A program made the translations under genes and the position numbers. From assembly GCA_020974905.1 (NCBI GenBank), contig CP087563.1:2790001-2854000 (forward strand): 64,000 nucleotides of DNA. Direction: 5' to 3'. Below the pieces are notes generated by a model. The model saw only the letters and a program-made list of their open reading frames with translations. It did not search any database and had not been told where the DNA came from. Below are positions 1 through 64,000 of this stretch, one piece after another; position 1 is the first letter of the stretch; the number at the start of each line of letters is the position of its first letter. This stretch comes from Planctomycetes bacterium syqfu (GTDB taxonomy: Bacteria; Planctomycetota; Phycisphaerae; Phycisphaerales; Phycisphaeraceae).

Positions 1-615
1 AAATCCATCGGTCGTATCCACCCAATCCCAAAAGCATTGCAGGAGATCGGTAAAATCTGGGCAGGATTGAGTCAACCGATTTCACGGGCAACTCTGCTCA
101 ATGAGGGAGTGTTATCTATCGCATCTGTTGGGGATGAAGTGCAAATTGCTTTACCTTCATTGCCTTTATTTAATCAAACGACAGCCGATTCATTACCGGG
201 ATTGACACTGCAATTGCAGATTCAAAACTGCGTACCCCACACACTCCTTGATAATCGTGACGACTCAGGCAAAGGCATCGCACTTCATATCACAGAGCAA
301 GATACAGCACGTTTCATCATGTCCGATGGTAAACACACATGCCAATGGGAGTCTGATCCGCTGCCTGATACTTGCCCTCTTATGCTAGGTGTCATCGTTG
401 ATGCAGGTCCAAAGATCATCAGCTTTGTGGTCAATGGTCAATTCAATGACGGCGGCACAGATCGCCAGTTTGGTTGGGGGCGATTCGATTCCGAGTTAAC
501 TGATATCAACAGCCAGCAACCTGTAGAACTCAGCCCCCATATCAACCACCTGCACCTGTTTAATCGCCCCCTGCTACACAATGAACTAGCTATTCTGCAA
601 GATCAAAGTGCTTGA
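1..615 (+). CDS. C-terminal part of LamG-like (concanavalin-fold) protein, 5' partial
   Basis: The reading frame is open from the first base of the window, so the start lies upstream; about 204 codons are visible. The region is rich in alternating hydrophobic strands and ends in a segment (HLHLFNRPLLHNELAIL) typical of the last strands of LamG/concanavalin A-like domains, which in such organisms are often fused to glycosidases or sialidases. No catalytic motif is visible in this part. It converges with the GH32 gene on the other strand, 42 bp away, so a shared role in sugar polymer use is possible but is inference only. Its family beyond the LamG-like fold is not recognised. Confidence 0.5.
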   Translation, partial: KSIGRIHPIPKALQEIGKIWAGLSQPISRATLLNEGVLSIASVGDEVQIALPSLPLFNQTTADSLPGLTLQLQIQNCVPHTLLDNRDDSGKGIALHITEQDTARFIMSDGKHTCQWESDPLPDTCPLMLGVIVDAGPKIISFVVNGQFNDGGTDRQFGWGRFDSELTDINSQQPVELSPHINHLHLFNRPLLHNELAILQDQSA

Positions 616-657
616 GAATATCATGTAATATTTGCTACAGATGATCGCTACACGTTC

Positions 658-2142
658 CTAACGTGTTGATTCTATGGAATAGGTCAATTCGCCCATATCC
701 CAACAACGCAATGAATCAATGGTGAACTTCGTCGCGCTGAGTAATGAGACATGTAAACAATCCAAGCTTGTGGGGTAGACACGTTGTGACATGGCGTTTC
801 TGCCGTTGGCAAAGATTTCGATGACCGAGCAATCCACAAACACACGCAAGTGTAATTTTTCGCCTTCATGTAAGGTGAATGGAGCTTTCTGGAAAGGCGT
901 GTTCTCTTGTTGAAGCGAGATCCCGGGCAATTGGCAAATGGTATTCGAATTATAGACATCCTTACGCGATCCCATGCGACTGCTGTCAATGCCCCAGATA
1001 CCGGCTTGGGGATCGATGATGATCTGTGCGTACTCCCTGGAATCTGATGATTCAAGAACACGCAGCACAATCTTGTCGCTCATTTCAGAGATAACCATTT
1101 CCAATTCAAATGCATTGCTTGTGATGTCAGGTAATCTCATCGGTTTTGAATCACCAGCCAGTTCGATTGCATCAAAGCAGGTTTCATGGCCACGCAGTTG
1201 TTTGTATTGCTCAGGAATCTCCCAGTGAACCTTCCCACTTTCTGCATCCAGGGACATGACGCGCGGCAGAGCCATGATCTGGTTTCCAGACTGCGGTGCA
1301 GCATCCAATTGTTGATCTGTCATCCAAAACCAAACAATTCGACGCCCCTGATCATCCAGACAACTTTCCGGTGCGAAAAGCGATCCTCCGGGATGGTTCA
1401 AACGATGATGAGACTGTGGCACAAACGTCCCCGCAATATAATCACCAAGATAGTACCGGGCACCATACAGATGACTGATTCCCATCAGGACATAACGATC
1501 TTCCAACTTAAAAAAATCGGGACAAGCCATATCTTCACAGGGTTCGGTCCACTTATCATTGGGCATATAAAATGGCCGTAGGTACTCCCAATGCACAAGG
1601 TCATCCGAGCGAAACATGTATGCCGTATCACGCTGTAAAAAAGGTTTGGCGCGGGAACCGAATATTGCGACATAATGATCAGCTTCGCGCCAGACATGAG
1701 GATCAAACACATGATAAACCTGATCCTGTGGCTTGCCGATCGTTTCCGGAACAACCGGATTGTGTGCCGATTTTTTCCAGCGAATCAAATCGTCGTCTTG
1801 TGCGGTGGCAATACAACAACCACTACCAACACCGTGATACACCAATGTCGGCCGACCGTGTTTATCAATCAATGCACAACCGCTGAAGATACCAACTTCA
1901 GGACTCTGATCATCAGGAACCAATGCTGGAGGATGAATGACCCATTCAAGCATATCCACACTGGAAGCGTGCCCCCAACAGTTACCCCGATGTGGTAGTT
2001 GAGGGTTCTGAAAAATGTAAAACAGGTGATATCGCCCGTTGTAATAAATGGCACCATTGGGATCAAACGGTCGACAGTGCTCGTGACTGGGAGTGTAAAA
2101 ATGATATTTTGGGGTATAGCGGGATGGACTTGGAATGCTCAT
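658..2142 (-). CDS. Glycoside hydrolase family 32 protein (beta-fructosidase: levanase/invertase type)
   Basis: GH32 enzymes hydrolyse fructofuranosyl bonds in sucrose, levan or inulin. Visible in order: the N-terminal FDPNG nucleophile motif (Asp27), FSG at 86-88, the DPHV box at 147-150 (RDP equivalent), a CPDFF segment at 207-211, and a C-terminal beta-sandwich with LRVFVDCSVIEIFANG. The 494 aa length fits the family. ATG at 2142 is chosen because a GGAG lies 7 bases upstream; a longer frame starting at 2175 lacks this. The usual Glu of the ECP motif is replaced by Ala (ACPDFF), with Glu203 three residues earlier, as I recall from a GH32 subgroup with EDxxCPDFF. No signal peptide is evident, so it is probably cytoplasmic. 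The divergent AraC regulator likely controls it. Confidence 0.88.
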   Translation of the reverse strand: MSIPSPSRYTPKYHFYTPSHEHCRPFDPNGAIYYNGRYHLFYIFQNPQLPHRGNCWGHASSVDMLEWVIHPPALVPDDQSPEVGIFSGCALIDKHGRPTLVYHGVGSGCCIATAQDDDLIRWKKSAHNPVVPETIGKPQDQVYHVFDPHVWREADHYVAIFGSRAKPFLQRDTAYMFRSDDLVHWEYLRPFYMPNDKWTEPCEDMACPDFFKLEDRYVLMGISHLYGARYYLGDYIAGTFVPQSHHRLNHPGGSLFAPESCLDDQGRRIVWFWMTDQQLDAAPQSGNQIMALPRVMSLDAESGKVHWEIPEQYKQLRGHETCFDAIELAGDSKPMRLPDITSNAFELEMVISEMSDKIVLRVLESSDSREYAQIIIDPQAGIWGIDSSRMGSRKDVYNSNTICQLPGISLQQENTPFQKAPFTLHEGEKLHLRVFVDCSVIEIFANGRNAMSQRVYPTSLDCLHVSLLSATKFTIDSLRCWDMGELTYSIESTR

Positions 2143-2204
2143 TATCAATCTCCAACAGGGGTTGAAATAACCCATAAAACAAATACATTTGACTGTTTGA
2201 AATT

Positions 2205-2244
2205 ATGGTTTATAAGCGGGATACAGTAAACTTCAATAAACCAT
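2205..2244. promoter_or_regulatory. Inverted-repeat operator candidate between GH32 and araC-type genes
   Basis: A perfect 9-bp inverted repeat, ATGGTTTAT (2205-2213) and ATAAACCAT (2236-2244), sits in the 119-bp gap between the divergent GH32 and AraC genes. The half-site centres are 31 bp apart, close to three helical turns, as expected for a dimeric AraC-type regulator. Binding itself is inferred. Confidence 0.5.
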
Positions 2245-2261
2245 CATAAAGGTATAATTTT

Positions 2262-3146
2262 TTGACAAAAGAGAATGTTTCCGTTTTCGACGCTTCCGCC
2301 GAACGACTCACCTTTCGACACCTGCAAGGGAGCATGTCTATTGATGCGCCGGTTGGTCAGAATGGCATTCAACTCAATATGTCGTTCTGGACGTTTGGCC
2401 ATTGTGTTCAGTCACGCAGTAAATCATTCCACCATCCCCAGCCACCGTTAAATCGTTTGTTCATGTTTAAAAAGAGGGGTGGGATGATTGAACATGCTGG
2501 TAAAAAACGAAAGATGAAACCGGGGGTGTTTTATTTACTACCGGAGAACTACCCGTTTAAAAGTACTTACTTTGCTGGCGGAGAATTCTTCTTTATTCAC
2601 TTTACAATCAGTGATCGATCGCTTTACCGTTTCTTTGGAAACGTCAACGATATCATTGAGTTGGACTCACCAGACCTTGTGAGTGCCTTCGATCATTTGT
2701 CTCAATCCTCCTGGCATGCTGCGTTGCAATCACTTGTCAGTTGCGTCATCCTGCAAATGATCTCACCAGAAATATGCCACCAACTCGCCTTTCGCCAAAC
2801 ACTGATTCAACAGTTTGGCAGTTTGTTTGATTTACTCGAGACACAACCACCAGCCAACGTACGTATCGCATCAATTGCTCAAGCGGTAGGTATGAGCCCG
2901 GGGGCATTGGCCCGAAAATTCCAACGTTGCCTTGGTATCAATCTTAAAGACTATTTACACCAAAAGACCATGATGGAGGCCCAAAGACTATTGGCCACAA
3001 CTCAGAGAACCATTGCACAAATCGCAGATGAACTGGGTTTCACTGACAGACATTATTTTTACCAGTACTTCCAAAAACACAACAACTGCACACCCAGCCA
3101 ATTTCGCAATCTACACCATATGGTCAGCCAAGAAGCTTCGGATTAA
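2262..3146 (+). CDS. AraC family transcriptional regulator
   Basis: A 294 aa protein with an N-terminal sensor region (about 1-185, cupin-like in hydrophobic pattern) and two helix-turn-helix units at about 200-285, including IASIAQAVGMSPGALARKFQ and IAQIADELGFTDRHYFYQYF, the classic AraC C-terminal signature. Translation starts at TTG 2262, preceded by AAAGG about 9 bases upstream. It is transcribed away from the GH32 gene, and the gap holds a perfect inverted repeat, so control of fructan or sucrose use is the natural guess. The inducer cannot be read from sequence. Confidence 0.85.
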   Translation: MTKENVSVFDASAERLTFRHLQGSMSIDAPVGQNGIQLNMSFWTFGHCVQSRSKSFHHPQPPLNRLFMFKKRGGMIEHAGKKRKMKPGVFYLLPENYPFKSTYFAGGEFFFIHFTISDRSLYRFFGNVNDIIELDSPDLVSAFDHLSQSSWHAALQSLVSCVILQMISPEICHQLAFRQTLIQQFGSLFDLLETQPPANVRIASIAQAVGMSPGALARKFQRCLGINLKDYLHQKTMMEAQRLLATTQRTIAQIADELGFTDRHYFYQYFQKHNNCTPSQFRNLHHMVSQEASD

Positions 3147-3351
3147 TTCGATGTCCTATTTATCTGGCACAGGATATTTCACCACTTATGAATTTTCGGT
3201 GCCGAATACGGTGCCAAGAAAACCGCCCCGGTGCCAGAAATGGTGCCAAACGTCAGTCTGGGATAGGCGTTTGCTGTCAATTACTGACAAGAAAACGTGG
3301 CCCCGGAAACAAACTCAATCCACCCTAACTCTAGCTCCTTGCGCAAAATAA

Positions 3352-3382
3352 ACAACGGCTGACATTTGCTGTCAGCCGTTGT
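3352..3382 (-). terminator. Rho-independent terminator following the tRNA-Gly 3' end
   Basis: A 13-bp perfect stem (ACAACGGCTGACA and its complement, 5-base loop at 3365-3369) lies 5 bp beyond the tRNA fragment in its direction of transcription, followed on the minus strand by a T-rich stretch. It looks like the native terminator of the tRNA gene. Confidence 0.75.
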
Positions 3383-3387
3383 CAAAG

Positions 3388-3429
3388 AGCGGGTGAACGG
3401 ACTCGAACCGTCGACAATCACGTTGGCAA
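3388..3429 (-). other. 3' fragment of tRNA-Gly(GCC): probable island attachment site (attL)
   Basis: Reading the minus strand gives, in exact tRNA order, the anticodon loop TTGCCAA (3423-3429, anticodon GCC), a 5-nt anticodon-stem strand, a 5-nt variable region, a T-arm with TTCGAGT loop and a fully paired GACGG/CCGTT stem (3396-3412), a CACCCGC acceptor strand (3389-3395) and a discriminator T. No D-arm or 5' acceptor strand follows upstream: identity stops at the anticodon loop. Many tyrosine integrases cross over in tRNA anticodon loops, leaving such a 3' piece at one end of the insert. The chromosome is to the left and the island to the right. Confidence 0.75.
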
Positions 3430-3699
3430 CGGGGTGTTGTGGGTTGCAAGTGTTTATTTATACAATATTTAAGCGACGTGCGCAAAGCGGTGCCGAATTC
3501 GGTGACATGGGGTCAGATTCGCGTAAAATACAGTGCCAGAAGGTGTTGCGAATATTGCCCCACAGTGCCGATTGTGCCTGGTTTGGCCCTTGGCCACGAC
3601 GTTGGCCCGTGTGGCGTTCGGGTGGGTAGGATGGCCATGGGTACAACTTTGGCAACCAAGCGCCCGTGTGGCGAGAACGGCCAACGGCAAGAAAGGCGA

Positions 3700-3727
3700 T
3701 TGACATATCGCAACACACCGATATTAT
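3700..3727 (+). promoter_or_regulatory. Sigma70-type promoter of the AbiE operon
   Basis: TTGACA (3700-3705) and TATTAT (3722-3727) are separated by 16 bp. The expected transcript start near 3734 excludes upstream start codons and supports initiation of the antitoxin at GTG 3760 (or TTG 3739). Confidence 0.65.
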
Positions 3728-3759
3728 GTGGTTACGTTTTGTCAATTGAAAGCCCAGGC

Positions 3760-4350
3760 GTGGATACTGCCCAAATCATCAATCTGATCAAGCAACGCAA
3801 GGTAGTCCGGGCACGGGACGTGGAGCAAATCGGGGCTAACCGCACGATGCTGCCCTACCTTGCCAACAAGGGGATTCTACGTCGCATTGCTCGCGGGGCC
3901 TATGCCCTTGCTGACTATGTGCCCGAACACGAATCCTTTGTCGAAGTGGCTACGGCGGTTCCGCATGGAGTGATCTGCCTGCTCTCTGCGCTCCAGTTCC
4001 ATGAAATCACCACGCAGATGCCATGGGAGACCTGGCTGGCAATTGAGCGAGGTAAACGCATTCCTGCTGCTGGCCAAATTCCGCTGCGCATCATCAAACT
4101 CAGCGGCGATGCCTTTGCCCAAGGAATCGAGGAACACCATCAAGATGGCGTGACCATCCGGGTGTACTCGCCTGCCAAAACTGTGGCTGATTGTTTCAAG
4201 TTCCGTAACCGGATCGGCCTGGATGTTGCTCGGGAAGCCCTCATCGACACACTGGCCAGCAAGAAAGCGACGCGTGACGAGATCTGGCACTATGCCCAAA
4301 TCTGTCGCATGACACGAATCATGCGCCCCTATCTGGAGATGGTGAAGTGA
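3760..4350 (+). CDS. abiEi: Type IV toxin-antitoxin system AbiEi family antitoxin
   Basis: The protein (about 196 aa from GTG 3760) opens with a winged-helix region (KVVRARDVEQIGANRTMLPYLANKGILRRIARGAYAL) typical of AbiEi antitoxins, which repress their own operon, followed by an AbiEi-type C-terminal domain (HGVICLLSALQFHEI; VYSPAKTVADCFKFRNRIGLDVAREAL). The frame is open far upstream, but that stretch is junk-like and lies before a good promoter, so the start is set after it; TTG 3739 is an alternative. Its stop overlaps the start of the toxin gene. The pair sits just inside the island edge, as expected for a stabilising or anti-phage module. Confidence 0.85.
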   Translation: MDTAQIINLIKQRKVVRARDVEQIGANRTMLPYLANKGILRRIARGAYALADYVPEHESFVEVATAVPHGVICLLSALQFHEITTQMPWETWLAIERGKRIPAAGQIPLRIIKLSGDAFAQGIEEHHQDGVTIRVYSPAKTVADCFKFRNRIGLDVAREALIDTLASKKATRDEIWHYAQICRMTRIMRPYLEMVK

Positions 4351-5213
4351 CACCCAAGAACATTGCCCAGTCGATTCACCAACGGCTGCTGAACATCCGC
4401 GATCAAACCGGCGAACCTTTCAATCATCTGCTCATGCGGTATGGGTTGGAACGCCTGCTTTATCGACTCCAGATTTCAGGGCATGGCAATACCTTCGTGC
4501 TCAAAGGTGCCATGCTACTCTCCCTCTGGCAAGACGTGCCCAAGCGTCCCACGCGCGACATTGATCTGCTGGGCCTCGGTGATCTGACACATGAACGGCT
4601 GCGATCAATCTTCACTGACGCATGTAACACGGCAGTGATCGACGATGGGCTGCGTTTCGATGCTGATTCGATCCAAACAGACGATATCCGGGACGAACAA
4701 GAATATCATGGTGTACGTATCCGGCTTTTGGGCTTCCTCGGCCCAGCTCGATTGCCCATTCAAATTGATGTCGGGTTTGGCGACGCGTTGATTCCCGAAC
4801 CCCAGCACATCATCTATCCCACCATTCTGGATTTCCCAGCACCACAACTTCGTGCCTATCATCCCGCCTCCGTCATTGCTGAAAAATTCAATGCAATGGT
4901 TGTGCTGGGTGTGTTCAACAGCCGGATGAAAGATTTCTACGACATGTACGTGATCTTGCAGCACATGCCCATGGACGATGAAATGCTCAAGACAGCCATC
5001 CAGGCCACTTTCAACCGGCGCAAAGTTCCCTTGCCTGACAAATTGCCAATCGCGTTTACGTCAGATTTTCTCGAAGACGGAAACAAGCAAAAGCAATGGC
5101 AGACCTTTCTAAATCGAAGCGTTCAAGCTGATTTTGATCTGCCATTGGCTGACATTCTTGCCTACCTGAAGGATCGTATCTGGCCCATTTTGGAAGCCTG
5201 CCAGGCAAACTGA
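4347..5213 (+). CDS. abiEii: AbiEii/AbiGii family nucleotidyltransferase toxin
   Basis: A 288 aa protein with the nucleotidyltransferase fold: FVLKGAMLLSLW (50-61) followed by the catalytic RDIDLL (Asp71, Asp73). AbiEii toxins transfer nucleotides to RNA targets such as tRNA and arrest growth during phage infection or when the antitoxin is lost. GTG 4347 overlaps the antitoxin stop by four bases, showing translational coupling. The length fits the family and nothing appears missing. Targets are not deducible from sequence. Confidence 0.88.
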   Translation: MTPKNIAQSIHQRLLNIRDQTGEPFNHLLMRYGLERLLYRLQISGHGNTFVLKGAMLLSLWQDVPKRPTRDIDLLGLGDLTHERLRSIFTDACNTAVIDDGLRFDADSIQTDDIRDEQEYHGVRIRLLGFLGPARLPIQIDVGFGDALIPEPQHIIYPTILDFPAPQLRAYHPASVIAEKFNAMVVLGVFNSRMKDFYDMYVILQHMPMDDEMLKTAIQATFNRRKVPLPDKLPIAFTSDFLEDGNKQKQWQTFLNRSVQADFDLPLADILAYLKDRIWPILEACQAN

Positions 5214-5372
5214 ACCAACAGCACCTTGCGGATACGCTTGGACATCAATGAAAAGAACCGAGCCCAAGTCTCCCGGTTGATCAATGACACAGTTGATGCA
5301 GGCAGAATTCGCCCGTCAAACCCCGAAAGCGACTCCAGACGGCACGCAAGTTACGTTCCGTACTGGGCTTAA
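5214..5372 (+). pseudogene. 3' remnant of an AlbA_2/Schlafen-type ATP-binding protein
   Basis: Directly after the toxin stop, a 52-codon open stretch in the same frame encodes LRIRLDINEKNRAQVSRLI, then DTVDAGRIRP and SYVPYWA before a stop. This matches the winged-helix C-terminus of AlbA_2 (Schlafen-like) ATP-binding proteins as I know them. There is no start codon or upstream domain, so it is a leftover of a larger gene, cut where the AbiE pair now sits. Confidence 0.55.
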
Positions 5373-5396
5373 GAAACAATTATTCCTGCTGATTCT

Positions 5397-5523
5397 TATT
5401 TGATCGCTATTTGACGCTTATTTGACTCAAAATTTGCACGCCACAGGATATTGAGTAAAAAATGGCACTATTCCACTAGATGTGGCCTTTTACCTTGCCA
5501 ATCCTATTTGATGGCTATTTGAC
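5397..5523. repeat. Direct repeat pair in the gap before arsR
   Basis: TATTTGATCGCTATTTGAC (5397-5415) recurs as TATTTGATGGCTATTTGAC (5505-5523), 18 of 19 bases, with a further partial copy directly after the first. The 5373-5611 gap carries no gene that I can recognise; this is its only clear structure. Confidence 0.5.
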
Positions 5524-5611
5524 ATTGCTTACTGAGACACACCCAATACAATCCATCACACTGATTGTGCCACAACCATGCTGAATAAAAGGGCACATTT
5601 ACATCCCAGTC

Positions 5612-5647
5612 TTGACAAATCGACTATGTGATTAAACAATCACATAG
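5612..5647 (+). promoter_or_regulatory. arsR promoter with ArsR operator
   Basis: TTGACA at 5612-5617 is followed by a perfect 10-bp inverted repeat, CTATGTGATT (5624-5633) and AATCACATAG (5638-5647), placed across the expected -10 region. The same core, TATGTGATTAAA, recurs before the permease gene. This arrangement is typical of ArsR self-repression relieved by arsenite. Confidence 0.7.
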
Positions 5648-5663
5648 ATATTGGAGATGTGTT

Positions 5664-5993
5664 ATGTCTGACGACCCCAAATGGCAACGCTATGAGATGC
5701 AGGCGCAGGTGATTACCGCGCTGGCGCATCCGATTCGACTGGCTATCGTCGATCTGCTCAAAGATGGCGAAGTCTGTGTCTGCGAGATTGCAGATCGGAT
5801 TGGCGTGGAGCGATCCAATACATCCCGTCATCTAGCCCTGATGTACAAGGCAGGTGTGGTCAAGACGCGCAAGGATGGTTTGCAGGTGTTCTACTCGTTG
5901 CAAACACCTTGTGTTCTGAATTTCCTGGGGTGTGCTACCAAAACACTGGAACAAAACCTCAAGCGACAATCCAAGGCCCTGGCTTCACGTTGA
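5664..5993 (+). CDS. arsR: ArsR/SmtB family metalloregulator
   Basis: A 109 aa winged-helix repressor. Residues around DGEVCVCEIADRIGVERSNTSRHLALM hold the metal-box Cys pair (VCVC) at the start of the recognition helix, as in arsenite-sensing ArsR proteins. ATG 5664 is chosen over an upstream start because GGAG lies 8 bases before it. The operator overlaps its own promoter and a second copy precedes the next gene, so it likely controls both itself and the permease/thioredoxin group. Confidence 0.88.
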   Translation: MSDDPKWQRYEMQAQVITALAHPIRLAIVDLLKDGEVCVCEIADRIGVERSNTSRHLALMYKAGVVKTRKDGLQVFYSLQTPCVLNFLGCATKTLEQNLKRQSKALASR

Positions 5994-6001
5994 TTTTTAT
6001 T

Positions 6002-6028
6002 TTGACAGATATGTGATTAAATCATCAC
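6002..6028 (+). promoter_or_regulatory. Second ArsR-type operator/promoter before the permease gene
   Basis: TTGACA (6002-6007) is followed by TATGTGATTAAATCATCAC (6010-6028), sharing the TATGTGATTAAA core and ATCAC arm with the arsR operator. It lies 10 bp before the permease start, so the permease operon probably has its own repressed promoter. Confidence 0.6.
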
Positions 6029-6038
6029 GGACTCAACT

Positions 6039-7448
<1,410 letters not shown>

Positions 7449-7468
7449 ACATTTTCAAGGAGATCGTC

Positions 7469-7876
7469 ATGTCCAATTCGAGTTCATGCAGTTGTGCCGG
7501 AAAGTCCGGCAATGAAAGTCAGAAGAACGTGCTGCTTTATGCCTGTTCGGGTGGTGCCAATGTCGCTGAGGCATCGGACAAGGCCTGCCGTCAATTGATG
7601 AGTGAAGGGATGGGATCGATGTTCTGTCTGGCAGGATTGGGTGCGGGCATCGAAGGCATGATTCAGCAGGCAAGCAATGCAGACCTCAATGTCGTAATCG
7701 ATGGCTGCCCAATGGACTGTGCCAAAAAGATTTTTGACAAGCTGGAACTAACCAATGTGCATTTTATACGGGCCACTGATCTTGGCTTGGAAAAAAAGCC
7801 CAAGGGCACGCGTTCGACGGATGAAGAAGTCAGTGCCATCGTCAACAACGCCCGGCAGGCGATTGCAGCAATCTGA
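7469..7876 (+). CDS. DGC-domain putative zinc-binding protein
   Basis: A 135 aa Cys-rich soluble protein. After a short Cys tail (SSCSCAGKSG) it carries CSGGANVAEASDKACR, FCLAGLGAG and DGCPMDCAKK, the conserved Cys positions of the DGC family (PF08859), thought to bind zinc or another metal. It starts at ATG 7469 behind AAGGAG, 20 bp after the permease stop, so the two are co-transcribed. Its biochemical role is unknown; the position suggests handling or sensing of thiol-binding metalloids. A longer in-frame start inside the permease gene is rejected for lack of a ribosome site. Confidence 0.75.
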   Translation: MSNSSSCSCAGKSGNESQKNVLLYACSGGANVAEASDKACRQLMSEGMGSMFCLAGLGAGIEGMIQQASNADLNVVIDGCPMDCAKKIFDKLELTNVHFIRATDLGLEKKPKGTRSTDEEVSAIVNNARQAIAAI

Positions 7877-7959
7877 TTGGCATGGGGCTAATCAATGATT
7901 AACAACCAGACTGACTCACACACCGTGAGCCGGTCATGATTGATTTGAAAGGATATGTG

Positions 7960-8196
7960 ATGACAAAACTACAAATTCTCGGCACAGGTTGCCCCAAATG
8001 TCAGCAACTGGCTCAGAACACCAAAGAAGCAGCTGAGGCACTGGGACTGGACTACGAAATCCAAAAGATCACCAGCATCACCGAGATCACCAAGTTCGGC
8101 GTGATGATGACGCCTGCCCTGGCAGTCGACGGAACAGTCAAAAGTGCTGGCAAGTTGTTAGAAGTAGAAGCGATCAAGCCCTTGATTCAAGGATAA
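7960..8196 (+). CDS. Small thioredoxin-fold protein (TM0996/MTH895 type)
   Basis: A 78 aa protein with TGCPKCQQLAQNTKEA, the CxxC active site near the N-terminus, and MMTPALAVDG carrying the cis-proline before a final GKLLEVEAIKPLI helix. This is the compact glutaredoxin-like thioredoxin family often placed with permease and arsenic genes. ATG 7960 follows GAAAGG. It sits 4 bp before the next thioredoxin-fold gene. A role in passing electrons to ArsC-like or membrane partners is inferred. Confidence 0.8.
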   Translation: MTKLQILGTGCPKCQQLAQNTKEAAEALGLDYEIQKITSITEITKFGVMMTPALAVDGTVKSAGKLLEVEAIKPLIQG

Positions 8197-8200
8197 CCGC

Positions 8201-9529
8201 GTGAATACAACCACCAAAATCATCATCGTCGCCTTGCTGTTGGTGGCAGTTGGCAGCGTGATTGCCATGAAGAAAAACGCTGCCAACGATGCGTCCCCGC
8301 AGCAGGCTGCTGCACAATCATCTGAGAGCATTCAGCCGCAATCCGCTGAAGTTGCCATCCCGCATTTGCTGGATTTAGGGGCGGGTAAATGTGTGCCTTG
8401 TCGGATGATGAAGCCGATTCTGGAAGAATTGACCAGGGAATACCAAGGTCACATGCGTGTGACGTTCATTGATGTCTGGGAGAATCCCGATGCTGGTGAA
8501 AAATACGGTATTCGCATCATTCCCACGCAGATTTTCTATGACGCACAGGGCAAAGAATTGTTTCGGCATGAGGGCTTCTATTCCAAGGAAGATATTCTTG
8601 CCAAGTGGAAAGAGCTGGGGGTGACACTCAAGCCGCAGGCAACGACACCAGCAGCATCACAACCTGCCGCGATGAACGCAACGGATCAGTTGACCGTGGC
8701 CAAGGTGCAGCCTCTATTGGCATCGGGCAATCTGTCTTCTGCCCAACTTGTGGATTTACCCGAGGGGGTGATTTTGCGTGCTGGTGCGATCACGATCAAG
8801 ACTGATGACCTGCAAGCCATGCTCTTGCGCGTGCCTGAGGCGATTCAAACCCAGATGCAGAAAAACCAGATCATGTTTCTGGAACAAGCCGCAACGGAAA
8901 AGATCATCATCAATCATGCGAAAAATGCTTTGCCCAATGATGCCGATGTAAAAACGCTTAGCGATCAGCAGATCATTAAGCGTTACTTTGATCAGATCAC
9001 CGCTGACACCAAGGTCAGCGATTCGGAGATGAAGCAGTTCTATGAATCCAATCGCAGTATGATGGGAGATGCCACGCTGGATCAGGTGCGTGGCCAGCTT
9101 CAAACCTTTCTGCTCGAACAAGCCAAGCAGAAACGTGTTGAGCAACATCTTGCCCAAGTCATGCAGCAGGCGGAGATCAGCATGGATAAGCAATGGTTTG
9201 CCATCCATGCCAAACGTGCCTTGGACAATCCGGTGGATCAGGCCCGCAGCAGTGGCAAGCCATCGATGATTGATTTTGGCGCACATGGTTGCAAGGCTTG
9301 TGACATGATGACGCCGATCCTTGAAACACTGAGTAAGAAGTACGCAGATAAGGCACAGATCATCTTTGTGCCCGTGCGCGAACAGCAATTGCTTGCTTCA
9401 CGGTATGGCATTGAAGGGATTCCCACACAGGTGTTCTTTGATGCCAATGGCAATGAAGTGTTTCGACACACGGGGTTCCTGCCTCAGGATCAAATCGAAG
9501 CCAAGCTGGCAGAACATGGAGTGCAATGA
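8201..9529 (+). CDS. Membrane-anchored double thioredoxin protein with SurA-like middle domain
   Basis: A 442 aa protein starting at GTG 8201. It has an N-terminal signal-anchor helix (6-22), a thioredoxin domain with CVPC (64-67) and cis-Pro IIPTQ (106-110), a helical middle region (about 160-335) that resembles the N-terminal chaperone part of SurA/parvulin proteins without a parvulin catalytic domain, and a second thioredoxin domain with CKAC (364-367) and GIPTQ (406-410). It probably faces the periplasm and exchanges disulfides with the CcdA-like carrier encoded 3 bp downstream, in the manner of DsbD modules split over several genes. Two thioredoxins flanking a chaperone-like linker is unusual. 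Confidence 0.72.
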   Translation: MNTTTKIIIVALLLVAVGSVIAMKKNAANDASPQQAAAQSSESIQPQSAEVAIPHLLDLGAGKCVPCRMMKPILEELTREYQGHMRVTFIDVWENPDAGEKYGIRIIPTQIFYDAQGKELFRHEGFYSKEDILAKWKELGVTLKPQATTPAASQPAAMNATDQLTVAKVQPLLASGNLSSAQLVDLPEGVILRAGAITIKTDDLQAMLLRVPEAIQTQMQKNQIMFLEQAATEKIIINHAKNALPNDADVKTLSDQQIIKRYFDQITADTKVSDSEMKQFYESNRSMMGDATLDQVRGQLQTFLLEQAKQKRVEQHLAQVMQQAEISMDKQWFAIHAKRALDNPVDQARSSGKPSMIDFGAHGCKACDMMTPILETLSKKYADKAQIIFVPVREQQLLASRYGIEGIPTQVFFDANGNEVFRHTGFLPQDQIEAKLAEHGVQ

Positions 9530-9532
9530 CGC

Positions 9533-10237
9533 ATGCAGGCATTGTTTGAATCTCTGAATCACGCGTTGTCCGGCTCGGTCGGTGTTGCTCTGATCGCTTC
9601 ATTTGCCTGGGGGATTGCCAGCATTCTGCTGAGTCCCTGTCACCTGTCGAGTGTCCCGTTGGTGGTGGCCTTCGTCAATGGGCAGGGACAGGTCAGTGGC
9701 CGCCGCGCCTTTGCTCTGGCCACGCTTTTTGCTCTGGGAATCCTGATCACGATTGCCTTGCTTGGCATCATCACCGCATCTGCCGGTCGCATTGCCGGGG
9801 ATATCGGGGCATGGGCTTACTATGTGGTTGCCATGATTTTCTTCGTGGTGGGACTGCATCTGCTGGACGTGATCCCCATGCCGTTTTCAGGCCCGTCAAA
9901 CATCGGTATCAAACGCAAAGGGATGCTGGCGGCTTTGCTGCTTGGTCTGATCTTCGGCATTGCACTTGGCCCATGCACCTTTGCCTACATGGCCCCGGTG
10001 CTGGGTGTCACCTTCAAGGTCGCAGGCCAGCAGCCGATCTTTGCAGCGATGCTGCTTCTATCCTATGGCATCGGGCATTGCCTGCTGATCGTTTTGGCAG
10101 GTTCAGCCAGTTCCTGGGTGCAACGCTATCTGAACTGGAACGAGAAAAGCAAAGCCCTGATCTGGCTGCGCCGAACATGCGGCATGCTGGTACTCGGCGG
10201 CGGACTGTGGCTGATCTACTCGGCACCCGCCGGGTAA
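9533..10237 (+). CDS. CcdA/DsbD-type transmembrane thiol electron carrier
   Basis: A 234 aa membrane protein with about six helices. The paired motifs LLSPCHLSSVPLVVAF and IALGPCTFAYMAPVLG are the two PC-containing repeats of the CcdA/DsbD beta family that carry electrons across the membrane. It begins at ATG 9533, 3 bp after the double-thioredoxin gene, and ends the first ars transcription unit. In this setting it likely moves reducing power from cytoplasm to the outer thioredoxin domains. The electron-transfer role is well established for the family; an arsenic role is inferred. Confidence 0.82.
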   Translation: MQALFESLNHALSGSVGVALIASFAWGIASILLSPCHLSSVPLVVAFVNGQGQVSGRRAFALATLFALGILITIALLGIITASAGRIAGDIGAWAYYVVAMIFFVVGLHLLDVIPMPFSGPSNIGIKRKGMLAALLLGLIFGIALGPCTFAYMAPVLGVTFKVAGQQPIFAAMLLLSYGIGHCLLIVLAGSASSWVQRYLNWNEKSKALIWLRRTCGMLVLGGGLWLIYSAPAG

Positions 10238-10293
10238 TGCCCCATCTTTGTCCGAAACTCACACAATTCAAACTTTGTGAGTCGTCTTTGTGA

Positions 10294-10338
10294 TTGACAT
10301 GGCATTTTTGCTTATTACAATTCGATATATAACGAAAT
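10294..10338 (+). promoter_or_regulatory. Promoter and ArsR operator of the second ars operon
   Basis: TTGACA (10294-10299) and TACAAT (10316-10321) are 16 bp apart. Overlapping the -10 end is ATTCGATATATAACGAAAT (10320-10338), an imperfect palindrome with TTCG/CGAA arms. It differs from the operator of the first arsR, so the second ArsR is likely its repressor. A weak hairpin at 10257-10284 precedes it. Confidence 0.65.
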
Positions 10339-10359
10339 GACGAATTTAAGGTGCGACTA

Positions 10360-10602
10360 ATGACCAAGCCCTGCTACGGAACCATGTTTCCCGATCTTGA
10401 TCGGATTGAACTCAACAAGCCATTGTGCGGTCAAGCCTTTGAAGTGACGGTGCAAAGCCACGGTATCGGGGTATCAGCACGCCAGATCAAGGTGTTGCCT
10501 GACGGGTGGGAGCAATGCACACAATGTGAACAGTACCGTAACTGCTACGACCTGAGCATGGCCAAGCTGGCCTTGCAAAACGCACTGGCCAATCGTTTGT
10601 GA
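10360..10602 (+). CDS. Small Cys-containing hypothetical protein of the ars operon
   Basis: An 80 aa soluble protein. Four of its six cysteines cluster late in QCTQCEQYRNCYDL, a CxxCxxxxxC pattern that could bind a metal or metalloid; KPCYG and KPLCG supply two more. It begins at ATG 10360 (GTG 10351 is an alternative), follows the operon promoter and ends 10 bp before arsR. I do not recognise a named family. Its place as first gene under an ArsR-type operator suggests it is induced by arsenic. Confidence 0.6.
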   Translation: MTKPCYGTMFPDLDRIELNKPLCGQAFEVTVQSHGIGVSARQIKVLPDGWEQCTQCEQYRNCYDLSMAKLALQNALANRL

Positions 10603-10612
10603 GGATCGACGA

Positions 10613-10978
10613 ATGAAGGAATTTATCGCAATCACCAAAGCACTATCAGATGAGAACCGCGTGCGGGCATTGATGGCATTGGGAGATGGGGAACTGTGTC
10701 TCTGCCAGATCATCGAAGTGTTGGGCCTGGCACCGGCAACCGTTTCCAAGCATATGTCGATCCTGTATCAGGCCGGACTCATCGAACGCCGCAAGGATGG
10801 CAAGTGGCATTACTACCGCATTGCAGGCATAGATGCATCGCCCGTCGTCAAGCAGGCTTTGAAGTGGTCACTCAAAGCATTGGAAAACGAAAAAATCATT
10901 GTGGCTGACGCCAAAACATCATGTTGTGTCCGGGATAAAGACCGGGAGGAAGTATCCGCATGTTACAGCAAAAACTAA
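10613..10978 (+). CDS. arsR: ArsR family arsenic-responsive repressor (second copy)
   Basis: A 121 aa winged-helix protein with [25 protein letters not shown], containing the ELCxC metal box at the start of the DNA-recognition region, and a C-terminal tail rich in Cys ([20 protein letters not shown]), which differs from the first ArsR and may give a separate metalloid site. It follows the small Cys protein by 10 bp and overlaps the next gene by 19 bp. It probably binds the palindrome at 10320-10338. Confidence 0.88.
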
Positions 10979-11406
10979 AAGTCTTGTTCCTGTGTACCGG
11001 CAACTCATGTCGCAGTCAGATGGCTGAAGGTTGGGCACGTTATCTCAAAGGTGATGTGATCGACGCCTACTCCGCTGGAATCGAAAAACATGGCCTCAAC
11101 CCCAATGCGGTGAAAGTCATGGCCGAAGCGGGTGTGGACATCAGCAAGCATTACAGCAAAACCCACAATGAACTGACCGACGTTATTTTCGACTATGTGG
11201 TCACGGTCTGTGGTCATGCCAATGAAACCTGTCCCATGTTCCCCGGCAAGGCCAAAGTGATCCACGTGGGCTTTGACGATCCACCCAAACTGGCAGCCAA
11301 CGAAACCGATCCTGAAAAAGCCTTGGGGCATTACCGGCGCGTCCGCGATGAAATCCGAGACTTTATCCAAACGTTACCTGATGCACTAGCAAGTCAAAAA
11401 CACTGA
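10960..11406 (+). CDS. arsC: Arsenate reductase, low-molecular-weight phosphatase type
   Basis: A 148 aa protein of the thioredoxin-coupled ArsC family, which reduces arsenate to arsenite in the cytoplasm. It shows the P-loop CTGNSCRS (Cys12 nucleophile to Arg18) and a redox pair in [11 protein letters not shown] (Cys84 and Cys91), matching the Cys10/Cys82/Cys89 cascade of plasmid pI258 ArsC. The C-terminal [14 protein letters not shown] helix is also typical. It overlaps arsR by 19 bp. All residues needed for a full catalytic cycle are present, unlike many phosphatase-only relatives. Confidence 0.9.
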
Positions 11407-11424
11407 AAACCAAGGAGATGCACG

Positions 11425-11868
11425 ATGCCCCGTAAACTGTCCGTCCTCTTTGTCTGTTCACACAATTCCGCTCGAAGCCAGATGGCTGAGGGCTGGTTAC
11501 GTCACTTGGCTGGCGACGATCTTGATGTCTACAGTGCAGGTGTCAATCCCGGTACGCTCAATCCACTGGCCGTGCGTGCCATGAATGAAGTCGGCGTGAA
11601 CATCGCTGATCACAAGGCAGAAGGTGTGGATACCTATCTTGGCAAAATCATCGTGGACTATCTTGTCATCGTCTGCGACAAAGCCTCCCAGACCTGTCCG
11701 CGTGTATGGCCTGGCCTGCGCGAACGCATGTTCTGGCCGTTTGATGATCCTTCCTCTGCCCAAGGCAGCGACGAAGAAAAACTGGAAGTCTTCAGACGTG
11801 TACGCGATGAGATCAAAGCCAAAATAGAAAACTGGCTCATTGAAGTGCAACAAACCATGACCCGATAA
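11425..11868 (+). CDS. ArsC-like low-molecular-weight phosphatase, second copy
   Basis: A 147 aa paralogue with P-loop CSHNSARS (Cys11 to Arg17), a VIVCDKASQTCP redox pair, and FWPFDDPSSAQGSDEEKLEVFRRVRDEI, a region commonly seen in arsenate-reductase-like proteins. It lies 18 bp after arsC behind AAGGAG. Possible roles are a second arsenate reductase with a different electron donor or a related oxyanion reductase. The redox cysteines argue for reductase rather than tyrosine phosphatase activity. Confidence 0.82.
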   Translation: MPRKLSVLFVCSHNSARSQMAEGWLRHLAGDDLDVYSAGVNPGTLNPLAVRAMNEVGVNIADHKAEGVDTYLGKIIVDYLVIVCDKASQTCPRVWPGLRERMFWPFDDPSSAQGSDEEKLEVFRRVRDEIKAKIENWLIEVQQTMTR

Positions 11869-11881
11869 GGACGCTGCCGCA

Positions 11882-12349
11882 TTGCCCAATATTCCATCCA
11901 TCCTGTTCCTCTGCACAGCCAACTCCGCACGCAGTCAAATGGCGGAAGGATACCTTAAATCCAGGCTTGCCAGATTGGTGAATGTTCAAAGCGCTGGCAT
12001 GCGTCCCAAACCCATTCACCCGTTGACCATTCAAGTCATGGAGGAAATCGGACTGGATATCAAAGGGCAACACAGTAAAGCACTTTTAGACATTGACCCG
12101 AACCATCGCTTTACCTATGTGATTACAGTCTGCGATGCAGCAGAAAGTGAATGTCCCAAAAGTTTCGCACCATCAGCGGTGAAACACGCGTGGTCATTCC
12201 CTGACCCGGTACGAAACGATGGTGATGAAAAAACGTTGCTGGAAGGTTTTCGGCAAGTTCGGGATCAGATCATCAAACAGATTGATCAGTGGGTGCGGGA
12301 GGAAATCCCTGAACACTGGCGTAAACCAAAAGGAAGTAAAACCCCATGA
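11882..12349 (+). CDS. ArsC-like low-molecular-weight phosphatase, third copy
   Basis: A 155 aa paralogue starting at TTG 11882 with AAGGA about 11 bases upstream. It carries P-loop CTANSARS (Cys11 to Arg17) and [13 protein letters not shown] with two redox cysteines, then [26 protein letters not shown]. This is the subfamily often placed directly before or fused to Acr3 permeases. Its stop overlaps the Acr3 start (ATGA), so the two are translationally coupled, which suggests that arsenite is handed to the exporter. Confidence 0.82.
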
Positions 12350-13485
12350 AAAACAGTCTTTCCAAGAGTCTTGGCTTTTTAGATCGTTATCTGACGGTCT
12401 GGATTTTCACCGCAATGGCTATCGGTGTCGGGCTTGGTTATTTCGTGCCCCAGGCAGCCAGCAGCTTAAGTGATATGAAATTCTCACCCGAAAGCACCAC
12501 CAGCATTCCCATTGCCCTTGGCCTGATTCTGATGATGTACCCGCCGTTGGCCAAGGTGCGTTATGAAGAATTGCCTGATGTCTTTCGCAACGTGAAGGTA
12601 TTGGGACTATCCTTGATTCAAAACTGGATCATCGGCCCGATTCTGATGACCGCATTGGCCATCGGCTTTTTCGGATTCCTGGCTCCATCCATGCTCGGAG
12701 AAAATCCGATCTGGACGCAATACATGGTCGGGCTGATCATGATTGGTCTGGCTCGCTGCATTGCGATGGTCATCGTCTGGAATGAGCTGGCCAAGGGTGA
12801 CAATGAATACTGTGCTGGACTGGTTGCTTTTAACAGCATTTTCCAGATCGTGTTTTACAGTATCTATGCGTGGGTTTTTGTCACGTGGCTGCCACCAATC
12901 CTCGGACTTAAAGGCAGCACGGTGGATATCACCATGAGTGAAATTGCCATCAGCGTGCTGGTTTATCTGGGCATTCCTTTTGCCGCCGGGATGATCACAC
13001 GTCTGGTACTGGTCAAAGCCAAGGGACGCGACTGGTATGAAAAAGTCTTGATCCCCAAGATTTCACCGATCACGCTCATTGCACTTCTCTTTACCATTGT
13101 GGTGATGTTCGCCCTGCAAGGTCAGCGTATCATTGCCCGCCCGTGGGATGTGCTGCTCATTGCCGTGCCGTTGCTGATTTACTTTGTGGTGATGTTCGTG
13201 GTCAGCTTCATCATGGGTCGCAAGGTCGGCGCGGATTACTCCAAGACCGCCACGCTGAGTTTCACTGCGGCAAGCAATAATTTCGAGTTGGCCATCGCCG
13301 TTGCCGTCGCCGTGTTTGGCATTGAATCCGGTGCAGCATTTGCCGCCGTCATCGGCCCGTTGGTGGAAGTGCCGGTACTGATTGCTTTGGTGGGTGTCTC
13401 GCTCAAACTCCAACGCAAATGGTTTGCATCACCGGATACCACGCCGATGGCCAAGCCTGATGCCGGTTGTCCCAATACCATTTGA
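12346..13485 (+). CDS. acr3: Arsenite efflux transporter, Acr3 family
   Basis: A 379 aa, ten-helix membrane protein of the BART superfamily. Signatures are [20 protein letters not shown], the essential Cys138 in [13 protein letters not shown] (fourth helix) and Glu in [16 protein letters not shown] (ninth helix). Acr3 exports arsenite using the proton gradient. Its ATG overlaps the preceding ArsC-like gene and arsM follows 30 bp later. Length and conserved residues are complete. Confidence 0.92.
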
Positions 13486-13515
13486 CAAAAACCAGCTCCA
13501 TGAAAGGTTCCCGCC

Positions 13516-14385
13516 ATGAGCAATCTTACTTCTATCATTCAAGAAAAATACGGCCAGACTGCACGCAGTGGCTTATCGACAAACAACGCAGGTGTTCAAG
13601 CTGTTGCTGAAGCTTTCGGTTATTCAACTGAGGAACTGTCCGCGATTCCTGCTGAAGCGAACATGGGCTTATCCTGTGGCAATCCCATCGCATTGGCCCA
13701 TCTCAACGAAGGCGAAGTCGTAGTCGATCTGGGCAGTGGCGGGGGATTAGATGTCTTTCTTGCTGCACAAAAAGTCGGCCCCAGCGGTAAAGCCATCGGC
13801 ATCGACATGACGCCGGACATGATCGCTCTAGCCCAGCGCAACGCGCAAAAAGGCCCCGAGGGCAAACCATACACCAACGTTGAATTCAAACTGGGCACCA
13901 TTGACAAGATGCCACTTGAGGACAACTCCGTTGACGTGATCATCTCCAATTGCGTGATCAATCTGGCTGAAGACAAACCTGCCGTCTTCCGCGAAATCTT
14001 CCGTGTCCTCAAACCCGGTGGGCGTGTGGCTGTTTCCGATATCGCACTAAAACAAGACCTTCCCGATGAGTTGGAACATAGTATGGCAGCTATGATTGGC
14101 TGCTTTGCAGGTGCTATTCACATTCACGCTTACCAATCCGGCTTGCGTGATGCAGGATTTGGTGATGTGGCAGTGCTTGACGCAGGCTCGGATCTCAACG
14201 CCTACAGTAAAGTTGAAGGCCAAAGCGGATGTTGTTCACCAGTTGATCCAAGTACCACGAGTGGTTGTTGCGGAAGCGATGCTAAGAATCAGTCTTTGCA
14301 TACCGATTTAGCTGAAATTCTCAGCCGATTTGATGTCAATGAATATGCAGCATCCGTCAAGGTTTTAGCGGTTAAACCCGCATAA
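13516..14385 (+). CDS. arsM: Arsenite S-adenosylmethionine methyltransferase
   Basis: A 289 aa class I methyltransferase that methylates trivalent arsenic. It has the SAM motif [14 protein letters not shown] (71-84), [13 protein letters not shown], and arsenite-binding cysteines at Cys54 (LSCGNP), Cys146 (SNCVINL) and Cys196 (IGCFAGA). The C-terminal third has two CC pairs (SGCCSP, SGCCGS), as in many ArsM proteins. It is the last gene of the operon, followed by a strong hairpin. Products could be exported by the ArsP-like permease. Confidence 0.92.
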
Positions 14386-14417
14386 TCGCCAACACCCTAC
14401 CCGCTCCATTCGACGCC

Positions 14418-14447
14418 TTCCCAGCAGCAGTGCACGGCTGCTGGGAA
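14418..14447 (+). terminator. Hairpin terminator after arsM
   Basis: An 11-bp perfect stem, TTCCCAGCAGC (14418-14428) with its complement (14437-14447) and an 8-base loop, starts 33 bp after the arsM stop. The T-run after it is weak. Confidence 0.6.
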
Positions 14448-14510
14448 AGGTGCTTTGTCATCGGTTGCACGAGTGATTCCGATTCAGCAATTGTGAACAC
14501 CAACTCCTAT

Positions 14511-14675
14511 CTACCCCACAAAATCCGGAAGCGCATTGACCGCCCCATTGACATCGAGCAAGGCCGGATCGGTATAGAAGTTGGTGGTCAACTCGATCCG
14601 GCTGTGCCGCATGGCGGCTTGGGCAACACGGGGATGGACACCGGCCACGGCCAGGTGGGTGCCGAACGGAGGGGG
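14511..14675 (-). pseudogene. Tyrosine integrase 3'-end fragment, copy A
   Basis: The minus strand encodes about 50 residues nearly identical to the C-terminus of the complete integrase at 40053-41477: FGTHLAVAGVHP, then AQAAMRHSRIELTTNFYTDP including the catalytic Tyr, and NALPDF before a stop at 14511. Nothing upstream matches; the box with the catalytic His and Arg and the rest of the gene are missing. An 8-nt gap relative to the intact gene is seen at the break. It marks the right edge of the arsenic module. The gap from here to 14897 holds no other gene that I can see. Confidence 0.85.
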
Positions 14676-14897
14676 TATGGCAGTTTCCCGAGTTGATAAT
14701 AAACTCTGTTCTTGGAATCATAATATTTTTCGCAATGTGATTTCGACACGATTTTCATGCCGAGCATCCTTGGCCATTGGACACTTGAGTTGCCGACATC
14801 GCTAATTAGACGTGGCAGTTCAATCAAGCCTTATTTGCAGATTGCATCGCATTAATCGACTGGATCATATCAAACATCAAAAAAAATGAGGCAGGAT

Positions 14898-14927
14898 GGA
14901 ACCTTAGCACCCTTGTGACTCGTTGAT
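14898..14927 (+). promoter_or_regulatory. ECF-type promoter of the cus operon
   Basis: GGAAC (14898-14902) and CGTTGAT (14921-14927) are separated by 18 bp, as in the promoter of the sigma gene itself. This is the GGAAC-N-CGT architecture of group IV sigma factors. The cus operon starts 15 bp downstream. Confidence 0.65.
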
Positions 14928-14941
14928 CTGAGTGAGTGCGT

Positions 14942-15367
14942 ATGTCGATTAAACCAACCATCCTGTCCTGCATGGCCATCCTTGCAGTGTTTGCAGCCCC
15001 GTTGCAAGCTGCCTGTTGCCTATCAATGTCCCCAGTACCGGACCAGAATCATGCTGCACATGCGTGTTGTGATTCGCATCAGCAAAAGACTGCTGCCCCG
15101 TCTTTTACCCCGGACATGCAAGCAACTGCATCACCAATGCATTGCGATACATGCAATATGGGACCACGACCGCAGCATCACCACAGCCATGATGGCAGCC
15201 GCATCGCTCCTGAACCCCCAACAGAGCCTGTTGCATGCTTTGCAAGCACCATGTTCATGACACACCAACTGGAATGGTCGAATCAGGTATATTATTCAAA
15301 CGCTTTGTCCATCAGCGTCCCTGCGACAGCAACACTCGTTGCCCTGAACTGCCAATTCCGAAATTAA
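14942..15367 (+). CDS. Secreted Cys/His-rich hypothetical protein, first gene of the cus operon
   Basis: A 141 aa protein with a signal peptide (1-23, ending PLQAA) and a mature part rich in Cys, His and Met: ACCLSM, AHACCDSHQ, MHCDTCNM and PQHHHSHDG. It is probably a periplasmic copper or silver binding protein. It is the first gene behind the ECF-type promoter at 14898 and precedes the TolC-type gene by 121 bp. The protein at 39451-39849, next to the other RND system, has the same architecture. No named family is recognised. Confidence 0.6.
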   Translation: MSIKPTILSCMAILAVFAAPLQAACCLSMSPVPDQNHAAHACCDSHQQKTAAPSFTPDMQATASPMHCDTCNMGPRPQHHHSHDGSRIAPEPPTEPVACFASTMFMTHQLEWSNQVYYSNALSISVPATATLVALNCQFRN

Positions 15368-15488
15368 AGAGGCGCAATAACCAGATTTCTGCGTCTTTGG
15401 CAGGTTATCGACTTGATGATCCCACCTATTTATCCGATGACATTTGCATGTTTCTATGCCAATCGCTTTCTCAAACACGGACCAACCC

Positions 15489-16853
15489 ATGAGACATTTA
15501 CTGACCATCGGGTGTCTTGGCAGTGCCTTGTTCCTGCTTGGCTGCCAATCACCATTTGACGATTCGTTATACCAGCAATGGCAACGGGATCAATCACATG
15601 CTGCCCCGAGTGTACAAGCGCCAAATGCTGCGTCCGATACTCTCCCGGCTGATTCATTTTCCAAACCGCAATCCCTGGCAGATTTGATTGCTTATGCTCA
15701 AGCTCACAATCCGTCGCTTGAGGTTGCCCGGCATCGCATCGAGCAAGCCCAGCAAAGTATTGCCCAGGTGACCAGCCTGGATGACCCCATGTTCACACTG
15801 GCCCCAGTCGGGCAGATGGCACAAACCGCTGACGGTGAAGTCACATTGATGAGTTCACTGAGCCAGAAGCTGCCACTCTCGGACAAGCTCCAGGTTCGGG
15901 GGGATGTCGCCAAGCAACAGGTCAAAATTGCCACCGAGCAGTTACGGCAGACTCAACTGGCCGTCACACGCGATGTCAAGCAAGCGTACTGGCGACACCA
16001 GTTGGCGATCAACACGCTTGACGTGCTGAACGAACAGCGCCAATTGATGCAGCAGTTTAATGAGTCAGCCAACGCAGCCTATCGTGCGGGGAAAACAGAT
16101 CAGCAGGATTTACTGCGTATTGCCGTGGAAATTAGTTCGCTGGATAATCGCATCACCACGGCAACCCAGCAACGTCAAAGTGCCTTGGCACGCCTGAACA
16201 GTCTGCTCAATCGTCCGGCATCGGCCCCGTTAACCATTGACAAACCAACCGAAGACTCGCAAGACCCTTCGAGCCTTGATGATTGGCAGAAGCTGGCCTT
16301 CGACAACGATCCGCAACTGCGCATGGTTCACCTTGCCATTGAGCAGGCACGCAAACAACTGAAACTGGCTCACCTTCAGCGTATTCCTGATCTGACTGTC
16401 ATGCTTAACTATGCAGCGGTCTCTGACACCGGTACATCCATGGCAGCCGATGGCACCGATCAACTTTATGCTGGCTTTGGGATCAATCTCCCCATCTGGC
16501 AGGACAAACTTGATGCCGCAGAAAAACAGGCCATCGCCCGCATCCGCGAATTAATCTCGCAGTTGGTTCAAGTGAATAACCAGTTGCAATACAGCGTGGC
16601 CGATGCTTACGAACGTGTTGAATCACAACGCAAGCAGGACGCACTGTATCACAGCACGATTCTGCCCCAGGCTCAACAAGCTGTGGACAGCGCATTAAGC
16701 CAATACCGTGCGGGGCGTGGCAACTTTCTGAATCTCATCGACAACTGGCGCAAGCTGCTGGAAATCGAACTCATGACCCATCGCAATCATTCACTCTGGA
16801 AACAGGATCTGGCCCAATTGCAGTTCCTGGCATCCGTCGAGTCGATCCATTGA
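15489..16853 (+). CDS. cusC: TolC-family outer membrane lipoprotein of the Cus-type efflux system
   Basis: A 454 aa outer-membrane efflux protein. Signal sequence and lipobox (FLLGC, Cys18) are followed by two OEP repeats: the first with ARHRIEQAQQSIAQVTSLDD and LSQKLPLSDKL, the second with QLRMVHLAIEQARKQLKLA, RIPDLTVMLNYA and GINLPIWQDKL. It forms the trimeric outer channel for the RND pump encoded next. ATG 15489 is preferred because the lipoprotein signal begins there. The adaptor gene follows with little or no gap. The cus naming rests on context. Confidence 0.82.
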   Translation: MRHLLTIGCLGSALFLLGCQSPFDDSLYQQWQRDQSHAAPSVQAPNAASDTLPADSFSKPQSLADLIAYAQAHNPSLEVARHRIEQAQQSIAQVTSLDDPMFTLAPVGQMAQTADGEVTLMSSLSQKLPLSDKLQVRGDVAKQQVKIATEQLRQTQLAVTRDVKQAYWRHQLAINTLDVLNEQRQLMQQFNESANAAYRAGKTDQQDLLRIAVEISSLDNRITTATQQRQSALARLNSLLNRPASAPLTIDKPTEDSQDPSSLDDWQKLAFDNDPQLRMVHLAIEQARKQLKLAHLQRIPDLTVMLNYAAVSDTGTSMAADGTDQLYAGFGINLPIWQDKLDAAEKQAIARIRELISQLVQVNNQLQYSVADAYERVESQRKQDALYHSTILPQAQQAVDSALSQYRAGRGNFLNLIDNWRKLLEIELMTHRNHSLWKQDLAQLQFLASVESIH

Positions 16854-16885
16854 CACAACCCAAAAGAACAAGTGAGGACAAACCC

Positions 16886-19183
16886 ATGTCTACGGAACCA
16901 TCAACACATAAAATCCCACGTTCCATACCCTTTAAAACCATGTCACTACTGCTGGTCGCAAGCCTGGTCTCGCTTGCCATCGGTGTGTACTTTGCCAAGC
17001 CGATCGGTAAGACCGTCGCCAAACTCAAACCGCAATCGCAGACCTCAGACGATGGCCACGATCATGCTGGTGTGACGCAATATTCCACCTGCGGTATGCA
17101 CCCGTGGATCATCCTGCCCAATCCCGGTGCGTGCCCGATTTGCGGGATGGACCTGGTCCCCCTGGACCCGGCCAAGTTCACCGGCGAGATTGCCATCGAC
17201 CCGGTCGTGGTACAGAACATGGGCGTGCGCACCGAAAAAGTTGCTGCCGGCCCGTTGGTCAAAAATATTCGCACCGTGGGCACAGTCGATTACAACGAAA
17301 CACTCGTCCGTGACATCAACATCAAGATTTCCGGGTGGATTGAAAAATTACACATTGATTACCTCGGTGCCAAGGTCAAGCAAGGCGATCCTTTGATGGA
17401 GATTTATTCGCCAGACCTGTATGCCGCCCAGGAAGAATATCTCATCGCCTACCGCGCCCAACAACAGCAGGCTCAAGCCAATTCCACGCTGCTTGAATCA
17501 GCCCAAACGCGCTTGCGTTACTACGACATCACCGATGCCCAGATCGCCCAACTGCAAAATGATGACAAACCCAGTAAGACGATGACGCTGCAAAGCCCGT
17601 ACACCGGCGTGGTCATTGCCAAGCATGCCAACGAAGGCATGAAAGTCGATCCGGGCATGCAGGTGCTGCGCATCGCCGACCTTTCCAAAATCTGGGTCAT
17701 TGTCACCCTATACGAATATCAACTGCCCTATATCCAGCTGGACAATAAGGCGACGATGAGTTTGCCTTACATTCCCGGTCATACCTTTGAAGGCACGGTG
17801 GTCTACATCTACCCGTTCCTGGATAAGAAAACACGTGAAGTGCAGGTCCGTCTTGAATTCGATAACCCCGATGGTCTGCTCAAGCCGGGCATGTTCGCCA
17901 ATGTCTCGCTGGAAAATCGACTGGCAGATGAACGCACACTCGCACCACGTGAAGCCATCATCGACACCGGCGCAAGACAGGTTGCTTTTGTCGCCCTGGG
18001 GAAAGGACGTTTTGAACCGCGTGATGTCATCACCGGCGTACGGACCGAAAATGATCGCATCGAAGTTCTCCAGGGACTCAAACCCGGTGAAACCGTCGTG
18101 ACCTCCGGCCAATTCCTGCTGGACAGCGAAGCCAAAATCCGTGCAGCATTGGCCCGCATGATCCAGGGAGATAATGGCAATGACGTTCAAGTCGTCTCCG
18201 ATACCCAGGCGGCTGGCACCATGCCCGCTTTACCCGATGCATTTGCTAACGCCTTGAACCAGGTGATCGATGCGTACCTGGCCATCGGCAAGCAATTGTC
18301 CAATGACAGCATCGAACATGTCGCCCATCATGCGACAACACTCACACAAGCCATCAACACGTTGACCGCACAATCCATGCCGGGTAATGAACACTTCTGG
18401 CATCAGCACATGCAGATCAAGGATGCCTTACAGGCTTCCGAAGTCTTGACCAATGTTAAAGACATCAAGCAGGCACGTGAGCAGTTTGCACTCGTCAGTA
18501 TCAACCTGCAACAACTGCTCAAGGACACCGGCGTGCCAGCCAGTCTCGGGCAGACCATTGATGCCCTGCACTGCCCGATGTTCCGTAACACCCAAGGCGG
18601 TAGCCATTGGTTGCAGACGCATGGCGATGTCAAGAATCCATACTTCGGCCAATCCATGCTCGACTGCTCGGACAAACAGGAATCATTGCCCATTGCCGGT
18701 CAAGCATCGCAGCAAATGACTGATGCCATGTCGAGCAACTTACCCGACGATCCGGCTCAGTTGCTTGGCCAACTCATTGACCGTTACCTTGCCATACAAC
18801 ACCAATTGACACTGAATCAGATGGACGGGATTGTCGAACAGCTTGCTTCATTCAAACAGCTCACCGGACAACTGGCATCAAAACTGCCTGCAAAACAAGC
18901 CCCAAACGCAACAGCGATCCTTCAGACATCAGACCTGGACACGCGTGATATCAAGTCCTTGCGTCGTGGCTTTGCCGATCTCTCGGATGCGATGATCACT
19001 TTGGTTCAAGCCAGTAAATCGGAACTGCCGTTACAGCGGAACCTGTACCAGGCTTATTGCCCGATGGTCAAAAAGAACTGGTTGCAGGCGGACGAAACAA
19101 TCCGCAATCCCTACGCCCCACAGATGCTTGACTGTGGCAGCATCAAGACACAACTGACTCAAACGGATGGGGGTGAAAAATGA
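16886..19183 (+). CDS. cusB: CusB-like RND periplasmic adaptor with heavy-metal-binding domain and tandem DUF3347
   Basis: A 765 aa adaptor, much longer than the usual 400-500. After an N-terminal membrane helix (20-38) and a His-containing linker comes a heavy-metal-binding domain (66-94) with CGMHP and CPICGMDLVPLDP. Barrel-sandwich and beta-barrel domains follow (LHIDYLGAKVKQGDPLMEIYS; LQSPYTGVVIAKHANEGMKV). From about residue 440 there are two DUF3347-like units, each ending in a Cys-Pro-Met segment (LHCPMFRN and AYCPMVKK) and a MLDC motif. DUF3347 domains bind copper-type metals, so this adaptor may carry its own metallochaperone. It starts at ATG 16886 after GAGGA; TTG 16850 would overlap the TolC gene. 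Confidence 0.85.
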   Translation: MSTEPSTHKIPRSIPFKTMSLLLVASLVSLAIGVYFAKPIGKTVAKLKPQSQTSDDGHDHAGVTQYSTCGMHPWIILPNPGACPICGMDLVPLDPAKFTGEIAIDPVVVQNMGVRTEKVAAGPLVKNIRTVGTVDYNETLVRDINIKISGWIEKLHIDYLGAKVKQGDPLMEIYSPDLYAAQEEYLIAYRAQQQQAQANSTLLESAQTRLRYYDITDAQIAQLQNDDKPSKTMTLQSPYTGVVIAKHANEGMKVDPGMQVLRIADLSKIWVIVTLYEYQLPYIQLDNKATMSLPYIPGHTFEGTVVYIYPFLDKKTREVQVRLEFDNPDGLLKPGMFANVSLENRLADERTLAPREAIIDTGARQVAFVALGKGRFEPRDVITGVRTENDRIEVLQGLKPGETVVTSGQFLLDSEAKIRAALARMIQGDNGNDVQVVSDTQAAGTMPALPDAFANALNQVIDAYLAIGKQLSNDSIEHVAHHATTLTQAINTLTAQSMPGNEHFWHQHMQIKDALQASEVLTNVKDIKQAREQFALVSINLQQLLKDTGVPASLGQTIDALHCPMFRNTQGGSHWLQTHGDVKNPYFGQSMLDCSDKQESLPIAGQASQQMTDAMSSNLPDDPAQLLGQLIDRYLAIQHQLTLNQMDGIVEQLASFKQLTGQLASKLPAKQAPNATAILQTSDLDTRDIKSLRRGFADLSDAMITLVQASKSELPLQRNLYQAYCPMVKKNWLQADETIRNPYAPQMLDCGSIKTQLTQTDGGEK

Positions 19184-22100
19184 TTGCCAAACTCATTCGT
19201 TGGTGTGTCAATAATCGCATGATGGTGATGTTACTGACCGGCTTTCTGCTGATCGGTGGTGTTTGGGCAGCCCGTCACATCACCGTCGATGCCATCCCCG
19301 ATCTGTCGGACGTACAGGTCATCATCAAGACCGAGTATCCCGGCCAAGCCCCGCGCATCGTCGAGGACCAGGTGACCTACCCGCTGACCACGGCCATGCT
19401 CGCGGTCCCGCAAGCCAAGGTTGTGCGCGGCTACAGCATGTTCGGCACCAGCTTCGTCTATATCATCTTTGAAGATGGCACCGATCTTTACTGGGCACGC
19501 AGTCGCGTCCTCGAACAACTCAACTTTGTCTCCGGGCAGTTGCCATCCAATGTCAGCCCGCAACTGGGCCCCGATGCCACCGCTGTAGGCTGGGTTTACC
19601 AATACGTGCTCAAGACCGGCAACTACTGCCCGGATCACCCGCAGGGACTCTGGTACGACCCGGTCGCTGACACGTGGTATGCCAATAAACACGAAGCGCC
19701 CGAGGACGAAGCAATCCAGCGCCGCCTGATCCTTAAGCGCACATTCGCGGATCGTACCGACTGCCCGTTGGGGCATAAGCCATTGGTTGAACCCCAGATC
19801 GACATGGCCCAACTGCGCAGCTTACAGGACTGGTATTTGCGTTATGAATTGACCAGTGTCGATGGTGTAAGTGAAGTCGTTCCCATCGGCGGGTTCGTCA
19901 AGCAGTACCAGGTTGTTGTCGACCCGGTCAAGCTGTTGGCTCTGAATCTACCTTTAAACAAGGTCAAAATGGCGATCCGCAATGCCAACGTCGATGTGGG
20001 CGGACGCCTGATTGAAATGAGTGAAACCGAGTACATGGTGCGCGGCATCGGCTATCTCGGATCACTGGACAGCAAGCAAGCGCCCAATGCTGCTCTGCGG
20101 ACTTCCCAGACTTTGTCTGATCTTCAGCAGATTGCCCTGGGAGCCAACGAAGACGGCAAACCGATTTACCTGCAGGACGTGGCGGACATACGCACCGGCT
20201 CGGAAATCCGGCGTGGTGTAGCAGACTGGAATGGTGAAGGTGAAACTGTCGGTGGCGTGGTGGTGATGCGTTTCGGCGAAAATGCCAAACGAACCATTGA
20301 GATGGCCAAAGAAAAACTACAGACACTGGCTCAGGGTTTACCGGCAGGTGTATCGCTTGATGTGGCCTACGACCGCAGCGACCTGATTGAACGTGCCGTG
20401 AGTACCGTCTATCACACGCTGCTTGAAGAAGTCAGCGTTGTTGGTCTGATCATCATCCTGTTTTTGCTGCATGCACGCAGTGCGTTGGTGGCCGCATTTG
20501 TGCTTCCCACAGGTGTCTTGCTGACGCTTCTGGTGATGTACACCATGGGCATCAACGCCAACATCATGAGTCTGGGTGGCATTGCGATTTCCATCGGTGT
20601 GATGGTGGACAGCAGCATTGTCATGGTGGAGAACGCGCACAAACACCTGGAACACCGCGATGAAAAAATAGCCAAGGGCCTCGACGCTCCAAGTCGGATT
20701 GAGGCCATCGGTGAAGCGGCAGCGGAAGTCGGGCCGACCTTGTTTTTCAGCCTGCTGATCATTACGGTCAGCTTCCTGCCGATTTTTGTACTCGGCGAAC
20801 AGTCCGGGCGCATGTTCAAACCATTGGCCTACACCAAGACCTTTGCCATGACATCCGCAGCGTTGTTGGCAATTACTATCATCCCGGTCTTGATGGTCTA
20901 TTTGATCTCCGACCGCATGCTGCCTCAAACCTGGAGCAAGACCAAGCGTTACACGGTGTATGCGTTGACAATCGGCCTGCCGGTTGTGTTGCTGGCAGTG
21001 GTCCCGTTACCGCATCTGGCTGCCTACCGTCTGTGGCTGTGCATTGGTTGGGCGGCGGCATCGAGCATGATCCTGCTACCCCAGAAAATATATCCCGAAG
21101 CGAAAAACCCGATCAGCCTGATTCTCCAGAAAGCCTACAACCCGTTTTTTGTCTTTGCGATGCAGTATCGCTGGGGGATGCTCATTGGTGCAGCGTTGCT
21201 CATCGGCGTGACGATCATTCCACTTAGGCAACTGGGCAGCGAGTTCATGCCTCCTCTTGAAGAAGGTGACCTGCTGTACATGCCGACGACCGACCCTGGG
21301 ATCAGCGTCAGCAAAATAGGCCAAATCCTTCAGCAGACGGATCGACTCATCAAACAGTACCCGGAAGTCAAAAGTGTCTTTGGCAAAGCCGGTCGCGCGG
21401 ATACTGCAACCGACCCGGCACCACCGAGTATGCTCGAAACCACGATCATTCTGCATCGTGACAAATCCAAATGGCGAAACAAACCGGTGTCTCGGTTTTA
21501 CGATCACTGGCCGAACTGGCTGGCTGCCATCCCTCGGAAAATCTGGCCCAACACCGAAAAAATCACCATTGACGAATTGGTGTATGGTTACAACCTGCCC
21601 GATGGAACGCACGTTCCCGGACTCAATGACACGATCCAATTCCCGGGTCTGACCAATGCCTGGACGATGCCGATCAAGACGCGCATCGACATGCTTTCGA
21701 CGGGCATCAAGACGCCGGTGGGGATCAAAGTAATGGGGCCGGATTTGCAAACACTGGCAAACCTGGCGGAAAAGACTGCCACGGCAGTCAAGTCCGATCC
21801 CAAGTTAAGCAAGTACACCACCAGCGCCTTTGCAGAAAAAAGTGTCGGTGGCAATTACTTTGACATCCGCATCAATCGGGAACTGATCGCGCGCTACGCT
21901 TTGTCCGTCAGTGATGTACAGGACGTGATCATGAGCGCGATCGGCGGGATGAGTATCACTTCCACCGTCGAAGGTCTGGAACGTTACCCGGTGAATCTGC
22001 GATACCCACAGGAACTGCGTGACGACATCGACAAATTACGTCAGACACTTGTCAGTACACCTTCTGGCGCACAGGTCCCGTTGGGTCAACTCGCCGAGAT

Positions 22101-22824
22101 TGATCTGCACAAGGGGCCACCGATGATCAAGAGTGAAAACGCTCGCCTCACGGCATGGGTTTACGTGGACATTGCCGGCTTGGATGTGGGTACGTATGTC
22201 AAACAGGCTCAACAGGTCGTTGCTTCGCAGGTTCCGTTACCCCAAGGCTACAACATCGTCTGGTCAGGGCAGTACGAATACATGCAGGCAGCACGCAAGC
22301 GTCTGATGATGGTCGTGCCAATCGCTGCAGTGCTGATTCTGCTGTTACTCTACCTGGCAACGAACAGTTGGCTGCGCGTGGGCATCGTACTGCTGGCTGT
22401 ACCGTTTAGCCTGGTGGGTGCGATCTGGCTGCTTTACTTCCTGGATTACAATTTGTCATTGGCTGTCTGGGTCGGCGTGATCGCACTGGCCGGGCTCGAT
22501 GCTGAAACCGGCCTGGTGATGTTGCTGTACCTGGAAAACAGTTATGACCAATTCAAATCCGAAGGTCGCATGAAGGATCGTGTGGATCTTTGGCATGCGA
22601 TTCATGATGGTGCGGTACAGCGTATCCGTCCCAAGACAATGACCGTGGTCACCACCTTCATCGGCCTGGTTCCACTGCTTTGGGCATCGGGTGCCGGTGC
22701 CGACACCATGCGTCGTCTGGCGGCCCCCATGATCGGTGGCCTGGGCACCAGCTTCATCATGGAACTACTGCTTTACCCGGTAATCTTCTACCTGGTCAAA
22801 CTACACAGCGTCAAGCACGATTGA
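19180..22824 (+). CDS. cusA: CusA-type heavy-metal RND efflux transporter with N-terminal insertion
   Basis: A 1214 aa inner-membrane proton-driven pump, longer than the usual 1040. ARHITVDAIPDLSDVQVIIKTEYPGQAP and the fourth-helix region GGIAISIGVMVDSSIVMVENAHKHL mark the Cu(I)/Ag(I) (CusA) branch. An extra segment at about 146-204 with two Cys (Cys150, Cys195) and many charged residues lies in the first porter region; another stretch at 590-640 adds hydrophobic helices. ATG 19180 overlaps the adaptor stop (ATGA). A strong terminator follows. Copper or silver is inferred from family and neighbours. Confidence 0.9.
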   Translation: MIAKLIRWCVNNRMMVMLLTGFLLIGGVWAARHITVDAIPDLSDVQVIIKTEYPGQAPRIVEDQVTYPLTTAMLAVPQAKVVRGYSMFGTSFVYIIFEDGTDLYWARSRVLEQLNFVSGQLPSNVSPQLGPDATAVGWVYQYVLKTGNYCPDHPQGLWYDPVADTWYANKHEAPEDEAIQRRLILKRTFADRTDCPLGHKPLVEPQIDMAQLRSLQDWYLRYELTSVDGVSEVVPIGGFVKQYQVVVDPVKLLALNLPLNKVKMAIRNANVDVGGRLIEMSETEYMVRGIGYLGSLDSKQAPNAALRTSQTLSDLQQIALGANEDGKPIYLQDVADIRTGSEIRRGVADWNGEGETVGGVVVMRFGENAKRTIEMAKEKLQTLAQGLPAGVSLDVAYDRSDLIERAVSTVYHTLLEEVSVVGLIIILFLLHARSALVAAFVLPTGVLLTLLVMYTMGINANIMSLGGIAISIGVMVDSSIVMVENAHKHLEHRDEKIAKGLDAPSRIEAIGEAAAEVGPTLFFSLLIITVSFLPIFVLGEQSGRMFKPLAYTKTFAMTSAALLAITIIPVLMVYLISDRMLPQTWSKTKRYTVYALTIGLPVVLLAVVPLPHLAAYRLWLCIGWAAASSMILLPQKIYPEAKNPISLILQKAYNPFFVFAMQYRWGMLIGAALLIGVTIIPLRQLGSEFMPPLEEGDLLYMPTTDPGISVSKIGQILQQTDRLIKQYPEVKSVFGKAGRADTATDPAPPSMLETTIILHRDKSKWRNKPVSRFYDHWPNWLAAIPRKIWPNTEKITIDELVYGYNLPDGTHVPGLNDTIQFPGLTNAWTMPIKTRIDMLSTGIKTPVGIKVMGPDLQTLANLAEKTATAVKSDPKLSKYTTSAFAEKSVGGNYFDIRINRELIARYALSVSDVQDVIMSAIGGMSITSTVEGLERYPVNLRYPQELRDDIDKLRQTLVSTPSGAQVPLGQLAEIDLHKGPPMIKSENARLTAWVYVDIAGLDVGTYVKQAQQVVASQVPLPQGYNIVWSGQYEYMQAARKRLMMVVPIAAVLILLLLYLATNSWLRVGIVLLAVPFSLVGAIWLLYFLDYNLSLAVWVGVIALAGLDAETGLVMLLYLENSYDQFKSEGRMKDRVDLWHAIHDGAVQRIRPKTMTVVTTFIGLVPLLWASGAGADTMRRLAAPMIGGLGTSFIMELLLYPVIFYLVKLHSVKHD

Positions 22825-22851
22825 TCAATTCCATAACCTGTAACCTCACTG

Positions 22852-22891
22852 CCCGCGAGAAGACATCCGTTGCGTCTTCTCGCGGGTTTTT
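22852..22891 (+). terminator. Rho-independent terminator of the cus operon
   Basis: A 13-bp perfect stem, CCCGCGAGAAGAC with its complement and a 9-base loop (22865-22873), is followed by TTTTTGTT, 28 bp after the cusA stop. Confidence 0.9.
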
Positions 22892-22997
22892 GTTGGATTG
22901 ACCATGCCCTTCAGGTCCGTCTTCATTGGCGAAGCAATCAGTAGGTTGACACAGATAAGTTTGTCCGATTGGAAGATCAGAATGACGCTATACATGA

Positions 22998-23156
22998 TTA
23001 GATCGTTTTCAAATTGTCAGTAGCAGCAAACTGCTTTGCAGTTTCAGCGTTGCGTCGCAATGCAGCTATTTTATCACTGTCAACGTGCAATCCAGTAGCT
23101 GTAATACACGCAATGCTGTATCGCAAAGCGATAGACCGAATTTGAAAACGATCTAA
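22998..23156. mobile_element. 159-bp MITE-like element with 18-bp perfect terminal inverted repeats
   Basis: The ends TTAGATCGTTTTCAAATT (22998-23015) and AATTTGAAAACGATCTAA (23139-23156) are perfect inverted repeats. The outermost TA at both sides fits the TA target duplication of IS630/Tc1-mariner elements, making the core TIR 15 bp. Inside are further hairpins: AAACTGC-TTT-GCAGTTT near 23028-23044, GCGTTGCG-T-CGCAATGC near 23047-23063, CAGCTA/TAGCTG and TATCGC-AAA-GCGATA near 23119-23133. No coding capacity. It fills much of the gap between cusA and the sigma locus; the remainder (22892-22997, 23157-23241) shows nothing clear. Confidence 0.65.
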
Positions 23157-23241
23157 CAATAAGATGTTGGAAGTCATCCCAGGATAATGAATCAGAAAGT
23201 TGTCTATCCAAAAGCATGAGCATCATCATCCACCCAACAAA

Positions 23242-23270
23242 AAAGCATCGGCATAATTTACCGATGCTTT
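23242..23270 (-). terminator. Terminator of the sigma/anti-sigma operon
   Basis: A 10-bp stem (AAAGCATCGG and its complement, 9-base loop) lies downstream of the anti-sigma gene; on the minus strand it is followed by a run of six T. Confidence 0.85.
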
Positions 23271-23302
23271 ATGATGACGGGGTGTATCGTTTGTCTGACG
23301 TG

Positions 23303-23983
23303 TTACATGGCAATGCCCTGGGCAACCGCGAGTAATTCTTCCATATCAGCACTGCCCATCACGCACAGCCAACGGTCACCTTGATGAGCCATAACCATAT
23401 TGACCTTATCGACGGTATGCGTGCAAAATTCACGACCGACACGAATGACCGTTTCCCCTTCGGGACAATGCAGTTTTTTGCCATCGGCCAAGGCAACGGT
23501 GATCAGGTGGCCATTGCGTTGGAGACTAACGCAAGTCAAGGTGACACCCTTGTGTTCATGCAGACAACAGGATTGCATCTGCCCCGGCAGATCAGGCACC
23601 GGCATGGCACCCTTGGCCTGGGCTGCCAGCATGGCGTTGGCTTGCTCGACGCTGGTTACTTTCATCTGTTCAGCCATGTCGCCTGAAACTTCGTGGTAAA
23701 TCTGCGCCAATCCCGCAGGCGCAGCAATCACGGGTTGCGTTGTGTTTTGCATCACAAGCAGGCCCAGCATTACAGTAATCAGAATCATGGCTGCGGCCGA
23801 CATTGGACGCCACCACATGCGGCGTGGCATATGTAACACCTTCGGCTCATCCGATTGGGTCTGGTCATGCAGAACCCTTTGAAGCTGTTGGGCCAGATGC
23901 GAGGTGTCTACCAGCCGAGTAGCAAGCTTGCCAAGCCGTGCGGATGTCGCTTTGTCCAGTTTGTCCTGAGTGTTGTCATTCAT
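23303..23983 (-). CDS. Membrane anti-sigma factor with Cys-rich outer domain
   Basis: A 226 aa single-pass membrane protein. The N-terminal 55 residues are cytoplasmic and would hold the sigma factor; a helix spans 61-78; the outer domain carries Cys139-Cys140 with His142 and His144, then Cys151, Cys173, Cys187 and Cys207. These residues could bind copper or silver and trigger release. ATG 23983 overlaps the sigma stop (ATGA), the usual coupling of such pairs. The N-terminus lacks the HxxxCxxC zinc motif of ZAS anti-sigma factors. Anti-sigma function is inferred from topology and position. Confidence 0.7.
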   Translation of the reverse strand: MNDNTQDKLDKATSARLGKLATRLVDTSHLAQQLQRVLHDQTQSDEPKVLHMPRRMWWRPMSAAAMILITVMLGLLVMQNTTQPVIAAPAGLAQIYHEVSGDMAEQMKVTSVEQANAMLAAQAKGAMPVPDLPGQMQSCCLHEHKGVTLTCVSLQRNGHLITVALADGKKLHCPEGETVIRVGREFCTHTVDKVNMVMAHQGDRWLCVMGSADMEELLAVAQGIAM

Positions 23984-24582
23984 GGCGTTGACTCCCTGGC
24001 CGCAACCCAACCGCGTTGCAAGGCCAATTGGTATAGGCGATCACGCAGCATGCTGCGCCCACGATGGGTTCGACTCTTGATCGTCCCCACCGCGACATTA
24101 AGGATCATTGCCACCTCAGCTTGTTCCAATCGCTCCACATCCACCAGAAGCAAGGTCCAGCGGATGTCCTCGGGCAACGCACCCAGGGCCTGGATGATCG
24201 CGCTATCCTCAAACCGGCCCATCAAGGCTTCAGGTTCCTCCCACTGTTCATCAAACTCGCCAGCCGCCTTCGACGAATCAGGCACGGTCACTTCAAGCAC
24301 ATCCGAAGCCACCGACACTTCATCGGGGCGATTGCGACCGACACGTAACTGATCGATATGCGTGCGCCTGAGGATCGTCATCAGCCATGCCTTGAGATTG
24401 GTGTCATCCTGATAAGAATCAATCCCACGCATCGCCTTGACCATGGTCTCCTGAGCCAGATCCTCAGCCTGCTGGCTATGGCGCGTCAGGTACTGAGCAG
24501 TTCTCAGCACCATCGGCATCAGCGGCCAGACCAGTTGCTTGAATCGTTGTGCCTGGGCTTGGCTGATCGGCCCATTACGCAT
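23980..24582 (-). CDS. ECF (group IV) RNA polymerase sigma factor
   Basis: A 200 aa sigma factor with region 2 (VLRTAQYLTRHSQQAEDLAQETMVKAMR; DTNLKAWLMTILRRTHIDQLRV) and region 4 (ALGALPEDIRWTLLLVDVERLEQAEVAMILNVAVGTIKSRTHRGRSMLRDRL). Only these two domains are present, as in all ECF factors. The linker (100-135) is acidic. Its promoter at 24596-24625 has the same GGAAC/CGTT elements found before four to five other metal genes here, so it probably directs its own synthesis and the copper regulon. Confidence 0.92.
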   Translation of the reverse strand: MRNGPISQAQAQRFKQLVWPLMPMVLRTAQYLTRHSQQAEDLAQETMVKAMRGIDSYQDDTNLKAWLMTILRRTHIDQLRVGRNRPDEVSVASDVLEVTVPDSSKAAGEFDEQWEEPEALMGRFEDSAIIQALGALPEDIRWTLLLVDVERLEQAEVAMILNVAVGTIKSRTHRGRSMLRDRLYQLALQRGWVAARESTP

Positions 24583-24595
24583 GTTCTCTATCCTT

Positions 24596-24625
24596 CTAAA
24601 CGATTTTCAATGGCCCAAAGGTTCC
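24596..24625 (-). promoter_or_regulatory. ECF-type promoter of the sigma operon
   Basis: On the minus strand GGAAC (24625-24621) and CGTTTAG (24602-24596) are 18 bp apart, just upstream of the sigma gene. Matches the other copies at 14898, 29715, 29827 and 32576. Confidence 0.65.
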
Positions 24626-24713
24626 ATGAGCATGAAGCAATTGTAGTCGAAGGTTGAGAATCGGTAAAAGGCGATTCGCAAAGTATTTGAGTAATTGACT
24701 CAAGTGCATTGAT

Positions 24714-26156
24714 TTAAACGCACAGGATAGCGATGGTGATATCATCCAACTGGGCCTGACTGTCTTGGTGTGCCTCTACCAATTGCACCAGTTTTCGAGC
24801 TTGCTCGTCTGAAGAAATCAATGAGTTCTGCTTAAGCAACTGCTTGATCGCTGTTCGACCCAATATGTTCCCTTCGGGAGACAAGGCTTCCACAAGACCA
24901 TCAGTCAACAGCACAATTCGATCACTAACGTGAACCTGTAATTCAATAGCCTCACAGACTGCTTCAGGATCAACACCCAGCAGTAAGCCGGTACCATCAA
25001 GTTTATCAATGAGTCCATTCTGTCGAATAACGTAACCTATTTCATGCCCGGCACTGGCATAAACAAACCGACCTGATCGACGATCCAACACGCCCATAAA
25101 CATGGTGGCAAAATCGCCTTCAAGGGTCACTTCATAAAACCGTCGGTTGATATGTGCAAGAACCTTCGCCGGATCAGTCATTTCACCAGAACTATGCTCG
25201 AAGAGAATTTTGAGCATTGCAGCTCCCATTGCGGCAGGTACGCCATGGCCCGTCACATCCCCCATGCAAATCACCACACGGTCATCATCAAGAACTTTCA
25301 TGTCGAAGAAATCACCCCCTACATCCTCTGCAGGCATATGCACGTTGTAAATACCTGCAGAATGAAGTTCGGCCGGTGACGGTAACAGATTGCATTGAAT
25401 GCGACGAGCTTTGGACATTTGCACCCGTTGGCTTTTTTCAGCTAATTCCAATTTACTGCTCATCTGTCGGATTTCGGCAGAAAGAAAATCCAACTCAAAT
25501 GACTTGAAACCTGGTGGCGATACTCCAAGCTCTCTGTCAGCAATCCGGCGAACGGCATGAACCAGGATAGCAATCGGGCGCGTGACCAATCGCATTAATA
25601 TCAAATTGACAACCAAAGTCAGAACCACACCAAGCACAGCCATTTCAAGAGCGCGTTTCAATAATTGAGTACGAGATGCTTGTTGTACGTTCTGTGTAAA
25701 TTCAGAAACATAGATTTGAAGCTTGTCATCCGCACTGGACTCTGTCCCAACGATAATGGGCTTGCCATAGGCCAGCCCAGTTTTTGCCGGCGTTTTGCTA
25801 GCCTGCTGAATCACCCTCGCAAAGGCAGGTGATGCTCGATGATGTGTTCTGGCTTGCAAAATAACCTGATCCAAACGCACCACAATGTGATGGCCCGGAG
25901 AGACAGCATCTTGCATGCGAGCACAAGCATGGTCAATAAATCGTTGAACATCTGAATGTCCATGAACCTGTAATTCTGTGACAGCCGAATGCAGCAATGC
26001 CGCCTCTTCCTGAAGCGAAATCTGTTTTTCTGTCAATCGTTGATCGAGCCCACGTTGATAGTCAAAAATAAGCCCAATGGATAACCCCACAAGCAAGACC
26101 GTGTTAACGGCGAGCAACAGTGCGGTTCGAATACTGGCTTGTTGCTTCGTAAACAC
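24714..26156 (-). CDS. Membrane PP2C/SpoIIE-type serine phosphatase with HAMP domain
   Basis: About 480 aa. A first membrane helix near the N-terminus, a periplasmic sensor stretch of about 150 residues, a second helix (ALEMAVLGVVLTLVVNLILMRLV), a HAMP segment, and a C-terminal SpoIIE phosphatase with NLLPSPAELHSAGIYNVHMPAEDVGGDFFDM, VICMGDVTGHGVPAAM and LTDGLVEALS, holding the metal-binding Asp residues. GTG 26156 with AAGG upstream is preferred; ATG 26216 would add 20 polar residues. Such phosphatases act on STAS anti-sigma antagonists in partner-switching; none is visible here. It lies between sigma-regulon genes, 98 bp after the lipoprotein gene. Confidence 0.8.
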   Translation of the reverse strand: MFTKQQASIRTALLLAVNTVLLVGLSIGLIFDYQRGLDQRLTEKQISLQEEAALLHSAVTELQVHGHSDVQRFIDHACARMQDAVSPGHHIVVRLDQVILQARTHHRASPAFARVIQQASKTPAKTGLAYGKPIIVGTESSADDKLQIYVSEFTQNVQQASRTQLLKRALEMAVLGVVLTLVVNLILMRLVTRPIAILVHAVRRIADRELGVSPPGFKSFELDFLSAEIRQMSSKLELAEKSQRVQMSKARRIQCNLLPSPAELHSAGIYNVHMPAEDVGGDFFDMKVLDDDRVVICMGDVTGHGVPAAMGAAMLKILFEHSSGEMTDPAKVLAHINRRFYEVTLEGDFATMFMGVLDRRSGRFVYASAGHEIGYVIRQNGLIDKLDGTGLLLGVDPEAVCEAIELQVHVSDRIVLLTDGLVEALSPEGNILGRTAIKQLLKQNSLISSDEQARKLVQLVEAHQDSQAQLDDITIAILCV

Positions 26157-26254
26157 GGTCTTACCTTGTCGGTGTTCTGTACAATTTTGATCCTGATTGT
26201 GGGGGATTCGAATCATCCCTTATGTTAAAAACAAACATCGCGTAATAAGATTAC

Positions 26255-26584
26255 TCAAGGTGTGTACATATCCATCATGCTTTCTTCAATATGGCATATC
26301 TTGAGCCGCCCACCACAGGACTCGCAAGGTTCACCCATGGGGTTGTATTCAACTTCGCCACGTGCAGCCTTGTCACATTTGTCGCAGACAATCTTCTTTT
26401 CTTCCTGAATCCGCATGACATTGGCCTTACCGTCCTTGTTGACGGTTTTCACCCAAACTGTCTTGCAAGAATCGCACTTAACGGCTTGCGTCTTACCTGT
26501 AGACTGGGTCGATGCACACCCGGTAAACAGAAAAGTCATGCCCAATAAAGCGACGGACAATAAAATGGTTTTGGATACTTTCAT
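26255..26584 (-). CDS. Zinc-ribbon-like lipoprotein, hypothetical
   Basis: A 109 aa lipoprotein with signal sequence and lipobox FTGC (Cys23). The mature part has three CxxC pairs (CDSCKTVW, CDKCDKAA, CESCGGRL) and a late CHIE, forming one or two ribbon-like metal sites. Likely anchored to a membrane facing the periplasm. A near match to the ECF promoter (GGAAC and CATTGAT, 17 bp apart) lies upstream at 26630-26658. No specific family is recognised; a role in metal binding is inferred. Confidence 0.68.
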   Translation of the reverse strand: MKVSKTILLSVALLGMTFLFTGCASTQSTGKTQAVKCDSCKTVWVKTVNKDGKANVMRIQEEKKIVCDKCDKAARGEVEYNPMGEPCESCGGRLKICHIEESMMDMYTP

Positions 26585-26629
26585 ATCAAGTTCCTCATAT
26601 CAGAAAAGGTTTGCCCCCACTTATCAGTT

Positions 26630-26658
26630 ATCAATGATTTTCAAATACCAGACGTTCC
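26630..26658 (-). promoter_or_regulatory. Weak ECF-type promoter candidate for the Cys-rich lipoprotein
   Basis: GGAAC (26658-26654) and CATTGAT (26636-26630) are 17 bp apart. The second element differs from the CGTTGAT seen at 14921 by one base, so this is the least certain of the six sites. Confidence 0.4.
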
Positions 26659-26828
26659 ACAAAACATGCTTTTCATGAAGAAGAACGCTAGGCGTTGTGT
26701 TTGTATCGAATGAAATCAATGTGATATTAACCATTGTGGAAAAAGTTCTTCAAGAATGAATCTATCTACCTACTGTTGTAATACGTCCGGACCAATCGCA
26801 GTCAGATGGAGCTCCGAAATGAAACCCA

Positions 26829-27275
26829 TCAACCTTGATCATGCTGATCCGTTGATTTATCCGGCATGCTCCCCCGATGCACTTGCACGTTGACCTGAGC
26901 AGGCAGGATAGAGCCAGTGGGCATGTCCAGGGTAAATGGCGCACGGCGTAATCCCTTGACGATTAAAAGTGTTTGCAGATATGTCACCTCTTTGCGTGCC
27001 AAGACATTGCCTTGGGCATCAAGCGCAGTGATCTGGACATAACCGTGGATATCCGCGGGAAACAGCCATGTGCGTCGAACTGTGCCACGAATCAGAAGGT
27101 GATCGTCTTGAACTTGAGCCTGGGCATGACTGATGTACAAGCCTGAGGTTCTGGTGATGTTGACAGGAATGGTTTGAGCCAGTTCCTCGGGAACCTGTGC
27201 AGAGATGATTTCAACGCAACCCAGTAACAGGACAAGGAAACAACTGACAGACAAACGTGCGGGTAAAGCAAACAT
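26829..27275 (-). CDS. Secreted hypothetical protein downstream of copA
   Basis: A 148 aa protein with a signal sequence (possibly lipobox LLGC, Cys20). The mature part is beta-rich (TSGLYISHAQAQVQDDHLLIRGTVRRTW; GYVQITALDAQGNVLARKEV) and resembles an immunoglobulin-like fold rather than an enzyme; it has no Cys cluster. ATG 27275 with AAGGAG fixes the start, 13 bp after the copA stop, so both genes form an operon under the ECF-type promoter at 29715. I do not recognise the family. Confidence 0.65.
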   Translation of the reverse strand: MFALPARLSVSCFLVLLLGCVEIISAQVPEELAQTIPVNITRTSGLYISHAQAQVQDDHLLIRGTVRRTWLFPADIHGYVQITALDAQGNVLARKEVTYLQTLLIVKGLRRAPFTLDMPTGSILPAQVNVQVHRGSMPDKSTDQHDQG

Positions 27276-27288
27276 GGAGGACTCCTTT

Positions 27289-29649
27289 TCAAATGTCCTG
27301 ATGACGCAACCGCAGAGCATTACTGACGACCGACACACTGCTGAAGGTCATGGCGGCGGCAGCAAACATGGGGCTCAGTAAAATCCCAAAGAGCGGATAG
27401 AGCACACCGGCAGCAATAGGAACACCGGCGGCGTTGTAGATGAAGGCAAAAAACAGGTTTTGCCGAATATTTCTCATGGTTTTACGACTGAGTAAGCGGC
27501 AAGTCGCAATGCCGCGTAAGTCGCCCTTGACCAGTGTCACACCAGCTGACTCGATAGCGACATCTGTGCCGGTCCCCATGGCAATGCCAACATCAGCCTG
27601 GGCCAACGCGGGGGCATCGTTGATGCCGTCACCCGCCATGGCTACGCGTCGTCCTTCAGCTTGGAGCTTTTTGATCACAGCGGCTTTCTGATCCGGTAAT
27701 ACTTCAGCTTCCACACGGTCGATGCCCAATTTCCCGGCCACTGCCTGGGCAGTCGTGTGATTATCGCCGGTGAGCATGACAATATTCACCCCTGATTCAT
27801 GCAGCAGTTTGACTGCTTCCGGTGTCGATGACTTGATCGGGTCAGCCACACCGAGCAATCCTGCCGGTTTACCGTCGATGGCAACGAACATCACTGTCTG
27901 GCCTTCACCACGCAAGGCTTCAGCACGATCAGCCAACGACCTTATATCAGCAGCCAGTTGCTCCATCAAGGCCCGATTACCCAGTGCCACATTTCGGCCA
28001 TCAACACGACCCTGCACACCCTTGCCGGTAATGGACTGAAATTCTTCGGCCACGCCCAAAGCGAGTTTACGTTCCTGAGCACCATTCACAATCGCGGTGG
28101 CCAAAGGATGCTCGCTTCCCCATTCCAGCGTAGCGGCCATGCGTAGCAAATGGCTTTCTGAACCGATCATATCCTCAGCAAGTTCGATGGACACCAGTTT
28201 GGGTTTGCCTTCAGTTAACGTTCCGGTCTTGTCGACGACGAGTGTGTCGATTTTCTCCATCACTTCCAGTGCTTCGGCGTTTTTGATCAACACACCAGCC
28301 TGGGCACCGCGGCCGACACCCACCATGATCGACATGGGTGTAGCCAATCCCAATGCACACGGGCAGGCAATGATCAACACCGCCACCGCGTTAACGATGG
28401 CATAGGCCATGGCGGGTTGCGGTCCCCAAAGTGCCCAGACACCAAACGTGATGGCCGACGCCAGTAGCACGGCCGGCACAAAGTATCCGGCAGCAATATC
28501 GGCCACGCGCTGTATCGGAGCGCGGCTGCGTTGTGCCTGGCTAACCATCTGTACGATCTGGGCAAGTAACGTTTCATCACCGACACGCTTGGCCTCCATG
28601 ACGAAACTACCCGTCAGATTGACCGTCGCACCGGTGACTGTATCGCCGGTTTCTTTGCTGGCCGGGACGGGTTCGCCGGTGATCATCGATTCATCAACGG
28701 TACTTTTACCTTCGATCACGGCACCATCGACAGGGATTTTTTCGCCGGGCTTTACACGCAGCTTGTCACCAATCTGCACGTTTTCCAGTGGAATTTCCTC
28801 TTCCTGACCATCGTTTTTGATCCGTCGAGCTGTCTTGGCGGCAAGATCGAACAAAGCGCGAATCGCGCCACTGGTTTGGCGTCGAGCCCGCAGTTCGAGC
28901 ATCTGTCCCAACAGAATCAACGTAATGATGACCGTGGCAGCTTCAAAGTAGACACCTACCTGCCCGGATTTGTGATGAAACGATGGCGGGAAAATCTGTG
29001 GGGCCAATGTGGCCACTAGGCTGTAACCGAAGGCCGCAATCACGCCCAGTGAAATGAGCGTAAACATGTTCAGGTTCCACGTCACAATGGATCGCCAACC
29101 ACGCACAAAAAATGGCCATCCCGCCCACAACACCACGGGTAATGAAAGCACCAACTCCGACCACCGCGCGACGGTATGCTCCAACCACTTGTCAAACGAC
29201 AATCCAACCATCGGCCCCATGGCCAGCAGTAACACTGGCACGGTAAACACCAAGCTGCCCCAAAATCGACGGGTCATGTCAGCCAGTTCGCCACCCTCTT
29301 GCGAATCATCGTGTGACGATGCGGATTTTGGTTCCAACGCCATGCCACACTTGGGACATTGGCCCGGTCCGACCTGTTCGACTTCAGGGTGCATCGGGCA
29401 AGTGTAGATCGCTTTATCGGATGCCTTCTGTGGTGTTTGAACGGGAGCATGGTGATTGCCTACCTGCTCCTGATCATGTGTATCAGCAATGTACGCCTGC
29501 GGATTGGCCTGAAACTTCCGGGCACAACCGTTACTGCAAAAGTGGTACATATGCCCATCATGTTCCAGATGTTCAGCAGCCTTGTCCGGATCGACTGTCA
29601 TGCCGCAAACCGGATCGATACCCGTTGTCGATTGATTGTGTATCTGCAT
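27289..29649 (-). CDS. copA: P1B-type copper-translocating ATPase with YHS domain
   Basis: A 786 aa pump for Cu(I)/Ag(I). In order: a YHS domain (11-53, [15 protein letters not shown]), a heavy-metal-binding domain (CPMHP at 84-88, CPKCGM at 98-103), eight membrane helices, TGEPVP actuator motif, [12 protein letters not shown] metal site, [11 protein letters not shown] phosphorylation site, SEHPLA and [11 protein letters not shown]. The usual N-terminal HMA ferredoxin fold is absent and replaced by YHS plus HMBD. The ECF-type promoter lies 66 bp upstream. Direction is likely export to the periplasm, where the Cus system takes over. Confidence 0.92.
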
Positions 29650-29714
29650 GGTATCCCCTGATATTGGAGAGGTTGAACTCCGCGATCAACTTAACTTGTA
29701 CCCACTCTATTGTT

Positions 29715-29743
29715 CATAACGATCAAATCCCGCAATAAGTTCC
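29715..29743 (-). promoter_or_regulatory. ECF-type promoter of copA
   Basis: On the minus strand GGAAC (29743-29739) and CGTTATG (29721-29715) lie 17 bp apart, 66 bp before the copA start. Confidence 0.65.
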
Positions 29744-29826
29744 AATCAGAGTGAGATTTCCTGTACAGATGGCATATCGATCAAACAAATTCGAATTGAA
29801 ATGGTCGAAAACTTTTTCACGACCTT

Positions 29827-29855
29827 GGAACTTTCAAGCAAGCAGCGTCGTTTAA
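29827..29855 (+). promoter_or_regulatory. ECF-type promoter of the YHS-protein operon
   Basis: GGAAC (29827-29831) and CGTTTAA (29849-29855) lie 17 bp apart. The 100-base leader to the start codon includes a CTCCCA/TGGGAG hairpin (29910-29931) that could affect expression. Confidence 0.65.
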
Positions 29856-29958
29856 TGTGATAGACACCTGACGAATGAAATCAAGTTCGATGCATCCGGC
29901 TGTGTGTGACTCCCATACTTGTGTTTGGGAGAGTTGCATTTTCATGAAAGGATCGAAT

Positions 29959-30681
29959 ATGTCTCGCACTCTCACCTGCATCCTGGCCGTGCTGTCACTG
30001 GCTTTACTATCAATGAGTCCCGTCCGTGCGGCAGATGATGGTCATGATCATCACGAACAGGGAAAGCACATGAACATGAGTCATGCGGAATCACTAAACC
30101 ATGACCCCTACACCTTGTCCGTCGATCCTCTGGGTGATTCCCTGGTCAATGTTGCCCAGCCTGTTGCCGTCATGCACGATGGTCGCCAGCTTCTGTTTGC
30201 CAGCGAGAAGAACGCAAATACCTTCAAGCAGCATCCCAAGAAGTATCTGGCGGATGTCGATGCGATGATCATCAAACAACAGGCTCCAACATATCCGCTG
30301 ACCACCTGTGTTGTCTCTGGTGAAAAGCTCGGTGCAATGGGCAAACCGATTCAGCGCGTGATCGGTAACCGGCTCGTGGAATTCTGCTGCCCGGGTTGTA
30401 TCAGCAAAGCTCAGAAGGATCCCGCCATGTACATTGCCAAGATCGATGCAGCCGTCATCCATGCTCAGAAGAAAGACTATCCCATGACAACCTGCCTTGT
30501 CTCCGGCGAGAAACTCGGTGACGAGATGGGCGCACCAATCAATTATGTGGCCGGCACACAACTCGTTGAATTCTGCTGCAAGGGCTGCATCAAAAAGTTT
30601 GAAAAGAATCCCGCCCAATATCTGGGCAAACTCAGTCAAACCACTCAACCGCAAGATTCACATTCAAACCACAACCATTAA
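29959..30681 (+). CDS. Periplasmic protein with repeated YHS/TRASH-like Cys modules
   Basis: A 240 aa exported protein (signal peptide 1-24, ending VRAAD). A His/Met-rich start (DGHDHHEQGKHMNMSH) is followed by a YHS-like segment without Cys (50-105) and two clear repeats: TTCVVSGEKLG with FCCPGC (Cys117, 143, 144, 147) and TTCLVSGEKLG with FCCKGC (Cys179, 206, 207, 210), ending in a His tail. Each repeat likely binds one soft metal ion. ATG 29959 follows AAAGG. It faces copA across a gap with two ECF-type promoters, so both respond together. Confidence 0.75.
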   Translation: MSRTLTCILAVLSLALLSMSPVRAADDGHDHHEQGKHMNMSHAESLNHDPYTLSVDPLGDSLVNVAQPVAVMHDGRQLLFASEKNANTFKQHPKKYLADVDAMIIKQQAPTYPLTTCVVSGEKLGAMGKPIQRVIGNRLVEFCCPGCISKAQKDPAMYIAKIDAAVIHAQKKDYPMTTCLVSGEKLGDEMGAPINYVAGTQLVEFCCKGCIKKFEKNPAQYLGKLSQTTQPQDSHSNHNH

Positions 30682-30696
30682 CACAGGATCATTTAC

Positions 30697-30930
30697 ATGA
30701 GTTGTTGTTCAAAACATAAAAAGCGGTGGCCGATGATTGTGTTTCTGATCGTGCTTGGGAGTGTGATCCTGATTGCGGTTCTTGCGGACGCCAAGACACG
30801 TAACATTTCGACGGAAATAACACCTACCGATCAATCACAGGTGTTGGATGCTGCCTCTTCAGAACAAGCCTGTTCCGGTCATACTGCTTCAGAACAATCC
30901 TGCTGTGCCAAACCGCCACAGAAGAAGTAA
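30697..30930 (+). CDS. Small membrane protein with Cys-rich ends
   Basis: A 77 aa single-pass protein: MSCCSKHKKRW at the cytoplasmic end, one hydrophobic helix (13-30), and an outer tail with ACSGH and SCCAKP. Cys pairs on both sides of the helix suggest metal handling at the membrane. It follows the YHS-repeat gene by 15 bp in the same operon and is followed by a terminator. Family unknown. Confidence 0.6.
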   Translation: MSCCSKHKKRWPMIVFLIVLGSVILIAVLADAKTRNISTEITPTDQSQVLDAASSEQACSGHTASEQSCCAKPPQKK

Positions 30931-31017
30931 TGACAAATGAATCACCCATGTCTTGACAAGACCATCTGCCTGCCATCAAGCATCATGATTGATGCATGAC
31001 ACCGTTTTCTACCTCAC

Positions 31018-31055
31018 GCCGAGTGGTGTTCCCGTCACACCGCTCGGTTTTTTAT
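31018..31055 (+). terminator. Terminator after the YHS-protein operon
   Basis: GCCGAG and GGTGT pair with ACACC and CTCGG around the loop TCCCGTC, followed by six T. It lies 65 bp before the next gene and separates the two units. Confidence 0.8.
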
Positions 31056-31120
31056 TTTCACCGCAGAAATCAATTGGCCAATACATTCTCCATTTACGCC
31101 ATATCGAAGGAGATTTCACA

Positions 31121-32005
31121 ATGCACAGTCATACAATTTGCATGAGAAAGCGCATTATCTTCTTGATGAGTCTATCAGTTGTTGCCGGCACGATGTTGGC
31201 ACAACCACTCCATGCACAGCAATCGCCAGACATGGCATCAGTCAACATGCAACTGACCAACAAGACTTGCCCGGTGACAACAGGGGAAGCTGTTGATCCC
31301 GACCAATGGGTTGATTACCAGGGCCAACGAATCTATTTCTGTTGTGGAACCTGCAAACGCAAATTTGAACGCAATCCCCAAGCATACATGGATAACCTGC
31401 CGAAGCTGGCCACGGTGACTCCCGCCACAAGTCCCGAGGCGAACGCACATGATGACCACGACCATGAGGCTGCAGTTGCCAACGGCCACGATTCACAAGA
31501 ACCCAGCAACGAAGCAGTAGAGCATGATCACAGTGCTCATCAACATGCTGATAATCAGACTGGCATTGCAAAACTCATCGCATGGTTAGGCAAGTTCCAT
31601 CCACCATCAGTACATTTCCCGATCGCCTTGCTCATCAGTGCTGCTCTGGCCGAGTTATTGCTGATCATCACAAAACGTACCTTGTTTGATGCTGCTGCCC
31701 AGTTCTGCGTTTGGGGCGGTAGTATCGGCACGTTCAGTGCTGTCACGTTGGGATGGTTCCTGGCCGGTTTTCGGCTCAATGACCCGGATTGGATCATGAC
31801 CACCCATCGTTGGTTAGGTACAGCCGTCGGTTTGTCGGCTGTCTTAATCCTGATGTTGTGCATCGCATCTCACGAAGGTGGCACACGTCAATTACAGTGG
31901 CGATGGTGGTTTCGCGTCATGCTTTTTATCACTGCAATTGCAGTAGCCATGAATGGATTCCTTGGCGGTGCCCTGATATATGGTTTGAACCATTATGCAT
32001 GGTAA
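31121..32005 (+). CDS. YHS-domain protein with DUF2231-like membrane region
   Basis: A 294 aa protein. Signal peptide (1-32), YHS domain (48-92, CPVTTG and FCCGTC with Cys50, 74, 75, 78), a His/Asp-rich linker (110-155) and a four-helix membrane part (HPPSVHFPIALLISAALAELLLI; WIMTTHRWLGTAVGLSAVLI; WWFRVMLFITAIAVAMNGFLGG) resembling DUF2231, a family with conserved His that may bind heme or metal. ATG 31121 follows AAGGAG. Likely part of copper handling at the inner membrane. No ECF-type promoter is visible in front of it. Confidence 0.7.
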   Translation: MHSHTICMRKRIIFLMSLSVVAGTMLAQPLHAQQSPDMASVNMQLTNKTCPVTTGEAVDPDQWVDYQGQRIYFCCGTCKRKFERNPQAYMDNLPKLATVTPATSPEANAHDDHDHEAAVANGHDSQEPSNEAVEHDHSAHQHADNQTGIAKLIAWLGKFHPPSVHFPIALLISAALAELLLIITKRTLFDAAAQFCVWGGSIGTFSAVTLGWFLAGFRLNDPDWIMTTHRWLGTAVGLSAVLILMLCIASHEGGTRQLQWRWWFRVMLFITAIAVAMNGFLGGALIYGLNHYAW

Positions 32006-32130
32006 TCCCATCGTTAGCAGACAGCATTCGCAACTTCGTGCGTCATGCCGTAGTAACGTCTGTGGCTGAGTCGATTTAATCTGTCACGATTCCCTGTTGC
32101 ATAGACACATTGCTTTTATGATCAAACAAA

Positions 32131-32161
32131 AAGACCCGGCAAGACCAAAGTCATTGCCGGG
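32131..32161 (-). terminator. Terminator of the small secreted protein gene at 32237
   Basis: CCCGGCAA pairs with TTGCCGGG around an 11-base loop; the minus strand continues into TCTTTTTG. The remainder of the gap 32006-32236 holds nothing I recognise. Confidence 0.8.
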
Positions 32162-32236
32162 CGCATCAGGGGTTCCGGGGGCATGAGAAAAACTCATTGA
32201 TGGACTGGTGCGATTATGCCGGGGTGTACCGGGCAA

Positions 32237-32503
32237 TCACTGAGCAGATGGCACACGAACATGAACCACACGCGACGACCTGTGTGGGGCGATCCAGCGA
32301 AGCTCCGTTTCATAGCGGTAGTTGCCAGCATCAAGTTGAGCCTGATTGCCTTTGAACGCAAAGGGCTTCTGGTCGACCTTGGTATGCGTCCGGGCAAAGC
32401 TCGAGGAGCGGTACTGGGTACTACCGATCCCCGGGCCGGCATATGCTGCTGTCGAAAGGCTGAACAAAGCCACAAAGGCAGTGAGGGAAAGAAAGCGTTT
32501 CAT
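32237..32503 (-). CDS. Small secreted protein under ECF-type promoter, hypothetical
   Basis: An 88 aa protein with a clear signal peptide (1-22, ending AAYAG). The mature 66 residues are basic with no Cys and no recognised family. ATG 32503 is set by the ribosome site GGAG and the signal peptide. An ECF-type promoter (32576-32604) precedes it and a terminator follows, so it is a single-gene unit of the likely sigma regulon. Confidence 0.65.
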   Translation of the reverse strand: MKRFLSLTAFVALFSLSTAAYAGPGIGSTQYRSSSFARTHTKVDQKPFAFKGNQAQLDAGNYRYETELRWIAPHRSSRVVHVRVPSAQ

Positions 32504-32575
32504 ATCGAGTCTCCTAAAGGCATCGAGTGTCATTGAGGTGACGCGTGATGCCATGCCGTTCGTCATCTCACTTAA

Positions 32576-32604
32576 CTAAACGTTCGGCAACAATATGAGG
32601 TTCC
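32576..32604 (-). promoter_or_regulatory. ECF-type promoter of the small secreted protein
   Basis: On the minus strand GGAAC (32604-32600) and CGTTTAG (32582-32576) are 17 bp apart; the -10 element is identical to that of the sigma operon. Confidence 0.65.
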
Positions 32605-32752
32605 TTAAGGGGCAAATTAATCTTAATTTTATCAATGACCAATAAATAGTCATTCTTCTTCAGTTATCCGGCAGATTGCCTGAATATTGTGCTACGGTTG
32701 ACACAAATTCCCCACTTATAAGCCTGGCACATGTCTTGCGTTTGATCTCATC

Positions 32753-33337
32753 ATGAGGTTTTGGCAATTTTCAATTCTCTTTTCAATCATGTTGTTAACT
32801 GGATGCAGCACCATCGGGCAAACACCTGACGTGATATCACATCATAAGAAGTGGGCTCTCCAGCATGGCGGTATTTTGGTTGATCAAAGACACCAACGAT
32901 TAAATCAAACCTGTCAACGTCTGGCCCCTGCATGTCACGACATTGTCATTGATCCCCATGTTCTGGATAGCAACAATTTGGCTGCTTATTCCTGGCCCAA
33001 CGGGGAACTGTATGTCACACGGGGTATGATCGACGCAGCCAGCCCGGATGAATTAGCATCCGTGGTTGCACATGAAATTGGACATCTCATTGCCCATCAC
33101 AATCATTCAGATGCCACGACCATGTTGCTCGGGCAAAAGCATGATCTGAATCCTGAAATTCAAGCAGATGCATTGGGATGCCGCATCCTGGCAGCCTGTA
33201 ACATTTCAACGACAGCCATGCTACATACTCTCCAGAAGGTCAAGCAATCCACACCAACCCACGATCCAGCGCATGCTCTGCTCAACCAACGAATTCTACG
33301 ACTTCAATCAGACATTAGTAATCCATTTTCCAATTGA
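32753..33337 (+). CDS. M48-family metalloprotease, lipoprotein
   Basis: A 194 aa protein with lipobox LTGC (Cys18). Zinc motif HEIGH (107-111) is preceded by SVVA, and NPEIQADALG offers the third ligand Glu135, the standard M48 (BepA/HtpX-like) pattern. The family degrades misfolded outer-membrane or periplasmic proteins, a plausible need under metal stress. It is short, lacking any TPR region. It stands alone behind a TTGACA-containing upstream region and its 3' end runs into the integrase fragment on the other strand. Confidence 0.82.
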   Translation: MRFWQFSILFSIMLLTGCSTIGQTPDVISHHKKWALQHGGILVDQRHQRLNQTCQRLAPACHDIVIDPHVLDSNNLAAYSWPNGELYVTRGMIDAASPDELASVVAHEIGHLIAHHNHSDATTMLLGQKHDLNPEIQADALGCRILAACNISTTAMLHTLQKVKQSTPTHDPAHALLNQRILRLQSDISNPFSN

Positions 33338-33495
33338 TTATTGGTAGCGTTTTCCCCAGCAATATCCGTCAGCGCATTGACCGCGCCATTCACATCCAGC
33401 AAGGCAGGATCGGTATAGAAGTTGGTGGTCAACTCAATCCGGCTGTGCCGCATGGCAGCTTGGGCGACACGGGGATGGACACCGGCTACGGCAAA
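33308..33495 (-). pseudogene. Tyrosine integrase 3'-end fragment, copy B
   Basis: The minus strand encodes FAVAGVHPRVAQAAMRHSRI and the following Tyr-containing segment of the complete integrase, then diverges after NAL and stops at 33308. Relative to the intact gene an 11-nt block is missing just before the break, then a short matching stretch and unrelated sequence. Same orientation and nearly the same break region as copy A. It marks the right edge of the copper module. Confidence 0.85.
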
Positions 33496-33539
33496 GGTGC
33501 ATTAATAGCGATCTGACAGACAACTTTACCGTATTGACC

Positions 33540-36500
33540 TTACTCGTCATTTTGGACAATATTCATACGTTTTTCTTTCCCGCACATCAAAAACAGCATT
33601 GGCAAAACAAACAAGGTCAGCACTGTTGATGTGATGACACCGCCGATGACCACCGTCGCCAAAGGCTGCTGAACTTCAGCTCCGACACCGGTTGAAATAG
33701 CCATCGGCAAAAAGCCCACCGCATCGGTCACGGCAGTTGCAAGCACCGGGCGCAATCGCTGCCTGGCAGCATTGGCAACGGCATCACGCACCGATTGCTT
33801 TTCCTGAAGATAGTCACGAATGGCTGTCACCATGATCTGACCGTTAAGGACCGCAATACCTGATAGCGCGATAAACCCAACCGCAGCACTGACACTAAAC
33901 GGATAACCACGCCACCACAGGGCATACACGCCACCGATCAAGGCAAAGGGAATCCCCGTGTAGATCAGCAAGACATCACGCAAATTCTTCATGCTGAAAT
34001 ACAACAGCAAAAACACCAATAGCAGTGTCGCAGGAACAACTAACAACAAACGTGTCTGGGCTCGTTGCAGATTCTCAAACTGCCCGCCCCATTCCAGGAC
34101 ATAACCTTCGGGCAGCGAAACCTGCTCGCGAATTTTCTGCTGCGCTTCATGGATAAACGAAGTGACATCGCGGCCTGCCACGTTGCATTGCACACGGATC
34201 AGGCGTCGGCCCCATTCACGATTGATCGTTGCCAAGCCCTCGGTGTGTTGAATATCTGCCAATGACCGCAACGGTAAACGTTGACCGGTCTGCGTGGGGA
34301 CAAGCGTATCCGCCAAGACCTCCGGATCACTGCGATGGGTATCGGGCAGGCGTACCACCAATTCAAAGTGGCGTTGTCCTTCAAAGACTTCACCGACGTG
34401 ATGACCGCCGACAGCTTCGACAAATTCGAGAACATGCCTTGCGGGAACACCATGCCTTGCGATAGCCTGCTGGTCCACACGGATCTGGAGCATGGGTTGG
34501 CCGGTGACCTGATCGACTGCGATATCCGAAGCACCGTTGACTTGTAAGAGCACACGTTGAATGTCATCGCTGATGCGGACCAGTTGGTCAAAATCATCGC
34601 CATAAATCTTGATGCCGATATCGGTGCGAATGCCTGAGACCATTTCATTGAGTCGCATTTCAATGGGTTGTGTAAAGACCATGTTCAACCCGGGCATGTC
34701 TGCGAGCAGGGCCTGCATTTTGCCAACCAGCTCAGTCTGGCTTTTTGCTTTGGTCCACTGCTGGCGCGGTTTGAGTGACATGAAGATGTCGGTCAGTTCC
34801 GTGCCCATGGGATCGGTGGCGACTTCGGCGGTACCGATGCGACTCCAGACGTGACGGATTTCATCGGGAAATGCGTCTTTGAGCAAGGTTTCAATGCGAC
34901 TGTTCCATGCCACTGATTGATCAATGGAGACACCCGCCAGACGGATGGTGTTGGCTACCAGCGCACCTTCGCTTAGGCGTGGTAAAAACTCACCGCCGAG
35001 TTTACTTGCCTGCATACCGGTTAAGACCAACAGACCGCAGACAACCAGCAATACTAACCAGCGGACTTTGATCACCATGTTCAAAAGCATGCTGTAAAAC
35101 CCGGTCACCATGCGATCCAGGATGCCTTCTTTGGCCTTGTGTTTGCGTGGCAGAAAATAGTATCCAAGAACCGGCGAAAGCGTCAGAGCGATGAGCAACG
35201 CACCGAGTAATGCGAAGATGAATGTCCATGCCATGGGTTTGAACATTTTGCCTTCGATGCCTTGCAAGGTGAGGACGGGCAGAAAGACAATGAGAATGAT
35301 GCCAATCCCAAAACCGATGGGCCTTGCCACCTGTTGTCCGGATTGGATGATGATTTGCATGCGTTCTGCGGCTGTGAGTTTACGCCCCAACTCACGAGAC
35401 CGCATGGCGAGGTTGCGCAGGTTCGCTTCGGTCATCACCACCGAACCATCGATGATGATGCCAAAGTCAATGGCCCCCAGACTCAGCAGACTGGCAACAA
35501 TGGCAAACTCGTACATGCCAAGCACGGCCATGAGCATGGTCAGCGGGATCACCATCGCGACCAGCAATCCCGCACGGATATTGCCCAGCAGCACAAAGAG
35601 TACCACGATCACCAACACAGCCCCCAGCAGCAAATTATGTTCCACTGTCTGAATCACAGCGGACGTCAATTCGGTTCGGTCGTAAACCACTTCGACGATT
35701 ACGTCCTCGGGTAATGCATCTTTGACCTGTTCCAGTTGGCTTTTGAGATTTTCGGTGACGATCTTGCCATTCTCACCCATGAGCATGAACGCAAGGCCGA
35801 GTACGACTTCCCCCTGCCCGTTAGCGGTCACTGCACCACGGCGGATTTCATGATCGATGCGAACCTCTTGGGCGATATCGCGAACGTGAATGGGATTGCC
35901 ATCAAAGGCATCGATGACAATGTTTTCAATTTGCTGGATATCGGTGACGCGACCGATGCCGTGTACCATCTGCGAGACACCACTGCGCGTGATCAAGCCA
36001 CCGCCGACGTTTGTATTATTGCGCTCGATGGCATCAAAGACTTCGTCCATCGTCAGGTCGAATTTGAGCAATGCCTGCGGGTCAAGAATGATGTGATACT
36101 GTTTGACCTGCCCGCCCCATGCGTTGACTTCCGCCACGCCGGAGACTTTGCGAAGTTCGGGTTTGATCACCCAATCGTGAATCGTCCGCAGCTCTTCAAG
36201 CGTCCGTGTGGGATCAGTCGAGCGCACGACATAATGAAAAATCTCACCAAGACCGGTGGCTATGGGGCCCAGTTGCGGGCGCTGGATGCCATCGGGAAGC
36301 GCCACTGCATTGATGCGTTCAAAGACATACTGACGGGCATCGGTGATCTGTGTCGTGTCGTCAAAGGTGGCAACCACCTGTGAAAAACCGAACTTGGAAA
36401 CCGAACGCACATTGATCAACCCAGGCAAACCACCAACAGACAATTCAATCGGCAGCGTGATCTGCTGTTCAATTTCCTCGGGGTTCAGTGCAGGCGCAAC

Positions 36501-36653
36501 CGTGTTGATCTGCACCTGCACCGGCGTGGTATCCGGGAAGGCATCCACCGGCAACATGGTCAACCGCCAGACACCCAATGCACATAACAGCACCGTGAGT
36601 ATCAGGACTAACAGACGGTTTTGAAGCGAAAAAGCAACAAGTTTTGTAAGCAT
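33540..36653 (-). CDS. CzcA/CusA family heavy-metal RND transporter
   Basis: A 1037 aa pump of normal family length. MLPVDAFPDTTPVQVQINT at the N-terminus and LLSLGAIDFGIIIDGSVVMTEANLR in the fourth-helix region are those of the HME-RND group; the DFG..DG pattern is closer to divalent-cation pumps (CzcA/CnrA) than to CusA, so Zn, Co, Cd or Ni is more likely than Cu. The last gene of a minus-strand unit with adaptor and TolC remnant. The metal is inferred. Confidence 0.88.
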   Translation of the reverse strand: MLTKLVAFSLQNRLLVLILTVLLCALGVWRLTMLPVDAFPDTTPVQVQINTVAPALNPEEIEQQITLPIELSVGGLPGLINVRSVSKFGFSQVVATFDDTTQITDARQYVFERINAVALPDGIQRPQLGPIATGLGEIFHYVVRSTDPTRTLEELRTIHDWVIKPELRKVSGVAEVNAWGGQVKQYHIILDPQALLKFDLTMDEVFDAIERNNTNVGGGLITRSGVSQMVHGIGRVTDIQQIENIVIDAFDGNPIHVRDIAQEVRIDHEIRRGAVTANGQGEVVLGLAFMLMGENGKIVTENLKSQLEQVKDALPEDVIVEVVYDRTELTSAVIQTVEHNLLLGAVLVIVVLFVLLGNIRAGLLVAMVIPLTMLMAVLGMYEFAIVASLLSLGAIDFGIIIDGSVVMTEANLRNLAMRSRELGRKLTAAERMQIIIQSGQQVARPIGFGIGIILIVFLPVLTLQGIEGKMFKPMAWTFIFALLGALLIALTLSPVLGYYFLPRKHKAKEGILDRMVTGFYSMLLNMVIKVRWLVLLVVCGLLVLTGMQASKLGGEFLPRLSEGALVANTIRLAGVSIDQSVAWNSRIETLLKDAFPDEIRHVWSRIGTAEVATDPMGTELTDIFMSLKPRQQWTKAKSQTELVGKMQALLADMPGLNMVFTQPIEMRLNEMVSGIRTDIGIKIYGDDFDQLVRISDDIQRVLLQVNGASDIAVDQVTGQPMLQIRVDQQAIARHGVPARHVLEFVEAVGGHHVGEVFEGQRHFELVVRLPDTHRSDPEVLADTLVPTQTGQRLPLRSLADIQHTEGLATINREWGRRLIRVQCNVAGRDVTSFIHEAQQKIREQVSLPEGYVLEWGGQFENLQRAQTRLLLVVPATLLLVFLLLYFSMKNLRDVLLIYTGIPFALIGGVYALWWRGYPFSVSAAVGFIALSGIAVLNGQIMVTAIRDYLQEKQSVRDAVANAARQRLRPVLATAVTDAVGFLPMAISTGVGAEVQQPLATVVIGGVITSTVLTLFVLPMLFLMCGKEKRMNIVQNDE

Positions 36654-36682
36654 TTCAAATCATCCTGACTAACTGCAATTGA

Positions 36683-38317
36683 TCAATGATCCGCACAACC
36701 CGCGCCGAGACGGGATTTGAGAAATTCAGACATCACGACAAAACTGCCATCCGTGACGACGGGGTCATTGGCATTGATACCTTCGAGAATTTCGATGGTC
36801 TGCCCACGTGTCTGGCCCAATGCCACGCGACGGATCGAGTACAAATCCGGCTCGTTTCGCACAAAGACAAAGCTGGCCCCTTCGTGTCGCTGCACTGAAT
36901 CGCGAGGCACCAACGTGACGGGTTGATCAGAGCCAGTGATGATGCTGGCCTTGCCGAAGAGTCCGGTCTTGATCTGCTGGGCATTGTCATGAACCACCGC
37001 GCGGGCCTGGAGCATTTTGCTGCGAGGATCGACCGCCGTATCCACCCACGTGATCTGGCCCTCGACGGTCAATCCGGGCAGTTCCTCAAACTCAGCCGCG
37101 ACAGTTTTACCCTTCTGGACATGAGCAATGTGACGTGAAGGCACTGAAAGGATCAGCCAACGCGTGGACAAATCCGCAATGGTAAAGACCGGTTGCCCGA
37201 TGGCTTTAGCTTCACCGGCAACGGCATCGCGCGAAACGATGGTGCCATCAAACGGTGCACGGATCACCAGGCTTGCACTTGTGTCCTGATCCTTTTCAAC
37301 AACACTGATTTCCTGCGGGGTGTAACCAAGGTTGATCAGTTGTTGGTGCAGATTCTTGACCGTCAATTCAGCTGCACGATGCGATGCCTGTGCTTCGATG
37401 TAGTTTTTTTCCGCGGAAATTTTCTGCTCATAGAGACGTTTTTCACGCGTAAAGGTTTGGTGACGAATATCACGTTCAACCAAAGCGCTGAGGTATTGAC
37501 TCTTGATGGTAGCCGCCTGTGCCGAGTGCAATTCCACCAAGACATCACCTGCACTGACTGTATCGCCGACATCATGTTTCACCGCGCGAATCACGCCATC
37601 TGCCAGCGGCGAAACCTTGGCCATGGTGTTGTGGTTGTACTGCACCTGGCAGAGTGATTCGATACTTGGGGTGGACTGAGTCGCACGCGGCAAACCCGTC
37701 CGGATGCCTGCTTTTTCGGCAGAGTGAATGGATGCAAAACGAATTTTCATATTACCGCCAGGTTTAAGTGAGGTCGTCAAATCCGGCTGGCAGATCGCGC
37801 ATTCGATTTCTGCAACGTTGTGTTCGTTGCAGAACAGGGCACCAGCTTTTGCGGTCTGTGTTGTATCAGTATCTTGATGACCGTGATCATGTGTGACATG
37901 ATCTTCTACATCTTTTGTCGTGGCGTCAGATGTGGAAGCATCCTTGTTCTTGAGTTCGGGATGACAGAGAAAACATTCGTCTTCGTAAAGGTAATGTTCC
38001 TTGCAGTACAGACGATTCTTGTCTTCCAAGTCAGGATGACACAACCAACAGCGGTCTTCATAACGCACATGTTCCCGACACCAGAATCGGCTTTTTTCGC
38101 GTTTGGCTGGATCACACATAAAGCAGGTTGCATCGGCATTCTCATGCTTGTGAGCAGCCATGATTGCAGCAGCATTCGGTTCGTCAGCATGTGCGCCACC
38201 TTGTGCGTGGTCGTGTTCATCTTCCCCGTCACCACAGCCAGCAAGGGATAAAACCAACACGCACAAACTCAACATCGAAAACAGATTCAACGTTTTTTCA
38301 TTCTTTAGAACTTTCAT
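36683..38317 (-). CDS. RND periplasmic adaptor with N-terminal Cys-module array, lipoprotein
   Basis: A 544 aa CzcB-like adaptor. Lipobox SLAGC (Cys28), a His/Asp stretch, then four CxxC[DHQ]P units: C65-C68, C90-C93, C115-C118 and C173-C176; the last three are preceded by [RKN]EH motifs with Cys80, 105 and 163. From about 190 it has normal adaptor domains (VSPLADGVIRAVKHDVGDTVSAGDVLVELHS; RAPFDGTIVSRDAVAGEAKA; ALGQTRGQTIEILEGI). The array could bind four metal ions. It overlaps the TolC remnant by 20 bp and precedes the pump by 29 bp. Confidence 0.82.
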   Translation of the reverse strand: MKVLKNEKTLNLFSMLSLCVLVLSLAGCGDGEDEHDHAQGGAHADEPNAAAIMAAHKHENADATCFMCDPAKREKSRFWCREHVRYEDRCWLCHPDLEDKNRLYCKEHYLYEDECFLCHPELKNKDASTSDATTKDVEDHVTHDHGHQDTDTTQTAKAGALFCNEHNVAEIECAICQPDLTTSLKPGGNMKIRFASIHSAEKAGIRTGLPRATQSTPSIESLCQVQYNHNTMAKVSPLADGVIRAVKHDVGDTVSAGDVLVELHSAQAATIKSQYLSALVERDIRHQTFTREKRLYEQKISAEKNYIEAQASHRAAELTVKNLHQQLINLGYTPQEISVVEKDQDTSASLVIRAPFDGTIVSRDAVAGEAKAIGQPVFTIADLSTRWLILSVPSRHIAHVQKGKTVAAEFEELPGLTVEGQITWVDTAVDPRSKMLQARAVVHDNAQQIKTGLFGKASIITGSDQPVTLVPRDSVQRHEGASFVFVRNEPDLYSIRRVALGQTRGQTIEILEGINANDPVVTDGSFVVMSEFLKSRLGAGCADH

Positions 38318-39420
38318 GAGGATTCTCCTTTTGTTTTTCAGAGATTGGTAAATCAGTAAGCCGACTGCCGATCAATGATTCGATTTGTGCAGCGGCAAGG
38401 TGATAGTCTTGTAAAACCGTGATGTAACGGTGCTCCAACTCAAATAAGGTTCGCTGGGTGTCCAGAACATCCAGAAACGGTAGTTTGCCTTCATTAAAAC
38501 TCTGCTGTGTCGCCTGGTATGCCTCGGTCGCTGCGGGAATCGCACGATGTTGCAGGACCGTTGCCAAATCGTGTGAATCCGCCAGTTGGGCATAGGCTTG
38601 ACTGAGCATGTTCTCCAGTCGTAACTGCGTGTCGCGTTGTCTCTGGCGTGCTCCGGTCATCCTCAAACGAGCAGTCAAGACATCATCTTCGCGTCGATCA
38701 AAAATCGGCAGCGGTAAAGAAATGCCAACCACCAATGCCATTTGATCATCTTCGTTGTGATGCTTGATCCCCAAACGTCCGGTCATGTCCGGCATCGCCT
38801 GAGCCTTGATCAATTGTGCTTGTACCTGATACTCGGTGACATGTGCAGCCCATTGGGCTACCTGTGGATGCCTGATGCAACACTTCAAGACGAGCAACCT
38901 TAAACGCCCATTGAGCCTGCCCTCGACGAACATCAGCCAGTTCGTATTGCATGGCGATATCACCACCCAACGGAACAACCTGTGCCAGGCTTAACGTCGT
39001 CTCCGCCGAATCGATACCCGAAAACTGTCCCGAGCCAGCGATATTCTCCATCTCCAATTCCAGATCAGGATTCGGCCAGCGTTTGGCCTGCCTGCTCCTG
39101 GCTTGAGCAATCTGAATATCCGTTGCGCGTGCTGCAAGACGCGGGCTATGCAACTCGGCGAACGACAACACATCTGCCAGAGAAAGCTGACCAGTTGGTG
39201 CAGGTGTAGGGATTGACTCATACGGGACGGAACCTGGTGGATCGCCGTGAGTGACAGAGTTATGACTCTGCAACTGACTGGACGAAGAGCCATCAAAAAG
39301 CGGATGTCTTTGGCACCCACAGATCATGACAAGCAAACCCGCTGTCAATGCGGATAGTTTGATCGATTTCAAAATAGGAATTCCCAGATACAGGTAGATC
39401 GATGAAAACTGCTGAACCAA
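38298..39420 (-). pseudogene. TolC-family outer membrane protein gene broken by internal deletion and frameshift
   Basis: Two overlapping minus-strand frames are the two ends of one CzcC-like gene. The first (from 39420) has a lipobox-like ICGC, SLADVLSFAELHSPRLAARA and LAQVVPLGGDI, and ends its homology at ARLEVLH near 38877. The second takes up directly with RHPQVAQWAAHVTEYQVQA, LVVGISLPLPIFDRREDD and PFLDVLDTQRTLFELEHRYI. About 140 residues normally found between these points are missing and the frame changes. The outer channel of this system is therefore probably non-functional; the other TolC (15489-16853) might substitute. Confidence 0.78.
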
Positions 39421-39450
39421 TCAGCATGACATCAAAATCTGACACTGGGT

Positions 39451-39849
39451 TTAAATATTGAGAATGGTCGAACGCAGCGAACAGTATCGCTGCAAGTCAG
39501 GTGGATGATGATCACCATGATAGTCAACGATGTTCACCCCCATGGGAGCCCATGGCTGCGAAGCAATGGTTATCGTCTCAAATGCACTTGTCAACACATC
39601 ATGCAATGGATTAGCGGCACGCTCTGAACGAAAAGTCAAAATAGGCACAACCAAATCAACGCACGATTCACTTAATGGCTTTTGGCCACATGCATCAACT
39701 GAACATTGGGGGGATGTATGAAGCGGTTTCAGTGCTGGCTGATCATGATGACAAAGACACAGTACCTGACCTGCACTTGCATGCAGTACTGCCAGTAGCA
39801 ATAACATGACAACAGTCACGTGACATATTGGTGTTCGCTTCCGATGCAC
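39451..39849 (-). CDS. Secreted Cys/His-rich hypothetical protein, first gene of second RND unit
   Basis: A 132 aa protein starting at GTG 39849, with signal sequence (about 1-27, ending HASAG) and a mature part with LCLCHHDQ, CSVDACGQ and SCVDL, then DYHGDHHPPD and RYCSLRS. Its design and position mirror the protein at 14942-15367 in the cus operon, but sequence similarity is low by eye. A promoter at 39856-39884 places the transcript start at about the GTG, suggesting a leaderless message. Metal binding is inferred. Confidence 0.6.
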   Translation of the reverse strand: MHRKRTPICHVTVVMLLLLAVLHASAGQVLCLCHHDQPALKPLHTSPQCSVDACGQKPLSESCVDLVVPILTFRSERAANPLHDVLTSAFETITIASQPWAPMGVNIVDYHGDHHPPDLQRYCSLRSTILNI

Positions 39850-39855
39850 AACTTA

Positions 39856-39884
39856 ACAATATAAAACTGCTTACCCAACGTCAA
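39856..39884 (-). promoter_or_regulatory. Sigma70-type promoter of the second RND unit
   Basis: On the minus strand TTGACG (39884-39879) and TATTGT (39861-39856) are 17 bp apart. No ECF-type element is visible here. The remaining gap to 40052 is AT-rich without other structure. Confidence 0.6.
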
Positions 39885-40052
39885 TCTAGAGGAGACAATA
39901 AACACATCTTAATACCAATTCATATGAAAATACCCAAGCCAACATACAACGTCATTTATGACACATTCATGGTTGAATATTGGCTATCACTATTCCTGAA
40001 TTTAGAAAAATTCACATTGATAGTCGCCTCAAGCGTCATGATGTATGGGGTA

Positions 40053-41477
40053 TCATTCAATAACAACTGAATCAAACCTCTTACTAAAATCCGGCAACGC
40101 ATTGACCGCCCCATTGACGTCCAACAAGGCCGGATCGGTGTAGAAATTCGTCGTCAACTCAATCCGGCTATGCCGCATGGCAGCTTGGGCAACTCGGGGA
40201 TGGACACCAGCGACGGCCAGGTGGGTACCAAAGGTGGTACGGAGGGCATGAATATCGACGACTCGGTCGCGCGCGTCATTCTTTGCAATCCCTGCTACCT
40301 GGCAGTCAGCATCGAAAACCCGGATGCCGGGTGGATTGTCGAACATAAGTGCCTTGTATCCCTGTTTGCTGCGATGTTCCAGGTGCTGCCTGATCTTTTC
40401 GACGACATCGGCTCTCAATGGCAACCGACTTTCCTTACCGCTCTTGGACTGGTTGGCGTAGAGTTCAAAGTACGGCGCGGGTTGAGCATCCAGGAACAAC
40501 TGGCCAAGCGTCAGGCTGCGCAGTTCCTTGTGGCGTAGGCCAGTGGAGACGGCCATCAGATAGAACAGCGCGCGTTCCCGGCCAAGGCGTTCGAGTTTCT
40601 TGAGATGGGGTTGCTTGAGCTTGGTTAAACCACGTTCGTAACAGACGTCCAGATTCTGCTGCGTGATGGATTCGTATTTCCAGGTTTGTCTGCCTTTGCG
40701 TTTGGACTTGGGGATTTCCATTTTGCCTCTGCCCCATTCGGCAATGGGACGCATCGTTGCAGCCCGGAGCAGGTTGCCGACTTCCTCAATCGTCAAGGCT
40801 CTGCGGATGTGGCGACGGTCACTGGCACGATCTGCCTTCTGCACCATCGTCAGCGGGTTGGCGACGATGCGTTGTTCTCTGACTAACCAGTTGCAGAACG
40901 CGTGCATCGAGATAACGTATTCGTTCCGCGTTGCTGCGGCCATGTCTCTGTCTTCAGCTTTGCTTAACCAACGGTTCATCGCATCGCTGGTGATGTCAGC
41001 TAATTTCTTGATCTTCAAATCTTCAACCAAACGGTTGAGTCGACATTTCACGTTCTTGCGGTAGTTCTTCGAGACTTTGCGCCCACGGACGCGTTTGATC
41101 TTCAGATGCTCAAGATATTTTTCAATGTGATCGGTAATGGCTGCTTTGCTGTGTTCAGCCACTTCGATCTCTTGCGGCGTGATGAAACCAGCACGAATCT
41201 TCTCCTGTTCGGCCAAGACATCGGAGAGAACGCGTTGGGCAGCCTGTTCATCGCGACAGCCGGTGGAGATGCGTTTGTCGTTGCCAGCATGATCGGTATA
41301 CCTGGCATACCAGACTTCCGAGACGTACATCATGCGTTTGCCGTCTTCAGCCAGTGGTGCAGTTTTGAGCTTGCCGTGTTTCGTGCGCCATTGTACGACG
41401 GGTTTATTGCGTCGTGTAACGATTTCCGCGCCGTCGGGCATGGGGATCGGGTAGGTTTTCTTATACAGGTTGGCCAT
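40053..41477 (-). CDS. Tyrosine recombinase/integrase of the prophage
   Basis: A 474 aa integrase. The N-terminal part has an AP2-like/SAM-like DNA-binding arrangement (RYTDHAGNDKRISTGCRDEQAAQRVL; AITDHIEKYLEHLK), and the catalytic domain has STGLRHKELRSL (Arg), HALRTTFGTH (His410, Arg413), RHSRIELTTNFYTD (His436, nucleophile Tyr446). It integrates and, with the small excisionase-like protein upstream, excises the element. Its last 50 codons occur as broken copies at 14511 and 33308. The first bases beyond its 3' end mark the likely left edge of the prophage. Confidence 0.92.
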   Translation of the reverse strand: MANLYKKTYPIPMPDGAEIVTRRNKPVVQWRTKHGKLKTAPLAEDGKRMMYVSEVWYARYTDHAGNDKRISTGCRDEQAAQRVLSDVLAEQEKIRAGFITPQEIEVAEHSKAAITDHIEKYLEHLKIKRVRGRKVSKNYRKNVKCRLNRLVEDLKIKKLADITSDAMNRWLSKAEDRDMAAATRNEYVISMHAFCNWLVREQRIVANPLTMVQKADRASDRRHIRRALTIEEVGNLLRAATMRPIAEWGRGKMEIPKSKRKGRQTWKYESITQQNLDVCYERGLTKLKQPHLKKLERLGRERALFYLMAVSTGLRHKELRSLTLGQLFLDAQPAPYFELYANQSKSGKESRLPLRADVVEKIRQHLEHRSKQGYKALMFDNPPGIRVFDADCQVAGIAKNDARDRVVDIHALRTTFGTHLAVAGVHPRVAQAAMRHSRIELTTNFYTDPALLDVNGAVNALPDFSKRFDSVVIE

Positions 41478-41602
41478 GATTTTTTACGCAAGCCTTTCAC
41501 TAAAAGTGTCGTTGTGGTGACACCATTGAGCCTCATGTTCGCCCAGTTTACAAGGCACATTTGCGAGATTTTATGCTTATTTTCCAGGGGATTCCGGTGG
41601 TA

Positions 41603-41839
41603 TTACTTCCGGTGGCGGACTGGCGGGCAACCGGCATTGATCCACTTTTCGATGACGGTACGATTCCAGCGCACGAGCATGCCAAGACGTACGGGCGGTG
41701 GCATACGCTTGGTGTCACAGAGGCGATACACATGGCGTGAACTGCAATTGAGCATTGCGGCGACTTGATCCACGGTGAGCATTACGGAGGACGGCTTGGC
41801 ATCAGCGGATGAGTCAATAACGGTGGTTTGGGTGATCAT
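41603..41839 (-). CDS. Excisionase-like helix-turn-helix protein
   Basis: A 78 aa protein with VMLTVDQVAAMLNCSSRHVYRLCDTKRMPPPVRLGMLVRWNRTVIEKWI, a MerR/Xis-type winged helix (HTH_17). ATG 41839 follows AAGGA; a longer frame lacks a ribosome site. It lies 125 bp upstream of the integrase gene, the usual place of a recombination directionality factor. Confidence 0.8.
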   Translation of the reverse strand: MITQTTVIDSSADAKPSSVMLTVDQVAAMLNCSSRHVYRLCDTKRMPPPVRLGMLVRWNRTVIEKWINAGCPPVRHRK

Positions 41840-41876
41840 GGGAGTCCTTCTATATAGATGCGGTGACAGAAAAGAT

Positions 41877-42233
41877 TCACAGGGCTTGCAGCAACCATCG
41901 CCACCAGACACGTGGCAGGCCACACCAACCAGCGTGGTTCATGGTTGCCATGCGGGATTTGCAACTGGTGCAGGGACGCAGCAAGCCAAAAGTGGTGACC
42001 TGGATGAACATGGATAGCCATGTGCCGGGCGGCAGGATGCGACTGGGCCTCGGCGCGGGAACGTCAGCCCATTTGCCCAATGGACACTTGGATGCAGGCG
42101 TGCTTGTGCGGGATTTGAGATCGACACCGTCAATAGCACAGTTGCATTTGCGATGCGTATGGGACAGACAACTAACTGCGTGTTCGCATTGACGACAGAT
42201 GGATCGGCGCGTGGTGATGAAGTCAGTGGGCAT
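41877..42233 (-). CDS. Cys-rich phage protein, hypothetical
   Basis: A 118 aa basic protein with nine Cys: ICRQCEHAVSCLSHTHRKCNC, SKCPLGKW and PCTSCKSRM, followed by a C-terminal NHAGWCGLPRVWWRWLL segment. The spacing suggests zinc- or iron-sulfur-type sites. ATG 42233 follows AGGAGC and lies 13 bp after the preceding Cys-rich gene. I have an impression of similar proteins in other planctomycete prophages; function unknown. A plus-strand frame across the same bases is a shadow. Confidence 0.6.
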   Translation of the reverse strand: MPTDFITTRRSICRQCEHAVSCLSHTHRKCNCAIDGVDLKSRTSTPASKCPLGKWADVPAPRPSRILPPGTWLSMFIQVTTFGLLRPCTSCKSRMATMNHAGWCGLPRVWWRWLLQAL

Positions 42234-42245
42234 GAATAAGAGCTC

Positions 42246-43013
42246 CTATATGCCGGGGGTTGAATCGGAACAACTGCCGTCGTCATTGGAATCGCCGACG
42301 ATGCAATTGCCTTGTTCGTCCATGCAACTCGTTTCATCGAGAACTTCGATTTGCAGTTGGACACGAGCGGGGTTGTCGTAGACGTTCCAGACGTTGGTGC
42401 AGATGCTGTGATTGTGTAGTTCATCACTGAGGATCGATGCGCTGCGACAACTTCCGGGGGTGAATGGAATGCAGGTGGCGAAGATGCGGCCGCAGTTGTC
42501 GTCCGAATCTTCGTTGGCATAACCATCAACCGTGACGTACCAGCGCGTGGTGCCATCGCCATCACAACCTGCGAGTACCATGGCGTTGACATAACTGCCA
42601 CAAGTCGCCCCCGGAAGTTCGATGCCGTATCCCTGCCAGCGTGGACCGGTGATGGTGTTGCTTTCACAGTTGGGTTGTGGGTGACCGCCGATCATGCCGG
42701 AGTGACCGCAGCCTGGGCAATACGGTGGATTCCACGCACCGCAGTTAAATGGAATCTCGATGGTGTTGCCCATGAAGGCGGGATCAGTGCAGCAACAACG
42801 ATCCTGTTCATTGCCGTAGTCGATTAACTGCCAGGTGATGCGGATGCGGGATTGATTGGTGAAGCAACATGGACCACAGGCACATGCGTTAGCTGGCACT
42901 GGTTCCTGACCGCAGCATTTGCCACAGATCATGAAGAGGCCATCTTCCGTTAAACCCAATTCACCTGAGCCTGATTTCAACGGGTCAAGATCAAATTCGC
43001 CATCAATCCCCAT
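42246..43013 (-). CDS. Cys-rich prophage structural protein candidate
   Basis: About 255 aa with 23 Cys (9%), including ICGKCCG, CACGPCC and RCCCTD, and a beta-strand-rich, acidic composition. No signal peptide. It follows two tail-region genes and overlaps the end of the previous gene. A disulfide- or metal-stabilised tail tip or fibre protein is plausible. ATG 43013 (GGAGG 10 bases upstream) or GTG 43019 may start it. No family recognised. Confidence 0.55.
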   Translation of the reverse strand: MGIDGEFDLDPLKSGSGELGLTEDGLFMICGKCCGQEPVPANACACGPCCFTNQSRIRITWQLIDYGNEQDRCCCTDPAFMGNTIEIPFNCGAWNPPYCPGCGHSGMIGGHPQPNCESNTITGPRWQGYGIELPGATCGSYVNAMVLAGCDGDGTTRWYVTVDGYANEDSDDNCGRIFATCIPFTPGSCRSASILSDELHNHSICTNVWNVYDNPARVQLQIEVLDETSCMDEQGNCIVGDSNDDGSCSDSTPGI

Positions 43014-43902
43014 CGTCACATACCTCCACAGCTAAGGTTTCGTTGGCGTCATACAGGATGAATTCGCGTAATCCGTCATAGGGGTTGGTGATGTAATAAC
43101 CGGTGCCGATGACGCCATCGCCGGTTGCTGGTGCGGTGACGAGTTTGCCTGCTGCGGGACGTTGTTTAAGTGGTGTCATTTCTTCACCGAGAATCGTGCC
43201 GTCTTCTTCTTCATCGAAGGCGTCGATGGTTTTGACGAAGTAGGTACGATCACATTGCGTCGTTGCATTGCCATCGGTGCTGCCACCGTCCTGCCAGACT
43301 TTGCAGGGAATGAGCGTGGTGGTATCCACCAGGCTGGGCACACCGAGTTTGACGATGGCCCAACATGGTTCGCCGATGGGAACTTCAGGTTGACTCCAAA
43401 GAATCTGTGTGCTGCCGGTGGGTGACGATGTCATGATCGCCGGAACGCCCACGGGTGCTTTGGCAAATTGATGGGTTTCATCAGTAATGATGATTCGCAC
43501 CTGACACACGCCTTGGATCATCGCCCGGCCAACCTGCCCGGCACGAATGGGTTCAAGCAGGATCGCGTGTTTATCCATCGCAACATGCGTGTCCGGTTCA
43601 GGGAACACACCACTGAAGACGATTTGATCGACAAAGCTGCCTTCCAGATCCATGATGGTTTGCGGCTCGTGAACCGAGTCTTCGATGCCGAGTATGAAGT
43701 ATCGCCAACAATCCATGGGTGAATCGTTCTTCACCCAAATGACTCCACCTTGAAGTTGAGAAGATGATCGTTGTGACTGTTGAGCGAGTTTCTGGCGCGG
43801 CTTGATACGCTCACGAAAATCCGTTGCCGCATCGATGAACGCGTTGTATGTGTTGGCCGGGATCACCAAGGGATCGCCGGTGCTGACTTTTTTCAATGTC
43901 AT
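43003..43902 (-). CDS. Prophage tail-region protein, hypothetical
   Basis: A 299 aa protein, mostly beta-strand, beginning TLKKVSTGDPLVIPANTYNAFIDAATDFRER, which resembles the opening of minor structural proteins found after baseplate or tail genes in planctomycete prophages. It has a ribosome site GGAG before ATG 43902, follows the upstream gene by 12 bp and overlaps the Cys-rich gene. No enzyme motif. Likely virion component. Confidence 0.55.
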   Translation of the reverse strand: MTLKKVSTGDPLVIPANTYNAFIDAATDFRERIKPRQKLAQQSQRSSSQLQGGVIWVKNDSPMDCWRYFILGIEDSVHEPQTIMDLEGSFVDQIVFSGVFPEPDTHVAMDKHAILLEPIRAGQVGRAMIQGVCQVRIIITDETHQFAKAPVGVPAIMTSSPTGSTQILWSQPEVPIGEPCWAIVKLGVPSLVDTTTLIPCKVWQDGGSTDGNATTQCDRTYFVKTIDAFDEEEDGTILGEEMTPLKQRPAAGKLVTAPATGDGVIGTGYYITNPYDGLREFILYDANETLAVEVCDDGD

Positions 43903-43914
43903 ACTCAAACTCCA

Positions 43915-44790
43915 TCAAGTGCCAATGTCCAGCAAACTGAAATCGGCGGACTCATAAACCTGTTCGACATAGGCAGCAACCGGACGTTTGACCATGGCCA
44001 TCGCATTCATGTCTTCGACGTCGGCGTAACGAACCCACAGGTATTCCCAACCCTTCTTGGTAATACCACTGATGCTGCCGATGGTGATGCCGGTTTTGTT
44101 GGGTGACGCAGCGAAGCGATACGTGATCTCCCAATCGCCACCCTCGGAAGTGCCACCCCCAGAAGTTGATTCCGTGCCATGCAAGGTTCCTGATGCACCG
44201 AGGAACAAACACTCACCCGCTGCCAACCCACGGAATGTTGCGTTGTTCACCTTGCCAGTGAGTTGGAATAACGTGCCTTTGTATTCAGGCGTCACCTGTT
44301 CAACCGTGAGGTAATGCGTCTCGCTGAAGTTGTAGATGGGCACCGTAATATCGACGCCCTGGACTTCGGCATTGCCATTGGTGTTGGACACGCCGATCGC
44401 ACCGTGAAAATCAGGCGCAGACGGAATCGACGAATCGGCATACGAACTTACCGTGCCCAACGACTGGGTGATGTGTTGCGTGCCACCCATTGTGTCAAAG
44501 TTGTAGGTGTACTCATTACTGCCAGGATCGGGTGTTGAGCTACCACTGGATGTCGGAGAAGAAGCATCGGCGTAACGCACAGAAGCATCCCAATACTCTT
44601 CACTGATCGGCTCGATCTGCACGGACTGCATAGGCAAACCGTCATAGGTTTCAGGAGCAAAACTTTCGACAGCAGACTTGATCGCAAGATCATCGTCGCT
44701 GCCACTGGCAATATACGTCATCGTCACTTGGGCATTGTCACCCGTGGTGCTTTGGCGACTGTCATATTTTTCCTCAACGGTGATAGACAT
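43915..44790 (-). CDS. Prophage minor tail protein, hypothetical
   Basis: A 291 aa protein downstream of the tape measure gene. The N-terminal 80 residues (SITVEEKYDSR, VTMTYIASGSDDDLAIKSAVESFAP) look like a tail-tip or baseplate-hub domain; a Ser/Pro/Gly linker (SSPTSSGSSTPDPGS) follows, then a beta-rich C-terminal domain ending KGWEYLWVRYADVEDMNAM. The genes are close (23 bp). Assignment as distal tail protein is from position. Confidence 0.6.
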   Translation of the reverse strand: MSITVEEKYDSRQSTTGDNAQVTMTYIASGSDDDLAIKSAVESFAPETYDGLPMQSVQIEPISEEYWDASVRYADASSPTSSGSSTPDPGSNEYTYNFDTMGGTQHITQSLGTVSSYADSSIPSAPDFHGAIGVSNTNGNAEVQGVDITVPIYNFSETHYLTVEQVTPEYKGTLFQLTGKVNNATFRGLAAGECLFLGASGTLHGTESTSGGGTSEGGDWEITYRFAASPNKTGITIGSISGITKKGWEYLWVRYADVEDMNAMAMVKRPVAAYVEQVYESADFSLLDIGT

Positions 44791-44813
44791 GGTTACTCCG
44801 ACATAAAGGATGG

Positions 44814-47186
44814 TTAACTGAAAGACAAATATGAACTGCCGCCAGGATTGTTCTGCACTTCGTTGAACAATTTTTTAACGTAACGGGCGGTGTCTTCACT
44901 GGCAGCTGCGGTACGTTGGGCAATAGATTGGTTCGTCATCAGTCCCTGCAACGCAGCAGAATTGAATGTGCCACGCGATTGTTGGTTGGGACTCAGCGAA
45001 CCGATCTGCCCACCGAGTTCAGCCAGTTTCTTCTTGAGGGTGTCGATCAAGTTGTCAGGCGATGCAGGTTGATCACCGGATTGATTGGCTTCCGGGGGTT
45101 TGTTTTGAGCGGCTTGCTGCAAAAGCTGTTGGTATTCAGCCCGTGTCTTTTCCAGATCATCGAGCGCATTGGCCATCTGTTTTTCGTACTGAGTCTGACG
45201 AGTCTTATTGCCAACAGCCTGTTCCTGATCGATGAGCTTCTGTTGGGTTTGGCGTTCATGATCGATGCGTGCCAAGTCGGAATCATACTGTTGTTTGCTC
45301 TGGGCCAACGCTGCATTCTTTTGATTCTTGATCTGCTGCTTGTCCGCATTGGCATTGGTGCGAGCGATGTTGATCGCCATGTCGACGTTGTAGTCCTTGT
45401 CGAACAAACCGATCAGATGATGCATGCCTTCCTCAACCTTGAGTTGGGCGGAGCGGAACGTCGACTGCAAACCCGCTGTCATTGTCGTCCAGGCGTCTGA
45501 CAGGAACGATGTGGTTTGAACCCACAGGATGCGCAGACCATGCCAGGCATCGACGAGGACTTTCGTAACCTTATAGAAGGCTTGGCTGGCAACATTGACG
45601 ATGGTGTACTTGAAGCTGTACCACAACGATTCGACTTGATAGATGCCGCGTTGCCATTCAACCTTCATCGCTTGCCACAGAACCTTGGCAGCCATGCTCA
45701 AATCACCGGAAGCCAAGGCGTCGCGGATTCCCTGCCAAGCTACAAGGGCACGATCCTTCAGTTCGCCGAACCGATCACTTAACCAGTTGAGGGTCTTGGA
45801 TGCAATATCCGTCATACTGAGGATGGCAATACCGATGCCTGCTGCCGCGACGATCACCAAGCTCATGGGCGAGAGCAATGCGCCCAACACCGTGAGTAAT
45901 GTGCCGATGACACCGACGCTGCCGGTGATGATGCCGGATAAGCCACCGAAGATAAACGCCATTGCCTGGGCTGCGACACCGGTGCTCATCAGGATCACAC
46001 CCACAGCAGCGATGCCTGCAATGACCAAGGCAGCGGAGCGCACCAGCGATTGATTCTTGGATAACAGGTCAATCACGATCCCCGCATACTGCGAGACGAT
46101 AGCCGCCGCCTTGGCGACGGGTTCACTCAAGGCTTCACCCATGATCCCCAGCACGATGATGCCTGCCTGCTTGATGCGGTTGAATGCGTGCGTCAACGTC
46201 TTGCTGAGTTTGGCATAAGCCTTATCCGCCAGACCCGCGCGGCTCTGCATCGCATCCAAGTCAGACTCAAAGCCTTTGAGATTGTTCAGGGCGGGAACAA
46301 TACCACGCAAAGCAGCCGAATCAGGGAACAGTTTGGCCAACACATCGGGTGGAAGTTTGGCGAGTTTTTCCATCACACCGTGCAAGCCTTCGGTCTTGAG
46401 CGTCGTGGTGTTCATTTCAAAACCAAGCTCATGTGCTAACTTGGTGGCTTCGGCGCTGGGCTTGAGGAAACTCCGCAGAATGCCGTTAACCGAGTCGATG
46501 GCCGTGGTGGTGCGCAGGCCGTTGCGTGTCAGCGTGGCGATCATCGCCCCCAGTTCGTCCAATGGTAATCCCGCACTGGATGCAGTCGAAGCCACCATGC
46601 CGATCTGCGGGGCCAGTGCCGCAAACGTCGTTTTGCCGCGTTGGACAATGCCAAACAACCAATCGGAGACATCCCCGGCTTGCTCCGCAGCCAGGCCATA
46701 ACTGTTAAGCACCGTGGTGATGGCATCGGCAGCCGTGCGGGTATCGGTGAGTCCGGCCTTGGCAGACTTGGCGGCAACACCCAACACATCCAATGCCTTG
46801 GCCGGGGCAATCGAAGCTGACAGAATGTCATACAAACCGCCGGACAATGCCTCAGTCGATTCACCAAAACTCACCGCCATCTTGCGGATGCCCTTGGTGA
46901 AACCGTCCATGTATTTTTCAGCATCAGAATCCGAGAGCATGGTGGCGACGGTGGCCATCTGCTGCTGAAAATCCGCATAGATTTTCAGGCCAGAAAGCAG
47001 AGGCACCGCCGCCACGGCAGACACAGCGGTCAGTCGCTTGCCGATCTCGCCCACAGACTTACCAAAGGCTTTGACGCGCTTCTGAGCCTTGTCGAGTCCA
47101 CGCACCAACTTGCTGTCCTGCGTGGTCAGCTCGATGTACGCAGCCCCGGCACGTATGTTCCGACTGTTGGCAATACCTGGCGACAT
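44814..47186 (-). CDS. Phage tail tape measure protein
   Basis: A 790 aa protein that sets tail length. The N-terminal TP901-type region (AYIELTTQDSKLVRGLDKAQKRVKAFGKSVGEIGKRL; GLAAEQAGDVSDWLFGIVQRGKTTFAALAPQIG; LPLDELGAMIATLTRNGLRTTTAIDSVNGILRSF) is diagnostic. Hydrophobic helices lie around 380-470, and a Lys/Gln-rich coiled coil around 600-700. ATG 47186 is close to AAGGGG. The short length implies a tail of roughly 120 nm by the usual scale, as for siphoviruses. Confidence 0.9.
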   Translation of the reverse strand: MSPGIANSRNIRAGAAYIELTTQDSKLVRGLDKAQKRVKAFGKSVGEIGKRLTAVSAVAAVPLLSGLKIYADFQQQMATVATMLSDSDAEKYMDGFTKGIRKMAVSFGESTEALSGGLYDILSASIAPAKALDVLGVAAKSAKAGLTDTRTAADAITTVLNSYGLAAEQAGDVSDWLFGIVQRGKTTFAALAPQIGMVASTASSAGLPLDELGAMIATLTRNGLRTTTAIDSVNGILRSFLKPSAEATKLAHELGFEMNTTTLKTEGLHGVMEKLAKLPPDVLAKLFPDSAALRGIVPALNNLKGFESDLDAMQSRAGLADKAYAKLSKTLTHAFNRIKQAGIIVLGIMGEALSEPVAKAAAIVSQYAGIVIDLLSKNQSLVRSAALVIAGIAAVGVILMSTGVAAQAMAFIFGGLSGIITGSVGVIGTLLTVLGALLSPMSLVIVAAAGIGIAILSMTDIASKTLNWLSDRFGELKDRALVAWQGIRDALASGDLSMAAKVLWQAMKVEWQRGIYQVESLWYSFKYTIVNVASQAFYKVTKVLVDAWHGLRILWVQTTSFLSDAWTTMTAGLQSTFRSAQLKVEEGMHHLIGLFDKDYNVDMAINIARTNANADKQQIKNQKNAALAQSKQQYDSDLARIDHERQTQQKLIDQEQAVGNKTRQTQYEKQMANALDDLEKTRAEYQQLLQQAAQNKPPEANQSGDQPASPDNLIDTLKKKLAELGGQIGSLSPNQQSRGTFNSAALQGLMTNQSIAQRTAAASEDTARYVKKLFNEVQNNPGGSSYLSFS

Positions 47187-47221
47187 CAAAAAACCCCTTG
47201 AAAAACAGGCTTAAAACGATG

Positions 47222-47310
47222 AACCACAGAGTCACAGAGGCACAGAGAAATGCATCACAAAAATTTGCTCATGCCTTTCTCCGGCTCTGTGACTCGGTGC
47301 CTCTGTGGTT
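47222..47310. repeat. Inverted-repeat element of the ACCACAGAG type inside the prophage
   Basis: AACCACAGAGTCACAGAGGC (from 47222) is mirrored by CTCTGTGACTCGGTGCCTCT and GGTT (to 47310), with slight mismatch and about 38 bp between. It sits in the 134-bp gap between the tape measure and the lipoprotein gene. Similar CACAGAG-type palindromes recur in many environmental genomes, as I recall. Confidence 0.6.
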
Positions 47311-47320
47311 AAAAAATGTC

Positions 47321-47782
47321 TCAGGTAGCAGCCACAGGCATGGAAGTTGTTTTTCGGCCTTCGTCCAGGCCCTTGTTGAAGGAGGCTTCTTTTTCTTTGC
47401 GGAGTTTGCCAGAGCCAAGGAACAGGCCGAGCAATCCAGATGCCGCAGGTAGCATGGGACCGAGGACGGGGACACCTGCAACGGTGGGACCGATTTCATC
47501 AAGTGCCGACAACGACAACTGGTTGACCATGTTGCGGATTTCATTGGCGTGTTCGATGTTGGATTTCCACTGGCTGCCAGCCGTTTGCATGTGCTGATAC
47601 CAGAACTGGTATTCGCTTTCGGCTTCATTGAGCGAGATATTGCTGGCCAGGCCGGTTTGCTGCTGGATGGTGTTGGGTGTCTTGACGTGAATCATGTCGC
47701 CCATATCACAACCTGCAAAACTCAGCAGGCCCAGGACAACAAACGTGAGGATGAACAGGAAGATCAGGTGATTGGTTTTCAT
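47321..47782 (-). CDS. Prophage lipoprotein, hypothetical
   Basis: A 153 aa protein with N-terminal hydrophobic helix and lipobox SFAGC (Cys25). A helical region (NEAESEYQFWYQHMQTAGSQWKSNIEHANEIRNMVNQL) and a Gly/Pro-rich hydrophobic stretch (GPTVAGVPVLGPMLPAASGLLGLFLG) follow, with a charged tail. It overlaps the preceding gene by 4 bp, so it is part of the tail operon. It may be a superinfection-exclusion or lysis-related lipoprotein. Function unknown. Confidence 0.6.
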   Translation of the reverse strand: MKTNHLIFLFILTFVVLGLLSFAGCDMGDMIHVKTPNTIQQQTGLASNISLNEAESEYQFWYQHMQTAGSQWKSNIEHANEIRNMVNQLSLSALDEIGPTVAGVPVLGPMLPAASGLLGLFLGSGKLRKEKEASFNKGLDEGRKTTSMPVAAT

Positions 47783-48066
47783 AACGTGGTTTTCCTTGAT
47801 GGAATGAAAGTTTTTTTGAGTAAGGCCATGGCATCGTCGGTATCCAATGGGATCACCGACGATGTCTGGCTTTGGACAAACGGATCAAAGTCCGCTGCCT
47901 TGAACGTGTGGGAACGATTGAACGTGAGTAAGTTGGCAAGCAAGGCCATCAGGTTGGATGTGTGTTGCCAATTCTGTTTCTGACGAGACTGGGCCATCTC
48001 GTAGAGTTCACGCAGTGTGAACGGATCGGGATGAATGCCCAGAATGCCAGCCAGTTGCCAGATCAT
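47779..48066 (-). CDS. Tail assembly chaperone-like protein (second reading frame)
   Basis: A 95 aa protein between tail tube and tape measure genes, the place of gpT-type chaperones. It starts with an ATGA overlap on the previous gene and is in the -1 frame relative to it. No slippery heptamer is visible before the overlap, so reinitiation rather than frameshifting is expected. Begins MIWQLAGILGIHPDPFTLRELYEMA, a pattern seen in small tail chaperone proteins. Confidence 0.6.
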   Translation of the reverse strand: MIWQLAGILGIHPDPFTLRELYEMAQSRQKQNWQHTSNLMALLANLLTFNRSHTFKAADFDPFVQSQTSSVIPLDTDDAMALLKKTFIPSRKTTL

Positions 48067-48515
48067 GTCTTGGCAGGTTGCAGCAGGTGTTCGAGTTGCT
48101 GCTGGAGTTCCGGACTGTCCAACTGTGCACTGGCGATTTCCAGGGCTTTTTCCTCGACCTGGCGAAGCTTGCTTAGTGCCTTCTTGAGCACTTGCCGCTT
48201 CGCTGCGGGGAAAAAATCCGCCAACTCCTGGAGCAATGCCGTGGTGGCATGATCGATGACGTCACCAGCAAGTGCCTGGCCAAACTGTTCATCGGTGACG
48301 TTGGCACTCTCAGCCTGATCCTTGCAGATGGCATACAACACATCGCATAGCAGGATCGGATCGGTGGAGAGTTTTTCCAGCAGGTGGGACTTGCTGTCCA
48401 ACACATCCAACAGGTTAACGCCGACGAGTGCCTGCACACGTTTGATGGTGGCAACGGTGATCTGCACCGTCCAGACATTGTTGCCATTACTTCCGGGGGT
48501 TGAAAATGACTGCAT
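48063..48515 (-). CDS. Tail assembly chaperone-like protein (first reading frame)
   Basis: A 150 aa, mostly helical protein directly after the tail tube gene (1-bp overlap). It has an IKRVQALVGVNLLDVLDS segment and CDVLYAICKDQA, resembling gpG-type chaperones that coat the tape measure during assembly. Together with the overlapping 95 aa product it matches the usual G/T gene pair by order and size. Confidence 0.6.
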   Translation of the reverse strand: MQSFSTPGSNGNNVWTVQITVATIKRVQALVGVNLLDVLDSKSHLLEKLSTDPILLCDVLYAICKDQAESANVTDEQFGQALAGDVIDHATTALLQELADFFPAAKRQVLKKALSKLRQVEEKALEIASAQLDSPELQQQLEHLLQPAKT

Positions 48516-48943
48516 TAGCTGCCACCTCCATCCACCCAGGTCGGCGCGCGGGTGCTGTAAGTGGGTTTGACGGTGACATTCACTGTGATGGCTTCTTCCA
48601 AAGGTTCGTTACGCGTGAAATTCGTCACAGCAAAATCCGCGTCAAGACCACTGCCGCCTTCGCCATCGAGGATGGCCAGTGCAATGGGCGTGTTGTTGAA
48701 ATACGCATCCTTGATGGCCGTAAAGCCTGCGTCTTCGGTGTCCCATACGGTTTCAAATTCAACGCTGCCATTTTTCAATGTAGCGATGGTTGCACGCCAG
48801 CCCTGGTTCCCGCGCGTCGTAACATCGGATTCCCCGGTTTCCAGGTTAAGTGTGACATCCTTTGTGTTTGTCAGTTCGGTTGTTGCAGTTGCTCCAGCCG
48901 CGCCGTAGTACAGCTTGGCCTGCATCCCTAAACGGATGGACAT
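48515..48943 (-). CDS. Major tail (tube) protein
   Basis: A 142 aa beta-rich protein: RLGMQAKLYYGAAG, ELTNTKDVTLNLETGESDVTTRGNQGWRATI and VEFETVWDTEDAGFTAIKDAYFN fit short tail-tube proteins of siphoviruses. It lies immediately before the tail chaperone pair. Evidence is order, size and the EVDVTTR-like motif that many tail tube proteins share. Confidence 0.75.
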   Translation of the reverse strand: MSIRLGMQAKLYYGAAGATATTELTNTKDVTLNLETGESDVTTRGNQGWRATIATLKNGSVEFETVWDTEDAGFTAIKDAYFNNTPIALAILDGEGGSGLDADFAVTNFTRNEPLEEAITVNVTVKPTYSTRAPTWVDGGGS

Positions 48944-48978
48944 AGTTTTCTCCTATTTTGAAGGGTTATTTGTGTGGT

Positions 48979-49374
48979 TTATCGAATCGAGCCTGCCCAA
49001 AATCGGGGCAGACGCGGTAAGTTTTTTTGTAACGATGGCCCCATGAATGGTCTTTTTCTATAGTTGCCACCTCGAAAGCGACCGCCGAATTCATGGGCCA
49101 TGGCCGACGGGCCAACGTGGGCGAAACCGGGGCCGATCAATACACGGTCGCTGCCTTCGCGGGCATACACAATGGAACGCCGCAGTTGGCCATGTCGTGT
49201 ACGCGGTGGCGAACCAGGTGGTGCGTAGCGTTTGCTCCGTCGAATACTTCGTCGTGCGGTCAACCGAATCGCTGCACCGGCATGGCCCAGACTCTGAAAA
49301 CTCGCCTGGTTCATTTTTTGCCGGATCAACTTCCGATTGATTCCGTTATGGGGTTTAAAGTGAACTCTGAGCAT
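48979..49374 (-). CDS. HK97 gp10-like head-tail connector/tail completion protein
   Basis: A 131 aa basic protein: helical N-terminus (AAIRLTARRSIRRSKRYAPPGSPPRTRHGQLRRSI), then VLIGPGFAHVGPSAMAHEFGG and RPFMGPSLQKNLPRLP, a layout typical of gp10-type neck proteins. Its gene is between the terminator-like protein and the tail tube gene, as expected. Confidence 0.7.
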   Translation of the reverse strand: MLRVHFKPHNGINRKLIRQKMNQASFQSLGHAGAAIRLTARRSIRRSKRYAPPGSPPRTRHGQLRRSIVYAREGSDRVLIGPGFAHVGPSAMAHEFGGRFRGGNYRKRPFMGPSLQKNLPRLPRFWAGSIR

Positions 49375-49380
49375 GGTGAT

Positions 49381-49812
49381 TTACTTCGTGATGCGATACG
49401 TCAACGTCAGCACTGATGTGAATACGCGTTGATTGGCCAGGTGATCCGGATCGTAGATGGGAACATTTTCCACCTTAATCCAGATGGCATACGGCATGTC
49501 AGTCAATGGTTGGCGTTGCAGGTAGTCGGCGATCTGCTGCACAAAGCCACTCAAATCCTTTACAGCGGTATCGATTTGATCCTGTGGCACCGTGAGTTTT
49601 TGCTGGATACCGATATCCACCTGACAGTCGTATTGGCTGAGCTTGCGTGTGATACTTTGAACCTGCACGCCCCGTGGTACAACACTGACGGTTAGTGCCC
49701 TTAGTTGCGAGAGATCGTGAATTGGCAACACCATGCGTTTGGCATTGGTGATGATCTCCGATTGATTGAGTTGCGAAGTCACTGCATCAGCAAGGTCAAT
49801 GGTCATTTGCAT
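49381..49812 (-). CDS. Tail terminator-like protein, hypothetical
   Basis: A 143 aa alpha/beta protein (LADAVTSQLNQSE, RALTVSVVPRG, DCQVDIGIQQKL, ANQRVFTSVLTLTYRITK) located between head-joining genes and the gp10-like gene. Size and order fit a tail terminator; sequence alone is not diagnostic. It ends 6 bp before the next gene. Confidence 0.55.
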   Translation of the reverse strand: MQMTIDLADAVTSQLNQSEIITNAKRMVLPIHDLSQLRALTVSVVPRGVQVQSITRKLSQYDCQVDIGIQQKLTVPQDQIDTAVKDLSGFVQQIADYLQRQPLTDMPYAIWIKVENVPIYDPDHLANQRVFTSVLTLTYRITK

Positions 49813-49830
49813 ATTTACCCTCCCCCCGGA

Positions 49831-50061
49831 TTAACCCCGGAAAATACTAAAAAGAATATTCACCAAACTCGTCACACCTGCACCGGCAATCAGCCACATC
49901 CAACGAGCGTGACGAATTGCGTTTTGTTCCAGGCGATCCAGACGAATGTTGATGCCCGGTTCACCATTGCCACGGATGGCGTGATCGAGCCGGTCAAGCT
50001 TGTTGTGCAGTTCATCGAACTGCGAGCAACTATCATTTTCATTCTGTACACATTGATTCAT
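49831..50061 (-). CDS. Small membrane protein with coiled coil (XhlA-like)
   Basis: A 76 aa protein: charged helix/coiled coil (QFDELHNKLDRLDHAIRGNGEPGINIRLDRLEQNAIRHARWM) followed by one C-terminal transmembrane helix (WLIAGAGVTSLVNILFSIF), the design of XhlA-type proteins linked to phage lysis or to virion membrane contact. ATG 50061 overlaps the previous stop (ATGA). Confidence 0.6.
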   Translation of the reverse strand: MNQCVQNENDSCSQFDELHNKLDRLDHAIRGNGEPGINIRLDRLEQNAIRHARWMWLIAGAGVTSLVNILFSIFRG

Positions 50062-50423
50062 GTACTCGTGTCTCCCAATAAACGGGTGTGAATGCGACGC
50101 GTTGTGTGATATGGATCGCAATACCTAAAACATCCGTCGTCACCAAAGTTGGTGATTTCGTATTGCTTGTCATCCATCGTCAGGACGTCACCGGGTGTGG
50201 GTTCAAACTCTGCCGGGAAGTCATCAGCATTGACGAGAAAATCCCACATACTCGATTCGATGGTCACGCCACCGACGGAGGATTTTTCGTAACGGCTGAT
50301 GCCCGGCGAGGCATGGACGGTGTACGAGGAGTCACCTTGTTGGTAGGCAACCTCCTGCGTACACCATCCTGCCCTCACCCTGGCGAGCCACTGCATGCCC
50401 TCTTTCATGTAGTCTCTGGCCAT
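50058..50423 (-). CDS. Head-tail joining protein candidate
   Basis: A 121 aa protein with EFEPTPGDVLTMDDKQYEITNFGDDGCFRYCD, a beta-rich core like that of phage head-tail joining proteins, after a helical N-terminus. It follows the DUF2190 gene by 34 bp in head-to-tail order. Low specificity by sequence, supported by position. Confidence 0.55.
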   Translation of the reverse strand: MARDYMKEGMQWLARVRAGWCTQEVAYQQGDSSYTVHASPGISRYEKSSVGGVTIESSMWDFLVNADDFPAEFEPTPGDVLTMDDKQYEITNFGDDGCFRYCDPYHTTRRIHTRLLGDTST

Positions 50424-50457
50424 GTTTTCCTTCCCCCCGGAAGTTTAGACCGGGAGT

Positions 50458-50790
50458 TTAGGCAGTGAGTTTGACGCGAACGGTGGCATCATTGTCACCG
50501 GCATCCTTGACGGCCTTGCCCATGTATTTGCCTTCGATTTCAGTGGGCGTCAAGTATTTGTTGGCCGAGTCCCAGTAGAGCTTGGTGCCCGTGGTGATGG
50601 CCATGCCTGGGCCACCGATCTTGGGGACATCAAAGATGCCGGTCACCGACAGACTGCCCAACGTATTTGCAGCGATGTCGAGCTTGGCGATACCCACCAG
50701 ATCTTCCTGAACAACGACATCGCCAGCGGCCACATCAGCGGCTGGGGTGTAATCGATACTGTCACCTTTGTGAACGAATGTTGCGATCAT
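50458..50790 (-). CDS. DUF2190 family capsid-associated protein
   Basis: A 110 aa protein: FVHKGDSIDYTPAADVAAGDVVVQEDLVGIA, then TGIFDVPKIGGPGMAITTGTKLYWDSANKYLT, the recognisable DUF2190 pattern found next to major capsid genes and thought to decorate the head. It follows the capsid gene by 128 bp. That gap has a GGGGGA/TCCCCC hairpin and a copy of the TTCCGGGGG motif. Confidence 0.8.
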   Translation of the reverse strand: MIATFVHKGDSIDYTPAADVAAGDVVVQEDLVGIAKLDIAANTLGSLSVTGIFDVPKIGGPGMAITTGTKLYWDSANKYLTPTEIEGKYMGKAVKDAGDNDATVRVKLTA

Positions 50791-50918
50791 GTAAGAAATA
50801 CTCCTGTGAGAAGAAAAAGATTAAAAACGACTTGTTTTAAGGGGGAAAACAATGAATACTTTTCGGAGAACCTCCCCCAAAAAAACTTCCGGGGGTTCCG
50901 GGGCTTCCGGGGCGGGGG

Positions 50919-52958
50919 TTAGGCTTCGCCTTTGAATTTCACCGCACCGCGATGGTCCTGTTCACGAACACCGAAGTCGATAAAGCCGCGGAATTGTACG
51001 CCGAGTGTTGAAAAATCTGCGTCGGTTTTTTCGACGGTGGGACGATCCACGCCGTTGAGGAACGCGACCTCGATAGCCGACAAGCGATTGGGATCAGACA
51101 GCAGATACCACGCCTTGTTCGACGCATTGGCAAAACTGGTGTTGGAAAGGTAGACGCTGGACACGACATCGAATTTTCCGGCATGCGGATTGGTCGACGG
51201 CTTGGGTTTGTTGGTCGTGGTGGTCTCGTTGAGCTGAAGGCTCTTCATAAGCATTTCAGCAGCCACCTTCAGGCCCGGCGGCACCAACAGCAGCGACGGC
51301 ATGATGCCAAGGGGTTTGCCATTGGGCTTGACCTGCTGAGCAAAGAGGACTTCGGCAGCAGTGAGCCCGTCGATGGACAGCGCGGTATCGGCACCTTCAC
51401 TGTAGTTGTTGTGATCCACGTGGAAGAAGGCTTTACCATCAGCCTGAGTGGGATTGCGCAACCACAAGGCCCACACGGCTTCGGCAATGGCTTCAGCAGC
51501 GCCCATGCCGATCTGACGCGGGATATCAGTGAACGCACCGAGGTCATCGTTGATGATCATCTGGCGGGTGAGCGCGAACATGATGCCATGGGTATCGGCT
51601 TTCTGCCCGAACTGCTGTTCATCGAGTTGGCCGTGCTTGATTTCGCCATCAGGACCGACCTGCTGGAACTTGAACGAACCGGTCATGCGGTAACGCGTGT
51701 GTTCCTTGAAATCGTTGACACTGGCAATCTTGGCGATGCGCCGCCAGGCATCTTCGACGTAGTTGTAGCCCTCCAGCAGCATCTTGTTGGCGATATTGCT
51801 CAAAACACCCGGCAGCGACGCACTGCTGAAGGCAGCCTGCAACCAGCCGGTGGCATCACGACGGAACCGGGGAAGCTGCTGGCCACAGGCCATTTCACAG
51901 AACTCCTGCACACCGATCCCGCGCAGCTTATCGGCAGCTTCGAGCACCGGTTCGGCATACAGCGCCTGCACCCGACTGCTGGGCAAGCCACTGGCCATGA
52001 GCGCGACGGCTTCAAACACTTGGGGATTGTTGGGACGTAGAGCCCCTGAACTTTGCATCGCCATCGGCACCTGCGGGCGTGACGCGCGGAGGACGTGCAG
52101 TTCGGTCTTGGTCACATCCCAACCTTCCTCGATCGCCTGGGCTTCGATGGCCGGATGTTTGCCTTCGCAGGTGCTTCGGATGGCTTGGATGCGACGGGTT
52201 TCCTCAGCCATCTGCTTGCGCATCTGCATCATCGGGTTCTGCTGTTCCGGGGTGTCAGGGGTCGGTGCATCCGAGACATCCTGCGTTGCACGCGCGGCGA
52301 TGGCGGCAGGACTCGCGGTCGGCGTGGTCGAAGGTGTGGCCGGTTTGGGATCAGCGATGGTGGTTTGATTTCCGGGGCCGGGGGTTGCGGTTTCATGCAT
52401 ATGGGGTTGCTCCTTGCTGTTGGCTGCGATGCGGGCAGACGTAGACGAGTCTGCCCCGTTATCGACAAATGAGATTTCTTTGAGTGTTGCTTTGCGGACG
52501 ACGTGGATCGGTCCGTCGAAGGTTCGACCATTGACAGTGACGTTCTGACCGTTGGGGATGAACTGGGCATCGATGACGGCGGCACCGATGCTGGCCTGCC
52601 AGGGGAAACCGTTCTGGCCACTGCGAATCACATCACGCGCCCAACTGGTATCGCGGCTAACCAAGCCCTCGGCAATGAGGGAACCATTTTCCACCACGAC
52701 GCGCTGCGTGTGGCCGACGCCTTGACGCGAACTGTGATCCAGCCGAACCGGGATATCCTGGCGGTCGATGGCTAGACCTTCGAGGTCCACCACGACGGGA
52801 TGCGGAAACCCTTCAATACGCATCAGGCCACCGGTATAAGCAACCATGCGGAACTGTGGGACAGTTTTCTCTTTGTCACCGGTGGCTTCGATGATCAATG
52901 GGCAGGTGAACGACAGTTGGTCAGGCAGTTGTTGGGTTGGCGACTGTGTCATCGTCAT
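50919..52958 (-). CDS. Prohead protease-major capsid protein fusion
   Basis: A 679 aa polyprotein. The N-terminal 180 residues are a U35/S78-like prohead protease with IPVRLDHSS (His75) and FPWQASIGA (Ser123). A Pro/Thr/Ala linker (about 190-240) and a helical delta-like region follow. From about 300 is an HK97-type major capsid protein (KLRGIGVQEFCEMACG; RRIAKIASVNDFKEHTRYRMTG; GAAEAIAEAVWALWLRNP). The protease is expected to free itself and trim the scaffold. It overlaps the portal gene by 38 bp. Confidence 0.85.
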   Translation of the reverse strand: MTMTQSPTQQLPDQLSFTCPLIIEATGDKEKTVPQFRMVAYTGGLMRIEGFPHPVVVDLEGLAIDRQDIPVRLDHSSRQGVGHTQRVVVENGSLIAEGLVSRDTSWARDVIRSGQNGFPWQASIGAAVIDAQFIPNGQNVTVNGRTFDGPIHVVRKATLKEISFVDNGADSSTSARIAANSKEQPHMHETATPGPGNQTTIADPKPATPSTTPTASPAAIAARATQDVSDAPTPDTPEQQNPMMQMRKQMAEETRRIQAIRSTCEGKHPAIEAQAIEEGWDVTKTELHVLRASRPQVPMAMQSSGALRPNNPQVFEAVALMASGLPSSRVQALYAEPVLEAADKLRGIGVQEFCEMACGQQLPRFRRDATGWLQAAFSSASLPGVLSNIANKMLLEGYNYVEDAWRRIAKIASVNDFKEHTRYRMTGSFKFQQVGPDGEIKHGQLDEQQFGQKADTHGIMFALTRQMIINDDLGAFTDIPRQIGMGAAEAIAEAVWALWLRNPTQADGKAFFHVDHNNYSEGADTALSIDGLTAAEVLFAQQVKPNGKPLGIMPSLLLVPPGLKVAAEMLMKSLQLNETTTTNKPKPSTNPHAGKFDVVSSVYLSNTSFANASNKAWYLLSDPNRLSAIEVAFLNGVDRPTVEKTDADFSTLGVQFRGFIDFGVREQDHRGAVKFKGEA

Positions 52959-54423
52959 GTACGTTGGTCTCCTGAGAATTTGAAGATGAAGAAGAAGGTT
53001 GAACAGGCTGACTCTCCGAAACGGTCAGCCCAAGTGTTTGCATGAGTCGGGTTTCCTTGGCGCGCTGGCGAAGTTCGGTTTCCCAGTCCTTACCCTGACG
53101 TGCATATTCAGCGGCCAATGTGGTGGTGTGACTACCTAAACGTTTGGCCTGAGCGTTGGCCTCCTTGGCCGGGTCCACATGCTCGGTTCCATCAAAGAAC
53201 CACCCCTTGTTGAGTCGAACAGGCCGCAAGCCACGCAGAATGGAAAACTCCGGTGTCAGCATGGCCTCACGTATCCAGGCATTGAAGATTTGATCCAGCA
53301 CAATCTCAGCCAGATTCGCCTGCTCCACACGAATGGACTTGTAATAAGTCTGATGGTCAAGCCGCCCAGACGCATAGTTGTAGCCTGACGAGTTGCAGGC
53401 CGCGATGTTGTACGGGAGGTTCAGGCAACGCGCGATCTCATTGAGAATCTCGCGCTTGAATTCGGCATACGTGGTGGCCGGTTGCTGCGAATCGATCTGC
53501 CCCAGTCGCCAACCATCAGGCAGCACCGTGGCCATGCGTTTTTCCAGATTGACGATGTCCATCGGATCAAGCGGTTGTGCTTCACCATTGGCTGGTGAAT
53601 CGGTGTACAACACGGCAGCAAAATCGGCAGCGGTTTCGGCGGCGGCGATAACGGCCAGGGTGTAACGGCGAAGCTGAGCAAACAAAGGCAACGCGGGTGT
53701 GATCTCCGGAATACCGCGATGCTGTTCGGGCCGATCAGAGCGGAACCAGTGGATTACTGAGTTGGCAGGCACTTCGTCGTACTGCGACATCCACGTTGAG
53801 TAATTGCCCATGCTGCCAGGGTGCTGACGTAGAATCGAGTAAAACTGTGGGCTGCCGAATGAGTCCAAGATCACACCGTCAACATCATTACGTGACGGCA
53901 ACATGACTGTTGATGGAGATGTGATGCGGTCGGCTTCGATGAGTTGAAGATCAAGAGCAACCGGTGAATCGACATTGGGATTGAAATTCAAAACACCAAA
54001 CGCTTCACCGTCTGTGCTCTTGGCCATGCGCATGGTTCGGAGCTTGGCAGCCAGGTTGACGGCCTTGCTCCACTGGGCAAACGCATCTTCAATCTGGCGG
54101 TTGAGCGTGTCGTTGCTGGTAAGCAATTGCAGACGCGGGCCAGTCCCGATGCAGTCGTTGGCCATGGTCAGCACAATGCCCTTGGCATAACTGTTGTTGG
54201 CCACTTCATACCGGGCACGCTCACGCAGTTTTTTGCGGATGTCAGCAGACGCTGCACAATCCGCTGACATCGCATCGGCCATGACCCAGTGCCGGGCATT
54301 CTCAGCCGTGGTCTGCGCTGCGTCGTAACGCGCCCGCACCACGTTGGCCACCGGCACGCTACGCATCTGCTGTTGGCGTTGCGTCTGCGGTTTGGATTTT
54401 TTGAACCAATTCAGAAGTTGCAT
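52921..54423 (-). CDS. Phage portal protein, lambda family
   Basis: A 500 aa portal. VANNSYAKGIVLTMANDCIGTGPRLQL, FAQWSKAVNLAAKLRTMRMAKSTDGEAFGVLNFNPN and LQLIEADRITSP are characteristic of lambda-type portals; MLPDGWRLGQID and IARCLNLPYNIAACNSSGYNYASGRLDHQTYYKSI lie in the clip/wing part. It forms the dodecameric ring through which the terminase pumps DNA. It starts at ATG 54423, one base into the small gene before it. Confidence 0.9.
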   Translation of the reverse strand: MQLLNWFKKSKPQTQRQQQMRSVPVANVVRARYDAAQTTAENARHWVMADAMSADCAASADIRKKLRERARYEVANNSYAKGIVLTMANDCIGTGPRLQLLTSNDTLNRQIEDAFAQWSKAVNLAAKLRTMRMAKSTDGEAFGVLNFNPNVDSPVALDLQLIEADRITSPSTVMLPSRNDVDGVILDSFGSPQFYSILRQHPGSMGNYSTWMSQYDEVPANSVIHWFRSDRPEQHRGIPEITPALPLFAQLRRYTLAVIAAAETAADFAAVLYTDSPANGEAQPLDPMDIVNLEKRMATVLPDGWRLGQIDSQQPATTYAEFKREILNEIARCLNLPYNIAACNSSGYNYASGRLDHQTYYKSIRVEQANLAEIVLDQIFNAWIREAMLTPEFSILRGLRPVRLNKGWFFDGTEHVDPAKEANAQAKRLGSHTTTLAAEYARQGKDWETELRQRAKETRLMQTLGLTVSESQPVQPSSSSSNSQETNVHDDDTVANPTTA

Positions 54424-54617
54424 TAAACCGTGCCCCCAGGATTGATCTTGAAAATCTTCACACCTAAGCCCTTGGATTGAGCAGCCTTCTTCGATGCCAG
54501 GTAACGATCCACGGCGATCTGATCCTTCAGCGAATGCTGCTTGACGTGTTGACCGTCGACCGACACCTCAGCCGGTGCGGCAGCGTTTTCTTCAAGGTTG
54601 TTGTTGGTTTCAGTCAT
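54423..54617 (-). CDS. Small prophage head-region protein, hypothetical
   Basis: A 64 aa protein: acidic, Ala-rich N-terminus and basic helix (DQIAVDRYLASKKAAQSKGLGVKIFKINPGGTV). It lies where lambdoid phages encode gpW-like connectors, between terminase and portal, and its stop shares a base with the portal start. The RYLASKKA segment resembles small proteins beside phage portal genes. Function not proven. Confidence 0.55.
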   Translation of the reverse strand: MTETNNNLEENAAAPAEVSVDGQHVKQHSLKDQIAVDRYLASKKAAQSKGLGVKIFKINPGGTV

Positions 54618-54859
54618 GGGATGATTTTGGGTGTGAGAGTTTTGTTGCGTCCTATGCTTACTACACCCGCACTTAGGCAGAAAAATCCGCGCGGAATTTG
54701 ACGAAAAAATGAATTTTGTTGAAATTGTTTGCTAAATCAGCCGGGTTCAAGATCAAAGGTCGTAAAAAATGACCTATTCCCGCAAGAATCAAACGTGATA
54801 AAATATACAAGCCTTTTCAATCAGCACCCGGTTAATTCGAACATCTGATGGAGAGATAA

Positions 54860-54967
54860 ATGGGAAACAGCAGCACATCAAATAAGCCCCAAACAACATC
54901 CAAGCCACCAACAGGGAACACGGGAACCAAGGGAATGGGGAACGGGAACAAGCCAAAGGGCAAATAG
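54860..54967 (+). CDS. 35-aa Gly/Asn/Thr/Lys-rich small protein of a two-gene module
   Basis: ATG 54860 with GGAGAG 7 bases upstream opens a 35-codon frame rich in Thr, Pro, Gly, Asn and Lys with no predicted helix. It ends one base into the start of the membrane-protein gene, so both are translated together. The strand is opposite to all neighbouring structural genes. An AT-rich TAAAAT-containing region precedes it. Low-complexity small proteins of this type are easily missed; existence is supported by the ribosome site and coupling. Confidence 0.55.
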   Translation: MGNSSTSNKPQTTSKPPTGNTGTKGMGNGNKPKGK

Positions 54968-55356
54968 TGAAAAACGAAGAACTGTGGAAACAATATGACG
55001 CCTATACGACACTGGTGTCAGAAAACTGTCGAAAGCTTGCATTTTGTGCCGCAGCAATTGATTGGGTGTTCAGGACCGGACAAAGTCAATTCCCTAACCC
55101 AATATGGATTTCACTTCTGTACCTAATTGGCTTTTTTATCTTGGATGTCATGCAATACCTTGTATCTGCGTTTTGTCTTAGATTCTGGATTTACCATGAA
55201 GAAGGTAAACAGTGGAAGGAAACGCAAAGCATTGATGGCGAATACAACAAACCGAAATGGATTGATAGACCGGCCTTTACTTTCTTCATAGCTAAAATCA
55301 TCTGTCTTGTTTTGACATACATCTTTATTTTCATACACATATGTAAAATGGCATAA
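54967..55356 (+). CDS. Small membrane protein, accessory (moron) gene of the prophage
   Basis: A 129 aa protein from GTG 54967: cytoplasmic start (NEELWKQYDAYTTLVSENCRKLAFCAAAIDWVF), two clear membrane helices (WISLLYLIGFFILDVMQYLVSAF and FFIAKIICLVLTYIFIFIHI) and a polar stretch between them. The region is more AT-rich than the flanking virion genes and convergent to the terminase gene (34 bp apart). I have seen similar WKQY...proteins in other bacteria, but no named function. Superinfection exclusion or defence is a fair guess. Confidence 0.65.
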   Translation: MKNEELWKQYDAYTTLVSENCRKLAFCAAAIDWVFRTGQSQFPNPIWISLLYLIGFFILDVMQYLVSAFCLRFWIYHEEGKQWKETQSIDGEYNKPKWIDRPAFTFFIAKIICLVLTYIFIFIHICKMA

Positions 55357-55390
55357 ACTCGCTCAAATCCAACGAGTATATTGCCACCTG

Positions 55391-58300
55391 TCATCGTCTC
55401 TGCTGCAAATCGGAAAGCTTCATGCGAGGACGCGATTGCACACTGCGCGACTCGACCCCTGGAAGTGAGACACCTTGAATCGACGCGCCGACCGCGCATC
55501 CCACCAGGCAATCCAGCCAATGATTGTCCGGTCGCGTGGCACGGAGTTTCCACTCATCGACCGTGCGACCTTGTGCCATCGACTTGATGCGGTACTCGGA
55601 TGTCAGGTGATCAGCCAGCATGCGATGGGCTTTGTCATCGCGTCCAAAGAGTGACAGACAACTCGGATCACCCATGGCCACGCTGAGCCGGGCATGCACG
55701 AAGGTCTTCCAGTAATTGGTATCGATCAAAGCATGGCGTACCTGGCGTTTACCCACCGTGTTGGGAATGCGCCAGTGCAATCCAACACGATCACCACGCT
55801 TACGTTTGTATTCGCTGAAGGGAATACTCGACGCGCCGACATATCGCCCGTGACTGGGTAACAGCAATGCTGCATGCTGGCTCTGCCGACAGAATTGATA
55901 CACCACATCAGTGGACTGCCCCCAGTTGGCATCGATCAGGCATCGGTCGATACGCATTTCCGCGCCATCGTCCCTGTGATACGTTGCAGTTAGTTTTTCA
56001 GCGGTGAGTATGTCCAGCCCCGCATAGATCTGCCCTTCGAGGCCTGCGCCAGGCGCAGCACGACTGATTGTGGATCGGATGTCACGTAAGGTGTAATAGG
56101 CTCGTTTCTGTTCTGGCCAGGTGCCGTAGTCCACAATGTAGCCCGTAAAATTTTCCTCCCAGGCGCATAGCATCCAGAACAGAACTTTCTGCTGCACGTC
56201 GATGAACATGGTCAGGTGGTTGCATGCTTGGGGGATCACATTGCGGGGGTGGCCATTGGTTTTAGAGGCAATGGCATCGGCGGCCAACATCTCCTCACCC
56301 ACAGATTCAATAATCGGTTCGTTCTGGTATTCCGCAAAGAAAGCCGCTTCGTCACGTAGCCGCAGGTTCATCGCATGTTGCAAGGCTGATAGTTCGTCTT
56401 CATTGAAACGCTCCGGCCAGGCGACAATGCTGCCAGCGTCCATCGCTTCTCTGTTATCGCGATAAAACTCGGTGGCCTGCGATCCATCACCGTCGTTCCG
56501 CAAACTGTCGGCACGAATCTCGGCATACTTAGCCCAGAGCTTCTCCGCATTGGCATCGGGGAAGGAGTAGATCATCTTCGTCCGTTCACCTTGCCATTCC
56601 GGATGTTTATCGCGGTCGAGGATATTGTCAGCCATGTCAGCAGGACGGATCACCGTGCAAGCCATCAGCCCTGCGATCTTCTTACCCGGCCCAGCCATGC
56701 CCAATACATCACCAGCCAGGATCGCTTCACGTCGTTGACTCTGCGACGGTGACCATGCCGACTCGGTGGTTTGTGGGTCGTCGACCAACACCAGTTGCGG
56801 ACGCACCACCTGACCATCGGCGCGGGCATAGTTCTGGCCGCGAATATCACTTCCCTTCATGCCGCTCGATGAGATGACGATGCCCGACGACAGGCTGCCT
56901 TCAATTACCGGCAATACAACACGGTCCGATGACCAGTCGATGCGCGTGGGTTCACCTTTGTATTTTTGGCCTTTTTGCCGGTTGGTAATTCGCTCAAGGC
57001 AGCGAATGGGATATGTCACCTCCGGAAAATCCTCATGCAATAGCGGATTGGTCTCCAACCAGATTTTGATGTTCTCCAGCAGGTCACGAGCGCGTTCAGC
57101 ACTGGCTGCGATCAAGCAGACAAACGGTGATGCACCGATCAATGCCGCCCATAACACAGCGGTTTGGCACAAAACGGTGTTGTGCGTGGGGACCATTTTG
57201 CGCCCGGCCAGGTAAAGATGCGATGGAGAATCCACCTGGATGCACCTGACCGGCACCGACTCGGTTGGTGTGATCGAAACAATGCGACGCGATGCAGACA
57301 AGGGGCATGTCTTGGGAACCGGACGTAACCTCTCCTGCTTACGCTTGAGCCGAAACACCTCGATATTTTTATGAACCGTAAAATGAAATCGGTGATACGG
57401 TCCCAAGCGTTTGCCATTGAGCTGGACATATTTTACGCCGCGCCCGTATTTGATGCCTAAGGTACTGAGCAGTTCACCAAAGCCATCAGCCAGCTTCGAA
57501 TATTTGATAATGATCTCACAAGCCCCTTTTTTACTGACATGGCCATCCGTATCCATCATGCCCTGCAATAAATCCAGACGCTGCTCATGTCCGGCGCGAA
57601 GGTACATGGCCGGAATATGCTTGTTCTGCAAAAGATTCAACTGGCGAAGCCTGCCCTGAAATGATGTTTTGTTGCGATAGGTGCGAGTCATCCAGCCGGT
57701 GCAGGTATGGCTCTCTTCGTCCACTACCAGGTCTCGCAGCATTTCGCCTGACCAGCGGATCTGATCACAGATTTCCTTGGCATCCCACTGGGCCAGCGTT
57801 ACAGAAGCCCTGCGGCATGTGCCATCGCCCAACCACACACCCAAGGCATACGGATCAATGATGAGATTCTCATTGAATACCTGCAGCGGTTTGGCAAGCG
57901 GAATGCGGTAACGCTTTTCAGATCGGCCCCGCTTGTTGGGTAGGTCCACCCGATCTGCCATGTACTCGGTGGTAAGTGTCAGTGGATTTTTTCGACTGTA
58001 CCGATCATTCACCGTCCAGAGATGTTCTGCATCACAGTCAATTTCCTCACCATCACTGAACTTAACACGGTAACACGGATGGTCATGCATCACCTCGGTG
58101 GCATGGGTCACCCGACACATTCGTCCCTGCTCATCGAACAGGGTGTCACCGACTTTGACATCACCCATGGTGGTCCAACCACTAGGTGTAGCCAACGGTG
58201 TATCTAGTGCCAGGGCTTTGCCACTTCCGCGAGGCATGGCCATTGCAAACAAGCCACCGGTACGTACGGCCTTTTCAATTTTTGAAATGACCGTCCTGTG

Positions 58301-58714
58301 GTCTGCTGACCAGGGTAAATAGAACACTTCGGCAAAATACGTCTCACAGAATGCTCGGAACGATGCGATGCACCGGGCCTTGCGATCTGGATCAACGACT
58401 GCTGGAATTTCACCGATGTCTTGAGCTGATCGAACCTGTTCTGCTGCACGTTCAGCCTTGCGAGCTTTCTGCTCTTCATAACTCAATGGACCTGACTTAG
58501 GCTTGGCATATTCCAACGTCAACCAGGCGGCATACCGAAACAGATCCACTGTCTGCGGATTGGCCGGATCGCTGATGCTGTAACCGGCGCGGTTGCGATG
58601 ACGACGTAGTTGGAACTCAGTCAGTGAATCAGCGTTTGGCAAATCAACCGCATTAACGATTCGCAACAAGTCGGCTGGTCGGAGTTGGCGTGGATTGAAT
58701 GACTTTTTACTCAT
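55391..58714 (-). CDS. Terminase large subunit containing a class 3 intein
   Basis: The 1107 aa precursor has extein parts 1-166 and 513-1107 and an intein at 167-512. The mature terminase has Walker A PRGSGKTVL formed across the splice, Walker B region RPQLVLVDDPQT, and a C-terminal nuclease part (LTMFIDVQQKVLFWMLCAWEE; IDANWGQSTDVVYQF; DNHWLDCLVG). It cuts and packages DNA into the prohead. The intein splits the ATP-binding loop, so packaging depends on splicing. The gene overlaps the small gene upstream by 8 bp. Mature size about 761 aa. Confidence 0.9.
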   Translation of the reverse strand: MSKKSFNPRQLRPADLLRIVNAVDLPNADSLTEFQLRRHRNRAGYSISDPANPQTVDLFRYAAWLTLEYAKPKSGPLSYEEQKARKAERAAEQVRSAQDIGEIPAVVDPDRKARCIASFRAFCETYFAEVFYLPWSADHRTVISKIEKAVRTGGLFAMAMPRGSGKALALDTPLATPSGWTTMGDVKVGDTLFDEQGRMCRVTHATEVMHDHPCYRVKFSDGEEIDCDAEHLWTVNDRYSRKNPLTLTTEYMADRVDLPNKRGRSEKRYRIPLAKPLQVFNENLIIDPYALGVWLGDGTCRRASVTLAQWDAKEICDQIRWSGEMLRDLVVDEESHTCTGWMTRTYRNKTSFQGRLRQLNLLQNKHIPAMYLRAGHEQRLDLLQGMMDTDGHVSKKGACEIIIKYSKLADGFGELLSTLGIKYGRGVKYVQLNGKRLGPYHRFHFTVHKNIEVFRLKRKQERLRPVPKTCPLSASRRIVSITPTESVPVRCIQVDSPSHLYLAGRKMVPTHNTVLCQTAVLWAALIGASPFVCLIAASAERARDLLENIKIWLETNPLLHEDFPEVTYPIRCLERITNRQKGQKYKGEPTRIDWSSDRVVLPVIEGSLSSGIVISSSGMKGSDIRGQNYARADGQVVRPQLVLVDDPQTTESAWSPSQSQRREAILAGDVLGMAGPGKKIAGLMACTVIRPADMADNILDRDKHPEWQGERTKMIYSFPDANAEKLWAKYAEIRADSLRNDGDGSQATEFYRDNREAMDAGSIVAWPERFNEDELSALQHAMNLRLRDEAAFFAEYQNEPIIESVGEEMLAADAIASKTNGHPRNVIPQACNHLTMFIDVQQKVLFWMLCAWEENFTGYIVDYGTWPEQKRAYYTLRDIRSTISRAAPGAGLEGQIYAGLDILTAEKLTATYHRDDGAEMRIDRCLIDANWGQSTDVVYQFCRQSQHAALLLPSHGRYVGASSIPFSEYKRKRGDRVGLHWRIPNTVGKRQVRHALIDTNYWKTFVHARLSVAMGDPSCLSLFGRDDKAHRMLADHLTSEYRIKSMAQGRTVDEWKLRATRPDNHWLDCLVGCAVGASIQGVSLPGVESRSVQSRPRMKLSDLQQRR
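57179..58216 (-). other. Class 3 intein with LAGLIDADG-type endonuclease in terminase
   Basis: Intein residues 167-512 (346 aa). Starts with Ala (ALALDTPLATPSGWTTMGDVKVGD) and ends VPTHN before Thr513. The class 3 W-C-T triad is present: Trp233 in CDAEHLWTV, Cys491 in VPVRCIQVDS, Thr510 in MVPTHN. A DOD homing endonuclease lies between, with LGVWLGDGT (291-299) and LLQGMMDTDGHV (382-393). In class 3 inteins the block F Cys makes the first branched ester instead of residue 1. Confidence 0.9.
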
Positions 58715-58931
58715 CGTTCATTTCCTCCATCTCCGGTCGGGCCAGGAACGCGACATACTCGATCAGGCTGAATGTGCCATCGGCACGGAGCAGTTGGCCA
58801 TCATCAACAACCTGCTGAATATGCTCTTCATCGATCCGACGATTGAACGCCATGGACAGAATCTGCGATGCCTGCGGCACGGTCATTGCCGTCATTCTCA
58901 ATGTTTTTGGACTATCTGTAGCTTGTGTCAT
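58707..58931 (-). CDS. Small HTH protein upstream of terminase (possible small terminase subunit)
   Basis: A 74 aa protein: KTLRMTAMTVPQASQILSMAFNRRIDEEHIQQVVDDGQLLRADGTFSLIEYVAFLARPEMEE. The middle has a helix-turn-helix-like pattern and the end overlaps the start of terminase by 8 bp, the expected place of the small subunit. It is much shorter than normal TerS proteins, so this is tentative. Confidence 0.5.
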   Translation of the reverse strand: MTQATDSPKTLRMTAMTVPQASQILSMAFNRRIDEEHIQQVVDDGQLLRADGTFSLIEYVAFLARPEMEEMNDE

Positions 58932-59032
58932 CAGAATTCAAAAAAGCCTTAAAAATAAGGGTAAAAGTCGCATTGTTGCCTTGTAATCCGTTTCGAATGA
59001 TGGCTTCATGTGTCTATAGAAAGGCCAACAAC

Positions 59033-59227
59033 ATGAAAGCCAAAACCAGCAAACGTAAACAGGCATACAAGGACGCGACGGTCAATGAGATCGCCCAACG
59101 CATCCTCAACATCGACACCTTACAAACACGCAAAAGTGATTCTTTGGACTTCCACGACTGCGCGGTCTGGAGCATCAAAGAAGCGTTGGAAGCCGCCTTT
59201 GAAGCCGGACGCAAGGCAGATCATTAA
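59033..59227 (+). CDS. DUF6900-type small phage protein
   Basis: A 64 aa protein whose core, IAQRILNIDTLQTRKSDSLDFHDCAVWSIKEALEAAFEAGR, fits the DUF6900 pattern as I know it. Basic N-terminus. ATG 59033 follows AAAGG; the longer frame from 58925 lacks a site. First gene of a plus-strand early operon running to 60716. Function unknown. Confidence 0.65.
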   Translation: MKAKTSKRKQAYKDATVNEIAQRILNIDTLQTRKSDSLDFHDCAVWSIKEALEAAFEAGRKADH

Positions 59228-59249
59228 CCATTCGCAACAGGAGAAACAT

Positions 59250-59510
59250 ATGCGAATCACACGGATTGAATTTGCCGGACAAACAGGCATCTTCGCCATC
59301 ATCAAGCGACCACACGAAGCCAAACAGATCGAAGTGGAAATCCTGCAACCCAATAAAGAAGGCACCCATTGGGTGAAAGCTGACGACGAAGACGAACTGT
59401 TCTCGATGGCTGCCTTCCTGCAACAAATACTCGACGGCTACGAGGGAACCATGGAAGAAGCAGCCTGCTACTACAACGCACTGCTGTGCATCAGCGACAT
59501 CGGAATCTGA
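59250..59510 (+). CDS. Phage early protein, hypothetical (86 aa)
   Basis: ATG 59250 has AGGAGA 8 bases upstream. Acidic alpha/beta protein: MRITRIEFAGQTGIFAIIKR, IEVEILQPNKEGTHWVKADDEDELFSMAAFLQQILDGYEGT. Common in planctomycete prophages by my impression; no named family. 22 bp after the DUF6900 gene and 9 bp before the next, so co-transcribed. Confidence 0.6.
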   Translation: MRITRIEFAGQTGIFAIIKRPHEAKQIEVEILQPNKEGTHWVKADDEDELFSMAAFLQQILDGYEGTMEEAACYYNALLCISDIGI

Positions 59511-59519
59511 GGAACAACC

Positions 59520-59768
59520 ATGACAACCAAGCACAAAAAACAAACTGCCCAAAACGTCTACGCCCAACATCGAAAAGACATCACCAGTCTCATGCTCTGG
59601 CTGGAACTCGAACTTGAAAAACACCGCATCAATGCCAAAGGCAAGATCGACAACTGGGCGATGGCAGGAGACCTTCAACTCACCCGAAAACAATTGATAG
59701 AGGCACTGACCTCGCTCTCCCACAGCGAACAACATGAAATCGAAGACCTGCTCAGCGAAAGTCGCTGA
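59520..59768 (+). CDS. Phage early protein, hypothetical (82 aa)
   Basis: A helical, charged 82 aa protein (DITSLMLWLELELEKHR; WAMAGDLQLTRKQLIEALTSLSHSEQHEIEDLLSES). Starts at ATG 59520, 9 bp after the previous stop, with GAGGAA upstream. No family recognised; size and charge suggest a regulatory or host-takeover protein. Confidence 0.6.
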   Translation: MTTKHKKQTAQNVYAQHRKDITSLMLWLELELEKHRINAKGKIDNWAMAGDLQLTRKQLIEALTSLSHSEQHEIEDLLSESR

Positions 59769-59807
59769 GCATTTTTGTTTAACCATTACCACAAGGACAA
59801 AATCACC

Positions 59808-60356
59808 ATGAAACAAGAAGACATTCAAATCGGCGTCACATACCTCGTCGGCCTGGCAGGCAACTTGGTGCCGGTACTGATCACTGACAACCATCCTTCG
59901 GGAACCGGTTGGCTGGGCAAGACAATCAAGACCGGTAAACAGATCACAATCAAATCTGCCCAACGGATTCACCGAAAGGCCAGCGACGATAAGCAAATCA
60001 ACGACGTCGCCAAGCAGGACAATCGCGAACCCAAGACGACGACGGATACCAAAGCCACCCCCAAACGCGACACAGATAAATCTATGGCGACAGGTGGCAA
60101 CCAGGACACTGGCAAGCCCATGAGCCTGATCAACGCGGCTGCCCACATTCTGGCTCAAGGCAAACAGGAACCCATGCGATGCAAGGACATTGTTGAGCAG
60201 GCCGTTGAGCAAAAGCTCTGGCAACCCGGTAAAGGGCTCACTCCGGCCTCCACCCTTTACGCCGCCATCGGAAGAGAGATCAAAACCAAAGGCGACGCCA
60301 GTCGGTTCGTCAAGGCCGAGCGAGGTATGTTCACCATTAACAAGACGGGAGCGTAA
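59808..60356 (+). CDS. HARE-HTH domain phage protein
   Basis: A 182 aa protein: N-terminal SH3-like region (IQIGVTYLVGLAGNLVPVLITDN), a charged linker (about 60-105) and a C-terminal HARE-HTH winged helix (SLINAAAHILAQGKQEPMRCKDIVEQAVEQKLWQPGKGLTPASTLYAAIGREIKTKGDASRFVKAERGMFTI). HARE-HTH joins DNA-binding or modification machinery, for example restriction enzymes and RNA polymerase delta. ATG 59808 follows AAGGAC. Confidence 0.8.
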   Translation: MKQEDIQIGVTYLVGLAGNLVPVLITDNHPSGTGWLGKTIKTGKQITIKSAQRIHRKASDDKQINDVAKQDNREPKTTTDTKATPKRDTDKSMATGGNQDTGKPMSLINAAAHILAQGKQEPMRCKDIVEQAVEQKLWQPGKGLTPASTLYAAIGREIKTKGDASRFVKAERGMFTINKTGA

Positions 60357-60359
60357 AGC

Positions 60360-60716
60360 ATGCCACGCCCCAACCGACAGCGCGACGTCACCTTCCGCGT
60401 GCAGGATGATCACCTGGAGATGCACGTTTCCTTCGCGCATCAACCGGACCGCAACTACATGCACCGATGTTCCCGTGACATCTTCCGCGAGGTCGCCTAT
60501 GCCATCGAAGATCACGCCGCAGGCGGCACGGCCCTTGAGCAAATCGTCCATGCCACCAACGCGCCTTACACGCAGGTCAACGTCGCGCTCGCTTTCATGA
60601 AGGAGCGTGGATGCGTCGAAATTCGGCATCGCCGCACCTTCCCTTCGTCGGACATTGTGTATGAAGATGCCATGATCGAATTCATGCATTTGGCTCAATG
60701 CGCAGAAAATCATTGA
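60360..60716 (+). CDS. Winged-helix-like phage protein, hypothetical
   Basis: A 118 aa protein, 3 bp after the HARE-HTH gene. QPDRNYMHRCSRDIFREVAYAIEDHAAGGTALEQIVHATNAPYTQVNVALAFMKERGCVEIRHRRTF reads as a helix-turn-wing DNA-binding unit. It ends the early operon, before a perfect palindromic terminator. Probably an early regulator. Confidence 0.65.
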   Translation: MPRPNRQRDVTFRVQDDHLEMHVSFAHQPDRNYMHRCSRDIFREVAYAIEDHAAGGTALEQIVHATNAPYTQVNVALAFMKERGCVEIRHRRTFPSSDIVYEDAMIEFMHLAQCAENH

Positions 60717-60740
60717 CTGCATATCAACACCGCTTTCTAC

Positions 60741-60764
60741 CCCCGACATATGTCGGGGTTTTTT
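60741..60764 (+). terminator. Terminator of the early phage operon
   Basis: CCCCGACATATGTCGGGG is a perfect palindrome followed by six T, 25 bp after the last stop. The same hairpin could also serve the methyltransferase gene from the other side, though the T-run is only on the plus strand. Confidence 0.85.
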
Positions 60765-60863
60765 GTGAACTTTTTGTAAATCGATATTGGAGGTTGGCAA
60801 CAGGCCGATATAATGAGTAGATCATCAATGGAGTATTGATGCGTTTGTTCGCTGATTGGGTTG

Positions 60864-62234
60864 TCAGGCTTTGGAGTCGGGCGACTGTTTGGCAGCAATT
60901 CGTTTGGCTTTCTTGCCGCTAAACTCCTCCCACCGTTTGACAATCACGTCGCAATACAACGGATCGATTTCCATCAGGAAGGCGTGACGTCCGGTCTGCT
61001 CACAACCCATGAGAGTAGAACCGCTGCCACCGAACAGATCGAGGACGTTGTCGCCAGGTTTGGACGAATATTGGATGCAGCGAACAGCTAATTCGACGGG
61101 TTTCTCCGTCAAATGCACCATGGCCTGTGGGTTCACCTTTTTTACATGCCACAAGTCTGTAGCATTGTTAGGACCATAGAAATGATGGCCCGCGCCCTCT
61201 TTCCAAGCATAAAAGCAAATCTCGAATGCTCCCATAAAGTCTTTGCGGGTAAGGACTGGATGCTGTTTGTCCCAGATGACGCACTGGCTGAAGTAGAGTC
61301 CTGCAGCCTTGATCGGTGCTGGATAGTTGGCTAGGTTGGCATAGCCGCCCCAGATGTACGCTGAGGCCCCGGGCTTCATCACGCGCGACGCGTTGGAGAA
61401 CCAAGCAAGGAGCATCTTGTCAAAATCCTCGTCACTTACGAAGTCGTTTGCCAAGGGACGATCCTTGGCTCGCATTTTTTGCTTGGCCTTTTTACCGTCG
61501 GTCGCACCACGTGCTTTGTCAAAACTCTGGTGATGAAGGTGAGCTTTCTTATCACCAAATGAGCTTAAACCCGCTGCAATAGCGGTGTTACTGCGAGGCT
61601 CAACTTTCACGTTGTACGGCGGATCGCTTGAAAATAGATCAATGGTCGCACCATCCAACAGTCGATCCAAGTCGTCAGGAGAACTGCTGTCACCGCACAT
61701 CAAACGATGGTTGCCCAACACCCAAATGTCACCAGGCTGCGTGGTCGCGGCATCCGGTGGTTCGGGGATGGAATCGGGATCAGTCAAGCCTTCCGTTACG
61801 CCTTGGGCTTCGGTCATGAGCTTGCCCAACTCTTCTTCGTCGAAGGCCAAAATGTCCATGTCGAACCCATCCTCGCGCAGTTCGTTGAGTTCAATGGGCA
61901 AGATGGACAAATCCCACTCAGCAATTTCACCGGTGCGATTGTCTGCCAGGCGGTACGCACGAACCTGATCGGGCGATAAGTCCGTGGCCACATGCACGGG
62001 TACTTTGGCAAGGCCAAGTTTTGTCGCTGCCTTCCAGCGCGTGTGGCCAGCGATGATCACACCGTCCTCGTCTACGACGATGGGCTGCCGGAACCCAAAC
62101 TCCGACAGCGATGCGGCAACAGCATCAACTGCTTTGTCATTCAAACGTGGGTTGCGCTCGTAGGGTTTGACGTCCTCAATGTTGCGAAACTCGACTTTGA
62201 AATTGGAAGTGACGATGTCCTGAGTTGCGGTCAT
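60864..62234 (-). CDS. DNA methyltransferase with N-terminal ParB-like domain
   Basis: A 456 aa protein. ParB/Srx-like N-terminus (RNPRLNDKAVDAVAASLSEFGFRQPIVVDEDGVIIAGHTRWKAATKLG, 27-75), then a beta-class N6-adenine/N4-cytosine methyltransferase with catalytic DPPY (204-207), a large middle region and SAM motif FGGSGS (401-406) near the C-terminus. Likely protects phage DNA from restriction or marks packaging and replication sites. ATG 62234 follows AAGGAC. Target sequence unknown. Confidence 0.9.
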   Translation of the reverse strand: MTATQDIVTSNFKVEFRNIEDVKPYERNPRLNDKAVDAVAASLSEFGFRQPIVVDEDGVIIAGHTRWKAATKLGLAKVPVHVATDLSPDQVRAYRLADNRTGEIAEWDLSILPIELNELREDGFDMDILAFDEEELGKLMTEAQGVTEGLTDPDSIPEPPDAATTQPGDIWVLGNHRLMCGDSSSPDDLDRLLDGATIDLFSSDPPYNVKVEPRSNTAIAAGLSSFGDKKAHLHHQSFDKARGATDGKKAKQKMRAKDRPLANDFVSDEDFDKMLLAWFSNASRVMKPGASAYIWGGYANLANYPAPIKAAGLYFSQCVIWDKQHPVLTRKDFMGAFEICFYAWKEGAGHHFYGPNNATDLWHVKKVNPQAMVHLTEKPVELAVRCIQYSSKPGDNVLDLFGGSGSTLMGCEQTGRHAFLMEIDPLYCDVIVKRWEEFSGKKAKRIAAKQSPDSKA

Positions 62235-62717
62235 AAAAGTCCTTAAAAATAGTGTTTTTTGTTTAAAAATGGTTTGCGGCGCGTTTTTCGGCAAGTCTGT
62301 GTAATAGAGTGTCTGGTTCCCGCGACATCACAAAGGTGGTTGCCGGGAAGGAACCATGCCTGCTCGGCCCTGCTTGGCCCCTGGGGCCGCCTGCCGACAC
62401 AGGCGGCGCAGGTCTACCTGCCGAGCCCGGACGCCACACACGCCATCCTGTGGCGATGTGTGTAGCCGGTGGCGACGAGTGATTGAAATGTGATTATTCC
62501 CCAAACATACTTCACACCCCGCCCATACGCGCACACAGGTATGAAATACGTAATCGCGCGTATGTATACGGGAAAGAGAGAGAGAAGATGAGAATATATA
62601 TAAATACAAGCGTTTTTTGCTCAAACTTCTTTCTCCCATCCCCTGTGAAAGATGGGGACAAGATGGAGAATGAATATTGAATTTCTGTAACAATTTCATA
62701 GCTAATTTTCCCTTACT
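62235..62717. other. Palindrome-rich non-coding gap upstream of the methyltransferase
   Basis: The left half (62330-62465) is GC-rich with several stems: GCCTG/CAGGC, GCAGGT/ACCTGC and an extended CACACACGCCA/TGGCGATGTGTG (about 62432-62460). The right half (62480-62700) is AT-rich with purine runs. A 123-codon minus-strand frame here has odd composition and is not believed. It could be an operator or replication origin region; nothing more is clear. Confidence 0.4.
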
Positions 62718-64000
62718 TCACCCTTGTTCACGTCCGTTAAGGCGGTACACGAAACCGGTACGTCCTGATGTGGCAACCGGTTTGGAAGACACATCACCAC
62801 GCTGAATGAGTGTTTCGATCAGGTCCTTGAAGTCCTTGGCTTTGATTTTCATCCGCTTTAGCAGAACACTGTGCGGCAGTTCGTTATTAGGGGACTCGCT
62901 GAGCTTGCGAATGAGCTTGAGGCATTCTGCATGAAACGGATTCTCGGCAACGTAGCTGTCGGCCAGAAAGAGCTGACGCCTGGTCTGGTGCATGGCAAAT
63001 GCCTGAGCCCACAGCACGGCTTGCAGGCCGATCACAGGGTCTTCATGGTTTTCGCTGCATGCATAGATCAAGGCCAGCTTCTTGGCATTCTCATGGGTAC
63101 GTGACCAGGCGACTCGAGCAACCTCATCATTGCGTTGATCTGCTTGACGATATGAATCTTCAACATCCCGCTGAAATTCTGTTATCGCCTCCATGGCATC
63201 GGGACTGCATGGCACGACGCGCGGATCGGGATGAATCTCAAGAAGATTGCCTTTGCGTGTACAGGGCTGAAACTCCGACCACCAGCGTGCAATCTGGATG
63301 GTCGGCTCGGGCAGGTTGCGCGCACTTCCGGGGGTTTGGCCTTCACCACGCTTACCGATATCGACGATGATCAGTCTGGCAAAGAAGCCATTGGTGAGCA
63401 TGCGTTGAGATAACGACTCGTAGAAGTACTGTGGCGTGGCGGTGCCGAAGAGCGTCAGGTGCGGCTGATCGATGTGTGCCGCTTCCTTCTGACCGGCTTT
63501 GACACGTAGCGGGTACACATCGTTGGCGGAGGTGTAGAGCGTCAGCAGAATGTTGGGGATCGATTCACGTTTGTTTTCCCGGTCAAAGTTGATTTGCCGC
63601 AGTACACCGTCCATCTCATCGTTCTGAAACAGCATGGCAGGCGTACGGGCAAGGGCATCCTGAATGCCTTCGCCGCTGGCAAACTTGTCACCCAACGACG
63701 CCACTTGATTGATTTCAAACAGGATGCGTGAATTGACCTTGCGGGGAAAATCCTTTCCCGTCCCGCTGCTGGCCAGTGCAAGCAGGTAAATGTTCGGACG
63801 CAGGTCACCGGGATCACAGACCTTGCGACCACAAAGGAAAGATTGCAAAGCCATCGCACCGCAGAATGCCAGGCCGACGTTGGGATATGGCGCATTGGTC
63901 AGCGTAAAATCCATCAACTGGTTGACGAACCCAGGCACGTGAAACAGGTCTTCGGGAATCGGACCGGGGTCGGGAACATTCGTCGGCTTATCGACATTCA
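62718..64000 (-). CDS. DUF3987-like primase/helicase-type protein, 5' partial
   Basis: The frame continues to the window edge on its 5' side (about 427 codons visible). Contains a P-loop-like LALASSGTGKDFPRK and ASGEGIQDALARTPAMLFQNDEMDGVLRQI with EMD as Walker B-like, followed by a VAWSRTHENAKKLALIYACSEN helical region and a winged-helix C-terminus (ELPHSVLLKRMKIKAKDFKDLIETLIQRGDV). This matches DUF3987-type proteins that accompany phage primase-helicases. It starts the rightmost visible minus-strand unit. Confidence 0.75.
   Translation of the reverse strand, partial: NVDKPTNVPDPGPIPEDLFHVPGFVNQLMDFTLTNAPYPNVGLAFCGAMALQSFLCGRKVCDPGDLRPNIYLLALASSGTGKDFPRKVNSRILFEINQVASLGDKFASGEGIQDALARTPAMLFQNDEMDGVLRQINFDRENKRESIPNILLTLYTSANDVYPLRVKAGQKEAAHIDQPHLTLFGTATPQYFYESLSQRMLTNGFFARLIIVDIGKRGEGQTPGSARNLPEPTIQIARWWSEFQPCTRKGNLLEIHPDPRVVPCSPDAMEAITEFQRDVEDSYRQADQRNDEVARVAWSRTHENAKKLALIYACSENHEDPVIGLQAVLWAQAFAMHQTRRQLFLADSYVAENPFHAECLKLIRKLSESPNNELPHSVLLKRMKIKAKDFKDLIETLIQRGDVSSKPVATSGRTGFVYRLNGREQG

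Follow-up and report, generated by a model that had tools for sequence, protein, structure and literature searches.

Class 3 inteins are recognised by a triplet of residues, a Trp in block B, a Cys in block F and a Thr in block G (WCT), according to the accessible part of PMC5050341. The same text reports inteins, class 3 ones among them, in mycobacteriophage terminases, at sites TerL1-a to TerL1-e in the terminase ATPase domain, of which site a lies between the P-loop Lys and Thr; TerL1-c, -d and -e are treated there as class 3. A phage origin of the class has been proposed, as stated in the portion of PMC7664689 available to us, which cites a J Bacteriol 2011 paper. In the homing-cycle model, as far as it is set out in the available part of PMC3229294, empty (X), endonuclease-bearing (Z) and decayed (Y) alleles occur in populations of organisms, and whether such alleles succeed one another to fixation or coexist is a standing question.

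The locus analysed here shares features with each of these systems. Like the M. chimaera and M. smegmatis DnaB inteins (6rix, 6bs8), its intein has Ala1, the WCT triplet, His65, a terminal HN and the same fold of the splicing domain, with 52-55% identity over the splicing domain; those inteins, however, are chains of 139-145 residues without an endonuclease in a replicative helicase, whereas the present one carries an endonuclease and sits in a terminase. It shares the terminase ATPase domain, and with site a the position between P-loop Lys and Thr, with the TerL1 inteins, yet the TerL1 hosts are terminase_1-type and intein identity is about 36%, whereas the terminase described here is gpA-type and belongs to a polylysogen with three allele states. 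These are the three states of the homing cycle, found within one genome rather than in populations of organisms. Our main reading, to which we give a probability of roughly 0.85, is that the P-loop of a prophage terminase is interrupted here by a class 3 intein carrying a LAGLIDADG homing endonuclease; that it splices, cleaves and homes we infer from its sequence.

Terminase gene, intein and splicing class

The window is the whole stretch of 64,000 nucleotides; it spans positions 2790001-2854000 of a 7,376,598-base genome in a single contig. The frame at 55391-58714 on the minus strand encodes 1107 aa without an internal stop, and its parts are as follows (all on the minus strand, in window coordinates).

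55391..58714, minus: predicted gpA-type terminase large subunit precursor gene, split by the intein; 1107 aa; Pfam GpA_nuclease, 84.8 bits, residues 808-1083
58217..58714, minus: N-extein, residues 1-166, ending in PRGSGK; joined directly to the C-extein in eight sister genes
57179..58216, minus: putative class 3 intein of 346 aa, from Ala167 to Asn512 of the precursor
57860..58216, minus: N-terminal part of the splicing (HINT) domain (residues 1-119), with blocks A and B; PDB match and structure match
58016..58018, minus: Trp67 codon (WCT motif); translation and 40-intein alignment
57302..57859, minus: predicted LAGLIDADG homing endonuclease domain, residues 120-305; absent from both mini-inteins; structure match
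57821..57847, minus: endonuclease motif 1, ALGVWLGDG, residues 124-132; 40-intein alignment
57542..57571, minus: endonuclease motif 2, LLQGMMDTDG, residues 216-225; 40-intein alignment
57179..57301, minus: C-terminal part of the splicing domain (residues 306-346), with blocks F and G; PDB match and sister genes
57242..57244, minus: Cys325 codon, block F putative nucleophile (WCT motif); translation and 40-intein alignment
57185..57187, minus: Thr344 codon (WCT motif); translation and 40-intein alignment
57176..57178, minus: codon of Thr+1, which opens the C-extein and is the Thr of Walker A; translation
55394..57178, minus: C-extein, residues 513-1107; translation and sister copies

The border between residues 119 and 120 is our own choice, set for the comparison of pS and pN between the domains. 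The GpA_nuclease match (84.8 bits) is well above its Pfam cut-off of 22.5, and none of the separate ATPase models gave a match; read as a Walker A motif, GSGKT spans the extein junction. The gene product is predicted to be a gpA-type large subunit with a Walker A ATPase and a gpA nuclease domain.

The intein lies exactly between GSGK and Thr513 of the Walker A motif. The preliminary description had put the insertion directly after PRGSGK, and Thr513 does follow Asn512; the residues it listed, in precursor numbering except for Ala1 and the +1 Thr (Ala1, Trp233, Cys491, Thr510, Asn512 and a Thr at +1), are all present in the translation, with Ala1, Trp67, Cys325, Thr344 and Asn346 of the intein being precursor residues 167, 233, 491, 510 and 512. 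Both of the DOD endonuclease motifs it mentioned were found, and its reading of the gene as a prophage terminase agrees with the integrase, portal, capsid and tape measure genes around it. The span it gave, 55391-58714, is correct for the gene but covers more than the intein, which occupies 57179-58216. Given a match to a class 3 DnaB intein in the PDB with E 8.5e-32, and given that exactly this segment is missing from eight sister genes, the intein segment is not a chance resemblance.

Residue 1 is Ala, with no Cys or Ser nucleophile at that place, and the intein ends in H345 and N346, followed by Thr+1. W67, C325 and T344 align with the WCT residues of solved class 3 inteins in the PDB search; two alignments, one of 12 and one of 40 inteins, show them invariant. 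His65, which the accessible part of PMC7664689 pairs with the block F Cys of the M. chimaera intein, is present and likewise invariant across the 40 aligned inteins. When all PDB chains were searched with phmmer, the top three distinct sequences were DnaB inteins of class 3 from M. chimaera and M. smegmatis (E 8.5e-32 to 4.1e-31), followed by 6riz, a gp41-1 intein re-engineered with a WCT motif according to its title (E 1.5e-4), by PI-PfuI, whose match falls within the endonuclease (E 0.0031), and, below it, by unmodified class 1 gp41-1 (6qaz, E 0.0045).

The structural comparison points the same way. An AlphaFold2 model of the intein built from 40 input sequences (pLDDT 95.1, pTM 0.93) has a splicing domain that superimposes on class 3 MchDnaB1 at 1.8 A over 130 residues, with 55% identity and Z 22.0, against Z 18.1 and 24% identity for unmodified gp41-1. 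With the whole-length model, class 1 inteins carrying an endonuclease rank first (PI-SceI, Z 27.2, 16% identity), because both domains, splicing and endonuclease, are then held in common. The splicing domain is nearer to class 3 than to class 1 inteins in sequence and in predicted structure. The class 3 assignment is supported, with every testable feature in agreement. It had been proposed in the preliminary description, and PDB matches, WCT in relatives and splicing-domain structure concur with it; the outcomes that would have spoken against it, a class 1 intein as best match or a misplaced Cys or Trp, did not arise for the splicing domain. A class 1 or class 2 intein is ruled out by Ala1, the complete WCT triplet and the closest relatives, and the exactness of the empty sites, the intact residues for splicing and the low pN speak against a non-splicing insertion.

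In the expected splicing reaction, Cys325, aided by Trp67, His65 and Thr344, would attack the Lys166-Ala1 bond to give a branched thioester, and the N-extein would be passed on to Thr+1. Asn346 would then cyclise and the halves would join, which would restore GSGKT and a working packaging ATPase.

As to the endonuclease domain, Gly130, Asp131, Asp222 and Gly225 are invariant among 40 aligned inteins, and Asp224 is found in at least 90% of them. We take Asp131 and Asp224 to be the catalytic places of the LAGLIDADG motifs. The predicted fold of residues 114-306 matches I-Tsp061I with Z 14.1, and Pfam LAGLIDADG_3 is matched with E 0.001 but under its cut-off (19.7 against 22.5 bits). The two motifs with their acids and the predicted fold identify the domain as a putative LAGLIDADG homing endonuclease.

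Relatives of the intein

Among genome contigs, the best 80 of at least 512 confirmed relatives were kept. W, C and T are present in 79 of them, of which 78 also show H and N and one carries Cys at the His position; the remaining one leaves its contig before block G. The full triplet was also found in 29 of 35 viral-contig relatives; two of the other six are without the N part but show C and T, and four end before block F, with the Trp seen in two of these. Among 18 phage loci taken from 747 matching records, 16 have WCT, and in three (L108, L112 and L116, the last from JeTaime) the arrangement is GK^A...N^T with WCT, as in the window.

At a threshold of E 0.001, intein matches occur in 5 of 392 genomes of a phylum sample and in 16 of 397 of a class sample, counting the own genome in both, and several of these loci are cut off or match without the full WCT shown. 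Three metagenome-assembled genomes (MAGs) carry inteins at the same site of homologous terminases, each with WCT complete: a Phycisphaerae MAG (L124, 72% intein identity), a Planctomycetaceae MAG (L126, 73%) and a Lentisphaeria MAG (L125, 50%). They are known here from one locus each, in contrast with the allele series in the genome studied. As a separate observation, L124 contains a 301-nt stretch of the intein of another genome, G178, without any difference. G178 is listed in the same class as the genome of the window, and from this kinship we take the host to belong to Phycisphaerae.

The relatives in the phylum and class samples and in the MAGs rule out that this is a unique or first planctomycete case. 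The suggestion that an intein of this kind in a planctomycete prophage terminase would extend the range of the class holds as a modest extension, since terminase class 3 inteins are already known in phages and in other planctomycete MAGs. The intein itself is ordinary, one more case among known class 3 terminase inteins, because class 3 inteins in the P-loop of phage terminases are known and 72-73% identical ones occur in two planctomycete MAGs.

Twelve prophage terminases and their intein alleles

The genome has twelve terminase copies that are 83-100% identical to the C-extein of the window over the matched parts, and one further copy at 39%. The prophages that hold the twelve close copies are related and belong to a single family. 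Portal and capsid homologues lie near all twelve close copies, in the 20-kb stretches around each, and the following window genes belong to this neighbourhood.

52921..54423, minus: portal protein; homologues beside 12 of 12 close terminase copies
50919..52958, minus: head protease and major capsid fusion; homologues beside 12 of 12 close copies
40053..41477, minus: integrase, near the left end of the prophage; neighbourhood annotation

DNA homology to the sister prophages ends at window 40083-40088 in six of eleven and starts only at about 41.9 kb in four others.

At the intein site, two of the twelve close terminases are full, two carry a mini-intein and eight are empty. The second full intein, 83 kb from that of the window, also has 346 residues and is 95% identical to it. 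Both mini-inteins have 159 residues and keep W, C, T, H and N without the endonuclease. In the eight empty terminases the N and C halves are directly contiguous; six of these genes are intact and two are frameshifted elsewhere, so that ten of the twelve frames are open. Alleles that read as empty, endonuclease-bearing and endonuclease-less coexist at one site in one genome. No report of the three allele states within one genome was found in open-licence literature listings, which give the starts of abstracts.

A search with the C-extein gave matches in 17 of 41 genomes, own included. Among isolated phages, none of 104 matching records reached 80% coverage of the C-extein, and the first-listed one has 28.4% identity.

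Of the twelve copies, seven are located from 2.68 to 3.19 Mb. A 29-base fragment resembling the 3' end of a tRNA has 13 mismatch-free occurrences between 2.585 and 3.218 Mb, and its reversed control pattern has none. Given this clustering and the fragment occurrences in the same region, the region has the look of a series of elements that inserted successively at a tRNA end. Within the window, no tRNA was found by ARAGORN, no Rfam family matched at gathering score, and a shared repeat of at least 13 bases was not found between 2901-4000 and 39701-40400. A few repeats of 66-91 nt in window 658-13485 match the same genus at 100%.

In one of the empty prophages, that of terminase T1075, 4785 nt match a contig from another species in the genus at 100% identity, and 2356 nt match a contig from a third species equally well. 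Matches of at least 300 nt within the same genus to window 658-13485 (12.8 kb, a comparison stretch that includes the end of a neighbouring element) have 69-91% identity. Full identity for T1075 against 69-91% elsewhere speaks for recent travel of the phage.

Movement of the intein and persistence of its alleles

Between the two full copies, synonymous differences per site (pS) amount to 0.323 for the intein, against 0.642 for the N-extein and 0.582 for the C-extein; the intein/extein difference was reached in none of 5000 codon shuffles, and no 346-codon window of the C-extein falls below 0.57. Comparing full with mini copies gives 0.40-0.46 for the intein and 0.56-0.75 for the exteins. In the mini pair the whole-intein difference is weak, being reached by 187 of 5000 shuffles. 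Constraint on silent sites is ruled out as the source of the low intein values, since the two full inteins differ from those of L124 and L126 at pS 0.67-0.92 in the four regions tested. With intein pS about half that of the surrounding terminases, the intein probably moved between phage lineages that had already diverged.

The trees bear on the same question. In the tree of splicing domains, all four inteins of this genome group together (95/87). The minis are paired within that group (99/96) and the full inteins of L124 and L126 fall outside it, which makes endonuclease loss the derived state. The C-extein tree, from which the two frameshifted copies and the short-match loci were left out, mixes occupied with empty copies and requires at least six state changes among 32 rows.

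The endonuclease is the likely agent of this movement, given its intact motifs and a pN of 0.025, close to the 0.021 of the splicing domain, with pS equal in the two; with such values, both domains look maintained by selection. Terminase alleles without an intein would be cleaved by the endonuclease at the P-loop codons, and the intein would be copied in during repair.

A serious rival, to which we give a real but minority chance, is that ordinary phage recombination, by modular exchange, spread the intein with the endonuclease uninvolved. It gains its weight from the mosaic make-up of the terminases (the N-extein of T5791 is like that of T2931, at 92.4% identity, and its C-extein is nearest to T3709) and from the N-side edge of the younger stretch, which is off the intein edge. 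In the full pair, the step on the N side is not sharp, from 0.40 in the last 30 N-extein codons to 0.52 in the first 60 intein codons, which look as old as the exteins, and no clear co-conversion tract is seen. In the mini pair the N-side step is not sharp either: the first 60 intein codons have pS 0.54, and the N-extein has 0.25 in its last 60 codons and 0.14 in its last 30, against 0.46 overall. This low stretch reaching into the N-extein fits co-conversion, and also plain recombination. Against recombination alone, however, stands the C-side edge of the full pair, where divergence jumps from 0.17 in the last 60 intein codons to 0.63 in the first 30 C-extein codons; and an endonuclease with intact motifs and pN as low as the splicing domain is hard to explain without use.

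If the endonuclease is the agent, the persistence of eight empty alleles beside it calls for comment. As the terminase is a late gene in tailed phages, the lysogen probably contains no endonuclease, which would be made only upon prophage induction or phage infection. With such silence in lysogeny, intact-looking endonucleases could coexist on one chromosome with eight empty alleles that stay uncut. The twelve related prophages make up a small population in which empty (eight), full (two) and endonuclease-less (two) alleles are present at once. We tentatively suggest, as a conjecture with odds against it, that a polylysogenic chromosome acts as a closed homing population: the endonuclease of an induced prophage would convert co-resident terminases, endonuclease-less inteins would be resistant, silence would preserve empty targets, and the three states would persist without fixation.

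Rather unlikely, by comparison, is an endonuclease also active in lysogens, with the eight empty alleles shielded by changes in the cut site. The empty sites do differ from the window site at 5 to 14 of 40 nt. However, T1075, T3185 and T3077 differ from the second full copy (T2764) at only 4 or 5 of these positions, T3348 differs from the window copy (T2847) at 5, and the two full sites differ from each other at 9. Since some empty sites are nearer to a full site than the full sites are to each other, divergence alone is no obvious shield.

It is improbable that the intein was ancestral to all these terminases and was precisely lost many times. Identities of intein and C-extein do run parallel between the own genome and the two planctomycete MAG terminases (73 against 75%, 72 against 74%), as shared inheritance would have it. 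Yet the full inteins are far less diverged at synonymous sites than their exteins, with the full-mini comparison in the same direction and the mini pair weak. Furthermore, of 26 loci of relatives (L076-L101), six match in the C-extein only, and no intein was found in any of the other 20, where both halves are seen: in 19 the halves adjoin exactly, and in one the alignment has a gap of 12 nt. So many exact junctions would require many precise deletions. Slightly less probable still is that prophages and intein are dead remnants, unspliced and unused: two of the twelve terminase copies are frameshifted, but the other frames are open, the four intein-bearing copies have extein pN of 0.017-0.069 at pS 0.43-0.75, and the T1075 prophage is identical over 4785 and 2356 nt to contigs of two other species in the genus.

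The allele series, which is hidden from the window alone, is the more interesting part of this locus than the intein itself, as one bacterium holds several life stages of a self-splicing insert side by side. With twelve alleles in one strain (two with intact-looking endonucleases, two minis and eight empty), the homing cycle would be testable in a single culture.

Further inteins with the Trp-Cys-Thr triplet

A second, more distant group of inteins carrying the triplet typical of class 3 (WCT) is present at five loci (L206, L207, L208, L211 and L212) in genomes of the host's class. These inteins begin with AQPLDA, are about 28-33% identical, and occupy sites of the form GK^A...N^T/S, where ^ marks the intein/extein junction. 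At three of the five loci the context is ARPSMGK, and the interrupted proteins look like DnaB, judging from sequence.

In the terminase intein of Acidovorax phage ACF1 (L109) the triplet is complete, yet a Cys stands at the expected residue 1 (TGKC^LDV), and this intein is possibly a mixture of class 1 and class 3. In several intein relatives from genome contigs (L127, L130, L131, L132 and L137), residue 1 is Pro.

An insert in a helicase-like gene

In the host genome (G000:C1), an intein-like insert, PTG^C...HHN^SGKT, splits the Walker A motif of a gene (L042, G000:C1:2772413-2776273) that looks helicase-like, judging from its sequence. This gene lies some 9 kb away from the terminase copy that holds the second full intein. 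The insert appears class 1 like, because its residue 1 is Cys and the triplet is absent. Ends similar to that of this insert (HHNSGK) are also found at loci L214 and L216.

Other terminase-linked genes

Window 54967-55356, + strand: open frame flanked by the terminase and portal genes, which both lie on the other strand
G000:C1:344072-345796: thirteenth, distant terminase (L071), a 695-aa frame, 39% identical

With tblastn at 1e-10, the open frame matched nothing in the 20-kb stretch surrounding each of the 11 other terminase copies. Around the distant terminase, the capsid gene is the only neighbour of the window terminase with a match, a weak one (27%).

Prophage identity across species and a repeated stretch

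One of the sister prophages with an empty intein site (T1075; L068, G000:C1:1064000-1083900) matches contigs from two other species of the same genus (L078 and L096) at 100% identity, over 4785 nt in one case and 2356 nt in the other.

A stretch at window 3199-3672 is repeated at 12 other places in G000:C1, between 2.585 and 3.218 Mb. It includes a 29-mer with 13 exact copies in 0.63 Mb, positioned between prophages, and an extra copy with one mismatch at 6.43 Mb. ARAGORN found no whole tRNA in the window; the 29-mer itself looks like a tRNA 3' end. The placement of the copies between prophages looks like the outcome of serial integration at the end of a tRNA gene.
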